Shown: piece by piece, positions 1-57,772 of the stretch
How positions within the stretch are numbered: the stretch's first letter is position 1
How the letters are laid out: each line of letters opens with the position of its first letter
DNA from: a virus
Length of the DNA stretch: 57,772 nt
Reading direction: 5' to 3' (one strand)
IMG/VR virus record: IMGVR_UViG_3300032315_000416
Coordinates: 1-57,772 of that record
Translations under genes and position numbers: made by a program
The notes under the pieces: model-generated
Seen by the model: only the letters and a program-made list of their open reading frames with translations
What the model was told of the DNA's origin: nothing
Databases searched by the model: none

Positions 1-931
1 GGACGAGATTAACGAGGCAATACCAGTTGTCTTTGGGGCTGGGGTGGGTTCGATGCTTCAACTCTCCTCTCTCGTCAGAAGTGCAATTGTGGCTCCTCCA
101 ACAAAAACCTTCGTTGACGTGGATTTTAGTTCAATTGAAAACCGAGTGGGGGTTTGGCTCGCAGGACAGAACGACAAAGTCGAACTGTTCCGGGAAGGAC
201 TAGATGAGTACAAAGTTTTCGCTTCGACGTCTTTGTATCGTGTGCCATACGAAGATGTTACGAAGGATCAGAGACAGATTGCGAAATCAGCAGTCCTCGG
301 CGCAATGTTTGGCCAAGGAGCCAAAGGGCTGGTTAAGTACGCTGAGGGAATGGGGGTCACGATAAATGAAACCAAAGCAAAGGCTGCGGTAAACAGTTAC
401 CGAAACTCTTACTCTAAAGTAAAGGATTTGTGGTATGCATGCGAAGACGCCGCAATCAAAGCAATAGACACGCCAGGTATTACATACAAAGTTGGGACTA
501 AGCTAGCACTCTGGACTAAGAAAAACGTACTGTGGTTAAAGTTGCCCAGTGGTCGCCATATCTGTTGGCAAGGGCCACAGTTCGAGCTGGTCACCACTCC
601 ATGGGGCGAGGAGAAAATGGGAGTTACTGTCCACTCCCAGAGCACCTACACCCGCCAATGGGGCCGTAACTCGCTTATCGGCAGCTCCATCTTCCAATCC
701 GCCGTACAAGGAACTGCTAGAGATTTTCTCGCAGATGCGACGCTCAATATTACGAAGTTCGGTTATGAAGTTATCAACTTGATCCATGACGAGGTGTTAC
801 TCCTAGTTGATGAAGCTGGTAGTGAGGCTGCTTTGGAAGACGTGATGAAGATCATGACAACACCACCTGCTTGGGCTTCTGACTTCCCCCTAGCTGCAGA
901 GGGATGGGTCAATAAGCGCTACAAGAAGTGA
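1..931 (+). CDS. polA: Family A DNA polymerase (Pol I type), C-terminal part, cut by window edge
   Basis: This is the polymerase domain of the phage replicative DNA polymerase. The frame is open to the left edge, so the N-terminus is outside the window. Numbering from the GTG at 44: motif A (DFSSIENR, from D27) supplies a metal-binding Asp. The O-helix reads RQIAKSAVLGAMFG at 77-90. Motif C is HDE at 248-250. Aligned to E. coli Pol I, the residue equivalent to F762 is Leu (codon 296-298) and that equivalent to Y766 is Phe. The stop abuts the stop of a convergent late gene with no gap. The family call is certain. Whether a 3'-5' exonuclease domain is present cannot be seen. It probably belongs with the replication genes at the right end of the window. 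Confidence 0.95.
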   Translation, partial: DEINEAIPVVFGAGVGSMLQLSSLVRSAIVAPPTKTFVDVDFSSIENRVGVWLAGQNDKVELFREGLDEYKVFASTSLYRVPYEDVTKDQRQIAKSAVLGAMFGQGAKGLVKYAEGMGVTINETKAKAAVNSYRNSYSKVKDLWYACEDAAIKAIDTPGITYKVGTKLALWTKKNVLWLKLPSGRHICWQGPQFELVTTPWGEEKMGVTVHSQSTYTRQWGRNSLIGSSIFQSAVQGTARDFLADATLNITKFGYEVINLIHDEVLLLVDEAGSEAALEDVMKIMTTPPAWASDFPLAAEGWVNKRYKK

Positions 932-2005
932 TTACCGAATGCCGGTCAATCCACCCGGCATCATCATTGGATTCATTGGTTGCCCTTGTTGTTGCTGAGG
1001 ACCACCAATACTTAATGACGCACCGCCAGCTAATGGCATGTTGTACGTAGCATCTAACCCACCAACCAGTCCACCTTGGGCCATCGGCACAGGCATTTGC
1101 TGCTCTTGTGGTTGCTGTGGTTGCTGTGCTTTTTGTTTTAAGTAATCTAAGTATGCATTCAGTAATTCAGCACCAGCACCAATAGCCGCTCCACCATAAC
1201 GGGTAACTGGATGTGGTACTAAACTCAATCCACTTCCGATGGCCCCTACAGTACTAATTGCACCACCAAGATTGTCGTCTTGTGCAAATCTATTGTACGC
1301 ATCAACACCTTGCATACCAGCAAAGCCACCAGCCACACCACGGCCCACCACAGGACCTACAGCACCCACAACGGGTAGCCTATAGTTTGCAATACCACTA
1401 CCAAACGCGGCAGCCTTTGCAGGTATTTGGGAAACCGCTTGGCGAACTTTCTGACCCATTGGCATGGCTTTAGCTTCAGCTGCTAAGGCTTCTGGACGAA
1501 CCAGTACACCAGTAGGTGTTGCGCCATAACCAACGGTATCCGCGGCAGCAGCAATCTTTTTAGGATTAAGAATGCCTTTTTCGGATAGCTCTTGCAATAC
1601 TTTTTTCTGTGCGTCTGCGCGTTCTTTTACACCATGTGTAAACTCATTATATGCGGTCTGTCTAGCGCGCCCCGTGGTGCCAGAGTCTTCATCGATACCG
1701 CCCTGAATAAGACGCTCAAAAGCGGATCTTTCAGCCGGTATTTTATCAAACGCACCTACCACTGGTACACCAGCGCCAACTTTAGAAGCTGCCTTCACAC
1801 CAGTTCTTGCAATTGGCACACCTAAAGCGCCCGCAGTAGCACCGACTGCTGCGCCACCTAAAGAACTTTTTAAATCGCGCGGGTCAAGCCCTTCTTCTGC
1901 AGGAAGACTTTCTAAATAGGCTGTTAACTTTTGAACATCTTCAGTACGACCTTCTTTATCGGCATTTTTAATTGCTTCATAAACTTCAGAAAGATCGCGA
2001 CTCAT
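932..2005 (-). CDS. Uncharacterised late protein, probable virion component
   Basis: A 357-aa protein, last gene of the final late transcription unit (promoter near 8870). It begins with a charged helical stretch (about 1-45). It has two Ala/Gly-rich hydrophobic segments (about 48-75 and 205-265) that could insert in or cross a membrane, and ends in a Gln/Pro/Met/Gly-rich tail. The start overlaps the stop of the upstream gene by 4 bp (ATGA type). I recognise no domain. Its position beside large virion genes and its amphipathic character suggest an internal or ejected virion protein. That is inference. Confidence 0.75.
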   Translation of the reverse strand: MSRDLSEVYEAIKNADKEGRTEDVQKLTAYLESLPAEEGLDPRDLKSSLGGAAVGATAGALGVPIARTGVKAASKVGAGVPVVGAFDKIPAERSAFERLIQGGIDEDSGTTGRARQTAYNEFTHGVKERADAQKKVLQELSEKGILNPKKIAAAADTVGYGATPTGVLVRPEALAAEAKAMPMGQKVRQAVSQIPAKAAAFGSGIANYRLPVVGAVGPVVGRGVAGGFAGMQGVDAYNRFAQDDNLGGAISTVGAIGSGLSLVPHPVTRYGGAAIGAGAELLNAYLDYLKQKAQQPQQPQEQQMPVPMAQGGLVGGLDATYNMPLAGGASLSIGGPQQQQGQPMNPMMMPGGLTGIR

Positions 2006-3918
2006 GGTTTTGCCCCTGGTTTATTTCTATCTATAGCGTCTTGAACTTCTTTTGGATACACTGGCTTTTTACCACCCGCCGCAGCACGCTGTTTTGTAAA
2101 GTCAACTTTTTCATTTAGGATTTCAGTTAACTCTGCGCGGTACTGTTTGTTCAACGCCGCTATTCTTGTGTCCTCTTTTAGGAATTTACGGAAGTTTTTA
2201 GTTTCGTCGTCGCTAGATGCTTTATAAATTTTACCAAGCTCATCATTCTTTCTTGCAATAGCCTCGAGCATCTTGGCTTTTTTGTAGATAGCTTCGGATG
2301 GATCTTTAATACTACTAGAAGCACGCGCTAAAATTTCACGTTCGCCTTCAGTAATCTGACCTTGACCTTTAATTAACTTAGCCGCTTGCAATTCAATACG
2401 AGCCAAGTAAGTAATTAACTCATTACGCTCACCTAAACTTTGACGTGTGGTGGTTGGCAGAGATCTATAAATAGCCTCCTCGATATCAGCAATACCAAAA
2501 TTGCCGATACCTTTTTCCAGTACTTTTGCTACTGCAGGGCCAATACCCGGGGCTTGAAGAACACCAGCGATCGTTGGATCATTTTTAACTAAGTCTTGAA
2601 CACGTTTAGCAGTAACTAAACTATCAGTTACTGTTGTCGAATCTGTATCAGCTTCAAACTCAACACGCTTGGCTTCACTAGATTTAGCACGCTCTCTAGC
2701 ACTGGTCACACCCTCTTCTTTAGCAATCTCTTCCGCTGCTTTAATTTCAGGAAGAGTTGGCTCGCGCCTTGGAGCCACATTAGCTGCCGCAGCTGCGGTA
2801 GTTGTTGGTGCTGGGTAGTTACCAGATTCAAATTTAGTTATTGCAGCTTTTGCTTTGCCAATAGCTTCAGGAGTGTTTGGAATTTTATCAGTTACGTCGA
2901 TTCCAATTGCATTTGCTATGGCTTTAGCATAATTTTTAGTAGACTCTACTGTATTGCCTGTAGCTGTAGCGGGGGCCCAAGTTTCAGCTAATAAAGCTGG
3001 GCTTATGAAATCACCAACTTGAGAACCAAAACGCTCTTTAATAATTGGGCTTTTACCAGATATTTTTAGTTCTAAATCTTTTTGTAACGCTTTATCACCT
3101 TCTTCAGGTGTGGCAAACACTTTAATTTTACCAGTTGCCGTATCCACGATATTACCTGGATTGTTATTACGAACGCTAAGCGGAACATTTGCTGCAGGAG
3201 CAGACGTAACGACTGGAGCAAAGTTTTCTGCTTGTGCTAAGATTTTTTGATTGCGTGGAAGGCTTGGATTTTTCTTTGCCAATTCGACTGCATCACGCAA
3301 AGTAATCAGTTCTTCACGGCCACCGATTGCATATGGAACCAATTTATCTAGCTCTACGCTAGCTTGCCGTTTAGCTTGTTCGCCCGCTGCTATTTTTAAA
3401 TACTCTTGTCTTACGGCAAGTGCGTTAGGCCCAGCTAATTTTTCACGTTGTAATTGCTCGGGCGGAATAAATACGCCTGTACTCGGATCTGTAAATCCTT
3501 GAGTAATTTGACCACTACCACCCGCACCGCCTGCGCCAGGGGAAACGGAAGCATACAGTCTTGCATCTTGCTCTGCCTTAGCCTGCGCAGCTCGGAATGC
3601 AGCCATCTTTTCTTGCATACCCATTGTGTCAGCTTCTTCGAGCTGCCGTTGACGTCGTACTGCAGTTAACGCTGCAGATGGACCTTGCTCACCGCCAGCA
3701 CCCCAAGCAGACGCTTCTTGCAGGCCGCCTAAGAAGGTGCTCATTGGACCGGTGCGCTTGTCAATCAGCGCTTGCATATTAGCCAATATACTTTCTGTTT
3801 GCTCAGGCCCCAAGCTAGTTGTTCCAGCGGGCGTTACACCAGTTTTGGATTTAGCAGTAGTCACTGGCACTGATGCCGCACTGCCACCTTCGTCAAAATA
3901 CGATAGTCCGTTTTTCAT
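2002..3918 (-). CDS. Large virion protein with a putative peptidoglycan-degrading (NNPGN-type) domain
   Basis: A 638-aa protein. Near residues 245-345 it carries RNNNPGNI followed by a region with FATPEEGDKAL and a conserved WAP segment. This pattern is typical of phage structural proteins annotated as transglycosylase-like or lytic virion proteins. The flanks are low-complexity Ala/Gln/Lys helical sequence with coiled-coil character (about 60-130 and 385-620). The likely role is local wall opening during DNA entry, as an internal or tail-tip protein. It lies between two other uncharacterised virion genes in the same operon and overlaps the downstream gene by 4 bp. The domain call rests on motif recognition; the catalytic residue was not identified. 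Confidence 0.7.
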   Translation of the reverse strand: MKNGLSYFDEGGSAASVPVTTAKSKTGVTPAGTTSLGPEQTESILANMQALIDKRTGPMSTFLGGLQEASAWGAGGEQGPSAALTAVRRQRQLEEADTMGMQEKMAAFRAAQAKAEQDARLYASVSPGAGGAGGSGQITQGFTDPSTGVFIPPEQLQREKLAGPNALAVRQEYLKIAAGEQAKRQASVELDKLVPYAIGGREELITLRDAVELAKKNPSLPRNQKILAQAENFAPVVTSAPAANVPLSVRNNNPGNIVDTATGKIKVFATPEEGDKALQKDLELKISGKSPIIKERFGSQVGDFISPALLAETWAPATATGNTVESTKNYAKAIANAIGIDVTDKIPNTPEAIGKAKAAITKFESGNYPAPTTTAAAAANVAPRREPTLPEIKAAEEIAKEEGVTSARERAKSSEAKRVEFEADTDSTTVTDSLVTAKRVQDLVKNDPTIAGVLQAPGIGPAVAKVLEKGIGNFGIADIEEAIYRSLPTTTRQSLGERNELITYLARIELQAAKLIKGQGQITEGEREILARASSSIKDPSEAIYKKAKMLEAIARKNDELGKIYKASSDDETKNFRKFLKEDTRIAALNKQYRAELTEILNEKVDFTKQRAAAGGKKPVYPKEVQDAIDRNKPGAKP

Positions 3919-3924
3919 ATTATT

Positions 3925-4839
3925 TTATATAACTCTATCAAAATAAAATTCATCATTAGTCCCAGTTTGGGTATTGCCGTCTGCATCGGTATATGTGTAA
4001 TCAGTTGTTGGCGGGTTCATTAATGTATCCGTACTTTCCGCACCCGTTGGAGTAAAATTGCTACCAGAAAATAATCTTCCTAAAACACCACCCAAACCAC
4101 CATAACCGCTTAGTGCTTGATTAATAGCATTGTATCCTGCGCTTCCAGCGGTAGCCAAACTACCTAATGTATTGAGTGGCGACAATTGTGTTCTGTTTGC
4201 GACTGTGGTAGGAGCCTGAATACCACCAACAATTTTACCATAATTTGCCGCTGCGGTAAAGGGATCCGACTGTTGCGCTTGACCTAATGTAGTCATTGAA
4301 GCGGTGCCTTGCTGACCCACATTGCCTAGTCCAGTAGCCGCGGATACACCAGTCTGCTGGTTCTGTAATGCAGCTTGCATTTGCTGAGCAAACAGTTGCG
4401 CTTGTGCGTCAGCCATGGCTTTGTTAACTGCGGTTTCACCGCGTAAACTACCGTAGTTACCGCCAGCAATATTAGCTCCCTGAACTGGAGCACGAACGTT
4501 TGGCATCAACTGGTTTAGCTGTTGGTTCTGGGCTTGAAACAAACCACCCATTGCAGTGCCAGTGTTTGGCGTTACTTGACCAGTTGCTGTATCTGTAATC
4601 CAAGGGTTGGCGGCGCCAGAAGATATCTGTCCTAGTGTGCCCTGAGCTTGAAAAAACGGATTGTTTGGTCCTTGCAGGTTGTTAATAGCTTGACCAGCCA
4701 CTGTGTTTTGCAGTGAAGGTGCTGCACCGGCAGCAGTACCAGCTTGGCTAACAATGTTCTGCTGCGCGGTATCATACCACGCCGGCATTGATGTAGTTTG
4801 ATTAGCTGTATTTGTAATTAGATCTGATAGTCCGGCCAT
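3925..4839 (-). CDS. Uncharacterised Gln/Ala/Asn-rich virion protein
   Basis: A 304-aa protein rich in Ala, Gln, Asn, Gly and Thr, with a helical centre (about 125-170, Ala/Gln-rich) and a C-terminal segment with alternating Thr/Tyr/Asp that ends FDRVI. It has no signal peptide, and its only hydrophobic stretch is a short Gly/Ala-rich one near 225-250. It lies 2 bp after the giant DUF4214 gene and 6 bp before the lytic virion gene, so the three are co-expressed. The composition resembles internal or ejection proteins of short-tailed phages. No family was recognised. Confidence 0.7.
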   Translation of the reverse strand: MAGLSDLITNTANQTTSMPAWYDTAQQNIVSQAGTAAGAAPSLQNTVAGQAINNLQGPNNPFFQAQGTLGQISSGAANPWITDTATGQVTPNTGTAMGGLFQAQNQQLNQLMPNVRAPVQGANIAGGNYGSLRGETAVNKAMADAQAQLFAQQMQAALQNQQTGVSAATGLGNVGQQGTASMTTLGQAQQSDPFTAAANYGKIVGGIQAPTTVANRTQLSPLNTLGSLATAGSAGYNAINQALSGYGGLGGVLGRLFSGSNFTPTGAESTDTLMNPPTTDYTYTDADGNTQTGTNDEFYFDRVI

Positions 4840-4841
4840 GA

Positions 4842-7800
4842 TTATGCTCTCTTTTTAGCTTCAAGTAAATATGCAAGGGGCCCTTTTGAATCTGGGGGCA
4901 ACTCTTTTGAATCGTGATTCTGTCTGTGTTCGCGAATAGTCTGTAAAAATTGGTCTAGTACACCCGCACCAGCTTCGTTACTACCATTACCTAATGCGGC
5001 CACAACGTCAGCTGGAATAACAAACTCACCATTGGCGAGCATTGCCGGCACTTCATCGCTAGTACCATTTCCTTCTCCGTTAACGTAACGGTTCTCCAAG
5101 GATCCCAAACCACCTTCACTAAAGAACTGTGGATTGTGGCCTTCTATAGAGCCACCTTTTGCCACAAATTTTGGATTGTATCCAGGTAAATTATAATCTA
5201 CATTTCGTTTTGTCATGCCAACTTTTAGTTTAGGCATTTTTAAGCTAGAGCCAACAAATGGCGAGGCAGACGGATCAGAAATACCCGCGCTGTCTGATGT
5301 GCCGTAGTTTGAAGTTGATAAACCAAATGGGTCGTATTGTGTTGCCACTGCGCCTCCTGTAGCCATCTTAAATTGTCCGGCTAATTGATAATCTGTTCTA
5401 GCTTTAGTTAAGCCAGGTGTTAAGTCGTAAATGCCTGTTGTATCTTGCGAGGCTTGAGCCGCCCGCATTTGCGGTATTGTTACTGGTCTTGTTGTACCCG
5501 TTACGCCCGTTACGCCTGTGCCAGATCCTGTTACGCCTGTGCCAGATCCTGTTACGCCTGTGCCAGATCCTGTTACGCCAGTACCCGTTACGCCAGTACC
5601 CGTTACACCCATACCAGATCCGTCTGTACCCGTTACACCCATACCAGATCCGTCTGTACCCGTAACGCCTGTGCCCGTACCTGTACCTGTTACGCCTGTA
5701 CCTGTTACGCCTGTACCTGTTACGCCTGTACCTGTTACGCCTGTACCTGTTACGCCTGTTACGCGTGTGCCGGTTACGCCCGTGGTACCTGTTACGCCTG
5801 TTGTGCGGGAGCCTGTTATTATTTTTTTTAAGTCCGCTTGGTTTATTCCTGTTGCAGATGAAACTTTACTAAATGCAATATTAGCGGGGACTCCGGCGGA
5901 TAAGAGTACGCTTATTAAATTAAGCGATTCTGTAACACCCTGCATTTGCGAATCAAATTGTTTATCTAAAAGACTTAAACTCTTATTGTATTCTTCTTGT
6001 GTTATTTCTTTACTTTGTAACTCATTATCTAATTGAGTTTTTTCTTCAGCATACTGTTGTAAATTTAACGTGGGTGTAAATTTTGTTGCTGTAACTACTA
6101 CACCTTGGGACAAATCTTGCTGTTCCGCTTTTTCAACATCCGCTTTTAAGTCCGTTGCAACTTTTGGTAAATTGATAAACGTATTGGTGCCCGGTATTTT
6201 TCCGCTTTCACCAAAAATAATACTTCCGGACATGTCTGCCTGTAAAGACGAACCCTCACCAATCATTGAGCTTGTGTCGGCAAGTATAGCTTTTACTTGA
6301 TCAGCCGGAATACCAAAAAAAGTTTCAGAATCGGCCGAGCTCAATGTATCTAAAGTTAAACTACTCGGGCTAACCGTTGAGCTCTGATCACTGCTTGTGT
6401 ATGGTTGTCCTGTAGCCGGGTTAATATTTGAAGCTGTTGCACTTGTTGCACCTTTTGCACTAGCAACACTGAGTAATTTACTTGGATCAGTGAACTGACT
6501 GATCAGGTTATTCATAATCTGTTCTTGATTCTTGCCGCTCAATGCAGATGTTGCTACGGTGCTACCAGCGATCTGTGTTGCCCGTGCAATCTTAGCCATT
6601 ACGTCTGGTGTTATTCCGGAGTCTTTTAATGCAGTTGTAATGGTACTTACCGCACCTTGACTAATGCCGTTGGAAGCCAAAGAAGTAGCAAATGTTTTAA
6701 AAATTTGATCCCCGTTTGCCCCGTTAACAGCGCTACCCACGGTAGTTGCTAGGGTTGTAGCAACGATACTGCCAATTTGTTGTGGGGTATAAAAACCGCC
6801 AGATGCGTCTGAAATATCTTTAATTGTGCTGGCCATCGGGCCACTGCTCATTAGGGGCTGCATGGCGGATGTTATACCACCAACTGCTGCGCCAGTCAGC
6901 GCGCCCTTAGTAGCGTCTCCACCAGCTGCTGCAGCGTTTAGTGCACCCATGGTAGCGCCAACAATAATACCGCCACCAATAACCGCCGCTGTTCCAGTGC
7001 CCAAACCTACAGCACTACCGACAGTAGCCGCCAAACCACCACTTGCAGCGAACGAACCACCTGCTGTTGCTGCAGCTAATGCCATACTGCCTACAAACAT
7101 AGGGCCTTGTGCGTAATAACCGAAGCCGTAATCTTTTGAACGATAGACGTCCAAGTTTTGCATACCACCGTGGGCTGTTGGCGCACTAATTGGAATTAGC
7201 TTGTCACCAGACCGCTTATAAAACGCAGTGTCAAAACTTTGAGCGCCGCCTTCTCGAGCCCTACCCGGGGTTAATGAGTCTCCGGTGTACATATATATGT
7301 CTTTAGCGGCTTGGTTAATGGCGTCGTACACTTCATGATCACGACTAATGGTGTTCATTACGGGCTGCCCGTCTGAACTAAAAATTGGATCGCCCGCTCT
7401 TGCGATGAATTGGCCCGATTCGGGATCAATTCTGTCAGTCGGTTCTGTTGCTTGGACCTGTTTGTCTTTAAACTGTGACGGGTCAATGCCTACTAGCCGA
7501 GCGGCTTCGTTTAGCCCATCGTAGGTCTTATTACCCGCATGATCTACCAACACAGTAACGCCAATGGCGTCGGCACCCCTAGCAAGTTTACCACTAAACG
7601 AATTGCTTGACCAACCTAGATCACTAACTAAATTACCGTTACCATGAGAAAAGTCTGATACTGAGCCGCCGTTGGCAGAACCTAAAAGGCGATCTGCAGT
7701 TGCTGCGCTAAGAATTGGAACTTTAGCGCCGTTAATAGTAACAGTACCATACTGCCCATACACCGTACGGTCAGTACGAACAAAATCTGCATCCGAGCCT

Positions 7801-8849
7801 GTAAGGGGCGTTAACTGCTCCCACAACGCACGGTTTTCAGCTTTTAATTTGGCGCCAAGCACCGGGTCTAATGCAATCTGTTTGTACACCTCACGCAGGT
7901 TATCGTCTTGTGTGGCTACAGTATTTGTGCCCTCTACCATGCGATTTGGATTTAAAACTAATTTTGTGTACTCGGCTAATTGTTGCGGCGTTAGCTGACT
8001 AACAATATTTTTACCTAGTGTAGCTTCAAGCAATGCTGTAACACCAGGTTGGCTAAAGCTAACACTCTCGCCCGATTGCGCAATCTCTTGAGCAATTTGT
8101 GCTTTTGTTTTACCAGCGGCTAATTGCTCTTGCCAATACTTTAAACCAGCGGCGTCAGGCGCACGACCCAAGTACTCCATGTATTCTTGGGCGACGATAC
8201 CCTCTGGACTATTTTGAATAGACTTAACAATTTGATCTATGGGAACACCATTTGCAGCTTGTTGCTGCCAGTATTGCATCCCTAACGGATCTGGGGAACG
8301 GCCTAGACTTTGGTACGCTTGAGCAATTTGTGCATTAGGGCTAGTTGTCGACTCTTTTGAAAGAACCATTTCAGCACGAATTTTTTCTATTGGTATACCC
8401 TTATCAAGCTGACTCTGCCAATAAGTTAAGCCCCCTTGATCCGGCGCACGACCTAAAACATCTCGGTATAAACCGGTGACGCCGGTGACACCAGTGACGC
8501 CAAAAATATCAGTTACATTGGGAGCACCCGTAACACCAGCTACCGCGTTAAAATTAGTATTGTTAGCTACATTAGTATTGCCGACAACATTAGTATTGTC
8601 GGCGACATTAGTATTGACAGCGCCAAGAATATTGGCTTGCTGTTTTGCCAACGCCTCTGGAGAATTTTGAAACGCATTTTTAATTTCATCTAACGAGGTG
8701 CCGGTATTATACCTGTTTTGCCAATAATCCAACCCGCCCGCATCTGGGGCACGATCAAAAACAGTTCGATACAAGTCAACAATAGGATTAGCCTGCTGTT
8801 GGCCTCCTGCAGATTGCTGTTGTGTCGTATCTAGGGTTTCTAGCGCCAT
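4842..8849 (-). CDS. Giant virion protein with DUF4214 repeats and Val-Thr-Gly minisatellite
   Basis: A 1335-aa protein, first gene of the last late unit. The N-terminus holds four DUF4214-type repeats (about 24-72, 126-170, 175-215, 220-262), recognisable by the recurrent L-G-R-x-P-D-x-x-G-L-x-Y-W-Q core. The first two are separated by an Asn-rich NTNV linker. A Gly/Ala-rich hydrophobic region lies around 580-660. Residues about 1015-1115 are a degenerate tandem of GVTGT units. The C-terminus has the [18 protein letters not shown] segment seen in many phage structural proteins. The predicted leader is 21 nt with a weak ribosome site. DUF4214 is often found in surface and adhesion proteins. 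A virion role is likely; a specific role is not known. Confidence 0.8.
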
Positions 8850-8867
8850 GGTCTTTAAGTAATTTGT

Positions 8868-8890
8868 CCTACATTAACTAATGCAAAAAA
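8868..8890 (-). promoter_or_regulatory. Late-type promoter motif, copy 7
   Basis: The minus strand reads TTTTTTGCATTAGT, six bases (TAATGT), then AGGAC. The predicted +1 is the A at 8870, giving a 21-nt leader before the DUF4214 gene. The T-run is shared with the terminator just upstream. It matches seven other sites in the window at every fixed position. Confidence 0.75.
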
Positions 8891-8906
8891 GGGCGTAAAA
8901 ACGCCC
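8885..8906 (-). terminator. Rho-independent terminator after the 83-aa gene
   Basis: On the minus strand a perfect 6-bp stem (GGGCGT/ACGCCC) with a 4-base loop is followed by six T. It lies 3 bp past the stop of the gene at 8910-9161 and ends the unit that began at 15294. Confidence 0.8.
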
Positions 8907-8909
8907 CTG

Positions 8910-9161
8910 TTATTGGGTTGGACCATTAATAATTTCAGTAAACTCATATGCCCAATCTTGCCAGTTTTCATATAGGGCTGGGTCTGGAACGGGATAACTT
9001 AAAAATGTTGATAACTGAGCCACGTTACTGGCGACTATTTTCCAGTCAATTTCTGGCAACGCTGGAATAGGTTCTTCACCGTAAAACATAACCAGATTAC
9101 CGTTCCAATCTTCCCAGCTCATAAAGTCTGGCACACATGGAAAAAAGGATTGAATAGCCAT
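8910..9161 (-). CDS. Uncharacterised small acidic protein
   Basis: An 83-aa protein rich in Trp, Pro and acidic residues, with two related W-x-D/N-W motifs (WEDWNGN and NWQDWAYEF). It is the last gene of its unit: its start overlaps the stop of the 716-aa tail protein by one base and a strong hairpin terminator follows. The size and position fit a small tail or adaptor accessory protein, but no family was recognised. Confidence 0.7.
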   Translation of the reverse strand: MAIQSFFPCVPDFMSWEDWNGNLVMFYGEEPIPALPEIDWKIVASNVAQLSTFLSYPVPDPALYENWQDWAYEFTEIINGPTQ

Positions 9162-11311
9162 TATGGCCTTTCGTCACCGTACTCCGCGGTGATCAAAATG
9201 CGACCCATTTCGTAATTACCATCAATGGTGTTTGACTCAAACTTTAATCTAGCCTCTCTGTGCTCAACACGCATGTCAATCTTTGGTGTGTTCTCGTCAA
9301 AGGTAAACGGACCAGATATCTCTTCAGATTCACCACTAGCAAACTTACGGCCAATAACATCCAATGTCATTATACCGACCTGTACAAAGTCTGGCTCAAT
9401 ACGGCGTAAATGCATACGGCGGTTAACACCTTGAGCAGTATCTTGAGATGGTGTGCCACCAACCCAGCTAATATCGCATGTAGTAAAGCTAGACTGAATG
9501 GCGCTTTCATCCAAGAACGTAACCTTGTTAAGGCCAAACTCATGCTGCCAGATAGCGTACCCGCCAGTGACCATATAGAACAGTTGGCCAATGACTGGAT
9601 AAGGGTCGATTGGTGTTTCGACAGTAATTAACGTGCACCCTGGTAATGGATTGCCGCCGGTGTTGTACAAGAAAACAGCAGTGGTCACTTGGTACGCTGG
9701 GGCGTTGGGGGTGTTACTAAATGTTAAATAGTCGCCTGGACTAAACACTTGACTTTGGTCACCAGCGACATAAATTTGGGATGCTGTGGGCGCCACAAGT
9801 CCGGCTGGCGTAGCGATTGTTTTAAAACCTTGACTGAACTCTACGTTATAGTTCCAATCACACCATACGGGTGTTGGGAAAATCTCAGTGGTGTAACCGC
9901 AGGATCTTTGCGCTCCAGTTGCTTGACCGGCGTCGTACCAGATCTTATCTTTTACGTTATAGATAATTGCGTCAGTGCATTCTGTTGCGGTGTCGCGGGG
10001 ATAAAAGAACCAAATCTCATTGTAGCGTGGCACCTTGGTAGCCCACACTTTTTGGCGTTGTGTGTAGTTAAGGTTGTCAAACAGCCAGTTTACGTTTTTA
10101 TCATTTGGCACAACCGTAACAGAACCGTTGTATGCATAGAAACGGTCAACGCCCATCCAATAATATGTCCCATCCATCTCGACAACTGCCGCAGAAGACA
10201 TAATGGAGATTTGGCTGGAAACGATATCATAGCGCCAGTAGTTTGGGGCGGCGCCGGTGAATGATGTTCGGATTAAACTATCCAGCGCCCAGAATAAGCC
10301 AGATGGTGCGTTAGTACCGCCGCGTGTTGGCAGACCCTTGACTATTTTAGAGGCCGACATGTTTACTTGGTTTGCTAGGAGTCCGTTCCAATCTGTAGGC
10401 GTCTGATTTTCATAGACTGCGTCTACGTTGTTATTGGATATAAATCCATTTGATCCATAAGCAAAGATAAACGGATACAGACAGCAAACGCCACCATCTA
10501 CGCTGATAGGTAGATATGTAGGGTTCTGGCCAGTGCTGTCGGCTAAAACATTAAACGTCCACTGCGAATTAGAATTAGGCAGCGTGTCGCCGTAATAAAT
10601 TGGGGAGTTAACACCATTGTCAATGTTTTGCAGGTTTAAACCTGGATGTGCCAGTAACTTTAACGCGCCGCCTGACGGGTCGTACTGAAAGTCAAACTGC
10701 CATAGCAGCCGAGGATCCGGCTGGAAGTATTGATCATAGATCCAGACATTACTAATTACTACAGCGCCACCGACAGCAGGAGAGAAAGTTACTGTTGTGT
10801 TTGGTGTTGCAAAAGTAGATGCAGTTACTGTGTATACAGTCGGCGTACCGCTTTGAGTAAAGATTACCTTGGTACCGGGGGGGTACACGGACGTGTAGTT
10901 AATAGGTGTGGTTGCATTACTGTCAATAACAAACGTCGTAGTTGTGTTGGTGATGGTATCGCCGGTTATCGGAAACTTAGAATACCCCGGTATAAATATG
11001 GCGTTAAACGGACCACTACCAGCGCCTAGCGTAGTGCCAGTGGTAAAAACATCTAGCCCTACATTCGTACCAGCAAACGAGTAGTTTACGCCGTTGTATG
11101 GGTTTGTAATAAAGCCACGCGGGATACCGCTAAAGCTGTTAAACAACTGACGGTAGCCGCCCATCTTCTTAGGTGTGCCACGTTGAAAACGACACCACAC
11201 ACCATCACTGTACTCACGCGCTTCAAATACAGTACCGTCGCGTTTAATACCTTGGGTAACACCTAAAGTATGTACTTGACTGAACTGCGGATCGACTTGA
11301 CCAACAGCCAT
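9161..11311 (-). CDS. Tail/connector protein, P22 gp10-like (putative)
   Basis: A 716-aa protein. The N-terminus includes DGVWCRFQRGTPKKMGGYR (about 36-54), a pattern shared by large beta-rich tail proteins of short-tailed phages that are often annotated as packaged-DNA stabilisation or tail-hub proteins. The rest is beta-rich with many aromatic and Asn/Thr residues (propeller-like), and there is no membrane segment. It lies in a run of connector and tail genes: 359 aa, 206 aa, a 422-aa fibre-like protein, then this one. The gp10-like assignment is from family resemblance and gene order and is moderately sure. A structural role is near certain. Confidence 0.7.
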   Translation of the reverse strand: MAVGQVDPQFSQVHTLGVTQGIKRDGTVFEAREYSDGVWCRFQRGTPKKMGGYRQLFNSFSGIPRGFITNPYNGVNYSFAGTNVGLDVFTTGTTLGAGSGPFNAIFIPGYSKFPITGDTITNTTTTFVIDSNATTPINYTSVYPPGTKVIFTQSGTPTVYTVTASTFATPNTTVTFSPAVGGAVVISNVWIYDQYFQPDPRLLWQFDFQYDPSGGALKLLAHPGLNLQNIDNGVNSPIYYGDTLPNSNSQWTFNVLADSTGQNPTYLPISVDGGVCCLYPFIFAYGSNGFISNNNVDAVYENQTPTDWNGLLANQVNMSASKIVKGLPTRGGTNAPSGLFWALDSLIRTSFTGAAPNYWRYDIVSSQISIMSSAAVVEMDGTYYWMGVDRFYAYNGSVTVVPNDKNVNWLFDNLNYTQRQKVWATKVPRYNEIWFFYPRDTATECTDAIIYNVKDKIWYDAGQATGAQRSCGYTTEIFPTPVWCDWNYNVEFSQGFKTIATPAGLVAPTASQIYVAGDQSQVFSPGDYLTFSNTPNAPAYQVTTAVFLYNTGGNPLPGCTLITVETPIDPYPVIGQLFYMVTGGYAIWQHEFGLNKVTFLDESAIQSSFTTCDISWVGGTPSQDTAQGVNRRMHLRRIEPDFVQVGIMTLDVIGRKFASGESEEISGPFTFDENTPKIDMRVEHREARLKFESNTIDGNYEMGRILITAEYGDERP

Positions 11312-12579
11312 TAGAACGAACCACCGCTAATTAACCCCGCCGTAAATGTTGCTGGGGTAATCACTTGAGGATTGGCTAGGTTAGAATTGTCAAGTCGCAT
11401 TATCTGCGATCCGTTTGCGGTAAATCCAAGAACGTTTGCACCCGCTTGGTACATACCAGTGTTAGTGTCTGATAGGAAAGAGAACGGCGGCGAGCTTGCG
11501 GTTCCGTTAATTGCGTAGAATGAGTTTACAGCGGCGCTAGTTAAAGAGAAGATAGTGTTGCCGTCACTGATAACCGTAGCTACAGTATTACCAGCCAATG
11601 AGAACGATGGGCCACCGCTGCCAGAGATTTGGAATGTGATTGTGCTGTACGTACCCACCGGCACCTTGTTAACCAAAACATACATTTGTGTAATGGCTGG
11701 CAAGACAACGTTCAATGTGCTTGAGCGTGTGCCAGACAAAGCCACGTAGGTCTGAATAATTGGCGCGTACGATACTAGACTTAACGTGCTGCCCGCAATA
11801 CTGTCTACGTCATAGGTAGCAGCGGTAAACGTAACGTTAGACGGGATTGTGTAACCAATCGTGAAGAAGTTACCAGTGGATTGCTCGTACAAAACGTAGC
11901 CAGAGTCGCCAGGGTTTGCAATAATATTGCTAGTGCTGTTAATTAGCGATAAGCCCTGTGGCTGAAGAGTTAATGCGCCGGTGCCGTTGTTTCTAAATGC
12001 AATCCACCAGCCGGTTGATAAACCAACAGAGCTTGGTAAACTAAAAGTACTATTGCCGCCTTGCCAAACAAACGATGTTCCACGGCTGCTATCAGAGATA
12101 ACTGGCACCGTAGATACACGGGACACGTTGGAAGTTACCGCTAGCTTACCAGCAATAGTGGTAAGTCCTGCTCCCTGCAATGTTGCGGCATCTGCTGAAG
12201 ACGTACCAGCTCCAAACGTAACGTTCTGCCAGACACCGTTAACCGTGGTGTTATCAGACAGGTAGAAATATAATGCTTCACCTGGATCTACTGTAACCGA
12301 TGCGCCGCCGCTAAAGTTAGCAACGATAAACGAGTTAGCACCAAAGTTACGGATAAGAATGTCAGAGCCAACAGAACCTTGATTACCTTGTGGCAAAAAG
12401 ATTGTTAATCCGAACGTCGACGGTGTGCAGTCTATGATACGCGCGGCTGGCACCTGTGTTGGGTTAACTACTGCAGGCCAGTACAGTGGCGTATTGGTGC
12501 CAAAGTTTAAGTCGTAGTACGATACATCTGTTGGTACAACAACGGTGCCGGTAAACGGCGAGGTATATGTAATGGACAT
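11311..12579 (-). CDS. Fibre-like tail protein
   Basis: A 422-aa, beta-rich, Ser/Thr/Gly/Asn-rich protein with repeated short strands. Its C-terminal region (about 370-405, SDTNTGMYQAG then MRLDNS) is the type of motif that precedes the tip of trimeric tail fibres. It has no signal peptide or membrane segment. The stop and start overlap by one base with the 716-aa tail protein. It probably forms an appendage or spike of the short tail. There is no S74 chaperone domain at the C-terminus, unlike the fibre at 17441-18799. Confidence 0.7.
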   Translation of the reverse strand: MSITYTSPFTGTVVVPTDVSYYDLNFGTNTPLYWPAVVNPTQVPAARIIDCTPSTFGLTIFLPQGNQGSVGSDILIRNFGANSFIVANFSGGASVTVDPGEALYFYLSDNTTVNGVWQNVTFGAGTSSADAATLQGAGLTTIAGKLAVTSNVSRVSTVPVISDSSRGTSFVWQGGNSTFSLPSSVGLSTGWWIAFRNNGTGALTLQPQGLSLINSTSNIIANPGDSGYVLYEQSTGNFFTIGYTIPSNVTFTAATYDVDSIAGSTLSLVSYAPIIQTYVALSGTRSSTLNVVLPAITQMYVLVNKVPVGTYSTITFQISGSGGPSFSLAGNTVATVISDGNTIFSLTSAAVNSFYAINGTASSPPFSFLSDTNTGMYQAGANVLGFTANGSQIMRLDNSNLANPQVITPATFTAGLISGGSF

Positions 12580-12582
12580 AGA

Positions 12583-13203
12583 TTAGGGCTCTTGAATAGT
12601 AGTATTGCGATCCACACGACGCGAATCGTCTTCTTTTTTCAGTGCGTTTAGTGAGTCAGTGTAGTAGCTCTTCCAGACAGGTAATTTGTCCAGTGCTTTT
12701 AAATATCCCTGAGCTTGCAACAATGTACCAAACAACATGGCCTGTGGACACTCGCGGGTAAATAGGTTTTGTTGGTTTGAAGTATCTAAGGGCTGGATCT
12801 CACTGTAATAAATGATTTCAAGCGGTGTCGCTACGGATGGCTTTGGCGCAAACGCAAAGTTGTTGTAGTCATACTCTGCATAATATTTTGGCGCGCCAGC
12901 ACTAGACTCAGATTCATATTGAGCCACGTAGTCTTGTGAACGTATTAACAGTGGACGACCATTTGCTTTCATGGATACCGTCTTGCGCCAACGGGCTGGC
13001 TTATTCAGCACCACTTGGTTAACTGCCAGTGTTGTCTCTACAACAGTTAGTTGCAGCAGCGTCTTTAGCTCTGCCGCAATAGCTGACTCTGCCAATCCGA
13101 TTAGGCTAGGGATCTGCGCAATAAAACCTGCGTCGTCTCTTTCCATGTAGTTAATGACATCCTGAACCAGGTTGTCATACGTCATTTGATATGCGCCGCT
13201 CAT
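12583..13203 (-). CDS. Head-tail connector protein (putative)
   Basis: A 206-aa protein that begins with an alpha-helical part (about 1-50) with recurrent acidic/hydrophobic spacing, followed by a beta-rich middle (NKPARWRKTVSMKANGRPL) and a C-terminal helix. This layout is common in adaptor and head-completion proteins of short-tailed phages. The start overlaps the stop of the preceding 359-aa gene by 4 bp and the next gene is a fibre-like protein. The connector role is inferred from gene order and fold pattern; the exact family was not confirmed. Confidence 0.65.
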   Translation of the reverse strand: MSGAYQMTYDNLVQDVINYMERDDAGFIAQIPSLIGLAESAIAAELKTLLQLTVVETTLAVNQVVLNKPARWRKTVSMKANGRPLLIRSQDYVAQYESESSAGAPKYYAEYDYNNFAFAPKPSVATPLEIIYYSEIQPLDTSNQQNLFTRECPQAMLFGTLLQAQGYLKALDKLPVWKSYYTDSLNALKKEDDSRRVDRNTTIQEP

Positions 13204-14279
13204 CGTGTGTAGTAACTATAGTTAGGTTGGAAATAGATCGGTGACTTGTCACGATCCTCTTCTTCGAACTCTGTACGAGCTTGCAATGCCAGTTTCTCTA
13301 AATACGTTACCCGAGCCAAATCAATGCCAGGTAACTGCATAGCCACCTTATGGGATAGTGCAGCTTGAACGTATGGGATCACACGATCTGGTAAATACAG
13401 TTCGTTAGTTAATGTGCCGACGTCTTGAGGTTGGATGTCTAAGATTAACTGGAATACTTGGTAGTTGTTATTAGGCACTGGCCATAGGTACATCTCGGGG
13501 TCGATCTGCCTGTTAAACCAATACTGCAGCGAACGTTGGCTTTGGAATTGCTTGTTTGGCAAGTTCCAATAGTCTGTACGGTTTAAACGGGATAGGGGAA
13601 TAACCTGTTGGCTTTGTGCAAACTGAATAGCACGAAGGGAGAACGTTGATGTTGTGACGCGATTCTTTAAACGGAAACCATAAAACTCTTGGGTTGCGTT
13701 AATAGTAAAGTAAGCCCACTCACGGTCTGCTAGTGTTTTAGTTGGGAACGAATACCAAGTAGTCCAATTAACGCCATCGTTGGTTACTTCCAAATCTAAG
13801 CTATAGTCTGCTGCACCAGCGGGGGCGTATGCATTAAAGCCGACATAAAAGATGCGTGTACCTTGACTATACGATGCGCCAAAGTAATTGTCCACTAGCG
13901 TGGAGGTTGCGAACAGATCTAAGTCTGCGTTGCTTGTTTGATCAAACAGAGCATAGGCGCTTGCACTAGAAACTGGCAACGCAGAGGTAATGGATGGGTT
14001 TACAATGTACACCCAGTTGGCTTCCAAAACGTCTACGCAGTTTTTTGGCATAGTCAACCATTGCTGATTAGTCTGTGCGCCAAGCACTACGTTTTGTTGG
14101 AGCCAAATATTAATACCGCGGTTAGCGGAGTTTTGCAAAATATAAAACAGAGCTTGCTTACCGGCATCAGCATACTCAGGTGTAATTTCTTCCGAGGTTC
14201 TACCTGCATCACGCATTGCATAAGCGACTAACTGGTCTACCGTTATCTTGGTCTGGTTATAGGTGCCGGAGTAGGCCAT
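13200..14279 (-). CDS. Head-tail connector/tail accessory protein, P22 gp4-like (putative)
   Basis: A 359-aa protein. The N-terminal helical segment (about 10-60, VDQLVAYAMRDAGR then EYADAGKQAL) resembles the P22 tail accessory factor gp4 type of adaptor seen in many short-tailed phages. A beta-rich insertion (about 140-215) has discoidin-like features (SLDLEVTNDGVNW, FRLKNRV), which may bind carbohydrate. It is translationally coupled to the 206-aa connector candidate. The structural role is likely; the gp4 equivalence is tentative. Confidence 0.65.
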   Translation of the reverse strand: MAYSGTYNQTKITVDQLVAYAMRDAGRTSEEITPEYADAGKQALFYILQNSANRGINIWLQQNVVLGAQTNQQWLTMPKNCVDVLEANWVYIVNPSITSALPVSSASAYALFDQTSNADLDLFATSTLVDNYFGASYSQGTRIFYVGFNAYAPAGAADYSLDLEVTNDGVNWTTWYSFPTKTLADREWAYFTINATQEFYGFRLKNRVTTSTFSLRAIQFAQSQQVIPLSRLNRTDYWNLPNKQFQSQRSLQYWFNRQIDPEMYLWPVPNNNYQVFQLILDIQPQDVGTLTNELYLPDRVIPYVQAALSHKVAMQLPGIDLARVTYLEKLALQARTEFEEEDRDKSPIYFQPNYSYYTR

Positions 14280-14281
14280 TC

Positions 14282-14449
14282 TTAACGTCCTCTGCCAGCT
14301 GCTCGCTTAGGCACTTTGTTTGGTAATTTGTTTGACGCAGGGCCCGCCTTGACAAACTCTTTGCCTACCTTTTTAGGTATTCCAAGAGTTGACTTACCAG
14401 CGGCTGCGGCATACATTGCGCCCTTTTGGGCTTTTGACTCGTATGGCAT
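14282..14449 (-). CDS. Small basic protein
   Basis: A 55-aa Lys/Ala/Gly-rich protein (starts [19 protein letters not shown], ends KRAAGRGR). The ATG at 14449 has an AGGA ribosome site 7 bases upstream, inside the end of the preceding gene, and its stop lies 2 bp before the 359-aa connector gene. Small basic proteins of this kind recur beside connector genes in related phages. It may bind DNA or a scaffold. The function is unknown. Confidence 0.75.
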
Positions 14450-14450
14450 G

Positions 14451-14630
14451 TTAGTATCCTATTCGAATGTTTGGGCCTTTGCCAGGTGTGTGCACCGCAC
14501 CAGGGGCAGCAACACCCATGTCACCAGACGGACTGGCCGCGCCAACACCTAACTGCTCTTGCATTGGAACGGCACTTGTTAAACCACCAGCTTGCATTTT
14601 AGCGACGCCTTTCTTAGCGCCGCTTAGCAC
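14451..14630 (-). CDS. Small Gly/Pro/Ala-rich protein (start uncertain)
   Basis: An open frame between the 208-aa and 55-aa genes. Starting at GTG 14630 it overlaps the upstream stop (GTGCTAA) and gives 59 aa. Starting at ATG 14597 it gives 48 aa, with an AAAGG site about 9 bases upstream. The product contains [11 protein letters not shown] and ends KGPNIRIGY. The KKG/AKMQAGG pattern resembles parts of the 208-aa neighbour ([16 protein letters not shown]), so it may be a split or duplicated end of that protein. The function is unknown. Confidence 0.55.
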
Positions 14631-15250
14631 TTTTTTGCTAAGCCACCTTTTTTGTAGCCACCGCCAGTCAATCCGGCTGCTGCAGGGGACTGCTTGATTA
14701 GTTCGCTTTGTTGTGCTGGGTCGAGCATTTTGGCGCGCTTCATCTTTTCCATCATACGGCGCTTCTCGAGTTCAGTCATCTGGCCTTGACCAACTGGTGC
14801 TGAGGGAGCTGCTGCCATAGGACCAGGTGCAGCTGGACCAGTCATACCGCCCATTTGCATTTTCTTAGGCTTCTGACGCTTTGTGTTAGCGATGTCTTTG
14901 AGGTCTTTGTCTGTCTTAGGTGTGCCGTATGCATTCTCTACGGTGCCGCCAGCTTTGTAGCGACCTACGCAACCGCCTTCTTTCTTAGCACGACCACCCA
15001 TTTTGAGTTTCAGTTCGGTCTTTGGCTCGCCTTTGTGCAGCTTAGCTTCATGCTGGCTAACACCTTTTTTAACCATGGTCTTGTCTTGCGCCTTGTCTAC
15101 AGCGCCACCATCTTTTTTGTAGCCCATTTTGTTACGTATCTCGGTTGGCAGCTTTGACAGGCCAGGATTTGTATCTGTGTCTACGTCTTTTAATACAGCG
15201 CCGCCTTCTTTAAAGCACTGCATTTTTGGTAATTTTTTAAAGCCGTCCAT
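14624..15250 (-). CDS. Lys/Gly/Met-rich protein, possible DNA-associated virion protein
   Basis: A 208-aa very basic protein, first gene of its late unit (predicted +1 at 15294, 44-nt leader with a hairpin, GAGG ribosome site). It has repeated GGA/GGT/GGR-type turns separating lysine-rich stretches ([38 protein letters not shown]) and a helical part at about 155-180. No catalytic motif is visible. The repeated K-x-G-G pattern suggests a nucleic-acid-contacting structural protein. That is inference from composition only. Confidence 0.75.
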   Translation of the reverse strand: MDGFKKLPKMQCFKEGGAVLKDVDTDTNPGLSKLPTEIRNKMGYKKDGGAVDKAQDKTMVKKGVSQHEAKLHKGEPKTELKLKMGGRAKKEGGCVGRYKAGGTVENAYGTPKTDKDLKDIANTKRQKPKKMQMGGMTGPAAPGPMAAAPSAPVGQGQMTELEKRRMMEKMKRAKMLDPAQQSELIKQSPAAAGLTGGGYKKGGLAKKC

Positions 15251-15273
15251 GGTATTTCCTCGAGTAGTTTAAC

Positions 15274-15294
15274 AAAAAGGGGTGATCTGCCCCT
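15274..15294 (-). promoter_or_regulatory. Hairpin with T-run at the very start of a late mRNA leader
   Basis: Directly after the predicted +1 (15294) the minus strand reads AGGGGCAGATCACCCCTTTTT: a 4-bp GC stem with a 7-base loop, then five T. It looks like a terminator placed inside the 5' leader of the gene at 14624-15250, so it could act as an attenuator or as a 5' mRNA-protecting hairpin. Confidence 0.5.
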
Positions 15295-15314
15295 ATATAC
15301 ACTAATGCAAAAAA
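15292..15314 (-). promoter_or_regulatory. Late-type promoter motif, copy 6
   Basis: The minus strand has a six-T run, GCATTAGT (15301-15308), six bases (GTATAT), then AGGG with +1 predicted at 15294. It lies between the end of the lysis unit and the connector/tail unit. A weak imperfect hairpin (GGGCGAAACAATTGCC) precedes the T-run and may serve as the terminator of the lysozyme gene. Confidence 0.72.
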
Positions 15315-15329
15315 GGCAATTGTTTCGCC

Positions 15330-15863
15330 CTAGATTTCAGCTAAAAACAATGCCCTTTCAGCCTTCCTGCGTTTCTTTAATTGACTTGGATTACTCCAGT
15401 TTAAGAAAGCGTCCGCCGCCTTGTAAACATCCCCATTGTTAAGGTGCTTAACGACATCCGACTTGATCATTCTGTCTGGCCCAATGTTGTGGCATAGGCT
15501 GTGCATGGCGTCGGCTTGGGTCCTAGTGACAGGCACCTTTACAGCCGATTCTAGGGCATCTGAGCACTTTTTAAGGTCACTGTGTAGGATACCCATTACC
15601 TCTGCCTCGGAAAGCTCTCTATGGAGCAAATGGGCGTCCTTTTGACGAATCTGGTGCCCAACGCCCGTAGTCCACTTCCCAACACCGTCAACGTACGCTT
15701 TGTACCGTTTTCCCTCAAAGCCAACAATTAGTTCTATGGTCGATTCTGCAACCCATTCAAACTTCTTTTCATACTGTATTAGCCAATTGCCAAAGGGATT
15801 GTAGGTTACTGAACCGAGCACGATCATAGCCGAGCACAGACACGCTGCGATTGTCTTAATCAT
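15330..15863 (-). CDS. Endolysin, GH24 lysozyme (muramidase)
   Basis: A 177-aa T4-type lysozyme that cleaves the glycan backbone of peptidoglycan. The triad E50, D59 and T65 has exactly the E-9-D-6-T spacing of T4 lysozyme (E11-D20-T26), and the following GVGH fits the family. Residues about 3-22 are hydrophobic with small residues (IAACLCSAMIVLGSV), so it may be exported as a signal-anchor-release endolysin instead of needing a large holin hole. It is the last gene of the lysis unit, behind an M15-type lysin and a holin. Confidence 0.93.
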   Translation of the reverse strand: MIKTIAACLCSAMIVLGSVTYNPFGNWLIQYEKKFEWVAESTIELIVGFEGKRYKAYVDGVGKWTTGVGHQIRQKDAHLLHRELSEAEVMGILHSDLKKCSDALESAVKVPVTRTQADAMHSLCHNIGPDRMIKSDVVKHLNNGDVYKAADAFLNWSNPSQLKKRRKAERALFLAEI

Positions 15864-15895
15864 ATTTCCTCCAGGTTTGTGACTATATCACAAAC

Positions 15896-16324
15896 TTAGG
15901 TGAATGGGCGAGTTCCTGCTCTGTCGATGATTAGAGCTTGTCTGCGAGGACTAGCGCCAGAAGTGTTAGGCACACTAATATGTGTCCAACGGTCAAATTC
16001 TCGAATAATTTGGTCATATCCAATCCCCGATGCAATAACGGCACGAACCACCTCGTCTGGGGTCACGCCGGGTACACGAATGTCTGCAGCACAACCGATG
16101 CGGTGTTGGCTGCTATCTTTGGAACCTACCGCATCATTGACCTGTTTAGATCTAAATGCGCTGTTAACTATAATAGGTTTACCACCTAAAAGAATTTTAA
16201 CATCTTCCAAGAGCGCTGCCAAGCGGACAAGGTTGGCTGTTTCTGTAGCGTTCGGTGCGTTGTCAAACTGACGATGGTCGGTGTGCGTCAGTTCTTCTAG
16301 GGTAAAGTGTTCACTTAGCTGCAT
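15896..16324 (-). CDS. Endolysin, peptidase M15-type (L-Ala-D-Glu or D-Ala-D-Ala peptidase)
   Basis: A 142-aa zinc peptidase that cuts peptide stems of peptidoglycan. The zinc motif is SQHRIGCAADI (H74, D81) with a distal WTHIS (H115) and an acidic residue near 109. It has no signal peptide, so it needs the holin for access. It overlaps the end of the holin gene by 14 bp. Together with the downstream GH24 lysozyme it gives this phage two lysins of different bond specificity in one operon. Confidence 0.9.
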   Translation of the reverse strand: MQLSEHFTLEELTHTDHRQFDNAPNATETANLVRLAALLEDVKILLGGKPIIVNSAFRSKQVNDAVGSKDSSQHRIGCAADIRVPGVTPDEVVRAVIASGIGYDQIIREFDRWTHISVPNTSGASPRRQALIIDRAGTRPFT

Positions 16325-16724
16325 CTTTTTCTTTCGCTCTCATATCCATGATCTTCTCGAGCGTACGCCCGCCGAAATAAAATGACATAATTAACATACC
16401 CCACTGACCCAGTAATTCTACATAGGCTTTGTTGGTGTCTAAATCAAAAGCTGACATCATAGCAAATATAAAATATCCGCCCAAAATAAACAGCAAAGTC
16501 ATTGGACGGATGTTTTTAGACAGCCAGCTATCACTGCTCATGTCGGCTTGAAGCCGTGCAGTCAGCTCATGTTGCTCCGCAGCGTCGGCATTAATTTTAG
16601 CCAGCTCGCCGTTCTGTTGCATTTCTAGCAGTTTGAGCTTAGCCTGTTCAGCCTGTGCTGGATCAGGGAATATCTTGTCTAATATCTTGCCGCCAATGTC
16701 GAGTAGTGCGCCCAGTGGAAACAT
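16311..16724 (-). CDS. Holin, GTA-type three-TM family
   Basis: A 137-aa membrane protein. It has an amphipathic N-terminus, a charged coiled stretch (about 22-60), then WLSKNIRPMTLLFIL leading into a hydrophobic hairpin (about 70-92) and a second hydrophobic segment (about 105-120). The SKNIRP motif ahead of the membrane part is typical of the holin family first described in gene transfer agents. It lies just upstream of two lysin genes and overlaps the first. It would form the inner-membrane lesion that releases the M15 lysin. Confidence 0.85.
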   Translation of the reverse strand: MFPLGALLDIGGKILDKIFPDPAQAEQAKLKLLEMQQNGELAKINADAAEQHELTARLQADMSSDSWLSKNIRPMTLLFILGGYFIFAMMSAFDLDTNKAYVELLGQWGMLIMSFYFGGRTLEKIMDMRAKEKDAAK

Positions 16725-16730
16725 TATTTT

Positions 16731-17186
16731 TTACCCCTTATAGCCCCAAGTAAGGTAGTAAGCAATAAGCGTAGCCGCTGCAAAACAGTAGAACTGAACT
16801 CGGCGAATTGCTTTAAGATCGTGTTGAAACTCTTCATTATTTTTCCTCTCTAGATTCTCAATGTCTAGTTTAATTTTGAGTAGGGCGTCCCACTCCTTTG
16901 CGCCGTACTTCTTTACGAAGTTTATTTTTAGGTTTGCCTCCTCGTCGGAGATTTGTTTTTTGCGTTTCCACTCGTCCAGTGCTCGGATGAGGGCGTTTTG
17001 CTTTTTGATTTCGGCCTCACGGGCGGCTCTACGGCGCTCTTGGGCTCTTTGTTGGGCAACGTCGACACCGTCTTGCTGGATGCCTTCGATGCTTTTGGTT
17101 ATTTGTTTAGCACTTTCTCTGGTCGAGTCAATCGTGCCGCTAAGAGTTTTTGCTCCTTCTAAAAATCCAAACTGGTCTGGTGGCAT
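16731..17186 (-). CDS. Coiled-coil protein with C-terminal membrane anchor, possible lysis accessory
   Basis: A 151-aa protein. Residues about 20-125 are heptad-rich, highly charged coiled coil (RAQERRRAAREAEIKKQ and onwards), and 128-146 form one transmembrane segment (FYCFAAATLIAYYLTW). It is 6 bp before the holin gene. Classic i-spanins have the anchor at the N-terminus; here it is at the C-terminus, so a spanin call would need unusual topology. It could also be a holin regulator. The function is not established. Confidence 0.7.
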   Translation of the reverse strand: MPPDQFGFLEGAKTLSGTIDSTRESAKQITKSIEGIQQDGVDVAQQRAQERRRAAREAEIKKQNALIRALDEWKRKKQISDEEANLKINFVKKYGAKEWDALLKIKLDIENLERKNNEEFQHDLKAIRRVQFYCFAAATLIAYYLTWGYKG

Positions 17187-17207
17187 ATGTAGTCATTTTT
17201 ATAATTA

Positions 17208-17441
17208 TTATCTGTCGACTTTTTTATCTAGTTTATCTTCAATACGATGAAGGGCTTTTAGTACTTCATTCCAACGATCATTAAAGTCGTCTTTGTGTAC
17301 ATAGTGGGTTGGCAACTCCTCGCGAAGTTTGGCTAAATCGTCTTTTAGATCTTGGACGGCTGTCCATAGTTCTCTGCAGAACCAACCAAGCACGCCGCAG
17401 ATGATGGGTATTGCAATGTTAAATAGTTCTTGCATGTCCAT
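17208..17441 (-). CDS. Small membrane protein with C-terminal coiled coil
   Basis: A 77-aa protein with one N-terminal hydrophobic segment (about 7-27, IAIPIICGVLGWF) and a charged helical C-terminus with heptads ending KLDKKVDR. The N-anchored single-pass topology fits an i-spanin or an antiholin, and it is in the lysis operon, starting at the stop of the S74 fibre gene (1-bp overlap). Which lysis role it plays cannot be told from the sequence. Confidence 0.7.
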   Translation of the reverse strand: MDMQELFNIAIPIICGVLGWFCRELWTAVQDLKDDLAKLREELPTHYVHKDDFNDRWNEVLKALHRIEDKLDKKVDR

Positions 17442-18799
17442 TATTGAGCCGCTTTCAATGCATCAATTTCGGCTTTGAGTTCTTGAATTGCTTTAACCAA
17501 ATACGCTGTTAAATTAAGATCAAGCGCTTTTATTGTCTCTTGGCCCTGCGGCACAAATTGTTTATATTTTTCTGGAACAATCGTTTCTATAGTATGCCCA
17601 GGAAAAATTGTTTCAAACTCCTGTGCAATAAAACCAGTTTTAGTTTCACCAATTTTATCTTTGTATTCAAAATGAATTGGTTTAAGGGAGTTTATTTTAT
17701 CTAGTGCGCTTGTTATTGAGCGAACATTTGTTTTTATGTTGTTGTCTGATATGGTAGACCAGTTGGGCGAATTGCTAGCTTGGAAATTACCGCCAGTTGA
17801 AAAGTACACAGAACCAAAACTTCCACCTACGTTAAAGTAAAAAATATTACCGCTGCCGGTAGATGAAATTGTGTTAATAGAAGAACCAATACCAACGTTA
17901 TTGGATTGCAGCGCTGAATATCCACCGGCGTTTGTGCAAGTGACAAGTCCAATAGCAGTCACGCCAGTAACAGAAATGCTAGGTGATCCCGTCAGTCCTG
18001 CGGCTGTTGTTGCGCTATTTGCAGTATTTGCGCTATTTGCAGTATTTGCGCTGCTTGCGCTGCCGGCTGATGTTGCAAATGATGCGCTGGCCGCAGTGCC
18101 GCTAATGTTAATACCCCACGTGCCAGATGCGCCAGTGCCGTTTGGTTGTGGCGGTGTGTAACCAAGTGCTGTAGTAACTTGACCAGAGGTTAAACCAGTG
18201 GCGTTGACAATATTAACAGATGTTGGTGTGCCAAGAATTGGAGTCACTAGCGTTGGGGAAACATTGCATACCATTACGCCAGTTCCTGTAGAACCAGTTA
18301 CCGCACCAGCGCCGTTTGCTAAGCCAATGGTTGGTGTGGTTGTGCCAGTTACAGTGACAGGGAATGCTGCGTTGACTGCGGTTACACCGCCACCGCCGCC
18401 ACCTGCGGGGGTAGCCCACACTCCATCGCCACGCCAAAAGGTTGTGGCTGACGCGCTGGTGCCGCTGTTAAGATTACCGACTGGCAGATTGCCCGTGACC
18501 TGCGAGGCTAGGTTAACGTTTGACAGTGTGCCGCCCAGTGTCAGGCTGCCCGTGGATGTTACGGTGCCTGTCAGCGTCAGACCGTTTACTGTGCCAGCCC
18601 CAGATACGCTGGTGACCGTTCCGCCACCCGATCCGGCAGAGGTAAGCAGTTGGACCGCGCCGGCATTGTTTTTGTAGTACAGCTTTCCGTCAACTACGTT
18701 AAGCGCTAGTTCGCCTACCGTTAAGTCCGCAGCAAGCGGAACCGACAGTGCGGTCGTGCTGTGGTAAAGCTGAATGGGTGTGAAGCCGGTCTGAGCCAT
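17441..18799 (-). CDS. Tail fibre with C-terminal S74 intramolecular chaperone
   Basis: A 452-aa fibre protein. The N-terminus (about 1-60) has the [19 protein letters not shown] type start common to phage fibres, followed by Ser/Thr/Gly-rich beta repeats. The C-terminal about 110 residues are an endosialidase-type chaperone (Peptidase_S74): [12 protein letters not shown] with the Ser-Asp pair near 347, FIAQEFE, and a terminal helix. This domain trimerises the fibre and then cuts itself off. It starts at the stop of the glycosyltransferase gene (1-bp overlap). Confidence 0.9.
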
Positions 18800-19845
18800 T
18801 ATAGTTCCTCGTAAAACTTTAGGTTAGTTTTTAATCGTCCGTCGGTCGGGTTCATCTCTAGCGCCATCCGACCGTACTTAATTGCTTCTTCTTTAAATTT
18901 TAAGTGATAGGCAGCAATGGCTATTACGTCTGGTAGCATGAACCCCCACGCCTGCGGGGCGCCAGTGTGCTGTGCTATGTTTTGTGTTATCTCTATTGCG
19001 TTCTTGCCTGCGCCGTAGCACTCTGCCCAGCGATGCTTTTCGTAGCAAAGCATCGCCAAATCGTACCAGTTTTCTCGTATGCCAGGCTCTTCTGCTACCG
19101 CCTTACGAAACCATGCAATACCTGGTTGCTGCATTTTTTCCAATGACGCGCCAATCATGCGCATCGTGTGGCTTCTCTCTAGCGTCCACGTCGCTGTAGG
19201 AAGCGTTAGGTATCGTTTTAATTCGTCGACAGCCTCTTGCCATCTAAACTTAAACGTCAGCTCCCTGCCGTAATAGTAGCAGCTACGGTGGCAGTTTTGG
19301 TCTTCCTTTACCGCCATTTCCAAGAGCTCTAGGTATAACCCCCTTGGTTTTGTGTCGTCTGGTTTGTGTGTCATCATCACAAAGGACGTATGGCCGCAAG
19401 TGTCTGTTACCCTAGAATCCGGCATGATGTACTCATGACAGGGAAACTTCCAATAGTAACCGTGACGATTGTGCGCTCTGGACGGGTAGAAGACTCGGTT
19501 CTCACCAAAGTCAAACCCAATGTTAAGACGGGTTATGTCTTCGCTCCAGCACTGCTCAATCTCTTTACGCCATCCAGGGAGTAGCATCTCGTCCAAGTCC
19601 ATAGAGACGCAGATATCCACGTCAGCAGGGACGAGCGCTAGGGCCGCGTTACGGGCCACATCAAACCTAAACGGCGTAACATTAATCTGGTGTACCTGCG
19701 CACCACAATCCTTAGCCATTTCAACGGTCTTGTCAGTGGAGCCAGTATCGGCTATTACTATAAGATCTGCATCTTTTGCTGACTCACAGAACCGTTTAAC
19801 ATGTAATTCTTCGTTTTTTGCAATTGCATATACAGCAATTTTCAT
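18799..19845 (-). CDS. Family 2 glycosyltransferase with C-terminal TPR-like helices
   Basis: A 348-aa GT-A enzyme. DTGSTDKT (33-40) and the metal-binding D83-L-D85 mark the nucleotide-sugar binding domain (about 1-210). The rest is helical with TPR-like spacing (about 210-345). The acceptor is unknown. It is the first gene of the lysis/fibre unit, directly upstream of the S74 fibre and overlapping it by one base, so glycosylation of that fibre or of host surface glycan is possible. The leader is about 22 nt from the predicted +1, with a GGAG ribosome site. Confidence 0.88.
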
Positions 19846-19864
19846 GGATTTCTCCGTAGCTTAT

Positions 19865-19887
19865 CCTGTATATACTAATGCAAAAAA
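19865..19887 (-). promoter_or_regulatory. Late-type promoter motif, copy 5
   Basis: The minus strand has a six-T run, GCATTAGT (19874-19881), six bases (ATATAC), then AGGAT with +1 predicted at 19867. It drives the glycosyltransferase, fibre and lysis genes. The T-run is shared with the terminator upstream. Confidence 0.75.
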
Positions 19888-19905
19888 CTAGGGATTTGCG
19901 CCCTA
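19882..19905 (-). terminator. Rho-independent terminator overlapping the end of the 130-aa gene
   Basis: On the minus strand TAGGG/CCCTA form a 5-bp stem with a 7-base loop, followed by GTTTTTT. The stem includes the stop codon of the gene at 19903-20295. It closes the long fibre/modification unit. Confidence 0.65.
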
Positions 19906-20295
19906 ACTACTCCAAACTGCCTGCGGTTGAGCAGGAAACGTTGCTGGCGTTGTGGGCGGGTTTACTGCAATATTACGCACCGTACTGCGATATGCCAAGA
20001 ACGCATCTTGATTGGTTAAGTATGGATTTGAGTACTGTGGATTGTTAATATCTACAGTGCAGGTCCAATCGGTTTGTTGTAAGAGCGATGTAGCGGTTGA
20101 TTTGTTTTGCGCCTGAATTTCTTCGGGCGTTGGCGCTGGAGGTGCAATCCATTCACCATTAAGCAAAAACCAGTCAAAAGTTACCTCATCCGGTGCTTCA
20201 ATAAACTGAGAAGCATAACCTTCGCTAAAAACTTCGTATGGATCAATTTGCGTCTGATCGGTTACTACATTGTATGTTAAATATACATAGTGCAT
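19903..20295 (-). CDS. Tail fibre assembly/tail chaperone-like protein
   Basis: A 130-aa protein. Its C-terminal half (about 65-128: STATSLLQQTDWTCTVDI, then FLAYRSTVRNIA and a Pro-rich FPAQPQAVW end) fits the phage tail assembly chaperone type (Phage_tail_APC), which helps fold or attach tail fibres. It is the last gene of the fibre/modification unit. Such proteins are usually beside the fibre they serve, here the Gly-rich fibre 0.8 kb upstream, with a sulfotransferase in between. Confidence 0.75.
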   Translation of the reverse strand: MHYVYLTYNVVTDQTQIDPYEVFSEGYASQFIEAPDEVTFDWFLLNGEWIAPPAPTPEEIQAQNKSTATSLLQQTDWTCTVDINNPQYSNPYLTNQDAFLAYRSTVRNIAVNPPTTPATFPAQPQAVWSS

Positions 20296-20342
20296 TTTGT
20301 GTTAACCTTTTAAATATTATGTTTTATCAAATTTAGAATTTT

Positions 20343-21104
20343 TTATAAACCTATTTGCGTATTTAAATTTTTGCAAACTGATTGTAGATTATCGGGTAAG
20401 TCAATGTCAATTTTTCTTTCTGTAATGTTATTTCTAATGTCGTGCTGCCCATTTAAGCCATAAACAGAATCGTCTTCTTGATGTTGCTGAACAATATTTA
20501 ATAAATTGTGTTCAAAAAAATCTAACTCAAAAAAACTGTAAATCTTTTTTAACGAGTTTTGTGTATCAGAAACTAAATCTTTGTACGATAAAAATAAAAA
20601 CATTTCATTGTTATTTTGATTAACTGTATTAACAACCCCAGAGTAAGACCGCATAATTGGCTCGCTACCATCTTGTAAAAGCGAGTACGCCATAGTTGGA
20701 TTAAACTTTTTATTTTCTGTATACAGATTTATAAACGATTTAACAATTTCCTCTATTGGCCTAACCAAAACAATAATTTTTGGTTTATCTGTAATGTACT
20801 CTTTTATCAACTTAATATTTGGTTCTAATGTCCATGATCTACACTTGTCTAAAACATTGGGTTTTGTAGTGTTTTTGTAATATAAATCTGGAATTGTTTT
20901 TACTATTTCATTGGCAATATCTTGTTTTTTGTTAGCTTGTATTTGCTCTGCCGCATATTCATTAATTGAAACATGGTTGTCCCAAAGCATTTGACATACA
21001 GCAGAATTGCCTTCTGCATGAATTTGTGGGTTTTGGTCTAAAATAGCCGAGAGTAGGGTTGACCCGGCCCTCGGCAATCCGCTTAAAAAAAAGTAATTTT
21101 TCAT
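20343..21104 (-). CDS. Sulfotransferase (PAPS-dependent)
   Basis: A 253-aa P-loop-like sulfotransferase that would move a sulfonate group from PAPS to a hydroxyl or amine. The 5'-phosphosulfate loop is LSGLPRAGSTLLSAIL (7-22), and KIIVLVRPIEEIVKSF (about 107-122) fits the 3'-phosphate-binding strand-helix. There is no signal or membrane segment, so it acts in the cytoplasm. Its start abuts the stop of the Gly-rich fibre gene. It is more AT-rich than its neighbours, which suggests separate acquisition. The substrate is unknown; the adjacent fibre or host glycan are candidates. Confidence 0.88.
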   Translation of the reverse strand: MKNYFFLSGLPRAGSTLLSAILDQNPQIHAEGNSAVCQMLWDNHVSINEYAAEQIQANKKQDIANEIVKTIPDLYYKNTTKPNVLDKCRSWTLEPNIKLIKEYITDKPKIIVLVRPIEEIVKSFINLYTENKKFNPTMAYSLLQDGSEPIMRSYSGVVNTVNQNNNEMFLFLSYKDLVSDTQNSLKKIYSFFELDFFEHNLLNIVQQHQEDDSVYGLNGQHDIRNNITERKIDIDLPDNLQSVCKNLNTQIGL

Positions 21105-22274
21105 TTAAGCATAAATATACACTATTGCTCCGCCTCCAGTTGCCGCACCAACGGCGGCAGCACTTCTTTTGCTTCCTCCTCCTGCACCGCCGCCACCTAA
21201 GCCGCCATTTCCTCCGATAGTGCTACCATATCCACCACCACCACCACCGCCACCCCATAAACCGCCATTTCCACCTGTTGCGCTATCTCCTCCTCCGCCG
21301 CCTCCAGCGCCACCAGTTCTGCCGCTTGATGTTGTACCAGAACCACCAGCCCCTCCGCCGCCATCGGCAGCAACTGTTGTTGCCCCTGGTGCGTTTCCAG
21401 CGCCAGTAAGAAATACAAGTAATGGGTCTGTAAATAATGTAAAATATGATCTTGCTATCCCTGGAGTTGAGCCGCTTCCTGCGCCGCCAGCTCCGCCTCC
21501 AGCGCTGCCAGCACTAGCTCCACCAGCCCCTCCGCCGCCGCCTCCAGCGCTAGCATAACCACCACCACCCCCAATTCCTGCTCCCCCACCTGCGTTTCTA
21601 TATCCCCCACCACCTCCTGTAAAACCATTTCCTAATGGACTTGCAGCAGAACCACCACCACCACCAGCAGTAGTACCTCTAGCTCCACCACTTCCACCAG
21701 TAAAATTGCCACCATTGGTAACTGATGCGTCTTTTGTGGCTGTTCCGCCAGTTGGCACAGAGCCAGTTTGAACCCCGTTTGATCCTGGGTTTGCAACTAA
21801 TAAATTTATTCCGCCGTAGGTAACTGTTGCAGTTCCAGAAGATATAGTAATCGTTACATTTTGACCAGGGGTAACAGCAAAATTACCAAATGCGCATCCG
21901 CCGCCACTTGCTCCACTACAACTTACATCGGTTCCAACTACAACTATTGCGTCCCCGCCTTTTCCAAAAGCATAAGCACGGACAGTAGTAACACCCGTTG
22001 GAACGGTGTAAGTTCCAGATGATGTAAATTGTGTCCATATTTTTTGGGTTGTAGTTGCTGCTGGCGGTGCGGCGCTTGTCCAAGTTGTGCCGTTGGATGT
22101 AAGCAAATTACCTGTTGTGCCAGGGGCTACAGCTTGAACAGCAGATGTTCCGTTACCAAGAAGTACGTTATTTGCAGTAAGTGTAGCGGATCCAGTGCCG
22201 CCTTTAGTGACGCCCAATATACCGGTGTTAGAAACGCCGGGGGCTAGTTTGGATAGGTCGCGTGGAATTGTCAT
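21105..22274 (-). CDS. Glycine-rich tail fibre/adhesin
   Basis: A 389-aa protein. The N-terminus has a LAPGVSNTGILGVTKGGTG segment typical of fibre anchors, followed by KIWTQFTSSGTYTVPTG and a strand-rich start of the Gly-rich domain. Residues about 150-385 are long polyglycine runs with interspersed aromatics (GGGGGY, GGGAGGG), as in polyglycine-II receptor-binding tips of phage adhesins. It is followed immediately by a sulfotransferase and preceded by the APS-kinase-like fusion. The role as a host-recognition fibre is inferred from composition and context. Confidence 0.8.
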   Translation of the reverse strand: MTIPRDLSKLAPGVSNTGILGVTKGGTGSATLTANNVLLGNGTSAVQAVAPGTTGNLLTSNGTTWTSAAPPAATTTQKIWTQFTSSGTYTVPTGVTTVRAYAFGKGGDAIVVVGTDVSCSGASGGGCAFGNFAVTPGQNVTITISSGTATVTYGGINLLVANPGSNGVQTGSVPTGGTATKDASVTNGGNFTGGSGGARGTTAGGGGGSAASPLGNGFTGGGGGYRNAGGGAGIGGGGGYASAGGGGGGAGGASAGSAGGGAGGAGSGSTPGIARSYFTLFTDPLLVFLTGAGNAPGATTVAADGGGGAGGSGTTSSGRTGGAGGGGGGDSATGGNGGLWGGGGGGGGYGSTIGGNGGLGGGGAGGGSKRSAAAVGAATGGGAIVYIYA

Positions 22275-22286
22275 GCTGTTTCCTTA

Positions 22287-23126
22287 TTATTTTTCTAATC
22301 CCAGTTCTTTGCGTATTTTGGTAGCAGAGATAGCGTGGGTTGTGTCGTCAAATGTTTCTTGCTCTATTTTGTAGCCAACATCGCGCCCGTAGGTGATATT
22401 GACAATATTCGGTACTACCTGTATTTCATACTGCCCTTGAAACAGTGGATCTAGGTCACGCTTGATGTAACTCTTCACTTGCTCAATGGCAAATGGGTTT
22501 GATCCCTGCCAACCTTGGCAGTCGCGGATCTGAATCACCACTTGCCCCGTTTTGGCTATAGCACGTTCAAAGAGCGCTCTATGCCCAGCGTGCCAAGGTT
22601 GCCATCTACCTAGCATCTGAACCGTTTCTGTCTGCCAGTTAAACACCGGACGCCTGCGGTTCTCAATAATGTGATTGCCAATAAACTCGGCCCACTTCTC
22701 GCAGTTCTGCTCCGTCACCCGGAAGTCATACACCTCTGGCTGCACGAACGCCTTGTTCGTATCTTCAAAGCGACCAGCATCAATCGTATCCATCCAGATT
22801 GTCCAGTCCGCTTTGAAGTTATTACGCATCTCGACCAAAGGAGCAACAAAGTCGCAAATTACATAATCGCCGCCAGCAGACAGGGCAAACTCAGCCATCC
22901 TTAACGATTGACGGATACGACCTTCTTTAGAGAAGTCCCAATCGTTGTACTTCTTACGCACTTCATCGGCATTGAACCAAGTTACTTGGCAATTCAAATC
23001 GCCCATGTACTGGTTCAAAGCACGACCGTATGACATCTCGCCATGCTCTTCTAGATAGGCTTTTAGGGCCTGTGCTAGGTACGTCTTGCCTGAGCCGGGT
23101 AGGCCCATGATTAGTATCTTTTTCAT
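22287..23126 (-). CDS. Fusion of APS-kinase-like and adenylyl/cytidylyltransferase-like domains
   Basis: A 279-aa two-domain enzyme. The N-domain (1-~150) has Walker A GLPGSGKT (8-15), FNADEVR (51-57) and FSKEGR, and FVAPLVEMR, as in adenylylsulfate kinases that make PAPS. The C-domain (~160-279) has GRWQPWHAGH (173-182) and ISATKIR (266-272), the HxGH and signature motifs of NMN/pantetheine-type nucleotidyltransferases. Two sulfotransferases occur in the same unit, so PAPS supply is an attractive role. The kinase may instead act on another small substrate. It overlaps the methyltransferase stop by 4 bp. Confidence 0.8.
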   Translation of the reverse strand: MKKILIMGLPGSGKTYLAQALKAYLEEHGEMSYGRALNQYMGDLNCQVTWFNADEVRKKYNDWDFSKEGRIRQSLRMAEFALSAGGDYVICDFVAPLVEMRNNFKADWTIWMDTIDAGRFEDTNKAFVQPEVYDFRVTEQNCEKWAEFIGNHIIENRRRPVFNWQTETVQMLGRWQPWHAGHRALFERAIAKTGQVVIQIRDCQGWQGSNPFAIEQVKSYIKRDLDPLFQGQYEIQVVPNIVNITYGRDVGYKIEQETFDDTTHAISATKIRKELGLEK

Positions 23127-23674
23127 GATTTAATTGCCCTTGCGTAGATGTGGAGTTGATAACATGCGTTATTATACCTGCTCATTTCCCGATCCACAAC
23201 ATCCCTAGGTTGTCCTTGCATACCCCGTTGGAACCAAGGTGATAAATCATAATGCACACCCTCCACCTCAATGTCAATCCCAAGCTGTAAACCTAATGTC
23301 GTTTCCTGACCGTTTTCCTCAATCGTTTGCCGATTTTTCTTCTGGCTAAACATGTTAATACCTACCGGCGTCACCTTGCGCACATGGGTGGGATCATGGT
23401 GAAAGTTCTCATGATTCCAATGTGGCACGGTGATTTTTAGCTCGCCGTTGGGTTTAAGAATTCGGTACAGTTCTTTCCATATTGAAAAGTACGTGTTTAC
23501 ATCCTGACCAAGGTGCTCCAATACATGGAACATAATGATCTCGTCAACAGAACTGTCCTCAAACGGTAGCGGCTTTTCTAAATCCGCAACGATATCAGGG
23601 TTACAGTTTGGGTCATGGTCCACATTGACGTACCCGGGAAATTTATTGTAGCCGCAGCCTAAGTTTAGTTTCAT
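23123..23674 (-). CDS. SAM-dependent methyltransferase, class I
   Basis: A 183-aa Rossmann methyltransferase. Motif I is LNLGCG (3-8), with acidic D20 (NVDHD) after strand 2, FHVLEHL as motif IV and a PNGELKITVPHW strand. The family (Methyltransf_11/23 type) includes enzymes acting on sugars and lipids. There is no DNA-target recognition domain, so it is probably not a DNA methylase. It is coupled to the APS-kinase-like fusion, within the fibre-modification cluster. The substrate is unknown. Confidence 0.85.
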   Translation of the reverse strand: MKLNLGCGYNKFPGYVNVDHDPNCNPDIVADLEKPLPFEDSSVDEIIMFHVLEHLGQDVNTYFSIWKELYRILKPNGELKITVPHWNHENFHHDPTHVRKVTPVGINMFSQKKNRQTIEENGQETTLGLQLGIDIEVEGVHYDLSPWFQRGMQGQPRDVVDREMSRYNNACYQLHIYARAIKS

Positions 23675-23693
23675 GCAGCCAGTATACTATAAA

Positions 23694-24140
23694 TTAAACG
23701 CCGTTGGCAATCTGGTTGTTATCCAGTTCTTGCTGAATGATGTTTAACTGTTCTTGGGTAGTTGCCACATCAATCTGTGCCTTGATGGTTTCGTAGCGAG
23801 TTTGCGCTGCAGCAACAATCGCTGGATCGTAGTGGTCGGCTGGGTTGCTGTTGGTTTCTAAGGCAACTTGACCTGCTACAACCGCATCAAACTGCTGGGC
23901 TGCTTGGCTGTACTTACCGCCTTTTTGCTCGTCAATTGTGAAGTCAAACAGTGTCCAAGTAATTTCTACTGGGTCTAGATCGCAATGATAGACTGGGCCA
24001 TTAAGTCCTTGCTGATACGGGATCGGCGTTGGCTTGATCTCAACTGCGTTTTTCCAGCCGTTTGTACCGACTGGTGAGGGTGGCGTAGTGTCGATGCACT
24101 GAGCCATTTGGTTGTTTACTACTTGTACGTATAATGCCAT
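23694..24140 (-). CDS. Tail-fibre-associated protein (putative chaperone)
   Basis: A 148-aa protein with an N-terminal beta part (MALYVQVVNNQMAQCID) and a helical C-terminus (about 75-145) rich in Gln/Ala. The size and position, directly after an RCC1 propeller gene, resemble fibre-assembly accessory proteins, but the match is weaker than for the 130-aa protein at 19903. An ATTAA-rich leader of 16 bp separates it from the propeller gene. Confidence 0.6.
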   Translation of the reverse strand: MALYVQVVNNQMAQCIDTTPPSPVGTNGWKNAVEIKPTPIPYQQGLNGPVYHCDLDPVEITWTLFDFTIDEQKGGKYSQAAQQFDAVVAGQVALETNSNPADHYDPAIVAAAQTRYETIKAQIDVATTQEQLNIIQQELDNNQIANGV

Positions 24141-24156
24141 TTTAATGCTCCTTTTA

Positions 24157-25308
24157 TTAAGTTGATGCTATTGCTAAAACAGAATTACCTGAAAATCCCT
24201 TTCCAACAGTTATCCATGAGGTCAAAGACCCAACTTGTTTAGGTGACGAATACCTAGTTCTGTTTCCTAAACCTAAATTGCCAAATCCGTTAGTACCCCA
24301 AGACCACAAAGTTCCGTCTGTTTTATTTCCAAAACAGGATCGATAACAAGCAGTTACTTGAATCCAATTGGTCAAAGATCCAACCTGTTTAGGGGAGGAG
24401 TAGTATGTTCTATTTCCAAGACCTAATTGTCCAAAAAGATTTGCTCCCCAAGACCATAAAGTATTATTATTTTTTACAGCACAAGCAAAATCTTCCCCAG
24501 CCATTATTTGCGTCCAATCAGTTAAAGAGCCGACCTGTACGGGAGAAGAATAATTTGTTCTATTTCCTAAACCTAACTCACCAAGAGAATTTTGACCCCA
24601 AGACCATATAGTTCCGTCTGTTTTAATTGCAAATGTAGAAAATTTATTAGAAACTATTTGTGACCAAGTAGTTAAAGCACCCACCTGCTTAGGGGAAGAA
24701 TAATAGGTTCTGTTATTAAGACCTAATTGTCCAACATTATTTTGCCCCCAAGCCCATAAAGTTCCATCGGTTTTTATTGCTTTTGTGTTTCCTCTACCGC
24801 AAGAAACTTGTGACCAACCGGTTAAAGAACCAACTTGTTTGGGGGATGAATAATTTGTAGTGTTTCCAAGACCTAAAGCGCCTTGAGTATTTGTTCCCCA
24901 TCCCCAAAGTGTACCGTCTGTTTTTATAGCCATAGTATGATAAACAGACGAAATATTTAACCAGTTAGTAAGAGATCCTACCTGCTTAGGGGATGAGTAA
25001 TAGGTTAGGTTATTTAAACCTAATTGACCGGAATCATTTTTCCCACATGCCCACAATGTCCCATCGGTTTTTGTAGCAAGAAAAACATCAGTTCCACTGG
25101 TAATATTTTGCCAATTTGCAAATGATCCAACCTGTTTAGGAGATGAATAATAAGTGGTGTTGCCAAGTCCTAATTGACCTTGATTATTTCTGCCCCAGCT
25201 ATATAGGTATCTTAAAGGCACAGGCCAAGTTCCAGCTCCCTTAGCTGCGCTTGCTGCGCTTAGCTTCCAGATGCCGCCGTATTGGGTATATGGGTAGACT
25301 ATTGGCAT
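24157..25308 (-). CDS. RCC1 seven-bladed propeller protein (B type, copy 2)
   Basis: A 383-aa protein with seven RCC1-like repeats, each about 50 aa with the pattern LWxWGxNxxGQLGLGN, SSPKQVG and AIKTDG. Seven such blades close a beta-propeller. The start chosen is ATG 25308 (MPIVYPY), because it follows the upstream stop as TAATATG and the N-terminal NMPI-PY-YGGIW segment recurs in the protein at 28220. Longer forms would need a TTG. The short N-terminal peptide looks like a virion anchor, so the propeller is a likely receptor-binding tip. RCC1 propellers bind proteins or glycans elsewhere; the ligand here is unknown. Confidence 0.85.
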   Translation of the reverse strand: MPIVYPYTQYGGIWKLSAASAAKGAGTWPVPLRYLYSWGRNNQGQLGLGNTTYYSSPKQVGSFANWQNITSGTDVFLATKTDGTLWACGKNDSGQLGLNNLTYYSSPKQVGSLTNWLNISSVYHTMAIKTDGTLWGWGTNTQGALGLGNTTNYSSPKQVGSLTGWSQVSCGRGNTKAIKTDGTLWAWGQNNVGQLGLNNRTYYSSPKQVGALTTWSQIVSNKFSTFAIKTDGTIWSWGQNSLGELGLGNRTNYSSPVQVGSLTDWTQIMAGEDFACAVKNNNTLWSWGANLFGQLGLGNRTYYSSPKQVGSLTNWIQVTACYRSCFGNKTDGTLWSWGTNGFGNLGLGNRTRYSSPKQVGSLTSWITVGKGFSGNSVLAIAST

Positions 25309-25309
25309 A

Positions 25310-26434
25310 TTATAAATTTGTTCCAAAAGAAAAAGTCATACCAGTTCCCACTACAGACCATGGAGCCAGACCACCTACTTGGTTTGGTGAGGAACTGTTG
25401 ATTGTAGAACCAAGACCTAGTTGCCCTTGAGCATTACTTCCCCATGTCCATAAAGTGCTATCGGTTTTAATTGCCACGCAATGATTTGATCCGACAGCAA
25501 TATTTGACCAGTTAGTTAAAGCGCCAATTTGTACTGGAGATGATCTGTTTGTTGTGTCTCCTAAACCTAATTGACCTTGATTGTTTTGCCCCCAAGCCCA
25601 TAAAGTTCCGTCTGTTTTTATTGCCGCAGTAAAATAAAAACCACCTGCTGCCCTTAGCCAATTTGTTAAAACTCCGACTTGTTTTGGGGAAGAATACCTA
25701 GTTGTATTTCCCAATCCTAATTTACCTGCAGTATTGTCACCCCACACCCACAAAGACCCATCTGTTTTAACAGCTAAACAATTTTGATACCCAGCGCTAA
25801 TAGCCAACCAATTTGTCAACGAACCAACTTGTTTAGGGGAGGAATAGCTAGTTGTATTTCCTAGACCTAAATTACCATAAAAATTATAACCACAAGCATA
25901 TAATTGACCTGTGGTTGTAATTGCCGCCATGAATGTTGAATTAACAGCAACAGTTGACCAATTATTTAGTAAACCAACCTGTACTGGTGAAGATCTGTCT
26001 GTAGTATCTCCAAGACCCAATTGACCGTTAAAATTTCCACCCCAAGTCCATAAGGTTCCGTCTGTTCTAATAGCTGCACAAAAACCACCTCTTGAAGCAA
26101 CAGATGACCAAGTTGTCAAAGACCCAACCTGCTTAGGTGATGAATAGGATGTGTTATTACCAAGCCCTAGTACTCCAGAGCTACCAGACCCCCAACACCA
26201 AAGAGTACCATCTGTTTTAATTGCAGCAGTATTGTAATACCCTCCAGCAATTTTTAACCAATTAGTTAAAGAACCAACTTGCGCTGGGGATGATTTTCCT
26301 ACACGGTCATTTAAACCTAGTTGACCTTGAGTATTAGCCCCCCAACCGTATAAATAGTAAGTATTAGTGCCAGTGGGTGCAACCAAGGTGTTTAGCCCTG
26401 GTTTAATCATGGCGTTGGCATACCGATAGCTCAT
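25310..26434 (-). CDS. RCC1 seven-bladed propeller protein (A type, copy 2)
   Basis: A 374-aa protein with seven RCC1 repeats. Several repeats differ from the common form (ACGYNFYGNLG, WGSGSSGVLG), so the blades are diversified. The N-terminus MSYRYANAMIKPG is related to MSLRYTGAWLQ of the A-type copy at 29397. The start codon overlaps the stop of the sulfotransferase-glycosyltransferase gene (TAATG). The probable role is a tail-fibre or tip protein. It is coupled to the B-type propeller that follows it. Confidence 0.85.
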   Translation of the reverse strand: MSYRYANAMIKPGLNTLVAPTGTNTYYLYGWGANTQGQLGLNDRVGKSSPAQVGSLTNWLKIAGGYYNTAAIKTDGTLWCWGSGSSGVLGLGNNTSYSSPKQVGSLTTWSSVASRGGFCAAIRTDGTLWTWGGNFNGQLGLGDTTDRSSPVQVGLLNNWSTVAVNSTFMAAITTTGQLYACGYNFYGNLGLGNTTSYSSPKQVGSLTNWLAISAGYQNCLAVKTDGSLWVWGDNTAGKLGLGNTTRYSSPKQVGVLTNWLRAAGGFYFTAAIKTDGTLWAWGQNNQGQLGLGDTTNRSSPVQIGALTNWSNIAVGSNHCVAIKTDSTLWTWGSNAQGQLGLGSTINSSSPNQVGGLAPWSVVGTGMTFSFGTNL

Positions 26435-28206
26435 TAACTTACCATTCTTATTTGTGGCTGTTCAGCGTGGAGTTTCATTTTAATTCTCTCAAATGGGGCT
26501 ATCCAGTCGCCAAATGTTTCTTGGCGGAACAGCGTCATGCAATCATAATACGGGCATTTTTCACCATCCAGAGCATACAAGTAGTAACCCATAACAGGGA
26601 TAACTACCCAAGTCTCAACGCCCATTGCCGCCGCTAAATGACTGACGGAGGTACACGAACTGATAACTAAATCACAGCTTGCTGCCGCATTTTGCGTATC
26701 TTGCCAGCTATCTAATGGTACTCGTTTTACCCAAGGCGGGCAAGCATCTGCACCCTCATCACGCTGCAATGAGATGAACTCATAGTCCGCACCTTGCACT
26801 GCATCAAACAGCATCTGATACGGAAACTTCTTATTATGGTCATCTTCAAACTTACTGTTACCTTGCCAACGTAAACCAATGCGTTTTTTACGTCCTTTGA
26901 TGACATTTGGCTTAGGGATGTATGGAGTGCCAGATAGGTCTGACATCTCGTATCCAAGGTAGTTTGGGGCCACCATCGCAAACGCCCAGAAGTCGTGGTA
27001 AATGCCGTACTCAGCGCCGTGCTGGATAACCGCAGAGACACCTTCAACTTGCGAGAAGAGCTGTGCCAATGGGCCAGAACAGCAAACAATCACCTTGTTA
27101 CCACGCGCAACTAAGTCTTTAGCGTAACGCACCTGGTGGATCTGATCGCCTAATCCGTGGTCACAATATAGCAAGATAGTGCCTTTAGAACGTCCGTCCC
27201 ACTCTGGCATCGGGGTATCAGGGTGGCGCTCACCAATAATCCCGCAGAATCGACCACGATCCATTTCTTTGTAACCTTCACGAACTTTACCCTGTTTGAG
27301 TAAGTACCATGAGCGGTTGTACGCAGCACGGTGATCGGTTGGGCGCTCTTTGTTTAACTTCTCGGCTAATCTCCAGCCTTCTACAAAGTCGCCCATCTTA
27401 CCTGCGGCTAACTGTAAATCCAAGTCATCCAAGTTAGGGATGGTGCGCTTGTTGTCGTTCCAGAACTCAGGCTGGCAGAACTGGTTATAGTGGTGCTTTA
27501 ATAAGTCATGCGAGTCATCGTTGTGCTGTTTCTTTAATTCTGGTTTGATGTCGTGCATACCAGCATAGCCATGTAAATTCTCGTCGTCTTCTTTGACTGA
27601 GCTGCCGTCAATGTTAGACAGATCGTACTCAAACGGGGCCAGACCTAAGAACTCGTGAATGCGGTCAAGTTCGGTTTTTGGGTTGGCTAATAGGTTATCG
27701 TACTCCACAAACAAGAAGCACTCTGGCATGGCTTCATAGCCTTGCTGCAATGAAATATAGGCTGCCTTTAAATGGTCGGCAAGCTGACCAGAATACATAA
27801 ACTCATCTAAATTCTCAGGCTTGGCAACCCGTACAAAGGAAGCCATACAGTCTGGCACTGGGCGCACGGTAGCAATAATCTTAGGAGCATGTCCGAGTAC
27901 CTGAGTCATAGCACCCATAATGATCGGAATGGGCCAACCACGCCCTTTATCAATCACCACTGGCTTATCGGTATCTTCATAGAACGCATCAATCATGCCG
28001 CGCATGGTCTGCGCTAGTTTCTTACGGTCTGGATCGTTCTCATTCAAAAGACCAGCAGAGTGCCAGGTGTTAGCCAAGCCATCTAAAGCGTGAACTAAAC
28101 CAGATGTTGTAGAGACATGCGTCTCTGGGTTCTGATTAAGGATTGCCGCTAAGACTGTAGAGCCAGAGCGAGGAATACCTGATAAGAAATGCAATGTTTT
28201 TTTCAA
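26434..28206 (-). CDS. Sulfotransferase-glycosyltransferase fusion
   Basis: A 590-aa fusion. Residues about 1-255 are a sulfotransferase: FLSGIPRSGSTVLAAIL (8-24) is the 5'-phosphosulfate loop and KIIATVRPVPDCMASF fits the 3'-phosphate site. About 265-325 is helical and TPR-like (AAYNRSWYLLKQGKVREG). About 340-580 is a GT-B glycosyltransferase of the TPR-linked type: LYCDHGLGDQIHQVRYA, then IGLRWQGN and SSCTSVSHLAAAMGVETWV for nucleotide-sugar binding. It lies between two pairs of RCC1 genes, so it may glycosylate and sulfate them. The substrate is unproven. Confidence 0.85.
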   Translation of the reverse strand: MKKTLHFLSGIPRSGSTVLAAILNQNPETHVSTTSGLVHALDGLANTWHSAGLLNENDPDRKKLAQTMRGMIDAFYEDTDKPVVIDKGRGWPIPIIMGAMTQVLGHAPKIIATVRPVPDCMASFVRVAKPENLDEFMYSGQLADHLKAAYISLQQGYEAMPECFLFVEYDNLLANPKTELDRIHEFLGLAPFEYDLSNIDGSSVKEDDENLHGYAGMHDIKPELKKQHNDDSHDLLKHHYNQFCQPEFWNDNKRTIPNLDDLDLQLAAGKMGDFVEGWRLAEKLNKERPTDHRAAYNRSWYLLKQGKVREGYKEMDRGRFCGIIGERHPDTPMPEWDGRSKGTILLYCDHGLGDQIHQVRYAKDLVARGNKVIVCCSGPLAQLFSQVEGVSAVIQHGAEYGIYHDFWAFAMVAPNYLGYEMSDLSGTPYIPKPNVIKGRKKRIGLRWQGNSKFEDDHNKKFPYQMLFDAVQGADYEFISLQRDEGADACPPWVKRVPLDSWQDTQNAAASCDLVISSCTSVSHLAAAMGVETWVVIPVMGYYLYALDGEKCPYYDCMTLFRQETFGDWIAPFERIKMKLHAEQPQIRMVS

Positions 28207-28219
28207 AACGTTATGTCCT

Positions 28220-29395
28220 TTATGGTGTTATTTTTGCTATGCCTATAGCAGAATCTCTATTTCCTGCAATATTATCCCAAGTTGTTAGCGAACCAACTTG
28301 CACAGGGGAACTGTAGTTTGTTGTATTTCCTAAACCAATCTGTCCATTCGCTCCAGATCCCCAGCCCCATAAAGTGCCGTCAGTTTTGATGGCAAATAAA
28401 CCACTTAAACGAACAGCAATTTTAGACCAATTGGTTAAACTGCCGACTTGTTTGGGGGATGAATAAGACGTTGTGTTTCCAAGACCTAATTGTCCAGAGG
28501 TATTAGCTCCCCATGTCCAGATTGTTCCATCGGATTTAAGTGCAAATGAAAAACTTCCGTGTGCTGCAACATTAGCCCAATTAGTTAGTGACCCCACTTG
28601 TTTGGGGGATGAATAGTTGGTTATATTTCCAAGGCCTAATTGACCGGCTTGATTTCTTCCCCAAGACCATAGTGTGCCGTCTGTTTTTACAGAAATTGTA
28701 TGAAAGCCGCCATTAGCAACTTTGCTCCAGTTTGTAAGAGAACCGATTTGCACAGGTGAATTTACATCAGTAGATCCACCATTACCAATACCCCCAAAAA
28801 GATTTCTGCCCCAAGCCCACAAAGATCCGTCTGTTTTTATTGTGGAGCAGGAATCTAAAACGCAAGAAATATACGCCCAATTTGTTAACGAACCAACTTG
28901 TTTAGGAGAGGAATAAGATGTTGTATTACCAAGACCTAATTGACTATCACTTCCACCACCCCATGTCCAAATAGTGCCGTCTGTTTTAAGTGATAGGCAA
29001 CTAATGCCTCCGCACTGTATTTTTGACCAATTTGTAAGAGAGCCAACTTGTTTTGGTGATGAGTAGTTAGTTAAGTTTCCAAGACCAAGTTGTCCATAAC
29101 TTACATTATTTTGACCCCAGGTCCATAATGTGCCGTCTGTTTTAATAGCGCCAGAAAAATATGAATACCCAGCGGAAACTTCAAGCCAAGTTGTTAAATT
29201 ACCAATTTGTGTTGGTGACGACTTTGATACAGTTGTGCTATCACCAATGCGGCCGTCAGTACCGATTCCCCAAGTGTATAAATAAGGCACAGGAGGGGGT
29301 GGTGGCACAGGCCACTTATTCTGCGCCCGAGCATCAGCAGCTTGGTCTGTTGTCCAGATGCCGCCGTATCTAATGTAGGGAAAAGTTATTGGCAT
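28220..29395 (-). CDS. RCC1 seven-bladed propeller protein (B type, copy 1)
   Basis: A 391-aa protein with seven RCC1 repeats. The start is taken as ATG 29395 (MPITFPY) following the upstream stop as TAATATG, the same junction as at 25308; a longer form needs GTG. The N-terminal anchor-like segment (MPI-FPY-RYGGIW, then a KWPVPPPPP linker) precedes the first blade. Blade 1 (IGTDGRIGDSTTVSKSS) and blade 4 (FGGIGNGGSTDVNS) are the most divergent. Next in the operon is the sulfotransferase-glycosyltransferase fusion. Confidence 0.85.
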   Translation of the reverse strand: MPITFPYIRYGGIWTTDQAADARAQNKWPVPPPPPVPYLYTWGIGTDGRIGDSTTVSKSSPTQIGNLTTWLEVSAGYSYFSGAIKTDGTLWTWGQNNVSYGQLGLGNLTNYSSPKQVGSLTNWSKIQCGGISCLSLKTDGTIWTWGGGSDSQLGLGNTTSYSSPKQVGSLTNWAYISCVLDSCSTIKTDGSLWAWGRNLFGGIGNGGSTDVNSPVQIGSLTNWSKVANGGFHTISVKTDGTLWSWGRNQAGQLGLGNITNYSSPKQVGSLTNWANVAAHGSFSFALKSDGTIWTWGANTSGQLGLGNTTSYSSPKQVGSLTNWSKIAVRLSGLFAIKTDGTLWGWGSGANGQIGLGNTTNYSSPVQVGSLTTWDNIAGNRDSAIGIAKITP

Positions 29396-29396
29396 A

Positions 29397-30545
29397 TTAT
29401 AAGGATAGTGCCATTGACACATATCCGCCGTTTATTTTATCTGGTAGCGCACCCCAGGTGGTTAATGCACCAACTTGTTTTGGAGAGGAGATTCCGGTGT
29501 ATGAGCCAACATTGTCCAAATAGCCTAGTTCACCGAACCTATTTCTACCCCAAGACCAGAGAGTACCATCGGTTTTTGTTGCATAACCATAATAGCCTCC
29601 GCCGGCAACATCTAACCAATTTGTAAGCGCACCAATCTGATTTGGAGAAGATCTGTTAGTAGTGTTTCCGAGACCTAGTTGCCCATAATTATTATATCCC
29701 CAAGACCATAGTGTGCCATCTGTTTTAATAGCAAATACAACTCTTACAGCATTACCTTTTGCTTTTGACCAGTTGGTTAAAGATCCTACTTGTTTTGGTG
29801 ATGAATAATATGTTGTGTTACCTAAGCCTAATTCGCCAAAGCCATTTTGCCCCCAACCCCACAGTGTGCCGTCAGTTTTAACTGCAATAGCAGAGTTTTG
29901 ACTGCCATTTATGTTTGCCCAATTAGTTAGAACTCCAACTTGTTTTGGTGATGAGTATTCTGTTCTGTTGCCTAAGCCTAATTGACCATCACCATTTCGC
30001 CCCCAAGACCATAGAGTACCGTTAGTTTTAACTGCAAAACTACTGTAACCCCCGCAACCAACTTGTAACCAATCTGTTAGTGAACCAACTTGTTTTGGTG
30101 AAGAATAATATGTTAAATTGTTAAGTCCTAGTTGACCGCTATTGTTATTTCCCCATGTCCAAAGTGTGCCGTCAGTTTTTGTTGCAACAGTATGATACCT
30201 AATTGCTATGTTCAACCAATTAGTTAAGGATCCGACTTGTTTTGGGGATGAGTAGTTTGTTCTGTTGCCTAAACCTAATTGCCCACGATTATTAGAACCC
30301 CAAGTCCATAAAGTTCCGTCACTTTTAATAGCTGCACACTGTGTGTCCCCAGTTGAAATTTTTGCCCAATTTGTCAACGATCCAACCTGTTTGGGGGAAG
30401 AATAATTAGTCCTATTTCCTAAACCCAATTGACCACTTGAATTTAATCCCCAAGAATACAAATAATATTGAAAAATGGGTGAGGGGGCGTTAAGCGGATC
30501 AAATGCTCCGTTTTGTAGCCAAGCTCCTGTGTAACGCAGGGACAT
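29397..30545 (-). CDS. RCC1 seven-bladed propeller protein (A type, copy 1)
   Basis: A 382-aa protein with seven RCC1 repeats, the most regular of the four. The start chosen is ATG 30545 (MSLRYTGAW), placed one base after the upstream stop (TAAGATG); the longer form needs TTG. Blade 7 carries an insertion (GYLDNVGSYTG). The DNA repeats between blades and between paralogues are similar enough to support recombination. Confidence 0.85.
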   Translation of the reverse strand: MSLRYTGAWLQNGAFDPLNAPSPIFQYYLYSWGLNSSGQLGLGNRTNYSSPKQVGSLTNWAKISTGDTQCAAIKSDGTLWTWGSNNRGQLGLGNRTNYSSPKQVGSLTNWLNIAIRYHTVATKTDGTLWTWGNNNSGQLGLNNLTYYSSPKQVGSLTDWLQVGCGGYSSFAVKTNGTLWSWGRNGDGQLGLGNRTEYSSPKQVGVLTNWANINGSQNSAIAVKTDGTLWGWGQNGFGELGLGNTTYYSSPKQVGSLTNWSKAKGNAVRVVFAIKTDGTLWSWGYNNYGQLGLGNTTNRSSPNQIGALTNWLDVAGGGYYGYATKTDGTLWSWGRNRFGELGYLDNVGSYTGISSPKQVGALTTWGALPDKINGGYVSMALSL

Positions 30546-30546
30546 C

Positions 30547-30951
30547 TTAGGTGATCGCTTCAAATATTGCTGTATAGGTCAAGGCGTTTGCTGTGCCTGA
30601 CTGTACCGCAAGTGATTGGTTCTCCGTGATGTAGAGGTCTGTAGTCTTATCAACTACGATCAAAGATGCATTGGCTGGTACTGAAATCTGATACGCCAGG
30701 TACGAGATTATGGTAGCCGAGCCAAAGGTTGCATTGTTACCAACCGCTACGGTTGCTGCGGCGGCAGAAGCTGTCGTATTAGACACGATCAAGCCAGTAA
30801 TCTTATGTACCGTGTTAGCGGCTGGGTTAAGACCAGCATCTGCGGTAGTACCGTCAAATGTCCAGCTAGTCGTTACGCCTGTAGTAGACGGAACAACATA
30901 CGCTGTCTGTCCTCTAATTGTGGTTAGTGCTGCAATATTTGGGTTTGCCAT
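30547..30951 (-). CDS. Small beta-rich virion protein
   Basis: A 134-aa protein of Ala/Thr/Val-rich beta sequence (GLIVSNTTASAAAATVAVG). Such short jelly-roll-like proteins are usually head decoration or tail-tip proteins. It starts one base after the collagen-like fibre gene and is followed directly by the first RCC1 gene. No family was recognised; the structural role is inferred from location and composition. Confidence 0.7.
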   Translation of the reverse strand: MANPNIAALTTIRGQTAYVVPSTTGVTTSWTFDGTTADAGLNPAANTVHKITGLIVSNTTASAAAATVAVGNNATFGSATIISYLAYQISVPANASLIVVDKTTDLYITENQSLAVQSGTANALTYTAIFEAIT

Positions 30952-30952
30952 T

Positions 30953-32641
<1,689 letters not shown>

Positions 32642-32654
32642 GGTGCTCTCTTTA

Positions 32655-33053
32655 TTATTGTTTTAAATCGCCAGATTTGCCGGCGGTTGTCGAGTCTGTT
32701 TTATTCTGAGTAAGGAATATTGAATCTCTAGCAGTATTGTTTGGCATCCGTACAAGCTCTCCTACCGGGCTATCAATTGGGCCCTCTGGGGCTTGCGCTG
32801 TAACAACTTGCTGACCACTTATTGGGCCTGTTGCAATATCCGTGTCTGGGCGCGGGAAGCGCAACGAAATATTCTCGGTCTGACGTGCAGGAAGACGCCA
32901 TGGATCATAATTATCTAAATCAACCTTGCATACGCGCATACCCGGAAAGTTTGGGTCGGGCTGTAGATCTGTATAGGCGAACTTACGTCTGCAGCGATCA
33001 CAGATCGCCACAGACAGAACACTATTACCTCGCGTATCAAGGTAGACTGGCAT
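32655..33053 (-). CDS. Small protein with CxxC motif
   Basis: A 132-aa protein. The N-terminal half has [10 protein letters not shown] (about 18-27) and a further Cys (RVCKVD, about 42), a partial zinc-ribbon-like arrangement lacking a clear fourth ligand. The C-terminal half is low complexity. It lies between two structural genes in the same operon. Related phages encode similar HNH-like or zinc-ribbon small head proteins, but no active site is visible here. The function is unknown. Confidence 0.65.
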
Positions 33054-33055
33054 AA

Positions 33056-33841
33056 TTACGGAGTCTGACTATCGTTCTTGATTAAGTAACCACCAACGTA
33101 ACAGTTTTGTCTTGCCCCAGCGCCGCCAGAGCCTTGGAACTGAAATTCAAAGTCGGTCTTTTCAGTAAGCGCAAATGGCACACCGTAATTTACAGTAAGG
33201 TTGTTTAAGTAAGTAGCTTGACCAGAAACTAACACCACACCAGATGGGTTTTGTGTTGTTCTTAGGCGTGTGTTCATAAACGCGCCAGATGTTGTCGTCG
33301 TGTTACCATCGCCTTGAAAATAAGTGATGTACAATGTATATCCCGCTGGCACGGTATAGACAGACATTTGAGTCTGGCCTATGCCTGCGTTTACTTGAGC
33401 AATAACTGTAGCGCCACGGGTAAACGTAACATTACCTACCGCATTACCTGCGGTTGTTGTTACATTGTTAATACGCAAAAACGATTGTGTGGTTACAACT
33501 GCAGTTGTGCCGTTTAACGCAACAGACTCAGTAATTGGCGTAAAACTTGCATTTAAACCACTAATTAACATAGTTACTGCGGTGTCGCTTGCAGATGCGC
33601 TAACTACAGAAATGGTGCCTGCAGATCCTGGAAATGGATAGTTACCGCCAGAGCCTGTCAGACCTTCCCAAAGTGGGCCCATTGCTGTAGAGCCAACAAC
33701 AGTGCTGTAGCCGAACAGGTCAATATGGTCGTGGCCCATGATCTGATTACGAGCTACTTGCAAGTCAAAGGGTTCGTAAGCGCCTTGAACGGTTACGGAA
33801 TGAGGGGGTGCTACAAATGTGTTTGAAGGCGTTCCGGCCAT
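33056..33841 (-). CDS. Beta-rich virion protein
   Basis: A 261-aa Thr/Val/Gly-rich protein with little helix. The N-terminus has FVAPPHSVTVQGAYEPFDLQVARNQ, and the centre repeats short alternating strands. No membrane or catalytic motif was seen. It lies 2 bp from the CxxC protein and in a run of small beta proteins downstream of the capsid. It is likely a head decoration or tail structural protein; the family is unknown. Confidence 0.7.
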   Translation of the reverse strand: MAGTPSNTFVAPPHSVTVQGAYEPFDLQVARNQIMGHDHIDLFGYSTVVGSTAMGPLWEGLTGSGGNYPFPGSAGTISVVSASASDTAVTMLISGLNASFTPITESVALNGTTAVVTTQSFLRINNVTTTAGNAVGNVTFTRGATVIAQVNAGIGQTQMSVYTVPAGYTLYITYFQGDGNTTTTSGAFMNTRLRTTQNPSGVVLVSGQATYLNNLTVNYGVPFALTEKTDFEFQFQGSGGAGARQNCYVGGYLIKNDSQTP

Positions 33842-33867
33842 GATTTCTCCTAGATGGTGAAAGAGGC

Positions 33868-33884
33868 GGGTTTCCCCGCCATCT
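33868..33884 (-). terminator. Hairpin between two structural genes (weak terminator or mRNA hairpin)
   Basis: The 46-bp gap holds GGCGGG/CCCGCC, a perfect 6-bp stem with a GAAA tetraloop on the minus strand, followed by TCTTTC. The short pyrimidine run makes it a weak terminator, more likely an mRNA-stability hairpin between co-transcribed genes. Confidence 0.5.
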
Positions 33885-33887
33885 TAA

Positions 33888-34460
33888 TTAGTTATTTGTA
33901 TAACCAGAACCGTAGGCAATGATCGAACCGTCAGCGTTACGTGCTGTGTAGTTAACATCTAATGTGCCACCCAAAGAACCGCTTGTCAATACGGACACTG
34001 CTGCTGCAGAAAATGTCAATGTGGCGTCAAGTGGGCCAATGTTAGCAATAATAGCGGCAACGGCTGCACTAGCGGTAAACACACCAGCGATACGGCCACC
34101 GGCTGCTGTTGGGGTGATTGTACCAAGGGCGGTAGTAGTTACAACGCCAGTTGTTGGGTTGGTAATGCTGATAGACATAGTGATCACGCCACCAGTTAAA
34201 CCAACAGGAACTGTAGTTTGATAAAGAGAAAATGTCTCGATAATAGAGCCAGCTGGCAGTACAAAGGGAACTGCTGTGGTTGTGCCGACAGGGGCGGTTG
34301 TTAACGTAGTAGCTCCAGCGGTTACGGCCGTAATTGGGTTTAAAATTACGTCCTGCTGACTAATACGAACCGCGCCAGTGTTATCTGGGGCGATTGTGCC
34401 GTCGTTAGTTGGGTTGTTGCGCTTGAATACGCGAATGGGGGTTGTAAATGTGCTAGACAT
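33888..34460 (-). CDS. Probable head decoration or structural protein
   Basis: A 190-aa protein, first gene of its late unit (predicted +1 near 34549, about 89-nt leader). The sequence is Thr/Ala/Val-rich beta, and the middle (PVGLTGGVITMSISI) alternates strands and turns. No enzyme motif was seen. Its place directly downstream of the capsid operon and a promoter suggests a high-copy structural protein, such as decoration of the capsid. It could also be a tail protein. Confidence 0.7.
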   Translation of the reverse strand: MSSTFTTPIRVFKRNNPTNDGTIAPDNTGAVRISQQDVILNPITAVTAGATTLTTAPVGTTTAVPFVLPAGSIIETFSLYQTTVPVGLTGGVITMSISITNPTTGVVTTTALGTITPTAAGGRIAGVFTASAAVAAIIANIGPLDATLTFSAAAVSVLTSGSLGGTLDVNYTARNADGSIIAYGSGYTNN

Positions 34461-34546
34461 GTTGATTCCTTATCTCAGTGGGTATCCCAAACTGTCTCTG
34501 AGGCGTCTTGCCGGGAAGTGTCGGCAGTCAGAATGGGATTAATCTT

Positions 34547-34569
34547 CCTATACCTACTAATGCAAAAAA
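34547..34569 (-). promoter_or_regulatory. Late-type promoter motif, copy 3
   Basis: The minus strand has a six-T run, GCATTAGT (34556-34563), six bases (AGGTAT), then AGGAA with +1 predicted at 34549. It starts the structural/fibre/modification unit that runs to 19903. The T-run is shared with the terminator upstream. Confidence 0.75.
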
Positions 34570-34583
34570 GCGGATTAATCCGC
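34564..34583 (-). terminator. Rho-independent terminator 2 after the capsid gene
   Basis: A perfect palindrome GCGGATTAATCCGC (34570-34583) is followed on the minus strand by six T. It is the second of two hairpins after the capsid gene and is adjacent to promoter copy 3. Confidence 0.8.
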
Positions 34584-34593
34584 CCCTATAAAA

Positions 34594-34621
34594 CAAAAAA
34601 CCCCAGGTTTTTAGCCTGAGG
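34594..34621 (-). terminator. Rho-independent terminator 1 after the capsid gene
   Basis: On the minus strand CCTCAGG and CCTGGGG form a 7-bp stem (one G-T pair) with a 7-base loop, followed by TTTTTTG. It lies 28 bp past the major capsid stop. With the next hairpin it forms a tandem terminator. Confidence 0.85.
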
Positions 34622-34649
34622 TTCCAAATACCCTTGTGGGGTTGTTTGT

Positions 34650-35567
34650 TTAGACGCCTGGTGTACCATAAATGTTACGGGCATCGTGCCAGCCTGTTGC
34701 ATAGCGCTCAGTTGCCTTATAGCGCATGCTGTCTGTCTCGAAATCGCCTTCCATGGATTTCTCCATTGGACGACGCATAACGAGCATCAAGCCGTTTTCT
34801 GCATCAGTCTGTACCCACCAAGCCTTAGATGAGCTCAAACGAGTAACAACGTGTGTGCCTTTTGGCAACATACCTGTTGACTTGATTGGGTTCAAATCGT
34901 TGTCGGCTGTACCAGAACGGAGAACAGACTTGAGGATAACCTCTGCCTGGAACTCGAGTGCTGGGGGAACAACCAACTGCTCGGCCTTGAGACGAATACG
35001 CTTACCATTGTTGTCAATGGCGCTGCGGATCTGAATCAAGATTTGCTCAACGGAAGTTTGGCTTAACGAAGCTGCTGTTGATAAACGGTTTGAGTATGTC
35101 AAGCCGTTAGCTACAGGGTGTGCTGTGTTAACCAAAGTTACGCCGTCGCCGCCTACATAACCAGCTGTGAACGCGAAGTTCAGCAAGTTGGCGCAGAGGG
35201 TTTCCTTGGTTTCAATCATAGATTGAGCCAAGTGCTTAGCGAAGGTGCTGCCGATACGAATGTGATCGCCATCTTCCATCAAAACTTTGGTCAAGGCATA
35301 AGCCAAGCCATAGATCTGATAAATGAAGCGGGTGATGTACAATGTACCACCCTGATCGTAGCTAACTGGAGTGCCGTCAGGCATCGCAGGAGCTGCATTC
35401 ATACCATAAAGCATTACTTCTTCGTGGTAGTTACGTGGAATACCTTGGCATTGTTCTACAAAGCCTTTCCACTCATCGGCGCGTTGTTCATAAACGCCAT
35501 CAAAGACTTCGTTGATAATCGGTTCGACTACCGCACGAAAGTCGGTACTACGCATTGGGGTTGCCAT
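34650..35567 (-). CDS. Major capsid protein
   Basis: A 305-aa protein with the features of HK97-fold capsid proteins of the Mu gpT/prohead type: an N-terminal extended arm (MATPMRSTDFRAVVEPIINEVFDGVYEQ), a long spine helix region, a GDHIRIGSTFAKHLAQSM helix, and the GMLPKGTHVVTRLSSSKAWWVQTDAENGL segment common in this family. No protease domain is fused. It is placed after the scaffold and two small head genes, and closes its unit with two terminators. The identification rests on motif and order; the family assignment is moderately sure. Confidence 0.85.
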   Translation of the reverse strand: MATPMRSTDFRAVVEPIINEVFDGVYEQRADEWKGFVEQCQGIPRNYHEEVMLYGMNAAPAMPDGTPVSYDQGGTLYITRFIYQIYGLAYALTKVLMEDGDHIRIGSTFAKHLAQSMIETKETLCANLLNFAFTAGYVGGDGVTLVNTAHPVANGLTYSNRLSTAASLSQTSVEQILIQIRSAIDNNGKRIRLKAEQLVVPPALEFQAEVILKSVLRSGTADNDLNPIKSTGMLPKGTHVVTRLSSSKAWWVQTDAENGLMLVMRRPMEKSMEGDFETDSMRYKATERYATGWHDARNIYGTPGV

Positions 35568-35590
35568 GTTTTAGTCCTTTCTTTCGTTAA

Positions 35591-36253
35591 TTAGGCCGAG
35601 ACCGATGGGGCTACGAGCTGGCTGTTTGCGATCTGAACTTGAATGATGGTGTTTGTGTCACCCCATGCATTAAGTTCGCCTGTTGGGTAAGCAACTTCAC
35701 GACCCAAACCAACGCATTTAACTTGACCCTGACCTGTACCAGCGGTAACAGGAGTGTTAGCTAAAGCTGTGGTTGAGAAACCAGCGCCGCCATTACCGAT
35801 AGCAAAGCCATCAGCAGTGGTGTAGCCAGTTGCAGCCGAGAAGTCAAAGCCTTTACCGATTGCTGTGTTAGCAACAGTACCGACTGCTTGCATTTCATAA
35901 ACCAGTTGTGGATCTGTGAAGAGCCAGAAAATGATTTCTGTAGATGCGTCAAGAGTTGCTTTGGAAGCCCATTTGGATACTGAACGACGACCTTGTGAGT
36001 CAGTAAATTCAACACCGTCAAAAGAGCCGATGAGGCGAGTTGTGGCTGCGCCAGCTAAGGTCAAAGCGCCCGCACTAGTCACTGCTACAGGTGTAAACTG
36101 GTAAAATGCTTGACCAGCTGACAATGTGTAGTTAGCGGAATAGTTTGGAGTTCCAGTGACGAAGGAGTTCGTACCTGCGAAAGGTGTCGAACGATCCAAA
36201 CCACTTGGGTGGAACGCTGGCTTCAGACCAAAGGGTTTTAATGTCGTAGACAT
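35591..36253 (-). CDS. Head-associated protein (decoration or capsid cementing)
   Basis: A 220-aa protein that starts MSTTLKPFGLKPAFHPSG, with beta-rich sequence throughout and a helix-poor core. It lies between the scaffold-side genes and the major capsid gene. Many phages encode a similar protein beside the capsid that stabilises the shell. The C-terminus (TNTIIQVQIANSQ) fits a beta-strand assembly. The role is inferred from synteny. Confidence 0.7.
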   Translation of the reverse strand: MSTTLKPFGLKPAFHPSGLDRSTPFAGTNSFVTGTPNYSANYTLSAGQAFYQFTPVAVTSAGALTLAGAATTRLIGSFDGVEFTDSQGRRSVSKWASKATLDASTEIIFWLFTDPQLVYEMQAVGTVANTAIGKGFDFSAATGYTTADGFAIGNGGAGFSTTALANTPVTAGTGQGQVKCVGLGREVAYPTGELNAWGDTNTIIQVQIANSQLVAPSVSA

Positions 36254-36285
36254 ATGTTTATTTCCTTTGTTATATTTGAAGTATA

Positions 36286-36840
36286 TTAATCAAAACGAAT
36301 GTTGGCATTCGCCTTTGCTTGTTCTTTTTCCATTTCCAGAATACCTTGTTCCATGATTGATCTACCACCTTTGCCTTCTTGAGCTGAGCTCCGAACTTGC
36401 GCGGTAATATTCTGTTGATGAGCTAGCGGATCCTCTAGGTGCATCATACGCATCACTTCTTGGTAAATTTCTTCTGGTAACTTAAATAGAACCATTTCAT
36501 TACAGCTAATACAGCCTTCAAACTTGCCTGAGCTCATTTTGCCTAGTCCTTCAAAGCCTTTTCCTAAATCTGAGGCTTTAACTGGCTCATATCCCAATGC
36601 CACGCGTTTGTCGATACTGTCGTAATTATTTGTAGTGGATAACCAGCACAAATGCATACCCGGAATGATACCTTCCGGAAGGTCAGGCAACGCGCTATTT
36701 TGCCATTTGTCTCTGAACGCCTCTGCACGTTCGCGCTTGCTTTTTGCATCCGGATCTGCTGCTAGCATCCGTTCTTTCGTTTCTTCGACTCGATCTGCTA
36801 AACGATCTTCGATGTCACGTTTTACTCTTGGATTTGCCAT
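36286..36840 (-). CDS. Uncharacterised head-region protein with CxxC
   Basis: A 184-aa protein, helical at both ends (about 1-45 and 130-184). The middle contains IIPGMHLCWLSTTNN and CISCNEMVLFKLP, with a CxxC near 112. It lies between the scaffold and the capsid-side genes. The charged ends fit a scaffold-interacting or head-morphogenesis protein. A catalytic residue pattern was not found, so no protease call is made. Confidence 0.65.
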   Translation of the reverse strand: MANPRVKRDIEDRLADRVEETKERMLAADPDAKSKRERAEAFRDKWQNSALPDLPEGIIPGMHLCWLSTTNNYDSIDKRVALGYEPVKASDLGKGFEGLGKMSSGKFEGCISCNEMVLFKLPEEIYQEVMRMMHLEDPLAHQQNITAQVRSSAQEGKGGRSIMEQGILEMEKEQAKANANIRFD

Positions 36841-36845
36841 GATAA

Positions 36846-37832
36846 TTAACCTTTATTGTCGCGATCGTATTGTGCATATGCACGGATCATTTTGTTTCGT
36901 TTAGTTACATCGTCCCATGCGCCAGCGTCTTTAATTGCATTTACGCGTTCTCTTGAAAGCGTAATGGTTCCTGGCTTGGAACTTGTTGTGTTTGCTACTC
37001 GGCTAGAGGCTGTTGGGCCTGCTGAGCGTCGTTGGTTATTGCCGCCTTTAGCGGTATAACGGTGTGGCAAACGAGCAGATAAACGATTATCTAATTCATC
37101 CCAATACTCAGGATCAGCTGGATCCCAACCATCAGCGACGAGCTCTTGGTCAACTACTTTGGCAATTCTACTATCGGTATCTCGAGCTTGTGGGTCAAAC
37201 CAAGAATTTTTCCGTAACCAGCCTGTTGCATTTTGCTGTACTTCCGTACTGACTGGGTTTGGAACATTTTGCTTTGGTGACTTCGCAGCTTCGAGCTGTT
37301 GTTTCTTGTAATGCTGTGCTTCATTAAGACGCTGTTTGGCGTCGGTTAATTGATCTAAGTATTCCATTTGAGCAGCAACGTCTCCAGCCTGCGCTGCTTG
37401 TACCATTTTCATTTTGGCGTACTCAACACGGGTGGCTTCATCTTCCACGGCCTTGTCAATCTGCGCAAACTGATAAGATGCTGCCGTATTCTCTACAGCG
37501 GCCAAGCGTTTGGCTAGTTCTTCGTTGCGGCGCTCAAGTGCAGTAATCTTGTGCTTGGCAGAAACTTCACGTTGCTTTTGAAGTTCTTTCTTTAGCTTTC
37601 GCTCTTCTCTGCGCGCCTCGCGAATCTTCTCGCGGTCTTCTTCTGATTCGTCGTCATTGTCTTGGTCATCAGAAGATTGATCTTCGTCTTGCTGATCGTC
37701 TTCACCATCGTCTGATGCTTCTACTTTGACTTCTACTTCGTCATCTTCGATTTGTTCAGGGAGTTCGACGCGGGCAAGTATTGACCCGTCTTCCCGTTCC
37801 TTAATAGGAACATCTTTTTCATTATCTGCCAT
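36846..37832 (-). CDS. Scaffold protein
   Basis: A 328-aa protein. Residues about 25-66 are strongly acidic (Asp/Glu/Gln). About 66-185 is charged coiled coil (EDREKIREARREERKLKKEL and following). The C-terminal third carries a GWLRKNSWFDP segment and the basic end expected of capsid-binding scaffold tails. This is the usual profile of phage scaffolding proteins that shape the procapsid and then leave. It lies between the GroES-like gene and the capsid genes. Confidence 0.82.
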   Translation of the reverse strand: MADNEKDVPIKEREDGSILARVELPEQIEDDEVEVKVEASDDGEDDQQDEDQSSDDQDNDDESEEDREKIREARREERKLKKELQKQREVSAKHKITALERRNEELAKRLAAVENTAASYQFAQIDKAVEDEATRVEYAKMKMVQAAQAGDVAAQMEYLDQLTDAKQRLNEAQHYKKQQLEAAKSPKQNVPNPVSTEVQQNATGWLRKNSWFDPQARDTDSRIAKVVDQELVADGWDPADPEYWDELDNRLSARLPHRYTAKGGNNQRRSAGPTASSRVANTTSSKPGTITLSRERVNAIKDAGAWDDVTKRNKMIRAYAQYDRDNKG

Positions 37833-37850
37833 TCTCTACTTTCTACAAAG

Positions 37851-38291
37851 TTAATCTACGAACGCCTTCATGCGCTGTGCTGCCTCGAATGACTTGATCT
37901 TAGAGATCACCTCACGCGCCTGTAGTGTAATAAATACCACTGGAGCGCCATCATCTTCTGGCTGCACTACAAACCGATCGCCGCCGTACTTAATTGTACG
38001 AACTAAGTCACCAACTTTACACCAAGGACCTTCTATCCAAGGAGTTAGGTCTTCTGGGCTTTTGTATGCCAAGGGACCGATGCTGATTACTTTAGCTACC
38101 GTTTCATTAAAGCGTAGTGTTTGTCTGGTTTCCTCTACAAGAAGGATACCGCCTTTACTTGTGATCTTTTCACGGCGCAATTGCACCAATACTCGGTCCC
38201 CAAGAATTTCAACCCCTGGATCTATTTCTGGAAAGCATTCCTGCTCGCTACGTAGATCTGGTTCGTCCTGCTGTTTAAAATCAATCGCCAT
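37851..38291 (-). CDS. GroES-like co-chaperonin (Cpn10)
   Basis: A 146-aa protein. The Cpn10 core runs about 26-115: ILGDRVLVQLRREKITSKGGILLVEE (as two halves, 29-42 and 43-54), AKVISIGP (66-73) and KVGDLVRTIKYGGD (92-105). The mobile-loop motif GGILL (47-51) would dock on the GroEL apical domain. It is longer than GroES by an N-terminal arm (about 25 aa), an insertion PLAYKSPEDLTPWIEGPW (73-90) and a C-terminal helix. It would replace host GroES to fold the capsid or other large phage proteins, like T4 gp31. It sits in the capsid operon next to the scaffold. Confidence 0.88.
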   Translation of the reverse strand: MAIDFKQQDEPDLRSEQECFPEIDPGVEILGDRVLVQLRREKITSKGGILLVEETRQTLRFNETVAKVISIGPLAYKSPEDLTPWIEGPWCKVGDLVRTIKYGGDRFVVQPEDDGAPVVFITLQAREVISKIKSFEAAQRMKAFVD

Positions 38292-38304
38292 CCGGCAATC
38301 CTCT

Positions 38305-38496
38305 CTATGTTTCTTCGTCGTCTTCTGTCAAAATTTCATTAATCATGTCTAAAACAATTGTGAATCCCTCATATCGCCCAACGAGGCGCTGGTAGTCTTC
38401 AAATGTATTTACATTCATGCCCGCGGTGACATTGTCCGCTAGGTTGCTACGCTCAGTCTTTACACGACCGATAATTTCGCTTATAAAGTCCTTCAT
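38305..38496 (-). CDS. Small protein, leaderless-type start
   Basis: A 63-aa protein (starts MKDFISEIIG). The ATG at 38496 is exactly the predicted +1 of promoter copy 4 and has no ribosome site upstream, so the mRNA is predicted to be leaderless. An upstream in-frame GTG-type extension would run through the promoter and terminator and is rejected. The product is acidic and helical (RLVGRYEGFTIVLDMINEIL). It is the first gene of the scaffold-capsid unit. The function is unknown. Confidence 0.8.
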   Translation of the reverse strand: MKDFISEIIGRVKTERSNLADNVTAGMNVNTFEDYQRLVGRYEGFTIVLDMINEILTEDDEET

Positions 38497-38515
38497 AATC
38501 TTACTAATGCAAAAA
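38494..38515 (-). promoter_or_regulatory. Late-type promoter motif, copy 4 (leaderless)
   Basis: The minus strand has TTTTT, GCATTAGT (38503-38510), six bases (AAGATT), then ATG (38494-38496) as the start codon of the next gene. The fixed six-base gap places +1 on the A of ATG. Confidence 0.78.
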
Positions 38516-38531
38516 GGCGGACGATTCCGCC
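38511..38531 (-). terminator. Rho-independent terminator after the 69-aa gene
   Basis: A perfect 6-bp stem GGCGGA/TCCGCC with a 4-base loop is followed by TTTTT on the minus strand, 8 bp past the stop of the gene at 38539. It ends the portal unit and is shared with promoter copy 4. Confidence 0.82.
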
Positions 38532-38538
38532 CCAAACA

Positions 38539-38748
38539 TTAATAAAAATTACCGCCGCCAATGTCTTTGAGGTTTTTATCTGGACCTACTTTGCTTGAGC
38601 GAACGTTCTTTTTGTTTGCTGGTGCATTGTTTGCGCGCTTGGAACCGGATGGTCCTGCGTCTACTGTTTTGTCACCAGGGCCGCCGCCGCTGGATAACTT
38701 ACCAGTTTCTTGATATGTTTGACGAAAGCCTTGTAAATTTTCAGCCAT
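38539..38748 (-). CDS. Small basic Gly/Ser/Lys-rich protein
   Basis: A 69-aa protein with low-complexity Gly/Lys/Asn sequence (SSGGGPGDK, RANNAPANKKNVRSS) and probably disordered. It starts at the stop of the portal gene (1-bp overlap) and is followed by a strong terminator. It is likely a small head or portal accessory protein. The function is unknown. Confidence 0.7.
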   Translation of the reverse strand: MAENLQGFRQTYQETGKLSSGGGPGDKTVDAGPSGSKRANNAPANKKNVRSSKVGPDKNLKDIGGGNFY

Positions 38749-41579
38749 TATATTGCTCCTGTTGGGGGTGTTGTTGGTGGTACGGGTGCTGCTGGTTCTG
38801 GTACTGCTTGTTGTTGCGCCATTTGCTGCTCGTATTGCTGGTTTGCTAATAGCGCTTGCTTTTCCAGCTCAAGTTGATGGTTTTGTTGCGCTGCCTGCGC
38901 TTGAAACGCCTGCTGTTCCATCGTAATTCCATGCTGGCGAATGTCTTGTTCCGCCGCCTTAGTAGCCTCAATTGCCGACAAGTTCTGCTCATGAACGAGC
39001 TGGGCTTGTTGCGCGTCTAACTGCGCACCAGCTTGGATCATGGCAACACGCTCTTTGGCTGCATTGTTAATGTTAGCCAGTGCAATGTCTTTAGCGTTCT
39101 GTTGCTGGTCAATGTCAGACTGCGTTTGATACTTAGCAACCAGTTCTTGCACATCGCGCTGCAAGTCAGCAATACGCAACTCGTAGTCTTGCTGCGAACG
39201 TTGCAGTTCAGCTGCCATCTTGGCTTGTGACTCTTTAGCCTTACGTTCTGTTTCAGCCATCTGAGTTTTAAGAATAACCTGCGCCGTAGGATCTGCCAAT
39301 GCTGCGGCCTCTTGACGTTGCTGGGTAGCCTGTTGTACTTTTTGTGCCAGTTGCTGGATTTCTTGAACAAACGGTTGCAACTCTTGCTGCGAGTCTTGCG
39401 CAACGAGGCTGGATGCTAACGCCAACGCTTGCTGGGCTTCTTGATCCAGTGGTTTCTCTTGATGCAGTTCCAATGTATCGCGTCCACCAGCTGCCTGCGC
39501 CACATACGAGCGCATGGACTGCAGATAGTGCAATGTCAAGTGCTGCTTAATGTGCTCTAACGCATGGGGTGCAAACATAGGACCGATTACTGGATTGCCG
39601 CCGTATGCTGGGTTCTTAGCGTACTCGAGGTGAATCTTTAAGTGCGCGATGTGGTCTTGGTCTGGGTACGCAGCAGCAGGACGACCCATGGTCATTGATA
39701 CGTTCTCAAGCGCTGGGTTCGATTCTTTAGCACCCATTGGGTTTGGCAGAATCTCATCTACGTTTGGCACTTTAAGCTGTGTCAATACTCTACGGTACAC
39801 GCCGCGGATGTCAAACATTCCAGGGGGTGCCGATGTGGCCATCTGTAACAGAGCTTGGTTTTGTGCAACCCGCTGTGTCTCAGAGAAAATATTAGGATCG
39901 GATACTGGGCAGACATCATTGTTGTACGCAAAGTCGCGTACCTTGATTTCTTGGCCGGACTGGTTGTCCATCTCTTCCAAGTACCAATGGTTGAGGCGCG
40001 AAACAATCTTAAGCGACTTAGCTTGGCTACGATGCAGGCGTGCATGAATGGCGGAGAACACCTTAGCACCTTGCTCAATCAGAGCTTGCGCTGTGCCCAC
40101 TGGCATGTTGTTGTTTGCTTCGCCAATCTTTTCTTCGGCTGTGCTAACCACACCCTTAGCCGCAGTAGTAAGCCAGCCCATCAGCTCCAACAACACGCCA
40201 GACGGCGGATTGAACGGCATGGGCATCGCAATCTTACGTACGTCGTCTACGCCGGGCGCGCCTTCGATCTCAATTACTTGGGTCGGTTCGATCCTGTCAC
40301 TCTGACCACCAATGCGTCCGCCTTTGAGCTTAAGCATTGTCTGAGAGTTGTTAATATGCGCGGCGTCAAGTAGCGCACGAAGAGAACCAGTAAGAGCAGC
40401 TGATAAACCGCCGATAAGATGGGGGAGACCAATAGCGTATGCACCGCGCCAAGGAATGAATTTAAATTCAACATACCACTCCAGTTTTTCCATTTTGTCA
40501 TCATTAGCTTCCCAGTTACGGTACAGCGCTAGCACTTTGCCTGATGACTCATCGATGGTTAAAATATACGGCGCTCTTGCACCTTCAGAAATATCATCCT
40601 CATCCATGCGCATGTAGCATGTAATCTCATACACACGGCGCAGACCGTCGATGTTTTTACCAGATGACTGACGGCCTTCAATCTTGTTGTTGGCCTTTTC
40701 TGACTGAGTCATGTCATCGATCGGAGCATCGGACGTAATGTTGTCTTCGATGTCGCGGTAGATGCCCTGCTCAATACGTTGCTGGTAGATGTCTTCCGTT
40801 ATGTCTTGCACTTCTGTGATGCGTGCAGAAGTGTAGAAGTTGGTTGTTGCGTAAGGGAGTAGGATACTGTCAATCGGGATCCACTCACAGATCGGACGCT
40901 TTTGTTCTTGATCAAAACGCCATTTGAGGTACTGCGATCCACCGAGGGGTAGCTGAGTGAGCAGTTGCTCCATCTCGTCACGGTACTCTTGGACCTGCTC
41001 GGTGAGCTGCCAGTTAAGAAAACTAACCTTACGGTCTGCGGTTTCTTGTTTGACGCGGTCTACTTCGCCACGGATGTTGGACTTAACCAAACCATCGGGT
41101 GGCAGTAGTTCTTTGGCAGACGACGACGCAAAGTCAACGCACGCCTCAGCCATAATAGGGTGGACGACTTTAGAAGCCCCATCGAATGTCGCGCCTCCAG
41201 GTGCGTCCTTACCTAAGCCAGTTCTACGAAGACCTTCTTCGTATTGCTTGTCTCGCTCTTTACGGGCTTCTTTATCTTCATCAATCAGATCAAGATAGTC
41301 GCTTGCCAACGTATCTAAAAACCCTTCGTCCAGTGTCTCGGCTAGGTTTTCATAAAACTCGGGATCCTTGAGCGGACCCTTTTTGTCTTGGAAGTTAATA
41401 ATAACGGAACCATCATCGAGCTCTACCACTTCTTGCTCGACTTCAGAGGGGTCTAAACCCAAAACTTCCTCGTAATGGTCCATCTCGGCTTCTTGCTCAG
41501 CCGCTAACTTAACGTCCTCTTCCCGATCTAAGCTAGGTAGATTACTGCCGGTCTGCATTGGTAGTTGGGGTTGTGCCAT
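38748..41579 (-). CDS. Portal protein with Gln-rich C-terminal tail
   Basis: A 943-aa protein. After an acidic N-terminus the portal body runs about 90-640, with WIPIDSILLPYATTNFYTSARITEV and the FKFIPWRGAYAIGLPHLIGG region typical of P22-like portals of short-tailed phages. The C-terminal about 260 residues are Gln/Ala/Glu-rich coiled coil (barrel-type extension). It forms the DNA entry ring at one capsid vertex. It follows terminase, with promoter copy 2 between them (33-nt leader). Confidence 0.85.
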   Translation of the reverse strand: MAQPQLPMQTGSNLPSLDREEDVKLAAEQEAEMDHYEEVLGLDPSEVEQEVVELDDGSVIINFQDKKGPLKDPEFYENLAETLDEGFLDTLASDYLDLIDEDKEARKERDKQYEEGLRRTGLGKDAPGGATFDGASKVVHPIMAEACVDFASSSAKELLPPDGLVKSNIRGEVDRVKQETADRKVSFLNWQLTEQVQEYRDEMEQLLTQLPLGGSQYLKWRFDQEQKRPICEWIPIDSILLPYATTNFYTSARITEVQDITEDIYQQRIEQGIYRDIEDNITSDAPIDDMTQSEKANNKIEGRQSSGKNIDGLRRVYEITCYMRMDEDDISEGARAPYILTIDESSGKVLALYRNWEANDDKMEKLEWYVEFKFIPWRGAYAIGLPHLIGGLSAALTGSLRALLDAAHINNSQTMLKLKGGRIGGQSDRIEPTQVIEIEGAPGVDDVRKIAMPMPFNPPSGVLLELMGWLTTAAKGVVSTAEEKIGEANNNMPVGTAQALIEQGAKVFSAIHARLHRSQAKSLKIVSRLNHWYLEEMDNQSGQEIKVRDFAYNNDVCPVSDPNIFSETQRVAQNQALLQMATSAPPGMFDIRGVYRRVLTQLKVPNVDEILPNPMGAKESNPALENVSMTMGRPAAAYPDQDHIAHLKIHLEYAKNPAYGGNPVIGPMFAPHALEHIKQHLTLHYLQSMRSYVAQAAGGRDTLELHQEKPLDQEAQQALALASSLVAQDSQQELQPFVQEIQQLAQKVQQATQQRQEAAALADPTAQVILKTQMAETERKAKESQAKMAAELQRSQQDYELRIADLQRDVQELVAKYQTQSDIDQQQNAKDIALANINNAAKERVAMIQAGAQLDAQQAQLVHEQNLSAIEATKAAEQDIRQHGITMEQQAFQAQAAQQNHQLELEKQALLANQQYEQQMAQQQAVPEPAAPVPPTTPPTGAI

Positions 41580-41608
41580 ATGTCTCTGAATTTGGTGGAT
41601 GTATTTGT

Positions 41609-41630
41609 CCTATACCTACTAATGCAAAAA
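41609..41630 (-). promoter_or_regulatory. Late-type promoter motif, copy 2
   Basis: The minus strand has TTTTT, GCATTAGT (41618-41625), six bases (AGGTAT), then AGGAC with +1 predicted at 41611. It drives the portal unit. Confidence 0.75.
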
Positions 41631-41643
41631 GGAATGCCTTTCC
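41626..41643 (-). terminator. Weak hairpin terminator after the terminase gene
   Basis: A 4-bp stem GGAA/TTCC with a 5-base loop is followed by TTTTT on the minus strand. It lies just past the terminase stop at 41647. The stem is short, so some read-through to the portal gene is likely. Confidence 0.5.
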
Positions 41644-41646
41644 GCC

Positions 41647-43092
41647 CTATTGGGCATAGGGATTTGAATATCTTTTTGCTGCGTCTTCGTCTGCGTAGTC
41701 GTAATCGCGGGCTGGTAGGGGGTCAAGTCGTACCCAACCCGAATCCCGCAATACGCGCAATGCTTGGGACAGGGAGTCAACATAGTCATCGTGCCCGCCT
41801 GCTTCTGGAAACGAACATACCTGCCGGACGAACCGTTTGGCCCAGTCTGCAAAGTCACCTTTGAGCTTCATGTCTTCCGGTATGTACACTTTGCCCTTAG
41901 CTACAAGGGGTGCCACAATGTTAACCCGCTGCACCTTATCTGCGCGCCCAGGGTTGTATCCACGGACAGGTACGCCCGCGCCTTGGAGTTCTTGGATCAG
42001 CGAGATACCAGCGGATTTGTCTTCCATCAGGATCAGGTCGGCTTTACGACCCTTGCCAAACTCGTTATCTGCGCCGTAGACCACTTCCTTAAAGTCATCA
42101 ATTACCTTACGACGCAGCTCGGGGTAGGACATGTGCGCGTCCCATGCATCTAGCAGTATGATCGAAGTGCCTGCGTCTAACTGTTCAAACACGCCCCATA
42201 CCGTACACGCCGTTGGGTCGTTGGTTGTCTTTTCTGAGGTAGCCGGATCGTAGCTGGCGATCACATACTCAAGGTCTGGGGTTGCTCGGTTGGCCGGCCA
42301 CATCCTAAACTGCTTGCGTTTGATAATACCAGCGGCTTCTGGATCCAAGATCTCGCCATAGATCTCTTGTCTGCCTAGGTCTGTGCCATCGTAGGTCTCA
42401 AGCTGTTTGAAAAACGTTTCGGACAGGTTGGCGCGGTTGTCGTACGATGAGGCGTTTGCTACATAAACGTCCCCGCCTACCTTTCCCTCGTTGAGATCAA
42501 CGATGAGCTCTTTGGGCTTGGGAGTGGTGGTAATAATCTGCTGCACTCGAGGGATTCGCGGGTCCTTAAGACGGAGGGTAAACTGTACGCCGTCGTAGGC
42601 ATCATCGATGTAATCGAACGCACACAGCTCGTCGAACCAAGCGCCATGGTACTGCTTACCACGGTACCGTTCTGGCTCGGATGCTGGAATACCTTGGATG
42701 ATGGATCCGTTCGTAAGGGTAATCTCAAAGAGTGACTTGTTGTAATCTCGTATAAGTGACGAGGGGATGATATTAATAAGTCCGGAGTCTCCTTCAAAAC
42801 AAGTTGCGCGTATATCATTTGAGGTAGGGGCTGTGACCAGCCAACGAGTGTTATCGTACATCCAAGCACGAATGCCAATCCAATGACTAGCCGTATGCGT
42901 CTTGCCTGATCCTCGACCAGCCAACATAAGAAACGTATCATACTCTCCATCCTCTGGTTCTCTTTGGTGCGGAAGTGCTTGCAAGTGCCACTTAACCTGC
43001 CATAGGGCAGCATCAAGCTGTTGCTTGGGCCAGTGCTTGTGCGACTCCGCGAATTTTTTAAGTATTGCTTCTTGTTTCGGTGTTAACGACAT
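41647..43092 (-). CDS. terL: Terminase large subunit
   Basis: A 481-aa DNA-packaging motor. The N-terminal ATPase has Walker A LAGRGSGKT (about 57-65) and a GAWFDELCAF Walker B region. The C-terminal RNase H-like nuclease starts with YVIASYDPATSEKTTND, in which the first Asp is a metal ligand, and ends with the GGHDDYVDSLSQALR motif. It is in the Terminase_6 group. There is no intein insertion in this gene although a stand-alone intein-like gene lies directly upstream (10-bp overlap). No small subunit was recognised. Confidence 0.93.
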   Translation of the reverse strand: MSLTPKQEAILKKFAESHKHWPKQQLDAALWQVKWHLQALPHQREPEDGEYDTFLMLAGRGSGKTHTASHWIGIRAWMYDNTRWLVTAPTSNDIRATCFEGDSGLINIIPSSLIRDYNKSLFEITLTNGSIIQGIPASEPERYRGKQYHGAWFDELCAFDYIDDAYDGVQFTLRLKDPRIPRVQQIITTTPKPKELIVDLNEGKVGGDVYVANASSYDNRANLSETFFKQLETYDGTDLGRQEIYGEILDPEAAGIIKRKQFRMWPANRATPDLEYVIASYDPATSEKTTNDPTACTVWGVFEQLDAGTSIILLDAWDAHMSYPELRRKVIDDFKEVVYGADNEFGKGRKADLILMEDKSAGISLIQELQGAGVPVRGYNPGRADKVQRVNIVAPLVAKGKVYIPEDMKLKGDFADWAKRFVRQVCSFPEAGGHDDYVDSLSQALRVLRDSGWVRLDPLPARDYDYADEDAAKRYSNPYAQ

Positions 43093-44099
43093 GGTATGAA
43101 CCCTTCTCCTACGAGAATGTGATTGAACTTACCCTCAGTTTCGATGTACACACAAGACTGGGGGTTAAGTGGCTCAATTAATTTGGGGTACCGCCTGCCA
43201 AGCTGGATTTTAGTTTTCGATAAATCTTGGTTGGGTACCAAATCGAGCTTTGATTTAAAAAAAAGTATGTAGTTCGAACAACGTTGGTTGTGTTCCAAGG
43301 TAGTTTTACTACCCAGTGATTCGATTATAGACTGAACCTGCACCAAGAGTCGCAAATTTTTACTGGAAACCCGAAATATATTCTTTTGTCTGGAGTATTG
43401 CCGGCTTTTTGCTGCTAAGATGCCTTGCAACAGCTCAATACGCTGCTCTTCGGACGCCAAGAGGTAATTGTTTGGTATTTTGGTAGGCACATTGGGTGCC
43501 AATTGCAACTCAATCGATGGCGAAACCGTAAAGTACCGCTCGTTGTTGGGTGTTTTAGCGCCCACAATGACTTTGTACCCACAATCCTTGAAGCGCTGTA
43601 TGATCTCTTCCTGCCGATTCTTACTAAAGATCATTTTATTGTGTAATTTTCTATTAAAAAACCAATAGCCAAACACAAATGGAGGGATAGGCAGCGTTTG
43701 ATGGGGGAGTTTTAACGGATGGGCAGTAGGAACCGATATCAATCGTATTCCAGGGACCTTCTTTAGCGGCCTGTCTTTCAGTTTGTCTACCGTTATGTCG
43801 CCTAACGGACGCCTAAACTTAAACCTGCCCTTATACAGCGACACCCTACAGCGGTACTTGTGGTTCTCAAACGGGAAGTTGAGCTTCTCGTCGCCCGAAA
43901 CAGTAAGGTGGTCGTTGAAGGTAACCTGATAGCAGTTCTCCGCACGGTACTTCTGTACCAGGGTTACTTTAACTAGGTCGCCAGTTTGATTAAATACATA
44001 ATCGCCAACCTGAATCTTCTCTGCTGGCTTCCAGTAGTCAAGCGTTAGTACTTTTTCCGTTGCTAATATTGCCATAAAAATTCTCGAGGACCCATTCAT
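43083..44099 (-). CDS. Stand-alone degenerate intein-like (Hint + LAGLIDADG) protein
   Basis: A 338-aa protein with an intein's layout but no splicing residues. The Hint N-half (about 11-85) has EKVLTLDYWKPAEKIQVGDYVF and CYQVTFNDHLTVSGDEKLNF, where the first-position Cys is replaced by Ala/Thr and the TxxH His is replaced. The centre resembles a two-motif LAGLIDADG nuclease with both acidic motifs lost: FGYWFFNRK in place of a GYWLGDG motif, and EEQRIELLQGILAAKSRQ in place of an LLQGLMDTDG motif. The C-terminus (KFNHILVGEGFIPCR) lacks the intein His-Asn. It is probably a domesticated intein beside terminase. An alternative start is ATG 44075. The function is unknown. Confidence 0.8.
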   Translation of the reverse strand: MNGSSRIFMAILATEKVLTLDYWKPAEKIQVGDYVFNQTGDLVKVTLVQKYRAENCYQVTFNDHLTVSGDEKLNFPFENHKYRCRVSLYKGRFKFRRPLGDITVDKLKDRPLKKVPGIRLISVPTAHPLKLPHQTLPIPPFVFGYWFFNRKLHNKMIFSKNRQEEIIQRFKDCGYKVIVGAKTPNNERYFTVSPSIELQLAPNVPTKIPNNYLLASEEQRIELLQGILAAKSRQYSRQKNIFRVSSKNLRLLVQVQSIIESLGSKTTLEHNQRCSNYILFFKSKLDLVPNQDLSKTKIQLGRRYPKLIEPLNPQSCVYIETEGKFNHILVGEGFIPCR

Positions 44100-44346
44100 C
44101 CAGCCATCGCCCTAACGGCGCTCGTATTTTGTTTTGAACCGATACGGGTAGCTTTTGGATGTTCATGGTTTCCGTGGTGATATTTAAACGGAACTCAATG
44201 TACCGAGCCGTCTCTTTGTCTAGGATTTCCATGGGTACGTCTACCGAATCGAGATTGTATAAGTCGCATACCAATACCCGCAATCCTTGGAACTGGCCTG
44301 TAGCGCTTTCTAGCGCTCCTTGAATTTGATATGCGTACTTACTCAT
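44038..44346 (-). CDS. First late gene, unknown function (possible packaging accessory)
   Basis: A 102-aa protein. The ATG at 44346 coincides with the predicted +1 of promoter copy 1 and no ribosome site precedes it, so the mRNA is predicted leaderless. It overlaps the intein-like gene by 62 bp. The product is mixed alpha/beta and acidic (LDKETARYIEFRLNITTETMN). The position before terminase is where a small terminase subunit would be expected, but no DNA-binding helix-turn-helix is visible, so that role is only a suggestion. Confidence 0.7.
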   Translation of the reverse strand: MSKYAYQIQGALESATGQFQGLRVLVCDLYNLDSVDVPMEILDKETARYIEFRLNITTETMNIQKLPVSVQNKIRAPLGRWLDEWVLENFYGNISNGKSTNA

Positions 44347-44363
44347 ACTTTAACTAATGCAAA
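44344..44363 (-). promoter_or_regulatory. Late-type promoter motif, copy 1 (leaderless, first late promoter)
   Basis: The minus strand has TTT, GCATTAGT (44353-44360), six bases (TAAAGT), then ATG (44344-44346) as the start codon. It is the most upstream late promoter. The T-run is shorter than in the other copies and there is no terminator hairpin before it, as expected when no gene precedes it. Confidence 0.76.
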
Positions 44364-44417
44364 CAATGCCAGTAAAGCGTCCCACATTGTAAAAATATAA
44401 GTTGACTCTGTCCCCTT

Positions 44418-44635
44418 TTGTCAGGATTGTCAGGGTAGTACGGGTCTATTCCAGTTGTGACCGCCACTACGTTTTTTATTTTTTAAAATTAAAATAAAAA
44501 GAAGAATAGACCCGTACTACTAGTACTACCCTGACAATCGTATTCTAAGTTGTTGTTTTGTTTAGCTGCAAATGAGAATGATTCTCATTAACTGTGTCAG
44601 GGTAGTATGGATGCAGTGCAGCATTTCATAATGCG
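44418..44635 (+). repeat. Long repeat copy A with three TGTCAGGGTAGTAYGG sites and a Fur-like box
   Basis: This shares an unbroken layout with 51222-51430: a direct 18-mer TGTCAGGGTAGTACGGGT (44428-44445); an AT-rich spacer with TTTTTTATTTTTT; the same site inverted (44511-44536, with a small internal duplication, so the pair forms a large stem-loop); the palindrome AATGAGAATGATTCTCATT (44571-44589); and a third direct site TGTCAGGGTAGTATGG (44595-44610). The spacer has drifted between the two copies while the sites are conserved, which points to binding-site function. Candidate roles are origin, operator or packaging signal. Confidence 0.85.
44571..44589. promoter_or_regulatory. Fur-box-like palindrome, copy A
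   Basis: The 19-bp perfect palindrome AATGAGAATGATTCTCATT matches the Fur 7-1-7 form (TGAnAATnATTnTCA). It is conserved in the second repeat copy with only the central base and its neighbour changed, keeping the palindrome. Fur is the iron-sensing repressor of many Gram-negative bacteria; binding here is inferred from sequence only. It is followed 5 bases later by the third TGTCAGGGTAGTATGG site. Confidence 0.65.
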
Positions 44636-44775
44636 GAATGAATATTGTAAAAAATTATAAAAAAAAATTTAGAACGCCGGGTTTTATAGCAGCTTGGGAT
44701 CTGAGTGGGCCCCCCGGCCCGACACCCCCGGTCTGTTTTTTTGGTGTATCGGTTTATAAAAAGGGGACCCTCATT

Positions 44776-45070
44776 GTTAGTAAGCGCTCACTAACATAAT
44801 ACCCATGCCGCTATTGTGGCCATCATGTATGTGAGTGCTCACTCACTTAGGCCAGGCCGTTAGTGTGCGCTCACTAACATACAGGCCATGCACCACAATG
44901 GTGCACGCTCATACTGGTGCTATGTTAGTGTGCACTCACTTAGGCAATGCACCGATATGGTGCACGCTCATAGTGCGCGGTATGTTAGTAAGCGCTCACT
45001 AACATACTGGGCAATGCGATAGTAAGCGCTCACTAACATGCAGGCCGGCGTGATGTAAGGGCGCACTAAC
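44776..45070. repeat. Seven palindromic iterons, putative replication origin
   Basis: The consensus is GTTAGTAAGCGCTCACTAAC (complementary ends, central GCGC core). Copies begin near 44776, 44831, 44859, 44924, 44984, 45019 and 45055, spaced about 28 to 65 bp apart, with short GGTGCACGCTCAT-type spacers between some of them. Copies 1 and 5 are identical over 20 bp; copies 2, 4 and 7 are degenerate. Tandem iterons in the gap between divergent modules suggest origin binding or operator clusters. Spacing is irregular and spacers are partly repeated, so this is not a CRISPR array. Confidence 0.75.
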
Positions 45071-45140
45071 ATAATGGGCACGCGTGCGCGACGGCCGGTG
45101 TGGTGGTGCGGCGTAATGACCTTAATATTAAAAGGGTTTA

Positions 45141-45149
45141 TTATCCACA
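45141..45149 (+). promoter_or_regulatory. DnaA box
   Basis: TTATCCACA matches the DnaA-box consensus TTATNCACA exactly, 70 bp past the last iteron, next to an AT-rich stretch. It supports use of the host initiator at an origin in this region. One 9-mer alone is weak evidence. Confidence 0.5.
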
Positions 45150-45427
45150 ATTCAAAGAAACATGGCCGCAATATGACAATCCATTTAGAAGCCATTAGAA
45201 GGCCGCTAAGCGGTTTTAGCGCATTGTGAAGGGTTAGTATTCAAGGGTATGCGATCGCAATTTTCGAGGGTAAACCCTTAGTATATAGAATGACCGGCGT
45301 ATTACTTTTTATTATATTAAACCTAGGGTTTCCCCTAGTACGCATGCCGGTTTTTAGGCCATTCTTTCACTACAATAAACCCATGGTAAGCAATAACGCA
45401 AACCAGTAAATGAGAGGATTAAACATC

Positions 45428-45709
45428 ATGACCAAAACTGAAAAACTGATTAACACATTACCAGAGCTCGATGGCCTGCAATATATCAAGGGTCAAGGGT
45501 ACGTAGATATTAAGGTTAAACCGCACGCATTTGAGCGCGACGGCCATTTATTTATTAGTGCTGAAAACGGTGACAATGCCGCGGATTATTATGGTGAATA
45601 TCGCGGCGGTTACCCTTGGATTAATGAAGCACTAGAAGCATGGGCAAAAAAGCGCGGCGGGTTTTTTGAATGGGAAAACCCCGCCACTATTGTATTTTGC
45701 AAAGACTAA
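45428..45709 (+). CDS. First early gene, unknown small protein
   Basis: A 93-aa protein from ATG 45428. The ribosome site GAGAGG lies 9 bases upstream, in a 20-bp leader (TGAGAGGATTAAACATCATG) that is repeated identically in front of the next gene. The product has YIKGQGYVDIKVKPHAFERDG and EWENPATIVFCKD, with no recognised domain. As the first rightward gene after the control region it is likely an early host-takeover protein. Confidence 0.78.
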   Translation: MTKTEKLINTLPELDGLQYIKGQGYVDIKVKPHAFERDGHLFISAENGDNAADYYGEYRGGYPWINEALEAWAKKRGGFFEWENPATIVFCKD

Positions 45710-45763
45710 ACTAAACCAAACCGGCGGCCATTGTGCCGCCATTAATTGAGAGGATTAAACATC

Positions 45764-46519
45764 ATGCTATTACCTAAACCAAAAACCCCAGTCAAAAAAC
45801 CATCCGGCTATATCATTTATCGCGGCGCGTCACAATTGGACGGCGCGCCTATTGTTGTTGTTGCACTAACCAATAGCACCAATACAAAAACCGGCAATAT
45901 GGTGCAAACTTATATTCTAGTAGATAACGGCCGCTCACCAATTGATAACGCGCGCTCATTGGCCGACGTAAGTATATGCGGGGATTGTAAACACCGCACC
46001 GGCATGGGCGGTGCATGTTATGTTAATTTAGGCCAAGGCGCGCGCGCCGTCGCGGCCGCCATTGTAAAGGGCAATTATCCGGCCGATATATTGGCCGCAC
46101 AATCCGCCGCCGCCGGCCGCATGGTGCGCTTAGGTACTTATGGTGATCCGGCCGCCGTACCGGCCAATATTTGGCGCACGCTATTGGCCAATGCGCAAGG
46201 CCATACCGGATACTCTCACCAATGGCAAACCGGTAAGGCCGGCGCGGATATCATGGCGTTATGCATGGCGTCCGCTGATAATGAAGCGGAGCGCGCCGCC
46301 GCTAAATTAATGGGTTATCGCACGTTTAGGGTACGCGCCGCGAATGAGGCCATGGCCGCCGGTGAATTTATTTGCCCAGCAAGTGAAGAGGGAAACCGTC
46401 GCAAATTGTGCGGCGAATGCGGCGCTTGTGACGGCGGCATTGATTCGCGCCGCGCTGATCCCGTAATCATTGCCCATGGCGCGCTAAAAGGCCGCTTCAT
46501 TCCAATAGCGGCGGCATAA
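45764..46519 (+). CDS. Conserved phage protein with cysteine clusters (GP88/DUF7227-like)
   Basis: A 251-aa protein starting at ATG 45764 with the same 20-bp leader as its neighbour. The conserved features are SICGDCKHR and ACYVNLGQGARAV (residues about 72-97), RLGTYGDPAAVP, HTGYSHQW, a second cluster LCGECGACDGG near the C-terminus, and FICPASEEG. The spacing of CxxC and Cys-rich motifs resembles a family of phage proteins of unknown function (GP88-type). Metal or Fe-S binding is suggested by eight or so Cys. It is strongly GGCC/GCGC rich in DNA. The function is unknown. Confidence 0.8.
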   Translation: MLLPKPKTPVKKPSGYIIYRGASQLDGAPIVVVALTNSTNTKTGNMVQTYILVDNGRSPIDNARSLADVSICGDCKHRTGMGGACYVNLGQGARAVAAAIVKGNYPADILAAQSAAAGRMVRLGTYGDPAAVPANIWRTLLANAQGHTGYSHQWQTGKAGADIMALCMASADNEAERAAAKLMGYRTFRVRAANEAMAAGEFICPASEEGNRRKLCGECGACDGGIDSRRADPVIIAHGALKGRFIPIAAA

Positions 46520-46520
46520 C

Positions 46521-46673
46521 ATGGGACAACATTATATTTTTATCGTTTTTTATCGTCACCATGGGGATGACTATAGCGCGGTATTCCAAGGTATGCGAAA
46601 GGCCAAGGCATTCGCACGCCTTACCGGCGGCCGCGTAGAGACTCAATTGTCTAATATATTTATAAAGGATTGA
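46521..46673 (+). CDS. Small basic protein
   Basis: A 50-aa protein (MGQHYIFIVFYRHHGDDYS start, ends SNIFIKD) from ATG 46521, one base after the stop of the previous gene. No strong ribosome site is visible, so translation may be coupled to the preceding gene. The alternation of beta-prone and basic residues (RKAKAFARL) fits a small regulatory or inhibitor protein. The function is unknown. Confidence 0.65.
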   Translation: MGQHYIFIVFYRHHGDDYSAVFQGMRKAKAFARLTGGRVETQLSNIFIKD

Positions 46674-46678
46674 ACACC

Positions 46679-46975
46679 ATGAGCACGTTACATAAAATTG
46701 ACAATATTATATTAAACCCTAAGCGGCCGCCGTCCCATGCGCTCATTATGCGCATGGCGGGCGCGTCACTAGCCGCCGGATATAAGGCCATAGATATCCG
46801 TTGGAACAATGAGGCCATAGAGTTGACCTTTAGCGATAACGCCGGCCTATGGTACGGCCAAGGCGCAATAAACCATGATAGCGCGCAAACCATAGCGCGC
46901 CAATTAAACGATATCCGGCGGTTTGTGCTCGATCATTTTCAAATTATCACCATTGGGGACGCTAAACATGTTTAA
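46679..46975 (+). CDS. Unknown small early protein
   Basis: A 98-aa protein starting MSTLHKIDNIILNPKRPP at ATG 46679 with AAAGGA upstream; a TTG 9 bp earlier is the less likely start. It is mixed alpha/beta with an FVLDHFQIITIGD C-terminus and no recognised motif. It overlaps the next membrane peptide gene by 8 bp. Confidence 0.72.
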   Translation: MSTLHKIDNIILNPKRPPSHALIMRMAGASLAAGYKAIDIRWNNEAIELTFSDNAGLWYGQGAINHDSAQTIARQLNDIRRFVLDHFQIITIGDAKHV

Positions 46976-47069
46976 ACTATTTATGTCTTATCTCACTCAC
47001 GTAATCGGCAGTATGATTTTGGCCGGCATATGGTGCGCGGTAGTACTGGCATTGCTAGATGCGCTATAG
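46968..47069 (+). CDS. Single-pass membrane micropeptide
   Basis: A 33-aa protein with one transmembrane segment (about 11-31, IGSMILAGIWCAVVLALL) and little else. A GGGGA ribosome site lies 7 bases upstream, inside the end of the preceding gene. Such peptides often act on membrane-bound host functions or as superinfection-exclusion or lysis modifiers. The role is unknown. Confidence 0.7.
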   Translation: MFKLFMSYLTHVIGSMILAGIWCAVVLALLDAL

Positions 47070-47132
47070 GGGTAAACACCTATTTACCACGCGCGAGGCT
47101 AGATCGATAATCAATTTAAAGGAGGTTTTACC

Positions 47133-47282
47133 ATGATGAATTATTACTGCAACGGTTTTTGGTTTGCGACATATGATGACGCTAGACTATACGCCGATAT
47201 ATTACTAATCCAATTGCGCGTGTATAAGGCCATCTATACCCGCTCTGAGATGGCGGCACATGCGGCGGAGGTGACAGCATGA
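47133..47282 (+). CDS. Small early protein
   Basis: A 49-aa protein starting MMNYYCNGFWFATYDDARL, with a perfect AAAGGAGG ribosome site at 47118-47125, one of the strongest in the window. It is an aromatic- and Ala-rich mixed alpha protein. Its TGA overlaps the next ATG (ATGA). Strong initiation and position suggest a high early output. The function is unknown. Confidence 0.75.
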   Translation: MMNYYCNGFWFATYDDARLYADILLIQLRVYKAIYTRSEMAAHAAEVTA

Positions 47283-47434
47283 CACAAGGCCGCCTATTTA
47301 TGATCCAAGACATTGTGGCCATGGGTAACTGGAATCCTGCCCGCCTTGATGTACTGGAGGCCATGAGCGATGAAGCACTGTATGCCATATGGCTAGACCT
47401 TATTAACTTATCAACCAAGGAATTAACACAATGA
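47279..47434 (+). CDS. Small early protein
   Basis: A 51-aa helical protein (MTQGRLFMIQDIVAMGNW start, LSTKELTQ end), translationally coupled to the preceding gene (ATGA overlap) and to the next one (ATGA at 47431). No recognised domain. It is a candidate host-interaction protein by its place in the early operon. Confidence 0.72.
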   Translation: MTQGRLFMIQDIVAMGNWNPARLDVLEAMSDEALYAIWLDLINLSTKELTQ

Positions 47435-47742
47435 GAACAATACAACAATTAGCGGCACAAGCGCGCCGCCAAAATGACGTAAACGGCCTGCCATGCGGCG
47501 AGTATGTTTATAGTGATCCCATGCATATAAGCAATAGATATCAGAGCGAGGGTGACGTTATCCGCGCTAAATTCGGCACTGTCGATAATTGGTATGCGTG
47601 GGAAATGGTACAAGTAATCGAGCGCGCCACAGGCCGCCGCGTATTCGACAATGAAGTGGCCAGTATTACCGGCAGAGAATTAACAGCAACACCGGCCGAA
47701 GTATTGGCCGTCCTAGATCAATCCATATATGAGGTGAAATAA
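47431..47742 (+). CDS. Small early protein
   Basis: A 103-aa protein (MRTIQQLAAQARRQNDVNG start) ending in EVK, with the 15-base element GAGGTGAAATAATGA at its 3' end, where GAGGTG is the ribosome site of the next gene. The mid-part (AKFGTVDNWYAWEMVQVIERATG) is helical. No domain recognised. Confidence 0.75.
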   Translation: MRTIQQLAAQARRQNDVNGLPCGEYVYSDPMHISNRYQSEGDVIRAKFGTVDNWYAWEMVQVIERATGRRVFDNEVASITGRELTATPAEVLAVLDQSIYEVK

Positions 47743-47930
47743 TGACCAATAAATTAACCAAAAACCAATTAGCATTATTGTCTGAAATTTTGACCCAGCA
47801 TTGCGAAGATTGCGACACGTCCAGCACTACGGCGCACCTAGTCGATAATATTTGGCTAAAAATAGCGACTATGCATGGATTAATTGACGATGAATACACC
47901 ACACCTAAATTTGAACCAGCGGAGGAATAA
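47742..47930 (+). CDS. Small early acidic protein
   Basis: A 62-aa helical protein (MTNKLTKNQLALLSEIL), acidic C-terminus. Its start overlaps the TAA of the previous gene (TAATG) with GAGGTG as ribosome site. A CEDCDTSS segment gives a CxxC, possible metal site. The function is unknown. Confidence 0.72.
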   Translation: MTNKLTKNQLALLSEILTQHCEDCDTSSTTAHLVDNIWLKIATMHGLIDDEYTTPKFEPAEE

Positions 47931-47933
47931 ATC

Positions 47934-48239
47934 ATGCTTACATTAAACGACATAAACCTAATCGAAGGTGAAACAACGTGCACCATGCAAGAGTACTACG
48001 AGGCCTTACAGCGCGCCATCAATAGCGGCATGTGGGGTATGCAGGGATCATATGGCCGCACCATGATGGAGGCCATCACCGCCGGCAAGTGCTTACTTGG
48101 CCACAATGAGGCACGTGATTATTATGGTAATCCAGTACCTAGTCGCGACCAAGTAAAGGCCGGCACTAAGGGATCATTCGATTACGTAGAGGCCGAGAGC
48201 GGCAACGAATGGGCACAACACATGAGCGAGGTGAAATAA
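47934..48239 (+). CDS. Small early protein
   Basis: A 101-aa protein (MLTLNDINLIEGETTCTMQEYY start) with a GGAGG ribosome site 8 bases upstream. The first half is helical and the second half carries RDYYGNPVPSRDQVKAG and the EVK ending. Its 3' end is the second copy of GAGGTGAAATAATGA. No recognised domain. Confidence 0.75.
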   Translation: MLTLNDINLIEGETTCTMQEYYEALQRAINSGMWGMQGSYGRTMMEAITAGKCLLGHNEARDYYGNPVPSRDQVKAGTKGSFDYVEAESGNEWAQHMSEVK

Positions 48240-48406
48240 TGACTAAATACGAAGTAACACTAGCACGCGTTGAGTATCTGTCTCAAAAGTTTATTGTCGA
48301 GGCAGATAGCGAAGAGGCCGCACAAGAGGCCGCATGGGATCAATCCGGTAACTGGAGGCGAGTAGATGCCGAAGAGTTTACCAATGGAATAGAAGAGGTG
48401 AAATAA
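48239..48406 (+). CDS. Small acidic protein
   Basis: A 55-aa protein (MTKYEVTLARVEYLSQKF start) ending GIEEVK. It is acidic, with beta-helix-type pattern LARVEYLSQKFIVEADSEEAAQEAA. The start is set by the coupled TAATG at 48239; an in-frame upstream ATG (48209) would lie inside the preceding gene and is rejected. It resembles small phage proteins of the 'YEV-FIVEA-SEEEA' type. The function is unknown. Confidence 0.72.
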   Translation: MTKYEVTLARVEYLSQKFIVEADSEEAAQEAAWDQSGNWRRVDAEEFTNGIEEVK

Positions 48407-48723
48407 TGAATACCAACAACATAGCAACCAAAGTATTTGAATTGTCGCGCTATTGTGCCAAGGAGGACGAAGCACTATTGATGCAAGCCGAAGCCGTTAT
48501 ACGCAAAATGAATATGCCAGTATCAAATTACTTAGATCTTGAAATAGCAACGGAAGTCGCATGGCAGGTAGGCGATATTCTTGAAGACCGGCCAAGAGCA
48601 GAAAGCCGGTGGAATATTTGCAATATCGCCAAGCGCATCATGGAGGCCGGCATTATTGACGAAAGTAGCGAAGACATTGACGAGATTATCTCGGCATGGT
48701 TACATGAAAAGGAAGGGTATTGA
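48406..48723 (+). CDS. Small helical early protein
   Basis: A 105-aa, helix-rich, acidic protein (MNTNNIATKVFELSRYC start). The ribosome site is the third GAGGTGAAATAATGA element. A repeated E-A-V/I pattern suggests an all-alpha bundle; no DNA-binding motif was identified. The function is unknown. Confidence 0.72.
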   Translation: MNTNNIATKVFELSRYCAKEDEALLMQAEAVIRKMNMPVSNYLDLEIATEVAWQVGDILEDRPRAESRWNICNIAKRIMEAGIIDESSEDIDEIISAWLHEKEGY

Positions 48724-48724
48724 T

Positions 48725-48985
48725 ATGGACAACAGAATGAGAAACCAATTTGCGAGGGCATTGTTGGCACGTCCTGCACCATGCGACAACTGCCCCAATA
48801 ATGCCAAGTGCGCGCTCGATTTGAAGGCCTGCCGCACGTTCCAACATTACGTAGTGACTGGATCAATTAATGCCGGCCTATCCCGCATGCCTACCCGCGC
48901 CATGTTTAATGATGTATTTTACGCGGACGAAGAGTTTACAGAAAAAGTATTGCGTATTCAATTGCGCAAAGAGACCGAACTTTAA
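48725..48985 (+). CDS. Cys-cluster protein (possible Zn or Fe-S binding)
   Basis: An 86-aa protein starting MDNRMRNQFARALLARP at ATG 48725, with AAGGAAGGG upstream; the longer open frame is not used. CDNCPNNAKCALDLKAC (residues about 20-36) gives C-x2-C-x5-C-x6-C, then FQHYVVTGS. This is a common small-protein pattern in phages and Gram-negative plasmids whose function is not known. It could be a zinc or Fe-S binding regulator. Confidence 0.75.
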   Translation: MDNRMRNQFARALLARPAPCDNCPNNAKCALDLKACRTFQHYVVTGSINAGLSRMPTRAMFNDVFYADEEFTEKVLRIQLRKETEL

Positions 48986-49146
48986 TGGACGATAAAATGA
49001 ACCTATTCTTATTATTTTTAGCCGGCCTAATTTTTCTTACCTGTTTTTATGGTCAAACTCAATTATATGCAGTCAATTGGTTTTTAATAGCCGGCATGTT
49101 ATTTGCCACAATTGTCATTACTTTAATTTTTACGGAGGTTTTATGA
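48985..49146 (+). CDS. Two-TM small membrane protein
   Basis: A 53-aa protein with two transmembrane segments (about 5-20 and 32-51) joined by a short loop FYGQTQLYAVN. The start overlaps the upstream stop (TAATG) and its end overlaps the next start (ATGA). The class I/II holin-like topology is notable in an early module, but nothing ties it to lysis. Confidence 0.72.
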   Translation: MDDKMNLFLLFLAGLIFLTCFYGQTQLYAVNWFLIAGMLFATIVITLIFTEVL

Positions 49147-49379
49147 ACAAAGAACAATTACGCAACAAGGCAGAGCATTTTGTACTCAGCACATACTTAT
49201 CAGACTGGAACGGTGACCTGCCATTTTCTAAGATACTAGAGGGCATTGCCGACGAGGACTGGGATATCGCGACACCATGGGAGCCCTTCGAAACAATGGA
49301 AGGCAAAGAACTGGCAAACAATATTGCCGACTCAGTAACCTATTTTTTACAATTATTCAAAGACGAGGTAGCAGAATGA
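49143..49379 (+). CDS. Small acidic protein
   Basis: A 78-aa acidic protein (MNKEQLRNKAEHFVLSTY start) with a perfect GGAGG ribosome site 5 bases upstream. It is helical and has FSKILEGIADEDWDIATPWEPFE. The longer open frame from 49077 runs through the membrane protein gene and is not used. The function is unknown. Confidence 0.75.
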   Translation: MNKEQLRNKAEHFVLSTYLSDWNGDLPFSKILEGIADEDWDIATPWEPFETMEGKELANNIADSVTYFLQLFKDEVAE

Positions 49380-49492
49380 ATCACACTATTAAATTCAAAA
49401 CGATTCACGATATGTTAGCGTGGATTGTAGAGAACAAATTATATGATGCGTTACCAGTAGACTTAATCATTCACCTAGGAGAAACAAAATGA
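49376..49492 (+). CDS. Small protein
   Basis: A 38-aa protein (MNHTIKFKTIHDMLAWIVEN start), start overlapping the previous stop (ATGA). It is amphipathic. Its small size makes it tentative, but overlap on both sides with coupled genes supports it. Confidence 0.6.
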   Translation: MNHTIKFKTIHDMLAWIVENKLYDALPVDLIIHLGETK

Positions 49493-49812
49493 TTAACCTT
49501 ACACTAGATCAAGTTGAGGAATTTTTCAAACCGGCAACGGACATAGTGGACGAGCTCGGCGCGATTGACCAACAAATCAAAGAGCTAGATGCAGTTAAGG
49601 CCAAGCTCAAGGCCAAACTGCTAGAGCGCGGCACAGGCTTTCACAAAGGCATGCAATACATTGCCGAGGTGCAAGAGTATGACCGTGAAAATATCAGCGC
49701 GCCATTGGTACGCCAGTTAAGTGATGAGGCTTTCATCAAGGCAGTAACAACCGTACAGCACATCAAGGCCGTAGTGGTCAAACCATTGGCCGCAGACAAT
49801 GAGCCAGTATAG
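49489..49812 (+). CDS. Helical coiled-coil protein, possible Gp157/Gam-like
   Basis: A 107-aa protein with an N-terminal acidic helix (LDQVEEFFKPATDIVDEL), a coiled coil (about 25-45, QQIKELDAVKAKLKAKLLERG) and an alpha/beta end (HIKAVVVKPLAA). The layout of coiled coil followed by a compact domain resembles nuclease-inhibitor or recombination-associated early proteins, but this is a guess. GAGAAAC before the start is a fair ribosome site. Confidence 0.72.
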   Translation: MINLTLDQVEEFFKPATDIVDELGAIDQQIKELDAVKAKLKAKLLERGTGFHKGMQYIAEVQEYDRENISAPLVRQLSDEAFIKAVTTVQHIKAVVVKPLAADNEPV

Positions 49813-49978
49813 ATACGCCGTAATCGATGAGTTTGGCGGTATGATGCGTAAGTTTGCGTCGAGAATAGAGGCGCAACCTTATCTGACTACAGGCGCGAGG
49901 CTAGTTCCATTACCTAAACAACCAAAGAGAGACCCTTATACCATGGCTTGCACAATTTTACCGGATGCGCTATTATGA
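49799..49978 (+). CDS. Small basic protein
   Basis: A 59-aa protein (MSQYRYAVIDEFGGMMRKF start) overlapping the preceding gene by 14 bp and ending ATGA with the next membrane protein gene. It has the short YAVIDE-type start seen in small phage proteins but no known domain. Confidence 0.65.
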   Translation: MSQYRYAVIDEFGGMMRKFASRIEAQPYLTTGARLVPLPKQPKRDPYTMACTILPDALL

Positions 49979-50148
49979 CCATACTCGGCACAATTATATG
50001 TTTTCTCGCTGGGTATGGTTTAACCGTACAAATTACACTAGAGGGCATTCTATGGCTAGCATTCGGCGCGTTTCTCGTATCGCCAAAGACTTACTTACAG
50101 GCGATTGTAAAACTAAATGAGCAAAGGGGAAAACGACATACTAAGTGA
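49975..50148 (+). CDS. Two-TM small membrane protein
   Basis: A 57-aa protein with two hydrophobic segments (about 3-21 and 24-44) followed by a basic tail NEQRGKRHTK. The start overlaps the previous stop (ATGA) and its 3' end overlaps the sigma-factor start by 32 bp, so the two are co-translated. Its role is unknown; the coupling to the sigma gene is worth noting. Confidence 0.7.
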   Translation: MTILGTIICFLAGYGLTVQITLEGILWLAFGAFLVSPKTYLQAIVKLNEQRGKRHTK

Positions 50149-50695
50149 CTACCTGCTTGCGCTTTATGGCACAGAACCATTGAGCGTAGAACAGGAGCAC
50201 GCACTCGCTAAACAAATTGCCAAGGGTGATAGAGCGGCACTAAACAAACTGGTAAAGCATAATCTACGGTTTGTAATCTACTTAGTGCGTAAACTGTCGG
50301 CATGGCAGTACAGTAAAGTGCCGGTGGAGGACATTCTTAGCATGGGCAACGAGGCCTTATTCATGGCCGCTAGATCATGGACGCCGGCCAATAATTCCAG
50401 TTTCGTTACCTATGCCAAGCCCTATATTCTGCGCGGCGTAAAGCGAGAGCTAAACAACACGGAGAATTTAATCCGCCTGCCAGTCAACATCATGCTAAAT
50501 ATCAAGACGCTAAAGTATAGAGAGCGGGTGCTATCCCAAAAATTATGCCGGCAACCGACCGATGCGGAATTGTCGGCCGCTACAGGTTTTTCTGAAGGCC
50601 GTATCAATGAATTGAAAAATCATATGGCTAGAGAGCCCATATTTCGCAATGAACTTAAAAACGAAGAGCATTTTGAGGAGAAGCATGATGACTGA
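50117..50695 (+). CDS. Sigma-70 family sigma factor lacking region 4
   Basis: A 192-aa RNA polymerase sigma factor. Region 1.2-like helix begins EQEHALAKQIAKGDRAAL. Region 2 runs about 40-112, with HNLRFVIYLVRKL, VPVEDILSMGNEALFMAARSW, SFVTYAKPYILRGVKREL. Region 3 (about 117-170) opens IRLPVNIML and holds RQPTDAELSAATGFSEGRI. It ends after about 20 more residues, so region 4, which contacts the -35 box, is absent. A region-2/3-only sigma would read an extended -10 element without -35, like the repeated motif on the late strand. It overlaps the membrane protein gene. Confidence 0.92.
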   Translation: MSKGENDILSDYLLALYGTEPLSVEQEHALAKQIAKGDRAALNKLVKHNLRFVIYLVRKLSAWQYSKVPVEDILSMGNEALFMAARSWTPANNSSFVTYAKPYILRGVKRELNNTENLIRLPVNIMLNIKTLKYRERVLSQKLCRQPTDAELSAATGFSEGRINELKNHMAREPIFRNELKNEEHFEEKHDD

Positions 50696-50969
50696 TGTGC
50701 AAAAGAGAGCATATGACCGTTTTATTCGGATTCGCAATCAGATACGGGATTCGAATGAATGGATACCGGCCAAAGATGTGCTTAGGACGGTAGATGTAGT
50801 CGGAATGAACCATCCGCTCTTTGAGATGAATGATTTGTACTTGGAATACCAAGAAGCATTTCGGGATTGGCTAGCGGTAGAGCCAGAGTACCGTAAAGTA
50901 GAGCGTATGAGTGCTATACGGGGTGATTATGGAGTAGCAGATACTTGGGAGAAACCAATTGCAGAATAG
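50685..50969 (+). CDS. Uncharacterised early protein
   Basis: A 94-aa helical protein starting MMTDVQKRAYDRFIRIR at ATG 50685, with GGAG 5 bases upstream; an earlier in-frame start would lie inside the sigma gene. It has PAKDVLRTVDVVGMNHPLFE and a C-terminal basic/acidic tail. It overlaps the sigma gene stop by 11 bp. Function unknown; its coupling to the sigma gene leaves open a role as a sigma partner or regulator. Confidence 0.72.
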   Translation: MMTDVQKRAYDRFIRIRNQIRDSNEWIPAKDVLRTVDVVGMNHPLFEMNDLYLEYQEAFRDWLAVEPEYRKVERMSAIRGDYGVADTWEKPIAE

Positions 50970-51165
50970 TAAGGTGGCAGTACCAGCAGACATATACAAC
51001 AAAGACGGCCAACTGGTCAAGATCGAGTTCACTACCCCATCCGGCGAGCATATTATAGACGCCATGTGGGATGCTAGCGAGGAACAGACCAGTGAAAACA
51101 GGGTAAAGTTCAGGGAATGGGCATACCGCATGATTAAACAAAAGGACTATGAAGTAAAGACATAA
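50959..51165 (+). CDS. Small protein (TTG start)
   Basis: A 68-aa protein from TTG 50959 with GGGAG 7 bases upstream; no in-frame ATG is available near the start. It reads MQNSKVAVPADIYNKDGQL, then an acidic beta-helix and WAYRMIKQKDYEVKT. It is the last gene before the second long repeat. The function is unknown. Confidence 0.65.
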   Translation: MQNSKVAVPADIYNKDGQLVKIEFTTPSGEHIIDAMWDASEEQTSENRVKFREWAYRMIKQKDYEVKT

Positions 51166-51221
51166 AGCTATTAAGAATCATTCGCATTTGGAGTACCAAG
51201 AATCAAGGACTTACAGCATCA

Positions 51222-51430
51222 TTGTCAGGATTGTCAGGGTAGTACGGGTTAATTCCAGTTGGGGCCTCCCTTACGTTTTTTATTTTTTTAAATAAAAAGA
51301 AAAAAGAGAGATAGACCCGTACTACTAGTACTACCCTGACACACATAATCTAAGTGCTTGATTTTTGGTCCGCCAAATGAGAATCATTCTCATTAACTGT
51401 GTCAGGATAGTATGGATGCACTGCAACATA
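51222..51430 (+). repeat. Long repeat copy B, upstream of the primase-helicase gene
   Basis: Same layout as the repeat at 44418-44635: direct TGTCAGGGTAGTACGGGT (51232-51249), AT-rich spacer, inverted site (51315-51341), palindrome AATGAGAATCATTCTCATT (51376-51394), and TGTCAGGATAGTATGG (51400-51415). It ends 24 bp before the primase-helicase start. The two direct copies bracket the 6.6-kb set of small early genes. Possible functions are an operator/promoter set or an origin. The 288-bp gap between 51166 and 51454 holds nothing else. Confidence 0.85.
51376..51394. promoter_or_regulatory. Fur-box-like palindrome, copy B
   Basis: The 19-bp palindrome AATGAGAATCATTCTCATT matches the Fur 7-1-7 form. 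The central base differs from copy A, but the palindrome is retained. It sits 61 bp before the primase-helicase start, a place where a bound repressor would block transcription. A phage protein may use the site instead of Fur. Confidence 0.65.
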
Positions 51431-51454
51431 TAAAAACCAATATACAATACACCT

Positions 51455-53761
51455 ATGAAACCAACAACACTACCAGTCCTGTTTGAAAATATACCCATGG
51501 AGCTCAAGCGCGTGCCTAGATGGGTACTGTGGCAATTTGTGCAAGTCGGCAGTGAGGGCAATCAGCGATGGTCAAAGCTGCCCACACAAGTAACAGGCCA
51601 ATCTGCCTCCTCAACCAACCCAGCAACCTGGTCAGACTTCTTGACCGTCCAAGCCGCGTATCAGGCCGATCCAGAGCGCTTCAGTGGCGTGGGCTTTGTG
51701 TTTTCCGAAGACGACGATTTAGTAGGCATCGACTTAGACGATGTGTATGATCACCACACCAACCGTTTCATAAATGCTGCAATGCAGCAATTAGCCCATA
51801 ACGTCCAAGGGTACATGGAGGTCAGCCCGTCCGGCACAGGCGTTAAGATATTCACCCGCTCCCAGCCATTCGCCTCGCATGCCGACCATGCCATTGGATT
51901 CGAGGCCTACTCCAAGGGGCGTTTCTTTACGGTCACCGGCCAATACATCTCCGGTACTATCCCCGAAGAGCTCCAAGACTTGACCAGTATCATACCCGCT
52001 CGAACCATGCGGCAGACTGGTGATGCGTTTGAGGACTACAACCCACCAGTGGCCGGATATGACATCCATCGCATCGAGACCGAGATACTAGCCAAGCTAG
52101 ATCCCGAGTGTGGTTACCATGAGTGGCTACGCATCGGGGCGATTCTGCACCACCAGTCCGGCGGTGACGTAGAGATGCTAGAGGCATGGGATAGATGGTC
52201 AGCTCAGGGCTCATCGTACACCGACAGTGGCGATTACTCCTGTGAGGCTAAGTGGAAGACATTCAAAGGGTCAGGCGCGACTCTGCGCTCACTGATATTC
52301 ATCATCAACCAACAGGATCGCCAGGAGTCGCTAGATCGCGGTGAGATTATCCTGGATAACGGGGCAATGAACCATGCCCGTACATTCCTAGATAATTTCT
52401 TTTCTTCTGAGGAAGGGTACAGATTAGTTCACTATGCGCAGGAGTTCTATCTGCACTGCACGACGCATTACGAGATCATCGAAGAGGCCACCATCCGTGC
52501 CAAACTGTACGCGTTCTTAGACAAGTGCAAGAAGGCAGGCAAGCAGGGCGCGTTAACACCATTCAACCCTGCACCGGCTACAGTCAGCGCGGCACTGGAC
52601 GCGATCAAGTCGATCACGCACTTACCCAATCACGCCAACACCAAGCCGCCTATTTGGCTAGATCAGTACGCAGCAAATAAACCCGATGCTGCTAAGTTAA
52701 TCTCGCTTAAGAACGGCCTGTTTCACTTGGAGGATTCGTTACTCATACCGCACTCACTGGGATTCTTTACGCAGAACTCGCTGCCATTCGCTTACAACCA
52801 AGGCGCAGACTGCCCGACATGGATTCAGTTCTTGCAGTCGGTATGGCCTAATGATCCTGAGTCGATTGCCTGCCTGCAAGAGATGTTTGGTTACATCATC
52901 TCCGGCGACACAAGGCAGCAGAAATTCTTTAACTTAATTGGACCACGCAGGTCAGGCAAAGGCACAATCAACAAGGTGCTCGTTGACATCCTTGGCCAGC
53001 ACAATACCGTCGCACCACAACTGGAGGAGCTCTGTGACACATTCGGACTACAACCATGGCTGGGTAAACTACTTGCTTCTTTTACCGACGCTCGCGCTCC
53101 TGAGCGTAATCGTAGTGCTGTGGTGTCTCAGTTACTGCGGATTGTGGGCGGCGATACGGTTACAGTCAATCGTAAAAACAAAGACGCATGGAACGGCTAC
53201 CTCCCAACGCGAATCGTAATCTACTCCAATGAGGCATTGCAGCTAACAGAGAACTCTAATGCGCTCACCGGCCGTATGCTGGTGCTTAAGATGACTAGAT
53301 CGTTTTACGGCCAAGAAGATACCGACCTGTCACACAAGCTATCCGCGGAGCTGTCGGGTATCTTTAACTGGGCAATGGAAGGACTCAAACGTCGCTTAGC
53401 ACGCGGCGGCCACTTCATCCAGCCTAAGACCGGCGTTGAGCTGATCGAGCTCATGGCGCAGTTAGGTAACCCGATCGGATCGTTTATTGAAGATGCATTA
53501 GTGTTTGAACCAGAGGCAGAGGTATCGAAGTACGATGTGTTTTTGTGTTATAAACACTGGGCAGTCAAGAAGAACATCGTGCCAGGTACAGAGCTCGCAT
53601 TTAAACGTCGTTTCTTGGCAGCAGCACAGGAGCATTTTATTGAATCAGGACTAGATCGTACGTCGGGCAATCGTACCCACATTTACCGCGGCGTAAAATT
53701 AAATCAGAAGGCACAGAAATACATTGATGACAACATTACATTTGACGAAGGAGTATTTTAA
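51455..53761 (+). CDS. Primase-polymerase/D5-type SF3 helicase
   Basis: A 768-aa replication protein. The N-terminal primase-polymerase-like domain (about 15-170) has the acidic strand GIDLDDVYD (91-99) and SPSGTGVKIF (124-133). A PriCT-like segment runs about 208-285 (HEWLRIGAILHHQSGGDVEML). The C-terminal half is a D5_N/SF3 helicase with Walker A IGPRRSGKGT (about 495-504), then FTDAR as Walker B, a VNRKNKDAW sensor strand and MLVLKMTRSFYG. It opens DNA and makes primers, so it initiates replication. It follows repeat copy B. Confidence 0.93.
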   Translation: MKPTTLPVLFENIPMELKRVPRWVLWQFVQVGSEGNQRWSKLPTQVTGQSASSTNPATWSDFLTVQAAYQADPERFSGVGFVFSEDDDLVGIDLDDVYDHHTNRFINAAMQQLAHNVQGYMEVSPSGTGVKIFTRSQPFASHADHAIGFEAYSKGRFFTVTGQYISGTIPEELQDLTSIIPARTMRQTGDAFEDYNPPVAGYDIHRIETEILAKLDPECGYHEWLRIGAILHHQSGGDVEMLEAWDRWSAQGSSYTDSGDYSCEAKWKTFKGSGATLRSLIFIINQQDRQESLDRGEIILDNGAMNHARTFLDNFFSSEEGYRLVHYAQEFYLHCTTHYEIIEEATIRAKLYAFLDKCKKAGKQGALTPFNPAPATVSAALDAIKSITHLPNHANTKPPIWLDQYAANKPDAAKLISLKNGLFHLEDSLLIPHSLGFFTQNSLPFAYNQGADCPTWIQFLQSVWPNDPESIACLQEMFGYIISGDTRQQKFFNLIGPRRSGKGTINKVLVDILGQHNTVAPQLEELCDTFGLQPWLGKLLASFTDARAPERNRSAVVSQLLRIVGGDTVTVNRKNKDAWNGYLPTRIVIYSNEALQLTENSNALTGRMLVLKMTRSFYGQEDTDLSHKLSAELSGIFNWAMEGLKRRLARGGHFIQPKTGVELIELMAQLGNPIGSFIEDALVFEPEAEVSKYDVFLCYKHWAVKKNIVPGTELAFKRRFLAAAQEHFIESGLDRTSGNRTHIYRGVKLNQKAQKYIDDNITFDEGVF

Positions 53762-53762
53762 A

Positions 53763-53915
53763 ATGACGGATCAAGAACAAGAATTTGCATTTGCACTAGC
53801 CGCTGTAATGGGGTTGGTGGCTCGAGGCGCAACGCCAGCAGAGGTGCGCGACACAGCATGGCTCTATGCACAGTTTGCGATGCTGGGTAAGCCAGTATGT
53901 GAAGACACAAAATGA
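53763..53915 (+). CDS. Small protein
   Basis: A 50-aa acidic protein (MTDQEQEFAFALAAVMGLVARG) starting at ATG 53763, 1 bp after the helicase stop, with GAAGGAG upstream. The helical start (FAFALAAVMGLVA) is semi-hydrophobic. The longer upstream frame is excluded since it would run inside the helicase gene. The function is unknown. Confidence 0.72.
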   Translation: MTDQEQEFAFALAAVMGLVARGATPAEVRDTAWLYAQFAMLGKPVCEDTK

Positions 53916-54514
53916 AAGCCATCGTCATTGCCACAGTGGATGGTAAGTGCATACCGGTACTATCTAAAAGCATAGAGATGTATGTGCCAGATAGTGTAGA
54001 AGTTATCATCCACAAAAACAACGCCGGCAACTTTGGCGATGCGTACAACCACATCGTCAACAAGGCGTTTATGTCACACGACGAGATTATTGTGGCCAAT
54101 GACGACATCGTGCTAAATCCGGACAGCTACCGTAAGTTGCTGGAGGATGTTAACTACCTTACACAACAAAAAATTAAGCTAGGCTGGTTGGTGGCAAGAA
54201 CGGACTACGCAAGGCCCAACCAACAGTTTTTTCATTTAGATCCAAACTTAATCCATGCAGCACAACGTTGCTCACCGCTGTTTGGTTACGTACACATACA
54301 GGCATGGATAGACTACCCACCGATTAACTGGTACTCGGACGACATCCAGTGCATTGACATGGCCAGCAAAGGGTACCAACACTTTGTATCCAGGTCGTAC
54401 GTGCACCATGTAGGCAGCCAAACGATTGGCATGGACAACCAAAAGAACCACCTTGACTCTGAGCAATGGATCAGGGATAATAGGCCAGAACTACACCGTG
54501 AATGGTACAAGTGA
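53912..54514 (+). CDS. Glycosyltransferase, GT-A fold (GT2-like)
   Basis: A 200-aa enzyme. MKAIVIATVDGKCIPVL gives the first strand; NNAGNFGDAYNHIV is nucleotide-binding; VANDDIVLNP (about 61-70) holds the DxD-like metal site; WYSDDIQCIDMASKGYQHFVSR and YVHHVGSQTIG match the acceptor region of GT2-like proteins. It lies inside the replication module, away from the fibre-modification genes, coupled to neighbours on both sides (4-bp overlap at the start). A nucleotide or DNA-base acceptor is a real option. The substrate is unknown. Confidence 0.83.
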   Translation: MKAIVIATVDGKCIPVLSKSIEMYVPDSVEVIIHKNNAGNFGDAYNHIVNKAFMSHDEIIVANDDIVLNPDSYRKLLEDVNYLTQQKIKLGWLVARTDYARPNQQFFHLDPNLIHAAQRCSPLFGYVHIQAWIDYPPINWYSDDIQCIDMASKGYQHFVSRSYVHHVGSQTIGMDNQKNHLDSEQWIRDNRPELHREWYK

Positions 54515-54515
54515 T

Positions 54516-54635
54516 ATGAGCTTCACCATCTACCAAGCAAACGGCCTTCGCTGCATTCAATGGTTCCCAAATATAGAGACCCTGATAGCACACATGATTA
54601 AAAACCCTAACGATAGGTACCATAGAAACGTATGA
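54516..54635 (+). CDS. Small protein
   Basis: A 39-aa protein (MSFTIYQANGLRCIQWFPN start, NPNDRYHRNV end), starting one base after the glycosyltransferase stop and overlapping the next gene start (ATGA). A longer frame would be inside the glycosyltransferase gene and is rejected. Function unknown. Confidence 0.6.
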   Translation: MSFTIYQANGLRCIQWFPNIETLIAHMIKNPNDRYHRNV

Positions 54636-55237
54636 AGAAAAAGGCACCGTACTACATTGCAGACACTGGGCACTTTGGTATCAAGATCAAGGTGTGCTTT
54701 GATGATGCGTCATTCCAGCAGGCCGTGCGCGATTCCAAGATAACAACCCGCCATCAGTCACTTGATATTGGCCTGGCGGAATCGCACTTCATCGAACAAG
54801 AAGGCACCATGCACGCCATGCTGGCCATCGTGTTTAATTTTGATGAGATGGAAAAGTGCGACGCGTTAGAGCGCATGGGCGTTATCTACCATGAGGTATC
54901 GCACACAGTCACCCATGTGTTTGAGTACATTGGCGAGGACGAGCAAAAGATTGGTGATGAGTCGCGTTCGTATTTAGGCGAGCACATTTTCAAGCAAGTA
55001 TTTTCGATCTATGCAACAGAGGAAGACAAACGTGAGCGTACTAGAGAAAGAAATAGAAAGTCACCTGACAAAGAAAATCAAGCAGTTATCGGGGCTCTCA
55101 TTCAAATGGCAGAGCAGCGTGACGGGGGTGCCGGATCGGATAGTATTCTTGAATCAGAAAGCGTATCTAGTCGAACTAAAAACAGCAACAGGGGTTCTAA
55201 GTCCAAGACAAGTCGTCGTGTTCGACGAACTGGGTGA
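54632..55237 (+). CDS. HExxH metallopeptidase-like phage protein
   Basis: A 201-aa protein. The zincin-like motif HEVSH (87-91) is followed by an Asp/Glu-rich helix with GDESRSYLGEHIFKQ, where E110 is the likely third zinc ligand. The size and order (a strand domain, then a HEVSH helix and a YLGEHI helix) match small HExxH phage proteins of unknown substrate. From about residue 133 the tail is low-complexity Ser/Arg/Lys-rich and lies entirely over the next gene (206 bp overlap), so the tail is either an extension after a lost stop or a true overlap. Confidence 0.75.
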   Translation: MKKKAPYYIADTGHFGIKIKVCFDDASFQQAVRDSKITTRHQSLDIGLAESHFIEQEGTMHAMLAIVFNFDEMEKCDALERMGVIYHEVSHTVTHVFEYIGEDEQKIGDESRSYLGEHIFKQVFSIYATEEDKRERTRERNRKSPDKENQAVIGALIQMAEQRDGGAGSDSILESESVSSRTKNSNRGSKSKTSRRVRRTG

Positions 55238-55310
55238 GCAAGGCTTCCCAGTACATATTCTTCGAAGCAAAGAAGACGTCGAGGATTTTATTGAGGGCGC
55301 TTTAGCATGA
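55032..55310 (+). CDS. VRR-NUC family nuclease
   Basis: A 92-aa nuclease from GTG 55032 (GAGGAAG is 6 bases upstream); an in-frame ATG at 55011 without a strong site is the alternative. VSVLEKEIESHLTKKIKQL then the catalytic core GVPDRIVFLNQKAYLVELKT, with D and E-x-K in the PD-ExK-like arrangement, and HILRSKEDVEDF. VRR-NUC proteins cut branched or looped DNA in recombination and replication. It overlaps the metallopeptidase-like gene in another frame. Confidence 0.85.
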   Translation: MSVLEKEIESHLTKKIKQLSGLSFKWQSSVTGVPDRIVFLNQKAYLVELKTATGVLSPRQVVVFDELGEQGFPVHILRSKEDVEDFIEGALA

Positions 55311-55312
55311 TA

Positions 55313-55333
55313 TTTTGCATTAGTAGTAGTAGA
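55313..55333 (+). promoter_or_regulatory. Late-type promoter motif on the plus strand, copy 8
   Basis: The plus strand has TTTT, GCATTAGT (55317-55324), six bases (AGTAGT), then AGAGG with +1 predicted at 55331. It is the only plus-strand copy, 7 bp after the VRR-NUC stop and 88 bp before the HNH gene, so HNH, SNF2 helicase and the region-4-like protein can be expressed late. It is not preceded by a terminator hairpin. Confidence 0.7.
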
Positions 55334-55411
55334 GGAAGCGAAAAGGTTTGCAAGCCCTGTTTGTGCCGTTAACACAAACTAGCGCCTCTACTATCAACTA
55401 CTTTAACGGAG
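55327..55411 (+). promoter_or_regulatory. Structured leader of the HNH gene
   Basis: TAGTAGAGG (55327-55335) can pair with CCTCTACTA (55385-55393), and GTTTGTG/CACAAAC (55360-55380) form an inner hairpin. Further pairing reaches the ACTACT just before the GGAG ribosome site at 55408. Only read-through transcripts carry the full left arm; RNA started at 55331 lacks most of it. Confidence 0.5.
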
Positions 55412-55418
55412 TATCAAA

Positions 55419-56078
55419 ATGAAACGACTCAATCCCACCACAGGTTTACCTTTTAAATCCGGAGACATACGAGAAGACGGCCGAGTATTTAACCAATACC
55501 GTTGCAGTAAATTAGATAAAAATGGATTTTTTAAAGAATGTTGGTTAACTCCCGAATCGCATAAGAGAGCTAGATTTGATTGTCAATCCGGCGATACAAG
55601 GACGATTTCAAATTTCTCAATTAATTTATTACATTCCGCAATAGGAAGATGCAAAGGAAGTCCGGCAAGAACCAAATCAGGAAGACCACCAACAAATGGA
55701 AAGGTTACTATAGATAAACAGTGGATATTGGATCGCTTAGAAAAAGGAATTTGTGAAGCGACAGGAGATAAATTAACAATTTTACCTAGAAAAAATAACA
55801 CGGCCTCATTGGATAGGGTAGATAGTAATAATCCAGATTACACACCAGAAAATTGCAGAATAGTTACTTGGCAGTATAATAATATGCGGGGCGCGTATAC
55901 TGATGAAGAATTTATCGCCGTAGCTGAGAAGGTTAAAAATGTTAAAAAGAAATCAATTACATCCCTATCAATTAGCAATAGTGGAAAAAGCCAAAACAAC
56001 TCCGAACATAGGGCTTCTGCTTTGCCCGGGTTTGGGCAAGACGACGACCACCCTCACCATCATTGCGGAACAATTTAA
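55419..56078 (+). CDS. HNH endonuclease (putative free-standing homing type)
   Basis: A 219-aa protein with the HNH-like core ASLDRVDSNNPDYTPENCRIVTWQYNNMRG (as two halves, about 129-142 and 143-158), preceded by a basic DNA-binding stretch (RCKGSPARTKSGRPPTNG) and a CEATGDKLTIL segment. The AGT-rich leader precedes it and ACGGAG is the ribosome site. Its last about 46 residues lie over the SNF2 helicase start in another frame and end without a domain (SNSGKSQNNSEHRAS), so the gene may be an insertion with a run-on 3' end. Confidence 0.8.
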   Translation: MKRLNPTTGLPFKSGDIREDGRVFNQYRCSKLDKNGFFKECWLTPESHKRARFDCQSGDTRTISNFSINLLHSAIGRCKGSPARTKSGRPPTNGKVTIDKQWILDRLEKGICEATGDKLTILPRKNNTASLDRVDSNNPDYTPENCRIVTWQYNNMRGAYTDEEFIAVAEKVKNVKKKSITSLSISNSGKSQNNSEHRASALPGFGQDDDHPHHHCGTI

Positions 56079-57273
56079 AGGCAAGACACTGATCATCGCG
56101 CCCAAACGGGTAGCAGAGACAGTATGGGACACCGAGGTAAAGAAGTGGGAGCACCTAGCACACCTAAAAGTCAGCAAGATAATGGGAACGCCTACGGCAA
56201 GATTGTCAGCTATGAAGAGCTCTGCAGACATATATTTGGTAAACCTTGAGAACGTGGCATGGCTTTGTAGCCTTTCAGATAAGTTAGTGTTCACTAACTT
56301 AGTAATAGATGAATCCAGCCGGTTTAAGGATTCAAGCACCAAGCGTTTTAAGGCACTTAAGAAGCATTTAAAGGGCTTCTCACGGCGTTTAATCTTAACG
56401 GGTACACCCACCCCTCAAAGCATGCAGGATTTATGGTCCCAGGTTGGTATATTGGACTTAGGAGAGCGTTTGGAGACGTCCCTGACCAAGTTCCGCGACA
56501 AGTACATGCAGCCAGACCAAATGAACCGGCATACCCGAGTAGTTTACTCGTGGAAGCTGCAGCCAGGCGCGGATCTAATATTGAATCAAAAGATATCGGA
56601 TATCTGCTATAGCCTCAAGGCCGAGGATTACCTGCAGCTGCCGGAGTGTACCAAGCTGTACCACAGTATTGAATTAGATAAAAACGTAAGGGGTCAGTAT
56701 GAACAACTTAAGAAAGACATGGTCGCTGATATCAAGGGGGAAAGGATTACAGCTCCAACAGCAGCAACACTTGCGGGGAAACTCATCCAGTTCACATCAG
56801 GCTCAGTGTATGATGAACAAGGTGAAGCACACGAAGTACATCGTTCTAAGCTGGAACGTCTTGAGTCGATCATGGAGGAATCTAGCTCCCCGACACTCGT
56901 ATTCTATCATTTCAAACACGCACTTCAGAAGTTACGCTTGGCTTTCCCCGAGGCGGTGGTGCTGGATGACGACAACATTGAGGCGTGGCGTGATGGCAAA
57001 ATTCGTATGCTCCTTGCCCACCCCCAGTCAGGAGGAATTGGCCTTAATCTACAGTGCAACGTTGGAGACACAGCACAAACAGTGTGGTTCGACCTCCCCT
57101 GGTCCTCTGAGAACTATATCCAGGCGAACGCCCGGATTTACCGCCAAGGGCAAGAAAAGCCGGTTATCATACACCATCTAACGGTGGCCAAGAGTATTGA
57201 TGAGCATGTAGTAAAAGTATTAGAAGGTAAAATTAACTTACAGGAAGCCTTGCTGGACTCGCTAGTAATATGA
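55939..57273 (+). CDS. SNF2-type DEAD/DEAH helicase
   Basis: A 444-aa superfamily 2 ATPase. Q-motif-like LHPYQ (7-11), Walker A GLGKTTT (31-37), motif II DESS (124-127), motif III LTGTPTPQ (about 150), and motifs V-VI GGIGLNLQ and QANARIYRQGQ near 360-400. It is a compact SNF2-type motor, common in phages, and may remodel protein-DNA complexes or branch structures in replication and recombination. The HNH gene overlaps the first 140 bp; the VRR-NUC gene lies just upstream of HNH. Confidence 0.9.
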   Translation: MLKRNQLHPYQLAIVEKAKTTPNIGLLLCPGLGKTTTTLTIIAEQFKGKTLIIAPKRVAETVWDTEVKKWEHLAHLKVSKIMGTPTARLSAMKSSADIYLVNLENVAWLCSLSDKLVFTNLVIDESSRFKDSSTKRFKALKKHLKGFSRRLILTGTPTPQSMQDLWSQVGILDLGERLETSLTKFRDKYMQPDQMNRHTRVVYSWKLQPGADLILNQKISDICYSLKAEDYLQLPECTKLYHSIELDKNVRGQYEQLKKDMVADIKGERITAPTAATLAGKLIQFTSGSVYDEQGEAHEVHRSKLERLESIMEESSSPTLVFYHFKHALQKLRLAFPEAVVLDDDNIEAWRDGKIRMLLAHPQSGGIGLNLQCNVGDTAQTVWFDLPWSSENYIQANARIYRQGQEKPVIIHHLTVAKSIDEHVVKVLEGKINLQEALLDSLVI

Positions 57274-57575
57274 CAAATATACACAAAATTAAAGCGGTAA
57301 CCCCGCGTCTCTCGGATGAGGATCCAGATCCATTGGAGCAAGACGACGCGCCAGACGGATACCATTTATTACAAGAGGGCTGGCTTATTTGGGATGCCGA
57401 TGATATAATTGATATTCGTAAAATAATTGATACCAAGATGCCAACAAAGCAGCGGTTTGTTTTGGAGGCGTTTCTCAACGGTAATTCGTATTACGACATT
57501 GGAGTCAGTGAAAAGTATTGGCGGTATCACTTTGCCAAGGGCATTGAGTTTATTAAAAAGGAGCTAGAGCTATGA
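57270..57575 (+). CDS. Sigma region-4-like protein (possible second sigma subunit)
   Basis: A 101-aa protein. The acidic N-terminus (about 15-45) is followed by MPTKQRFVLEAFLNGNSYYDIG then VSEKYWRYHFAKGIEFIKK (57-98), which reads as sigma region 4: a helix ending in 'L-x-x-x-x-R-x-V-L-x-A-F-L-x-G-x-S-Y', then a helix-turn-helix. Region 4 normally binds the -35 box and the beta flap. The phage's other sigma protein lacks exactly this part. It overlaps the helicase stop by 4 bp. DNA binding is not shown; other HTH roles are possible. Confidence 0.75.
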   Translation: MTNIHKIKAVTPRLSDEDPDPLEQDDAPDGYHLLQEGWLIWDADDIIDIRKIIDTKMPTKQRFVLEAFLNGNSYYDIGVSEKYWRYHFAKGIEFIKKELEL

Positions 57576-57766
57576 CGTATTTTGTTGTGGAACATGAGCG
57601 TAACGGCCCTCATTGTATAGACATTGTGACCGGCGTTGAGGATATCGATACAAATGATTACCAGCCATTCATTGGTTTGTGGGTATGCGATTCAGAACAA
57701 GAGGCGCGTATTATGGAAAACGAATTACGAAAGATGCGCAATGAACGATCCAGTCAACCATCCTAA
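57572..57766 (+). CDS. Small acidic protein
   Basis: A 64-aa protein (MTYFVVEHERNGPHCIDIV start) coupled to the region-4-like gene (ATGA overlap), with AAGGAG upstream. It is acidic (GVEDIDTNDYQPF) with a helical C-terminus. Function unknown. Confidence 0.7.
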   Translation: MTYFVVEHERNGPHCIDIVTGVEDIDTNDYQPFIGLWVCDSEQEARIMENELRKMRNERSSQPS

Positions 57767-57772
57767 GCACTA
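57741..57772 (+). CDS. Possible start of a further gene, cut by window edge
   Basis: ATG 57741 opens a frame (MNDPVNHPKH) to the right edge without a stop; it overlaps the previous gene by 26 bp. The ribosome site (AAAG) is weak. Too little is visible to judge; it may lead into the replication module that ends in the polymerase at the left edge. Confidence 0.3.
   Translation, partial: MNDPVNHPKH

Follow-up and report, generated by a model that had tools for sequence, protein, structure and literature searches.

Genes surrounding the fusion

The window analysed here is an entire IMG/VR virus record of 57,772 nucleotides (57.8 kb), from a lake-water phage. Positions 26434..28206 on its minus strand hold a single frame of 590 amino acids, in which a sulfotransferase domain, a TPR segment and a GT-B glycosyltransferase domain are joined in one protein. 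The frame opens with a TTG codon preceded by AAGGA (close relatives start with ATG), and its stop codon shares letters with the start of the next gene in a TAATG overlap. The fusion gene belongs to the genome's structural half, where its neighbours follow one another closely and in places overlap. In gene order, a collagen-like tail fibre (30953-32641) is followed by a 134-aa protein (30547..30951, minus strand), which is the first conserved gene of the cassette and is found upstream in nearly all fusion loci. Two RCC1 propeller proteins come next (29397..30563 and 28220..29422, both minus strand), then the fusion, two further RCC1 proteins (25310..26434 and 24157..25326, both minus strand), a 148-aa protein (23694..24140, minus strand), a SAM methyltransferase (23123..23674, minus strand) and an APS-kinase-like gene, beyond which lie further genes, among them a tail-fibre S74 protein.

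Judged by the Pfam profile PF00415, all four RCC1 assignments are very strong, with E-values of 5.7e-70, 2.8e-67, 5.7e-75 and 5.7e-68 in the order given (1e-67 to 1e-75). The methyltransferase (PF08241, 3.6e-9) is of the type fused to the glycosyltransferase in sister phages. The 148-aa protein is kept after the RCC1 genes across loci, and family searches with it, Pfam included, gave no match. A preliminary description of this DNA had reported a sulfotransferase, a TPR-like linker and a GT-B half in one 590-aa frame, placed exactly between two RCC1 pairs. Its coordinates proved exact, and the minus strand is added here; the domain reading is borne out by PF13469, PF00685 and the structure matches described below, and the pairs, at 29397 and 28220 and at 25310 and 24157, are supported by Pfam. 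Elsewhere in the window, a minus-strand frame at 43083-44099 overlaps the start of the terminase gene and appears intein/Hint-like by eye, with no Pfam match at 1e-3. A GT2 glycosyltransferase whose C-terminal part gave a TPR-like match (18799-19845, minus strand; phrog_13126, E 1e-94) adjoins a Peptidase_S74 tail fibre at 17441-18799.

A short-peptide scan of IMG/VR recovered 71 full-length or end-cut homologues of the fusion at 68-94% identity, and a profile scan found 405 IMG/VR stretches encoding relatives. Since the 71 matching loci lie on independent contigs, an artefact of assembly or reading frame was rejected. Only two contigs matched in GTDB: L148, which carries portal and major head genes together with its genome's only RCC1 matches, and L147, 3.2 kb long, which has an RCC1 neighbour of its own. 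The fusion is essentially absent from bacterial genomes, and on the evidence of these two contigs, one with portal and head genes, we rejected a bacterial origin or bacterial members of the family. In a quick tree of 100 glycosyltransferase domains, the sulfotransferase fusion formed one clade (SH-aLRT 99) and a fusion of the TPR-glycosyltransferase to a methyltransferase formed another (98), the two being neighbours within a wider, unfused TPR-glycosyltransferase family. The tree requires a single origin of the fusion, and repeated independent fusions were therefore rejected. At L338 (4725-6548), homologies to both halves are spread over three overlapping frames, possibly reflecting a frameshifted fusion or a sequencing error.

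Domain structure and conserved positions

An AlphaFold model of the fusion built from 82 divergent viral-locus sequences (pLDDT 93.9, pTM 0.80) superseded an earlier, mediocre model made with close homologues only (pLDDT 70.6). A shared fold does not prove function, and the functional case is built on conserved positions.

The sulfotransferase domain occupies residues 1-258 (27433..28206, minus strand) and scored above the Pfam cut-offs for both PF13469 (7.9e-15; 56.1 bits, cut-off 27) and PF00685 (4.7e-07; 29.9 bits, cut-off 22). Its best PDB matches were tyrosylprotein sulfotransferases (Z 19.8 to TPST1, 242 residues, 3.8 A), with polyketide, heparan and cytosolic sulfotransferases ranked behind them. 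The 5'-phosphosulfate loop, GIPRSGST, corresponds to residues 10-17, and the 3'-phosphate site to R115 and S123. G10, R13, R89, W91, R115, S123 and H218 are invariant in 38 divergent sulfotransferases (37-38 with a letter at the site), and the PAPS-binding R13, R115 and S123 are thus present in every member with a letter there. The PAPS loop, the lysine and the 3'-phosphate residues of TPST align to R13, K87, R115 and S123 of the fusion. Glu99, which we take to be the catalytic base of TPST2, aligns to Thr34, by sequence alignment only, and T, S or N stands there in 38/38 divergent members; by this alignment the catalytic Glu of TPST is absent from the sulfotransferases of this family. Because Thr34 holds the Glu99 position, we did not file the fusion as a TPST. 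A second, stand-alone sulfotransferase of 253 aa in the window (20343..21104, minus strand) belongs to the same phrog_27463 family, with 31% identity to the fused domain; it has few close relatives in IMG/VR, with one locus, L248, at 51%.

Residues 259-324 (27235..27432, minus strand) make up the TPR segment, which superposed on AspH repeats at Z 11.5 and on those of human OGT at Z 11.2, and the profile of the wider glycosyltransferase family matched consensus TPRs. The GT9-like GT-B domain spans residues from about 325 to 590 (26437..27234, minus strand), and residues 328-588 of it matched, by fold in the PDB, WaaC (Z 16.6; rmsd 3.3 over 229 aligned residues), WaaF (16.3), a Veillonella GT9 enzyme (15.5) and TibC (15.4). 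No Pfam family, Glyco_transf_9 included, matched this half of the window protein; its relative L148 gave a weak Glyco_transf_9 match of 12.9 bits, below the cut-off of 22. Six positions, namely G351, G353 and D354 of a G-x-G-D loop together with G529, Y541 and W568, are invariant in 64/64 divergent glycosyltransferases, and D354, a candidate for the catalytic Asp of GT9 enzymes, sits after the strand formed by residues 343-347. TPR and GT-B parts are joined in one chain, as they are in TPR protein glycosyltransferases of the OGT, SPY and FlmG type.

Linkage to RCC1 genes and possible donor supply

The association between the fusion and RCC1 genes is reciprocal. Of 164 fusion loci (redundant loci included), 161 had an RCC1 gene no more than 900 bp away and, starting from RCC1, 39 of 56 nonredundant loci carried a glycosyltransferase, a sulfotransferase or both, adjacent in 35; many of the other 17 loci are cut by contig ends. 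The sister families, in which the TPR-glycosyltransferase is either fused to a methyltransferase or encoded separately from a sulfotransferase, are RCC1-linked too. In BUCT-ZZ01, a 700-aa RCC1 protein directly precedes the methyltransferase fusion, and RCC1 was found just upstream in about 70 of 74 loci of this kind with upstream sequence, the exceptions (L179, L180 and L243) adjoining other long repetitive virion proteins. The Synechococcus phage S-SRM01, a cultured phage like BUCT-ZZ01, has one RCC1 before the TPR-glycosyltransferase and another before a sulfotransferase. The order in the marine virus AG-345-E08 is RCC1, RCC1, TPR-glycosyltransferase, RCC1, sulfotransferase; the first four genes recur in 13/13 loci of this type, and the sulfotransferase comes next in every locus long enough to show it.

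Among 50,697 phage records, this type of glycosyltransferase occurred in 5, RCC1 matches in 17 and both in 4 (hypergeometric 4e-14, or 1e-10 without duplicates), a calculation that ignores kinship, the RCC1 linkage statistics as a whole being unadjusted for shared ancestry. Bacterial chromosomal RCC1 loci, used as a negative control, had no glycosyl- or sulfotransferase in about 28 cases, a weak comparison with flanks of only about 1.5 kb. Phage RCC1 proteins are placed by PHROGs in the category of DNA metabolism, a label that fits neither their location among tail genes nor their neighbours, and our search of the open-licence literature turned up no paper that links RCC1 in phages to glycosyl- or sulfotransferases. 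Giant RCC1 proteins (frames of >1900 aa that run off the end of the locus) occur directly upstream of the methyltransferase fusion in loci within L168-L247, for example at L169:1-5934. In L152 (8444-9620), two short genes that look 2-oxoglutarate oxygenase-like by eye lie between RCC1 and the TPR-glycosyltransferase and might encode a further modification enzyme.

The preliminary description had also guessed at a protein acceptor linked to the RCC1 genes. The protein it singled out is real and unusual, and its guess, partly supported overall, is well supported by comparative genomics (161/164, 39/56 and the sister architectures) and has precedents in FlmG and TibC. This comparative evidence makes an RCC1 target much stronger, though short of proof, and we consider it plausible.

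The gene at 22287..23126 (minus strand) encodes APS-kinase-like and NMN-type adenylyltransferase-like domains and is a candidate for PAPS supply. Its APS_kinase match (PF01583, 1.4e-8; 35.4 bits) is above the cut-off of 21.1, extending no further than about position 90 of the 152 in the profile, and its NCBIfam apsK match (1.4e-6) is under the cut-off. Some relatives encode the kinase as a separate protein of about 150 aa, as opposed to its fusion with the adenylyltransferase-like domain in the window. Of 30 fusion contigs, 28 had an APS kinase, 27 of these scoring above the cut-off, and of 30 contigs with the methyltransferase fusion one had it, L246, which also bears the sulfotransferase fusion. 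Comparison of 28/30 fusion contigs with 0/29 that have the methyltransferase fusion only gave a Fisher value of 8e-15, uncorrected for kinship. APS kinase co-occurs with the sulfotransferase form only, indicating that kinase and sulfotransferase travel together; because the fusion phages form one lineage, we regard this co-occurrence as suggestive.

Genes for HldE kinase, HldE adenylyltransferase and HldD lie a few kb from the glycosyltransferase in many loci, and match NCBIfam closely, though just under several cut-offs. The HldE adenylyltransferase was found in 8 of 30 fusion contigs, as against 51 of 50,697 phage records. Neither the window contig nor 22 of the 30 fusion contigs yielded hldE, and the donor may therefore be host-derived or another sugar. 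L235 (3502-5988) and L151 (6037-8600) hold HldE and HldD genes, with a HAD phosphatase in L151, and would provide a phage-borne ADP-heptose pathway beside glycosyltransferase or sulfotransferase genes.

Proposed role and comparison with known systems

We searched the blade motifs of RCC1 for an acceptor residue, and identified none that holds across fusion-bearing phages. Blades in the window's clade read N-x-T-x-Y-S-S-P, with Tyr in 74% and NxT in 75% of blades, and Tyr was found in 91% of NxT blades versus 24% of those without NxT. In phages with the methyltransferase fusion, R or K takes the place of this Tyr, and the pattern is weaker in the marine E08-type phages. A wider RCC1 sample showed almost no Tyr at the blade position in the fusion-bearing L300, L303, L305, L309 and L314, and the Asn and Tyr of this motif were rejected as a general acceptor on that ground. 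The RCC1 genes of the window and of L003-L148 display two lineage-specific blade states, GNxTxYSSPKQVG and GDxTxRSSPVQVG.

We propose that the fusion works in the cytoplasm as a bifunctional enzyme, adding a sugar (perhaps heptose) to RCC1 propellers and sulfate to that sugar, a reading for which we judge the chances to be about even. Domain make-up, conservation and linkage are shown by the comparisons above, whereas the chemistry (catalysis, the acceptor, the donor and the sequence of steps) and the presence of RCC1 proteins in the virion are inferred. The fusion would be produced in the infected cell alongside the phage propeller proteins, and its TPR segment would hold the RCC1 beta-propeller protein, as the precedent of FlmG suggests. 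By analogy with TibC, the GT9-like half may glycosylate several blades, most likely with heptose taken from ADP-heptose. The N-terminal half would transfer sulfate from PAPS, supplied by the phage APS kinase, more likely onto the sugar than onto the protein; sulfation of the sugar is preferred because a methyltransferase replaces the sulfotransferase in the sister family, in the manner of alternative capping modules. Decorated propellers would be built into outer, receptor-facing parts of the particle. A more tentative proposal, which we hold to be possible and somewhat short of probable, is that aquatic phages possess a dedicated post-translational system by which the RCC1 beta-propellers of their particles acquire heptose that is sulfated or, in the sister family, methylated.

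The enzyme could instead add a sulfated sugar to a host surface glycan (LPS or exopolysaccharide), blocking superinfection or the adsorption of progeny to debris, in which case the RCC1 linkage would reflect location in a variable host-interaction module. GT9 enzymes like WaaC, a fold match of the fusion, work on LPS, hldE and hldD are close by in some loci, and glycosyltransferases and rfaE in the tail-fibre regions of pelagimyophages were interpreted by their authors as LPS-modifying (PMC7029224). We nevertheless consider a host glycan, the main rival, less likely as the target than RCC1. The chief reason is that, across several phage lineages, members of the glycosyltransferase family keep to a single kind of neighbour, namely RCC1 or some other giant repeat protein, and that RCC1 loci in turn carry glycosyl- or sulfotransferases. 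In addition, the fusion gene overlaps an RCC1 start codon within a late structural operon, and the TPR segment suggests a protein acceptor.

With tyrosylprotein sulfotransferases as the closest solved folds, the halves might also act separately, the sulfotransferase on RCC1-blade tyrosines, as TPST does, and the glycosyltransferase on another residue or protein. The Tyr that precedes the SSP loop in the window's clade, and the way it tracks NxT (0.91 vs 0.24), would suit such an arrangement, which is made improbable by the five fusion-bearing loci essentially without this Tyr, the absence of an acidic context and the lack of conservation of the catalytic Glu. It is more improbable still that the fusion lacks catalytic activity and serves RCC1 proteins as an assembly chaperone or virion component: strict RCC1 linkage and a TPR segment speak for either, but cofactor and active-site positions are invariant across very divergent members, and APS kinase accompanies the sulfotransferase form only.

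If decoration of RCC1 by the fusion is true, a sulfated sugar on RCC1 would be a type of modification new to phage particles, and phages would have their first sulfated virion glycoprotein system, one enzyme carrying out both the sulfate and the sugar step. No sulfation by phages of their own proteins was found in the open-licence literature. Hundreds of viral contigs have the conserved cassette of enzyme and propeller, cyanophages and marine phages have sister versions of it, and the proposal would give both parts a concrete, testable role, with RCC1 proteins as decorated host-recognition proteins. It may also offer a genomic key for predicting the chemistry of decoration, in which the kinase goes with the sulfotransferase and a methyltransferase swaps for the sulfotransferase. 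A natural enzyme that may both glycosylate and sulfate a defined protein would be useful for glycoengineering.

Among known systems, TPST1/2 are the best structural match of the sulfotransferase half, with PAPS-site residues aligned; the fusion differs from them in Thr34 for Glu99, in being a phage and, as proposed, cytoplasmic protein, and in its other conserved residues (H218, R89 and W91). To our knowledge, the glycosylation of mycobacteriophage virions is unrelated in architecture to the phage fusion. Glycans are carried there at the C-termini of capsid and tail tube proteins, and sulfation goes unmentioned in the accounts of that work given by two later papers (Freeman et al. 2023, via PMC12619734 and PMC10568470). 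TibC is a GT9-type heptosyltransferase whose substrate, a repetitive surface adhesin, is modified at many sites (PMC4358343). The phage fusion resembles TibC in its GT9-type fold, the dodecamer and iron site being features known from TibC; it is phage-borne and joined to a sulfotransferase and a TPR segment, and its neighbours and candidate substrates are RCC1 propellers, unlike the autotransporter beta-helix on which TibC acts. FlmG, the flagellin glycosyltransferase of Caulobacter, is a TPR-GT-B enzyme that binds and glycosylates a protein (PMC7591256). FlmG acts on flagellin and has no sulfotransferase, and the phage fusion resembles it in domain make-up, sharing a TPR part, for which acceptor binding was tested in FlmG, and a GT-B part.

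Follow-up and report, generated by a model that had tools for sequence, protein, structure and literature searches.

In a large group of uncultured freshwater phages, the sigma factor seems to be made as two proteins, each serving one half of the promoter. In the window analyzed here, the complete 57,772-nt IMG/VR virus record IMGVR_UViG_3300032315_000416, these are P0001, a sigma-70 family protein that stops before region 4, and P0002, a separate protein of 101 aa with a region-4-like fold. We consider it reasonably probable (roughly 60%) that the two are halves of a phage sigma acting on host RNA polymerase, with P0002 reading a GGGCG element and switching on the late promoters. The extra upstream signal of the late promoters probably needs this second protein. 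The two genes are as follows.

50117..50695, + strand: P0001, sigma-70 family protein, 192 aa (Pfam, PHROG, PDB, and NCBIfam searches, 77 relatives, AlphaFold2, Foldseek)
57270..57575, + strand: P0002, separate region-4-like protein, 101 aa (family alignment, AlphaFold2, Foldseek, Pfam matches of the family, hhalign)

A sigma protein without region 4 and a separate region-4-like protein

P0001 contains regions 1.2, 2, and 3, and its chain ends within the first part of region 3.2; the initial annotation had read the ORF at 50117-50695 as having regions 1.2 to 3 but no region 4, and Pfam, sequence, and fold searches all agree with it. The Pfam Sigma70_r2 domain (PF04542) scores 25 bits against P0001, above the curated cut-off of 24, the matches to Sigma70_r3 and r1.2 are both subthreshold, and no Pfam match to region 4 was found on the chain. 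In phmmer, P0001 matches SigB (7.7e-14), and in both sequence and fold searches SigB, SigA, and RpoS align with P0001 only from region 1.2 through region 3, while PHROG 351, which comprises ordinary phage-encoded sigma factors, aligns with residues 15-174. The early end of the chain is a property of the whole family: in all 77 distinct full-length relatives (188 to 226 aa as called), it lies 18 to 20 residues past the last “EP” motif of region 3, and none of them carries region 4.

P0002 consists of a conserved acidic N-terminal motif (P12-E23) and a C-terminal four-helix domain (residues 43-98). It has several hundred relatives, hundreds of which are encoded directly behind the same helicase gene, and this confirms the ORF at 57270-57575 as a genuine gene. 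As a single query, P0002 had no match in Pfam, PHROG, NCBIfam, or the PDB sequences, and a profile search of the PDB sequences returned nothing meaningful. Sigma70_r4_2 is matched by 9 of 29 family members with a best E-value of 2e-4, under the Pfam cut-off; the best relative reaches 21.3 bits against Sigma70_r4/r4_2, where the curated cut-off is 25.7, and P0002 itself gives no match. The AlphaFold2 model covers residues 42-98 with a pLDDT of about 95. In Foldseek searches of the PDB with this model, sigma factors account for about 36 of 50 among the matches listed, including region 4 of SigR (1.9 Å over 59 columns, probability 0.96) and domain 4 of SigW (1.7 Å over 49 columns); probabilities reach 0.96 and TM scores to the target 0.69, yet the E-values are 0.5 or worse. 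Matches in the viral structure library are likewise mostly sigma factors. By fold, and weakly by sequence, the family thus appears region-4-like, and the initial description of the 101-aa protein as region 4 holds for the family (through the Sigma70_r4_2 matches) and for the fold only, P0002 alone being without a database match. A search with the paralogue at L096:2425-2730 as the query returned only its own record.

Profile searches placed the 101-aa protein in no unrelated helix-turn-helix (HTH) family, with LuxR-type HTHs scoring nearly as well: hhalign gives the P0002 family a probability of 59 for region 4 and of 50 for the LuxR HTH set. P0002 could therefore be an unrelated tetrahelical, LuxR-like regulator tied to the helicase/replication block, with P0001 working alone, and the overlap of its gene with the end of the helicase gene, not with the sigma gene, would suit such a role. 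However, the alignment with region 4 takes in one extra helix (50 versus 38 columns), sigma region 4 stands far above response regulators in the Foldseek ranking, and both genes are missing from phages that have only the structural module in common. We regard a LuxR-like regulator as unlikely.

Within the putative HTH of P0002, residues E81, K82, R85, Y86, and H87 form the DNA-facing half of the recognition helix and are invariant even in a 34%-identical paralogue. In the alignments, about 4 residues are missing between the two HTH helices, and this shortening may mean weaker or altered DNA binding.

A bipartite promoter with fixed spacing

The promoter motif is bipartite, with GGGCG located exactly 21 nt upstream of TGCATTAGT in 7 of the 8 copies in the window and GGACG in the eighth. 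In the clade of the window, the −10 element is extended, TGnATTAGT. The copies are listed below.

8867..8907, − strand: late promoter copy; GGGCG, 16 nt, TGCATTAGT, TGTAGGA
15291..15331, − strand: late promoter copy; GGGCG, 16 nt, TGCATTAGT, TATAGGG
19864..19904, − strand: late promoter copy; GGGCG, 16 nt, TGCATTAGT, TACAGGA
34546..34586, − strand: late promoter copy upstream of capsid-region genes; GGGCG, 16 nt, TGCATTAGT, TATAGGA
38493..38533, − strand: late promoter copy; GGGCG, 16 nt, TGCATTAGT
41608..41648, − strand: late promoter copy upstream of the portal gene; GGGCG, 16 nt, TGCATTAGT, TATAGGA
44343..44383, − strand: most upstream late promoter copy; GGACG (4 of 5 bases), 16 nt, TGCATTAGT
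55294..55334, + strand: early-strand promoter copy with GGGCG, overlapping the end of a VRR-NUC-like nuclease gene

The motif had initially been described as a −10-type element with no −35, a description that these copies contradict. Among 122 non-redundant copies, 60 have GGGCG at −21, and elsewhere it occurs at one other offset, once; about half of the copies have another sequence upstream in place of GGGCG. The distance from the start of GGGCG to the start of ATTAGT or ATTATT is 24 nt in clades A, B, and C, which differ in their −10 sequences, and it is still 24 nt in clade C, which has 2 extra bases after TGC. In eight records of clade A, GGGCG is present on 32 of 32 late-strand copies versus 8 of 26 early-strand copies (Fisher test, 3.5e-9); the late-strand enrichment is weaker in clades B (6/9) and C (2/7). 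A search for TTTTTTGCATTAGT across viral contigs also gave many matches outside the family; these looked like chance and were left out of the promoter statistics.

We weighed two readings of the motif that involve no −35 element recognized by a sigma factor. GGGCG could be no more than the 5′ arm of hairpins that terminate the upstream operon, and several copies indeed fold into a hairpin with a T-run behind it, as in GGGGCGGATTAATCCGCTTTTTT at 34544-34586. However, a CGCC or GCCC 3′ arm is found in only 6 of the 60 GGGCG copies, 22 of the 60 have almost no folding energy, and the spacing to the −10 survives the 2-base insertion of clade C, whereas a hairpin would not be expected to hold so fixed a position. 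On these three grounds, this reading was rejected as very improbable. Still harder to credit is that a single-subunit RNA polymerase encoded by the phage uses the motif as its promoter. The GGGCG copies do have a conserved TATAGGA at +12 to +18, reminiscent of the T7 start region, but PF00940 is found in none of the 15 family records searched (the T7 positive control gave 1e-109) and the conserved gene is a sigma instead; we rejected a T7-type polymerase on the Pfam result.

The initial annotation had also cast the small protein as a possible co-activator on the beta flap at late promoters without a −35, in the manner of T4 gp33. Such a mechanism does not fit, because the late promoters keep a −35-position element, conserved and invariantly spaced, and because P0002 looks like region 4. 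It can be recast with P0002 as a gp33-like flap co-activator that contacts DNA non-specifically and GGGCG as the site of another phage activator (MotA-like, class II). Activators at the −35 position of extended −10 promoters are known from T4 middle transcription, and this version would accommodate both the shortened HTH and the many copies that lack GGGCG. Against it, the five invariant residues of the recognition helix would be odd in a protein that binds the flap without sequence specificity, the spacing of GGGCG is that expected for sigma region 4 and is invariant over three clades, and none of the other small early proteins scanned looks like region 4 or an HTH. We therefore consider a separate activator improbable, though a more serious contender than a LuxR-like regulator, and prefer P0002 as the reader of GGGCG.

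Clade-fixed differences in the P0001 family fall in regions 2.3, 2.4, and 3.0, where the −10 sequence changes between clades; this covariation is confounded with phylogeny because the −10 clades number only three. The recognition helix of P0002 (residues 79-88) has no clade-fixed differences and GGGCG is constant as well, so that no covariation between them is visible, both being invariant.

Gene neighborhood and proposed mechanism

Every one of the 36 P0002 loci that have over 12 kb of upstream sequence also has the sigma gene, and of the 84 sigma loci whose downstream sequence exceeds 9.9 kb, 77 have P0002 in the locus. Six of the remaining seven have P0002 further along the same record (one as a partial ORF at a contig end), and the last is a contig without a P0002 match in its roughly 10.3 kb downstream. 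Thus, loci with enough flanking DNA provide no counter-example and, together with the family-wide lack of region 4 and the separate region-4-like protein, support the split sigma proposed initially. Co-occurrence alone says little, because both genes belong to one conserved syntenic block, in which they lie about 6 to 11 kb apart. Relatives in the structural module were considered as possible carriers of a fused sigma and discarded: Caulobacter phage RW, Roseobacter CRP-902, Pelagibacter HTVC027P, and MW202545 carry neither gene. The sole match in a cellular collection, a contig from a betaproteobacterial MAG, is too thin for a host assignment; Rfam and tRNA scans found nothing.

In the mechanism that we infer, including core and flap binding, the transcription start site, and timing, P0001 would bind core polymerase through region 2 and read the phage −10 element, by itself serving the −10-only promoters, which are found mostly on the early/replication strand. 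As a free region 4, P0002 would dock on the beta flap and, together with P0001, recognize GGGCG at the −35 position. Promoters with both elements, including every late-strand copy of clade A, would then fire once P0002 is present. A −10 copy is found just upstream of 43 of 121 P0002 homologues, with GGGCG on none of these copies, and in many relatives the placement of the P0002 gene behind a −10-only copy would create a two-step cascade. This step is not visible in the window because no −10 copy directly precedes its P0002 gene. More tentatively, and with rather less than even confidence, we suggest a two-tier sigma, in which a P0001-type protein alone uses −10-only promoters, among them the one that drives the gene for its missing region 4, and the free region 4 then converts it into a −35-dependent late sigma.

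If true, the two promoter-reading domains of a sigma factor would act as separable subunits in a phage group that is widespread, with several hundred contigs in IMG/VR, one sigma would gain a second promoter class by the addition of a domain in trans, and this addition would constitute the middle-to-late switch. The contribution of region 4 to initiation could then be tested naturally, by pairing native promoters that have a −35 with others that lack one. A literature search, with most subscription papers outside its scope, found no description of such a phage system; to our knowledge, this would be the first phage case with a region-4-like separate flap subunit and promoters that keep a −35.

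Comparison with known two-part systems

By analogy, the P0001/P0002 system would be closer to SigO/RsoA of Bacillus than to gp55/gp33 of T4. In that pair, region 4 comes from SigO, while its small partner RsoA, encoded next door, is region-2-like. MacLellan et al. 2009 reportedly described this Bacillus subtilis pair as splitting the −10 and −35 functions over two proteins, with −35 recognition kept. In the phages, the sigma domains predicted to serve the −10 and −35 elements likewise appear to be on two chains. In contrast to SigO/RsoA, compared here by description only, it is the large part that has regions 1.2 to 3 and the small part that looks like region 4, and the genes, which are neighbors in Bacillus, are here the said several kilobases apart and in a phage. 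No match to SigO or RsoA surfaced in the NCBIfam search. A published table gives SigO-RsoA as a single factor (22.5 and 9.0 kDa), and its domain column is ambiguous as to which half is which (PMC10141391).

P0001 differs from the phage sigma factors of PHROG 351 in having no region 4, as do all its close relatives. Phage SPO1, a Gram-positive myophage, uses two phage proteins, gp33 and gp34, for its late promoters and resembles the present case in this pairing. Its middle and late sigma factors are gp28 and gp34, respectively (PMC9429907).

T4 likewise combines a phage sigma without region 4 (gp55) with a small second protein (gp33), both serving late promoters. However, the late promoters of T4 lack a conserved −35, whereas here a −35 element is conserved on all 32 of the clade A late-strand copies. 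T4 late transcription also requires the sliding clamp gp45 (PMC7892883). Finally, gp33 is structurally unrelated to sigma region 4 (PMC7892883), in contrast to P0002, whose model matches it.

Sigma protein P0001 and the region-4-like protein P0002

The 57,772-base record of an uncultured virus encodes the two proteins considered here:

50117-50695, (+) strand: P0001, sigma-70 family protein, 192 aa (Pfam, PHROG, PDB chain, and NCBIfam alignments)
57270-57575, (+) strand: P0002, 101 aa, ORF overlapping the end of an SNF2-type helicase gene

In Pfam, P0001 scores above the cut-off for region 2 and weakly for regions 3 and 1.2. Its alignments with PHROG 351, with SigB, SigA, and RpoS chains, and with many NCBIfam sigma models cover regions 1.2 to 3 and go no further; in a structure search, its AlphaFold2 model resembles sigma structures across regions 1.2 to 3, with E values down to 1.8e-9. 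In all 77 distinct full-length relatives, the C-terminus lies 18 to 20 residues past the last EP motif, so region 4 is absent from every one of them. The initial annotation of P0001 as stopping before region 4 is thus borne out.

As a single query, P0002 has no match in Pfam, PHROG, NCBIfam, or PDB sequences. Its several hundred relatives on viral contigs are encoded immediately 3' of the same helicase gene. A 29-member alignment shows an N-terminal acidic motif (invariant P12, L14, E17, D20, and E23) and a C-terminal domain with invariant F68, G71, E81, K82, R85, Y86, and H87. Nine of these members match Pfam Sigma70_r4_2 (best E value 2e-4, under the curated cut-off), and every other Pfam family is matched by at most 3. 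The predicted structure contains a confident four-helix domain (residues 43 to 98). Sigma factors make up ~36 of the 50 PDB structure matches listed, the best being isolated region 4 domains, with no individual E value significant; a viral structure library gives the same picture. Using hhalign, the family aligns with region 4 across 50 columns and slightly worse with a LuxR-type control (38 columns), both comparison sets serving as yardsticks only; ~4 residues between the HTH helices are absent in either alignment. P0002 is region-4-like and probably a true relative of sigma region 4, not provable as a Pfam member: its earlier identification as region 4 is supported by the predicted fold and by family-level matches, not by the single sequence or at the curated cut-off. 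A second, divergent P0002-like gene (34% identity) lies shortly upstream of the sigma gene in L096 (2425-2730) and is also seen in the related records L044, L200, and L398.

Two classes of promoter

The window contains 8 copies of a TTTGCATTAGT-like motif, 7 of them on the late (-) strand. The late motif had been described as lacking a -35 element, a view that the copies contradict: 7 of the 8 have GGGCG with its first base precisely 21 nt 5' of TGCATTAGT, and the eighth has GGACG (chance probability ~1e-19, allowing for 60 offsets). Among 122 non-redundant family copies, 60 carry GGGCG at -21 and 1 at another offset. Hairpins, considered as an explanation of GGGCG, account for few copies only. 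GGGCG copies also keep TATAGGA at +12 to +18, and we infer a transcription start at the A of TAGGA (+15). That start would place ATTAGT at -12 to -7, GGGCG at -36 to -32, and, as an extended -10, TG at -15/-14. The -10 elements of the three phage clades differ (TGCATTAGT, TGCATTATT, and TGCGTATTAGT), and the distance from the start of GGGCG to that of ATTAGT/ATTATT is 24 nt in all three, despite 2 extra bases after TGC in the third.

In eight clade A records, GGGCG (4 or 5 of 5 bases) accompanies 32/32 late-strand versus 8/26 early-strand copies (Fisher 3.5e-9); the late-strand enrichment is weaker in clades B (6/9) and C (2/7). A -10 copy lies just 5' of 43 of 121 P0002 homologues, none of the 43 with GGGCG; in the window itself, the P0002 gene lacks such a -10 copy. 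Near the -35 region of many -10-only copies in relatives (L030, L096, L125, L143, L164, and others), ~33 nt upstream, lies a palindrome resembling TTTCACATTGTGAAA, perhaps an operator for another regulator.

Assignment of the promoter elements

Sigma differences fixed by -10 clade fall in regions 2.3, 2.4, and 3.0 (e.g., in clade B, G/A for T98 and K/A/G for N92; in clade C, E at 109, K at 124, and R at 126). The putative recognition helix of P0002 (residues 79 to 88) shows no clade-fixed differences, and GGGCG is likewise constant. This pattern fits P0001 as the -10 reader and P0002 as the -35 reader; phylogeny alone could yield the sigma/-10 pattern, because only three clades exist. Most likely, P0001 and P0002 together act as one sigma on the host core RNA polymerase: P0001 alone would serve -10-only promoters, and the pair would serve GGGCG promoters, late genes among these. 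We infer how the proteins bind, when they act, and which protein reads GGGCG. The main rival has P0002 merely clamping the flap, as gp33 does, with a different activator reading GGGCG; the early proteins scanned include no HTH look-alike other than P0002. No T7-type polymerase was found in 15 records of the phage family, with T7 as a positive control.

Genomic context and known systems

The sigma gene is present in 36/36 P0002 loci with >12 kb upstream, and P0002 lies inside the locus in 77/84 sigma loci with >9.9 kb downstream; the two genes are separated by 5.8 to 11.2 kb. Six of the remaining 7 have P0002 further along the record (one truncated by the contig end); one sigma contig has no P0002 match in the ~10.3 kb downstream present on it, and its near-identical relative carries the gene at roughly that distance. 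Phages with this portal but a different early region lack both genes. This co-occurrence is consistent with a functional pair and, since both genes lie within a conserved block, is no proof of one.

With its start within a DNA polymerase A gene (1-931) and its end just past P0002 (57572-57772), the record looks like a genome that was cut in the replication block. In the cellular genome collection, P0002 has a single match, L358; this phage-like contig was binned with a betaproteobacterial MAG and weakly hints at such a host. Four tail-region ORFs (24157-26434 and 28220-30563) carry RCC1-like repeats of ~50 aa (YSWGxNxxGQLGLG; 150-bp period), and 30953-32641 encodes a collagen-like GPTGPTG repeat protein (9-bp DNA period). 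The ORF at 43083-44099, next to the large terminase gene on its upstream side, has a Hint/intein-like sequence near its N-terminus, without a Pfam match; the terminase gene is possibly interrupted there. A 160-nt direct repeat (81% identical; 44472-44631 and 51277-51436) is non-coding at both sites, on the early side. In related records, GTTTAAAC occurs in non-coding DNA in 30 copies (G002) and 26 copies (G009), both strands counted.

The literature searched contains no description of a split sigma of the P0001/P0002 type. SigO/RsoA is a two-subunit sigma that retains a -35. It is listed in PMC10141391. In T4, gp55 and gp33 serve late promoters without a conserved -35, and gp33 is structurally unrelated to sigma region 4 (PMC7892883). 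In contrast to T4, the phages described here conserve GGGCG as a candidate -35 and encode a region-4-like P0002. The P0001/P0002 pair is set apart from both systems by its division of the domains and by the presence of two promoter classes within one phage.
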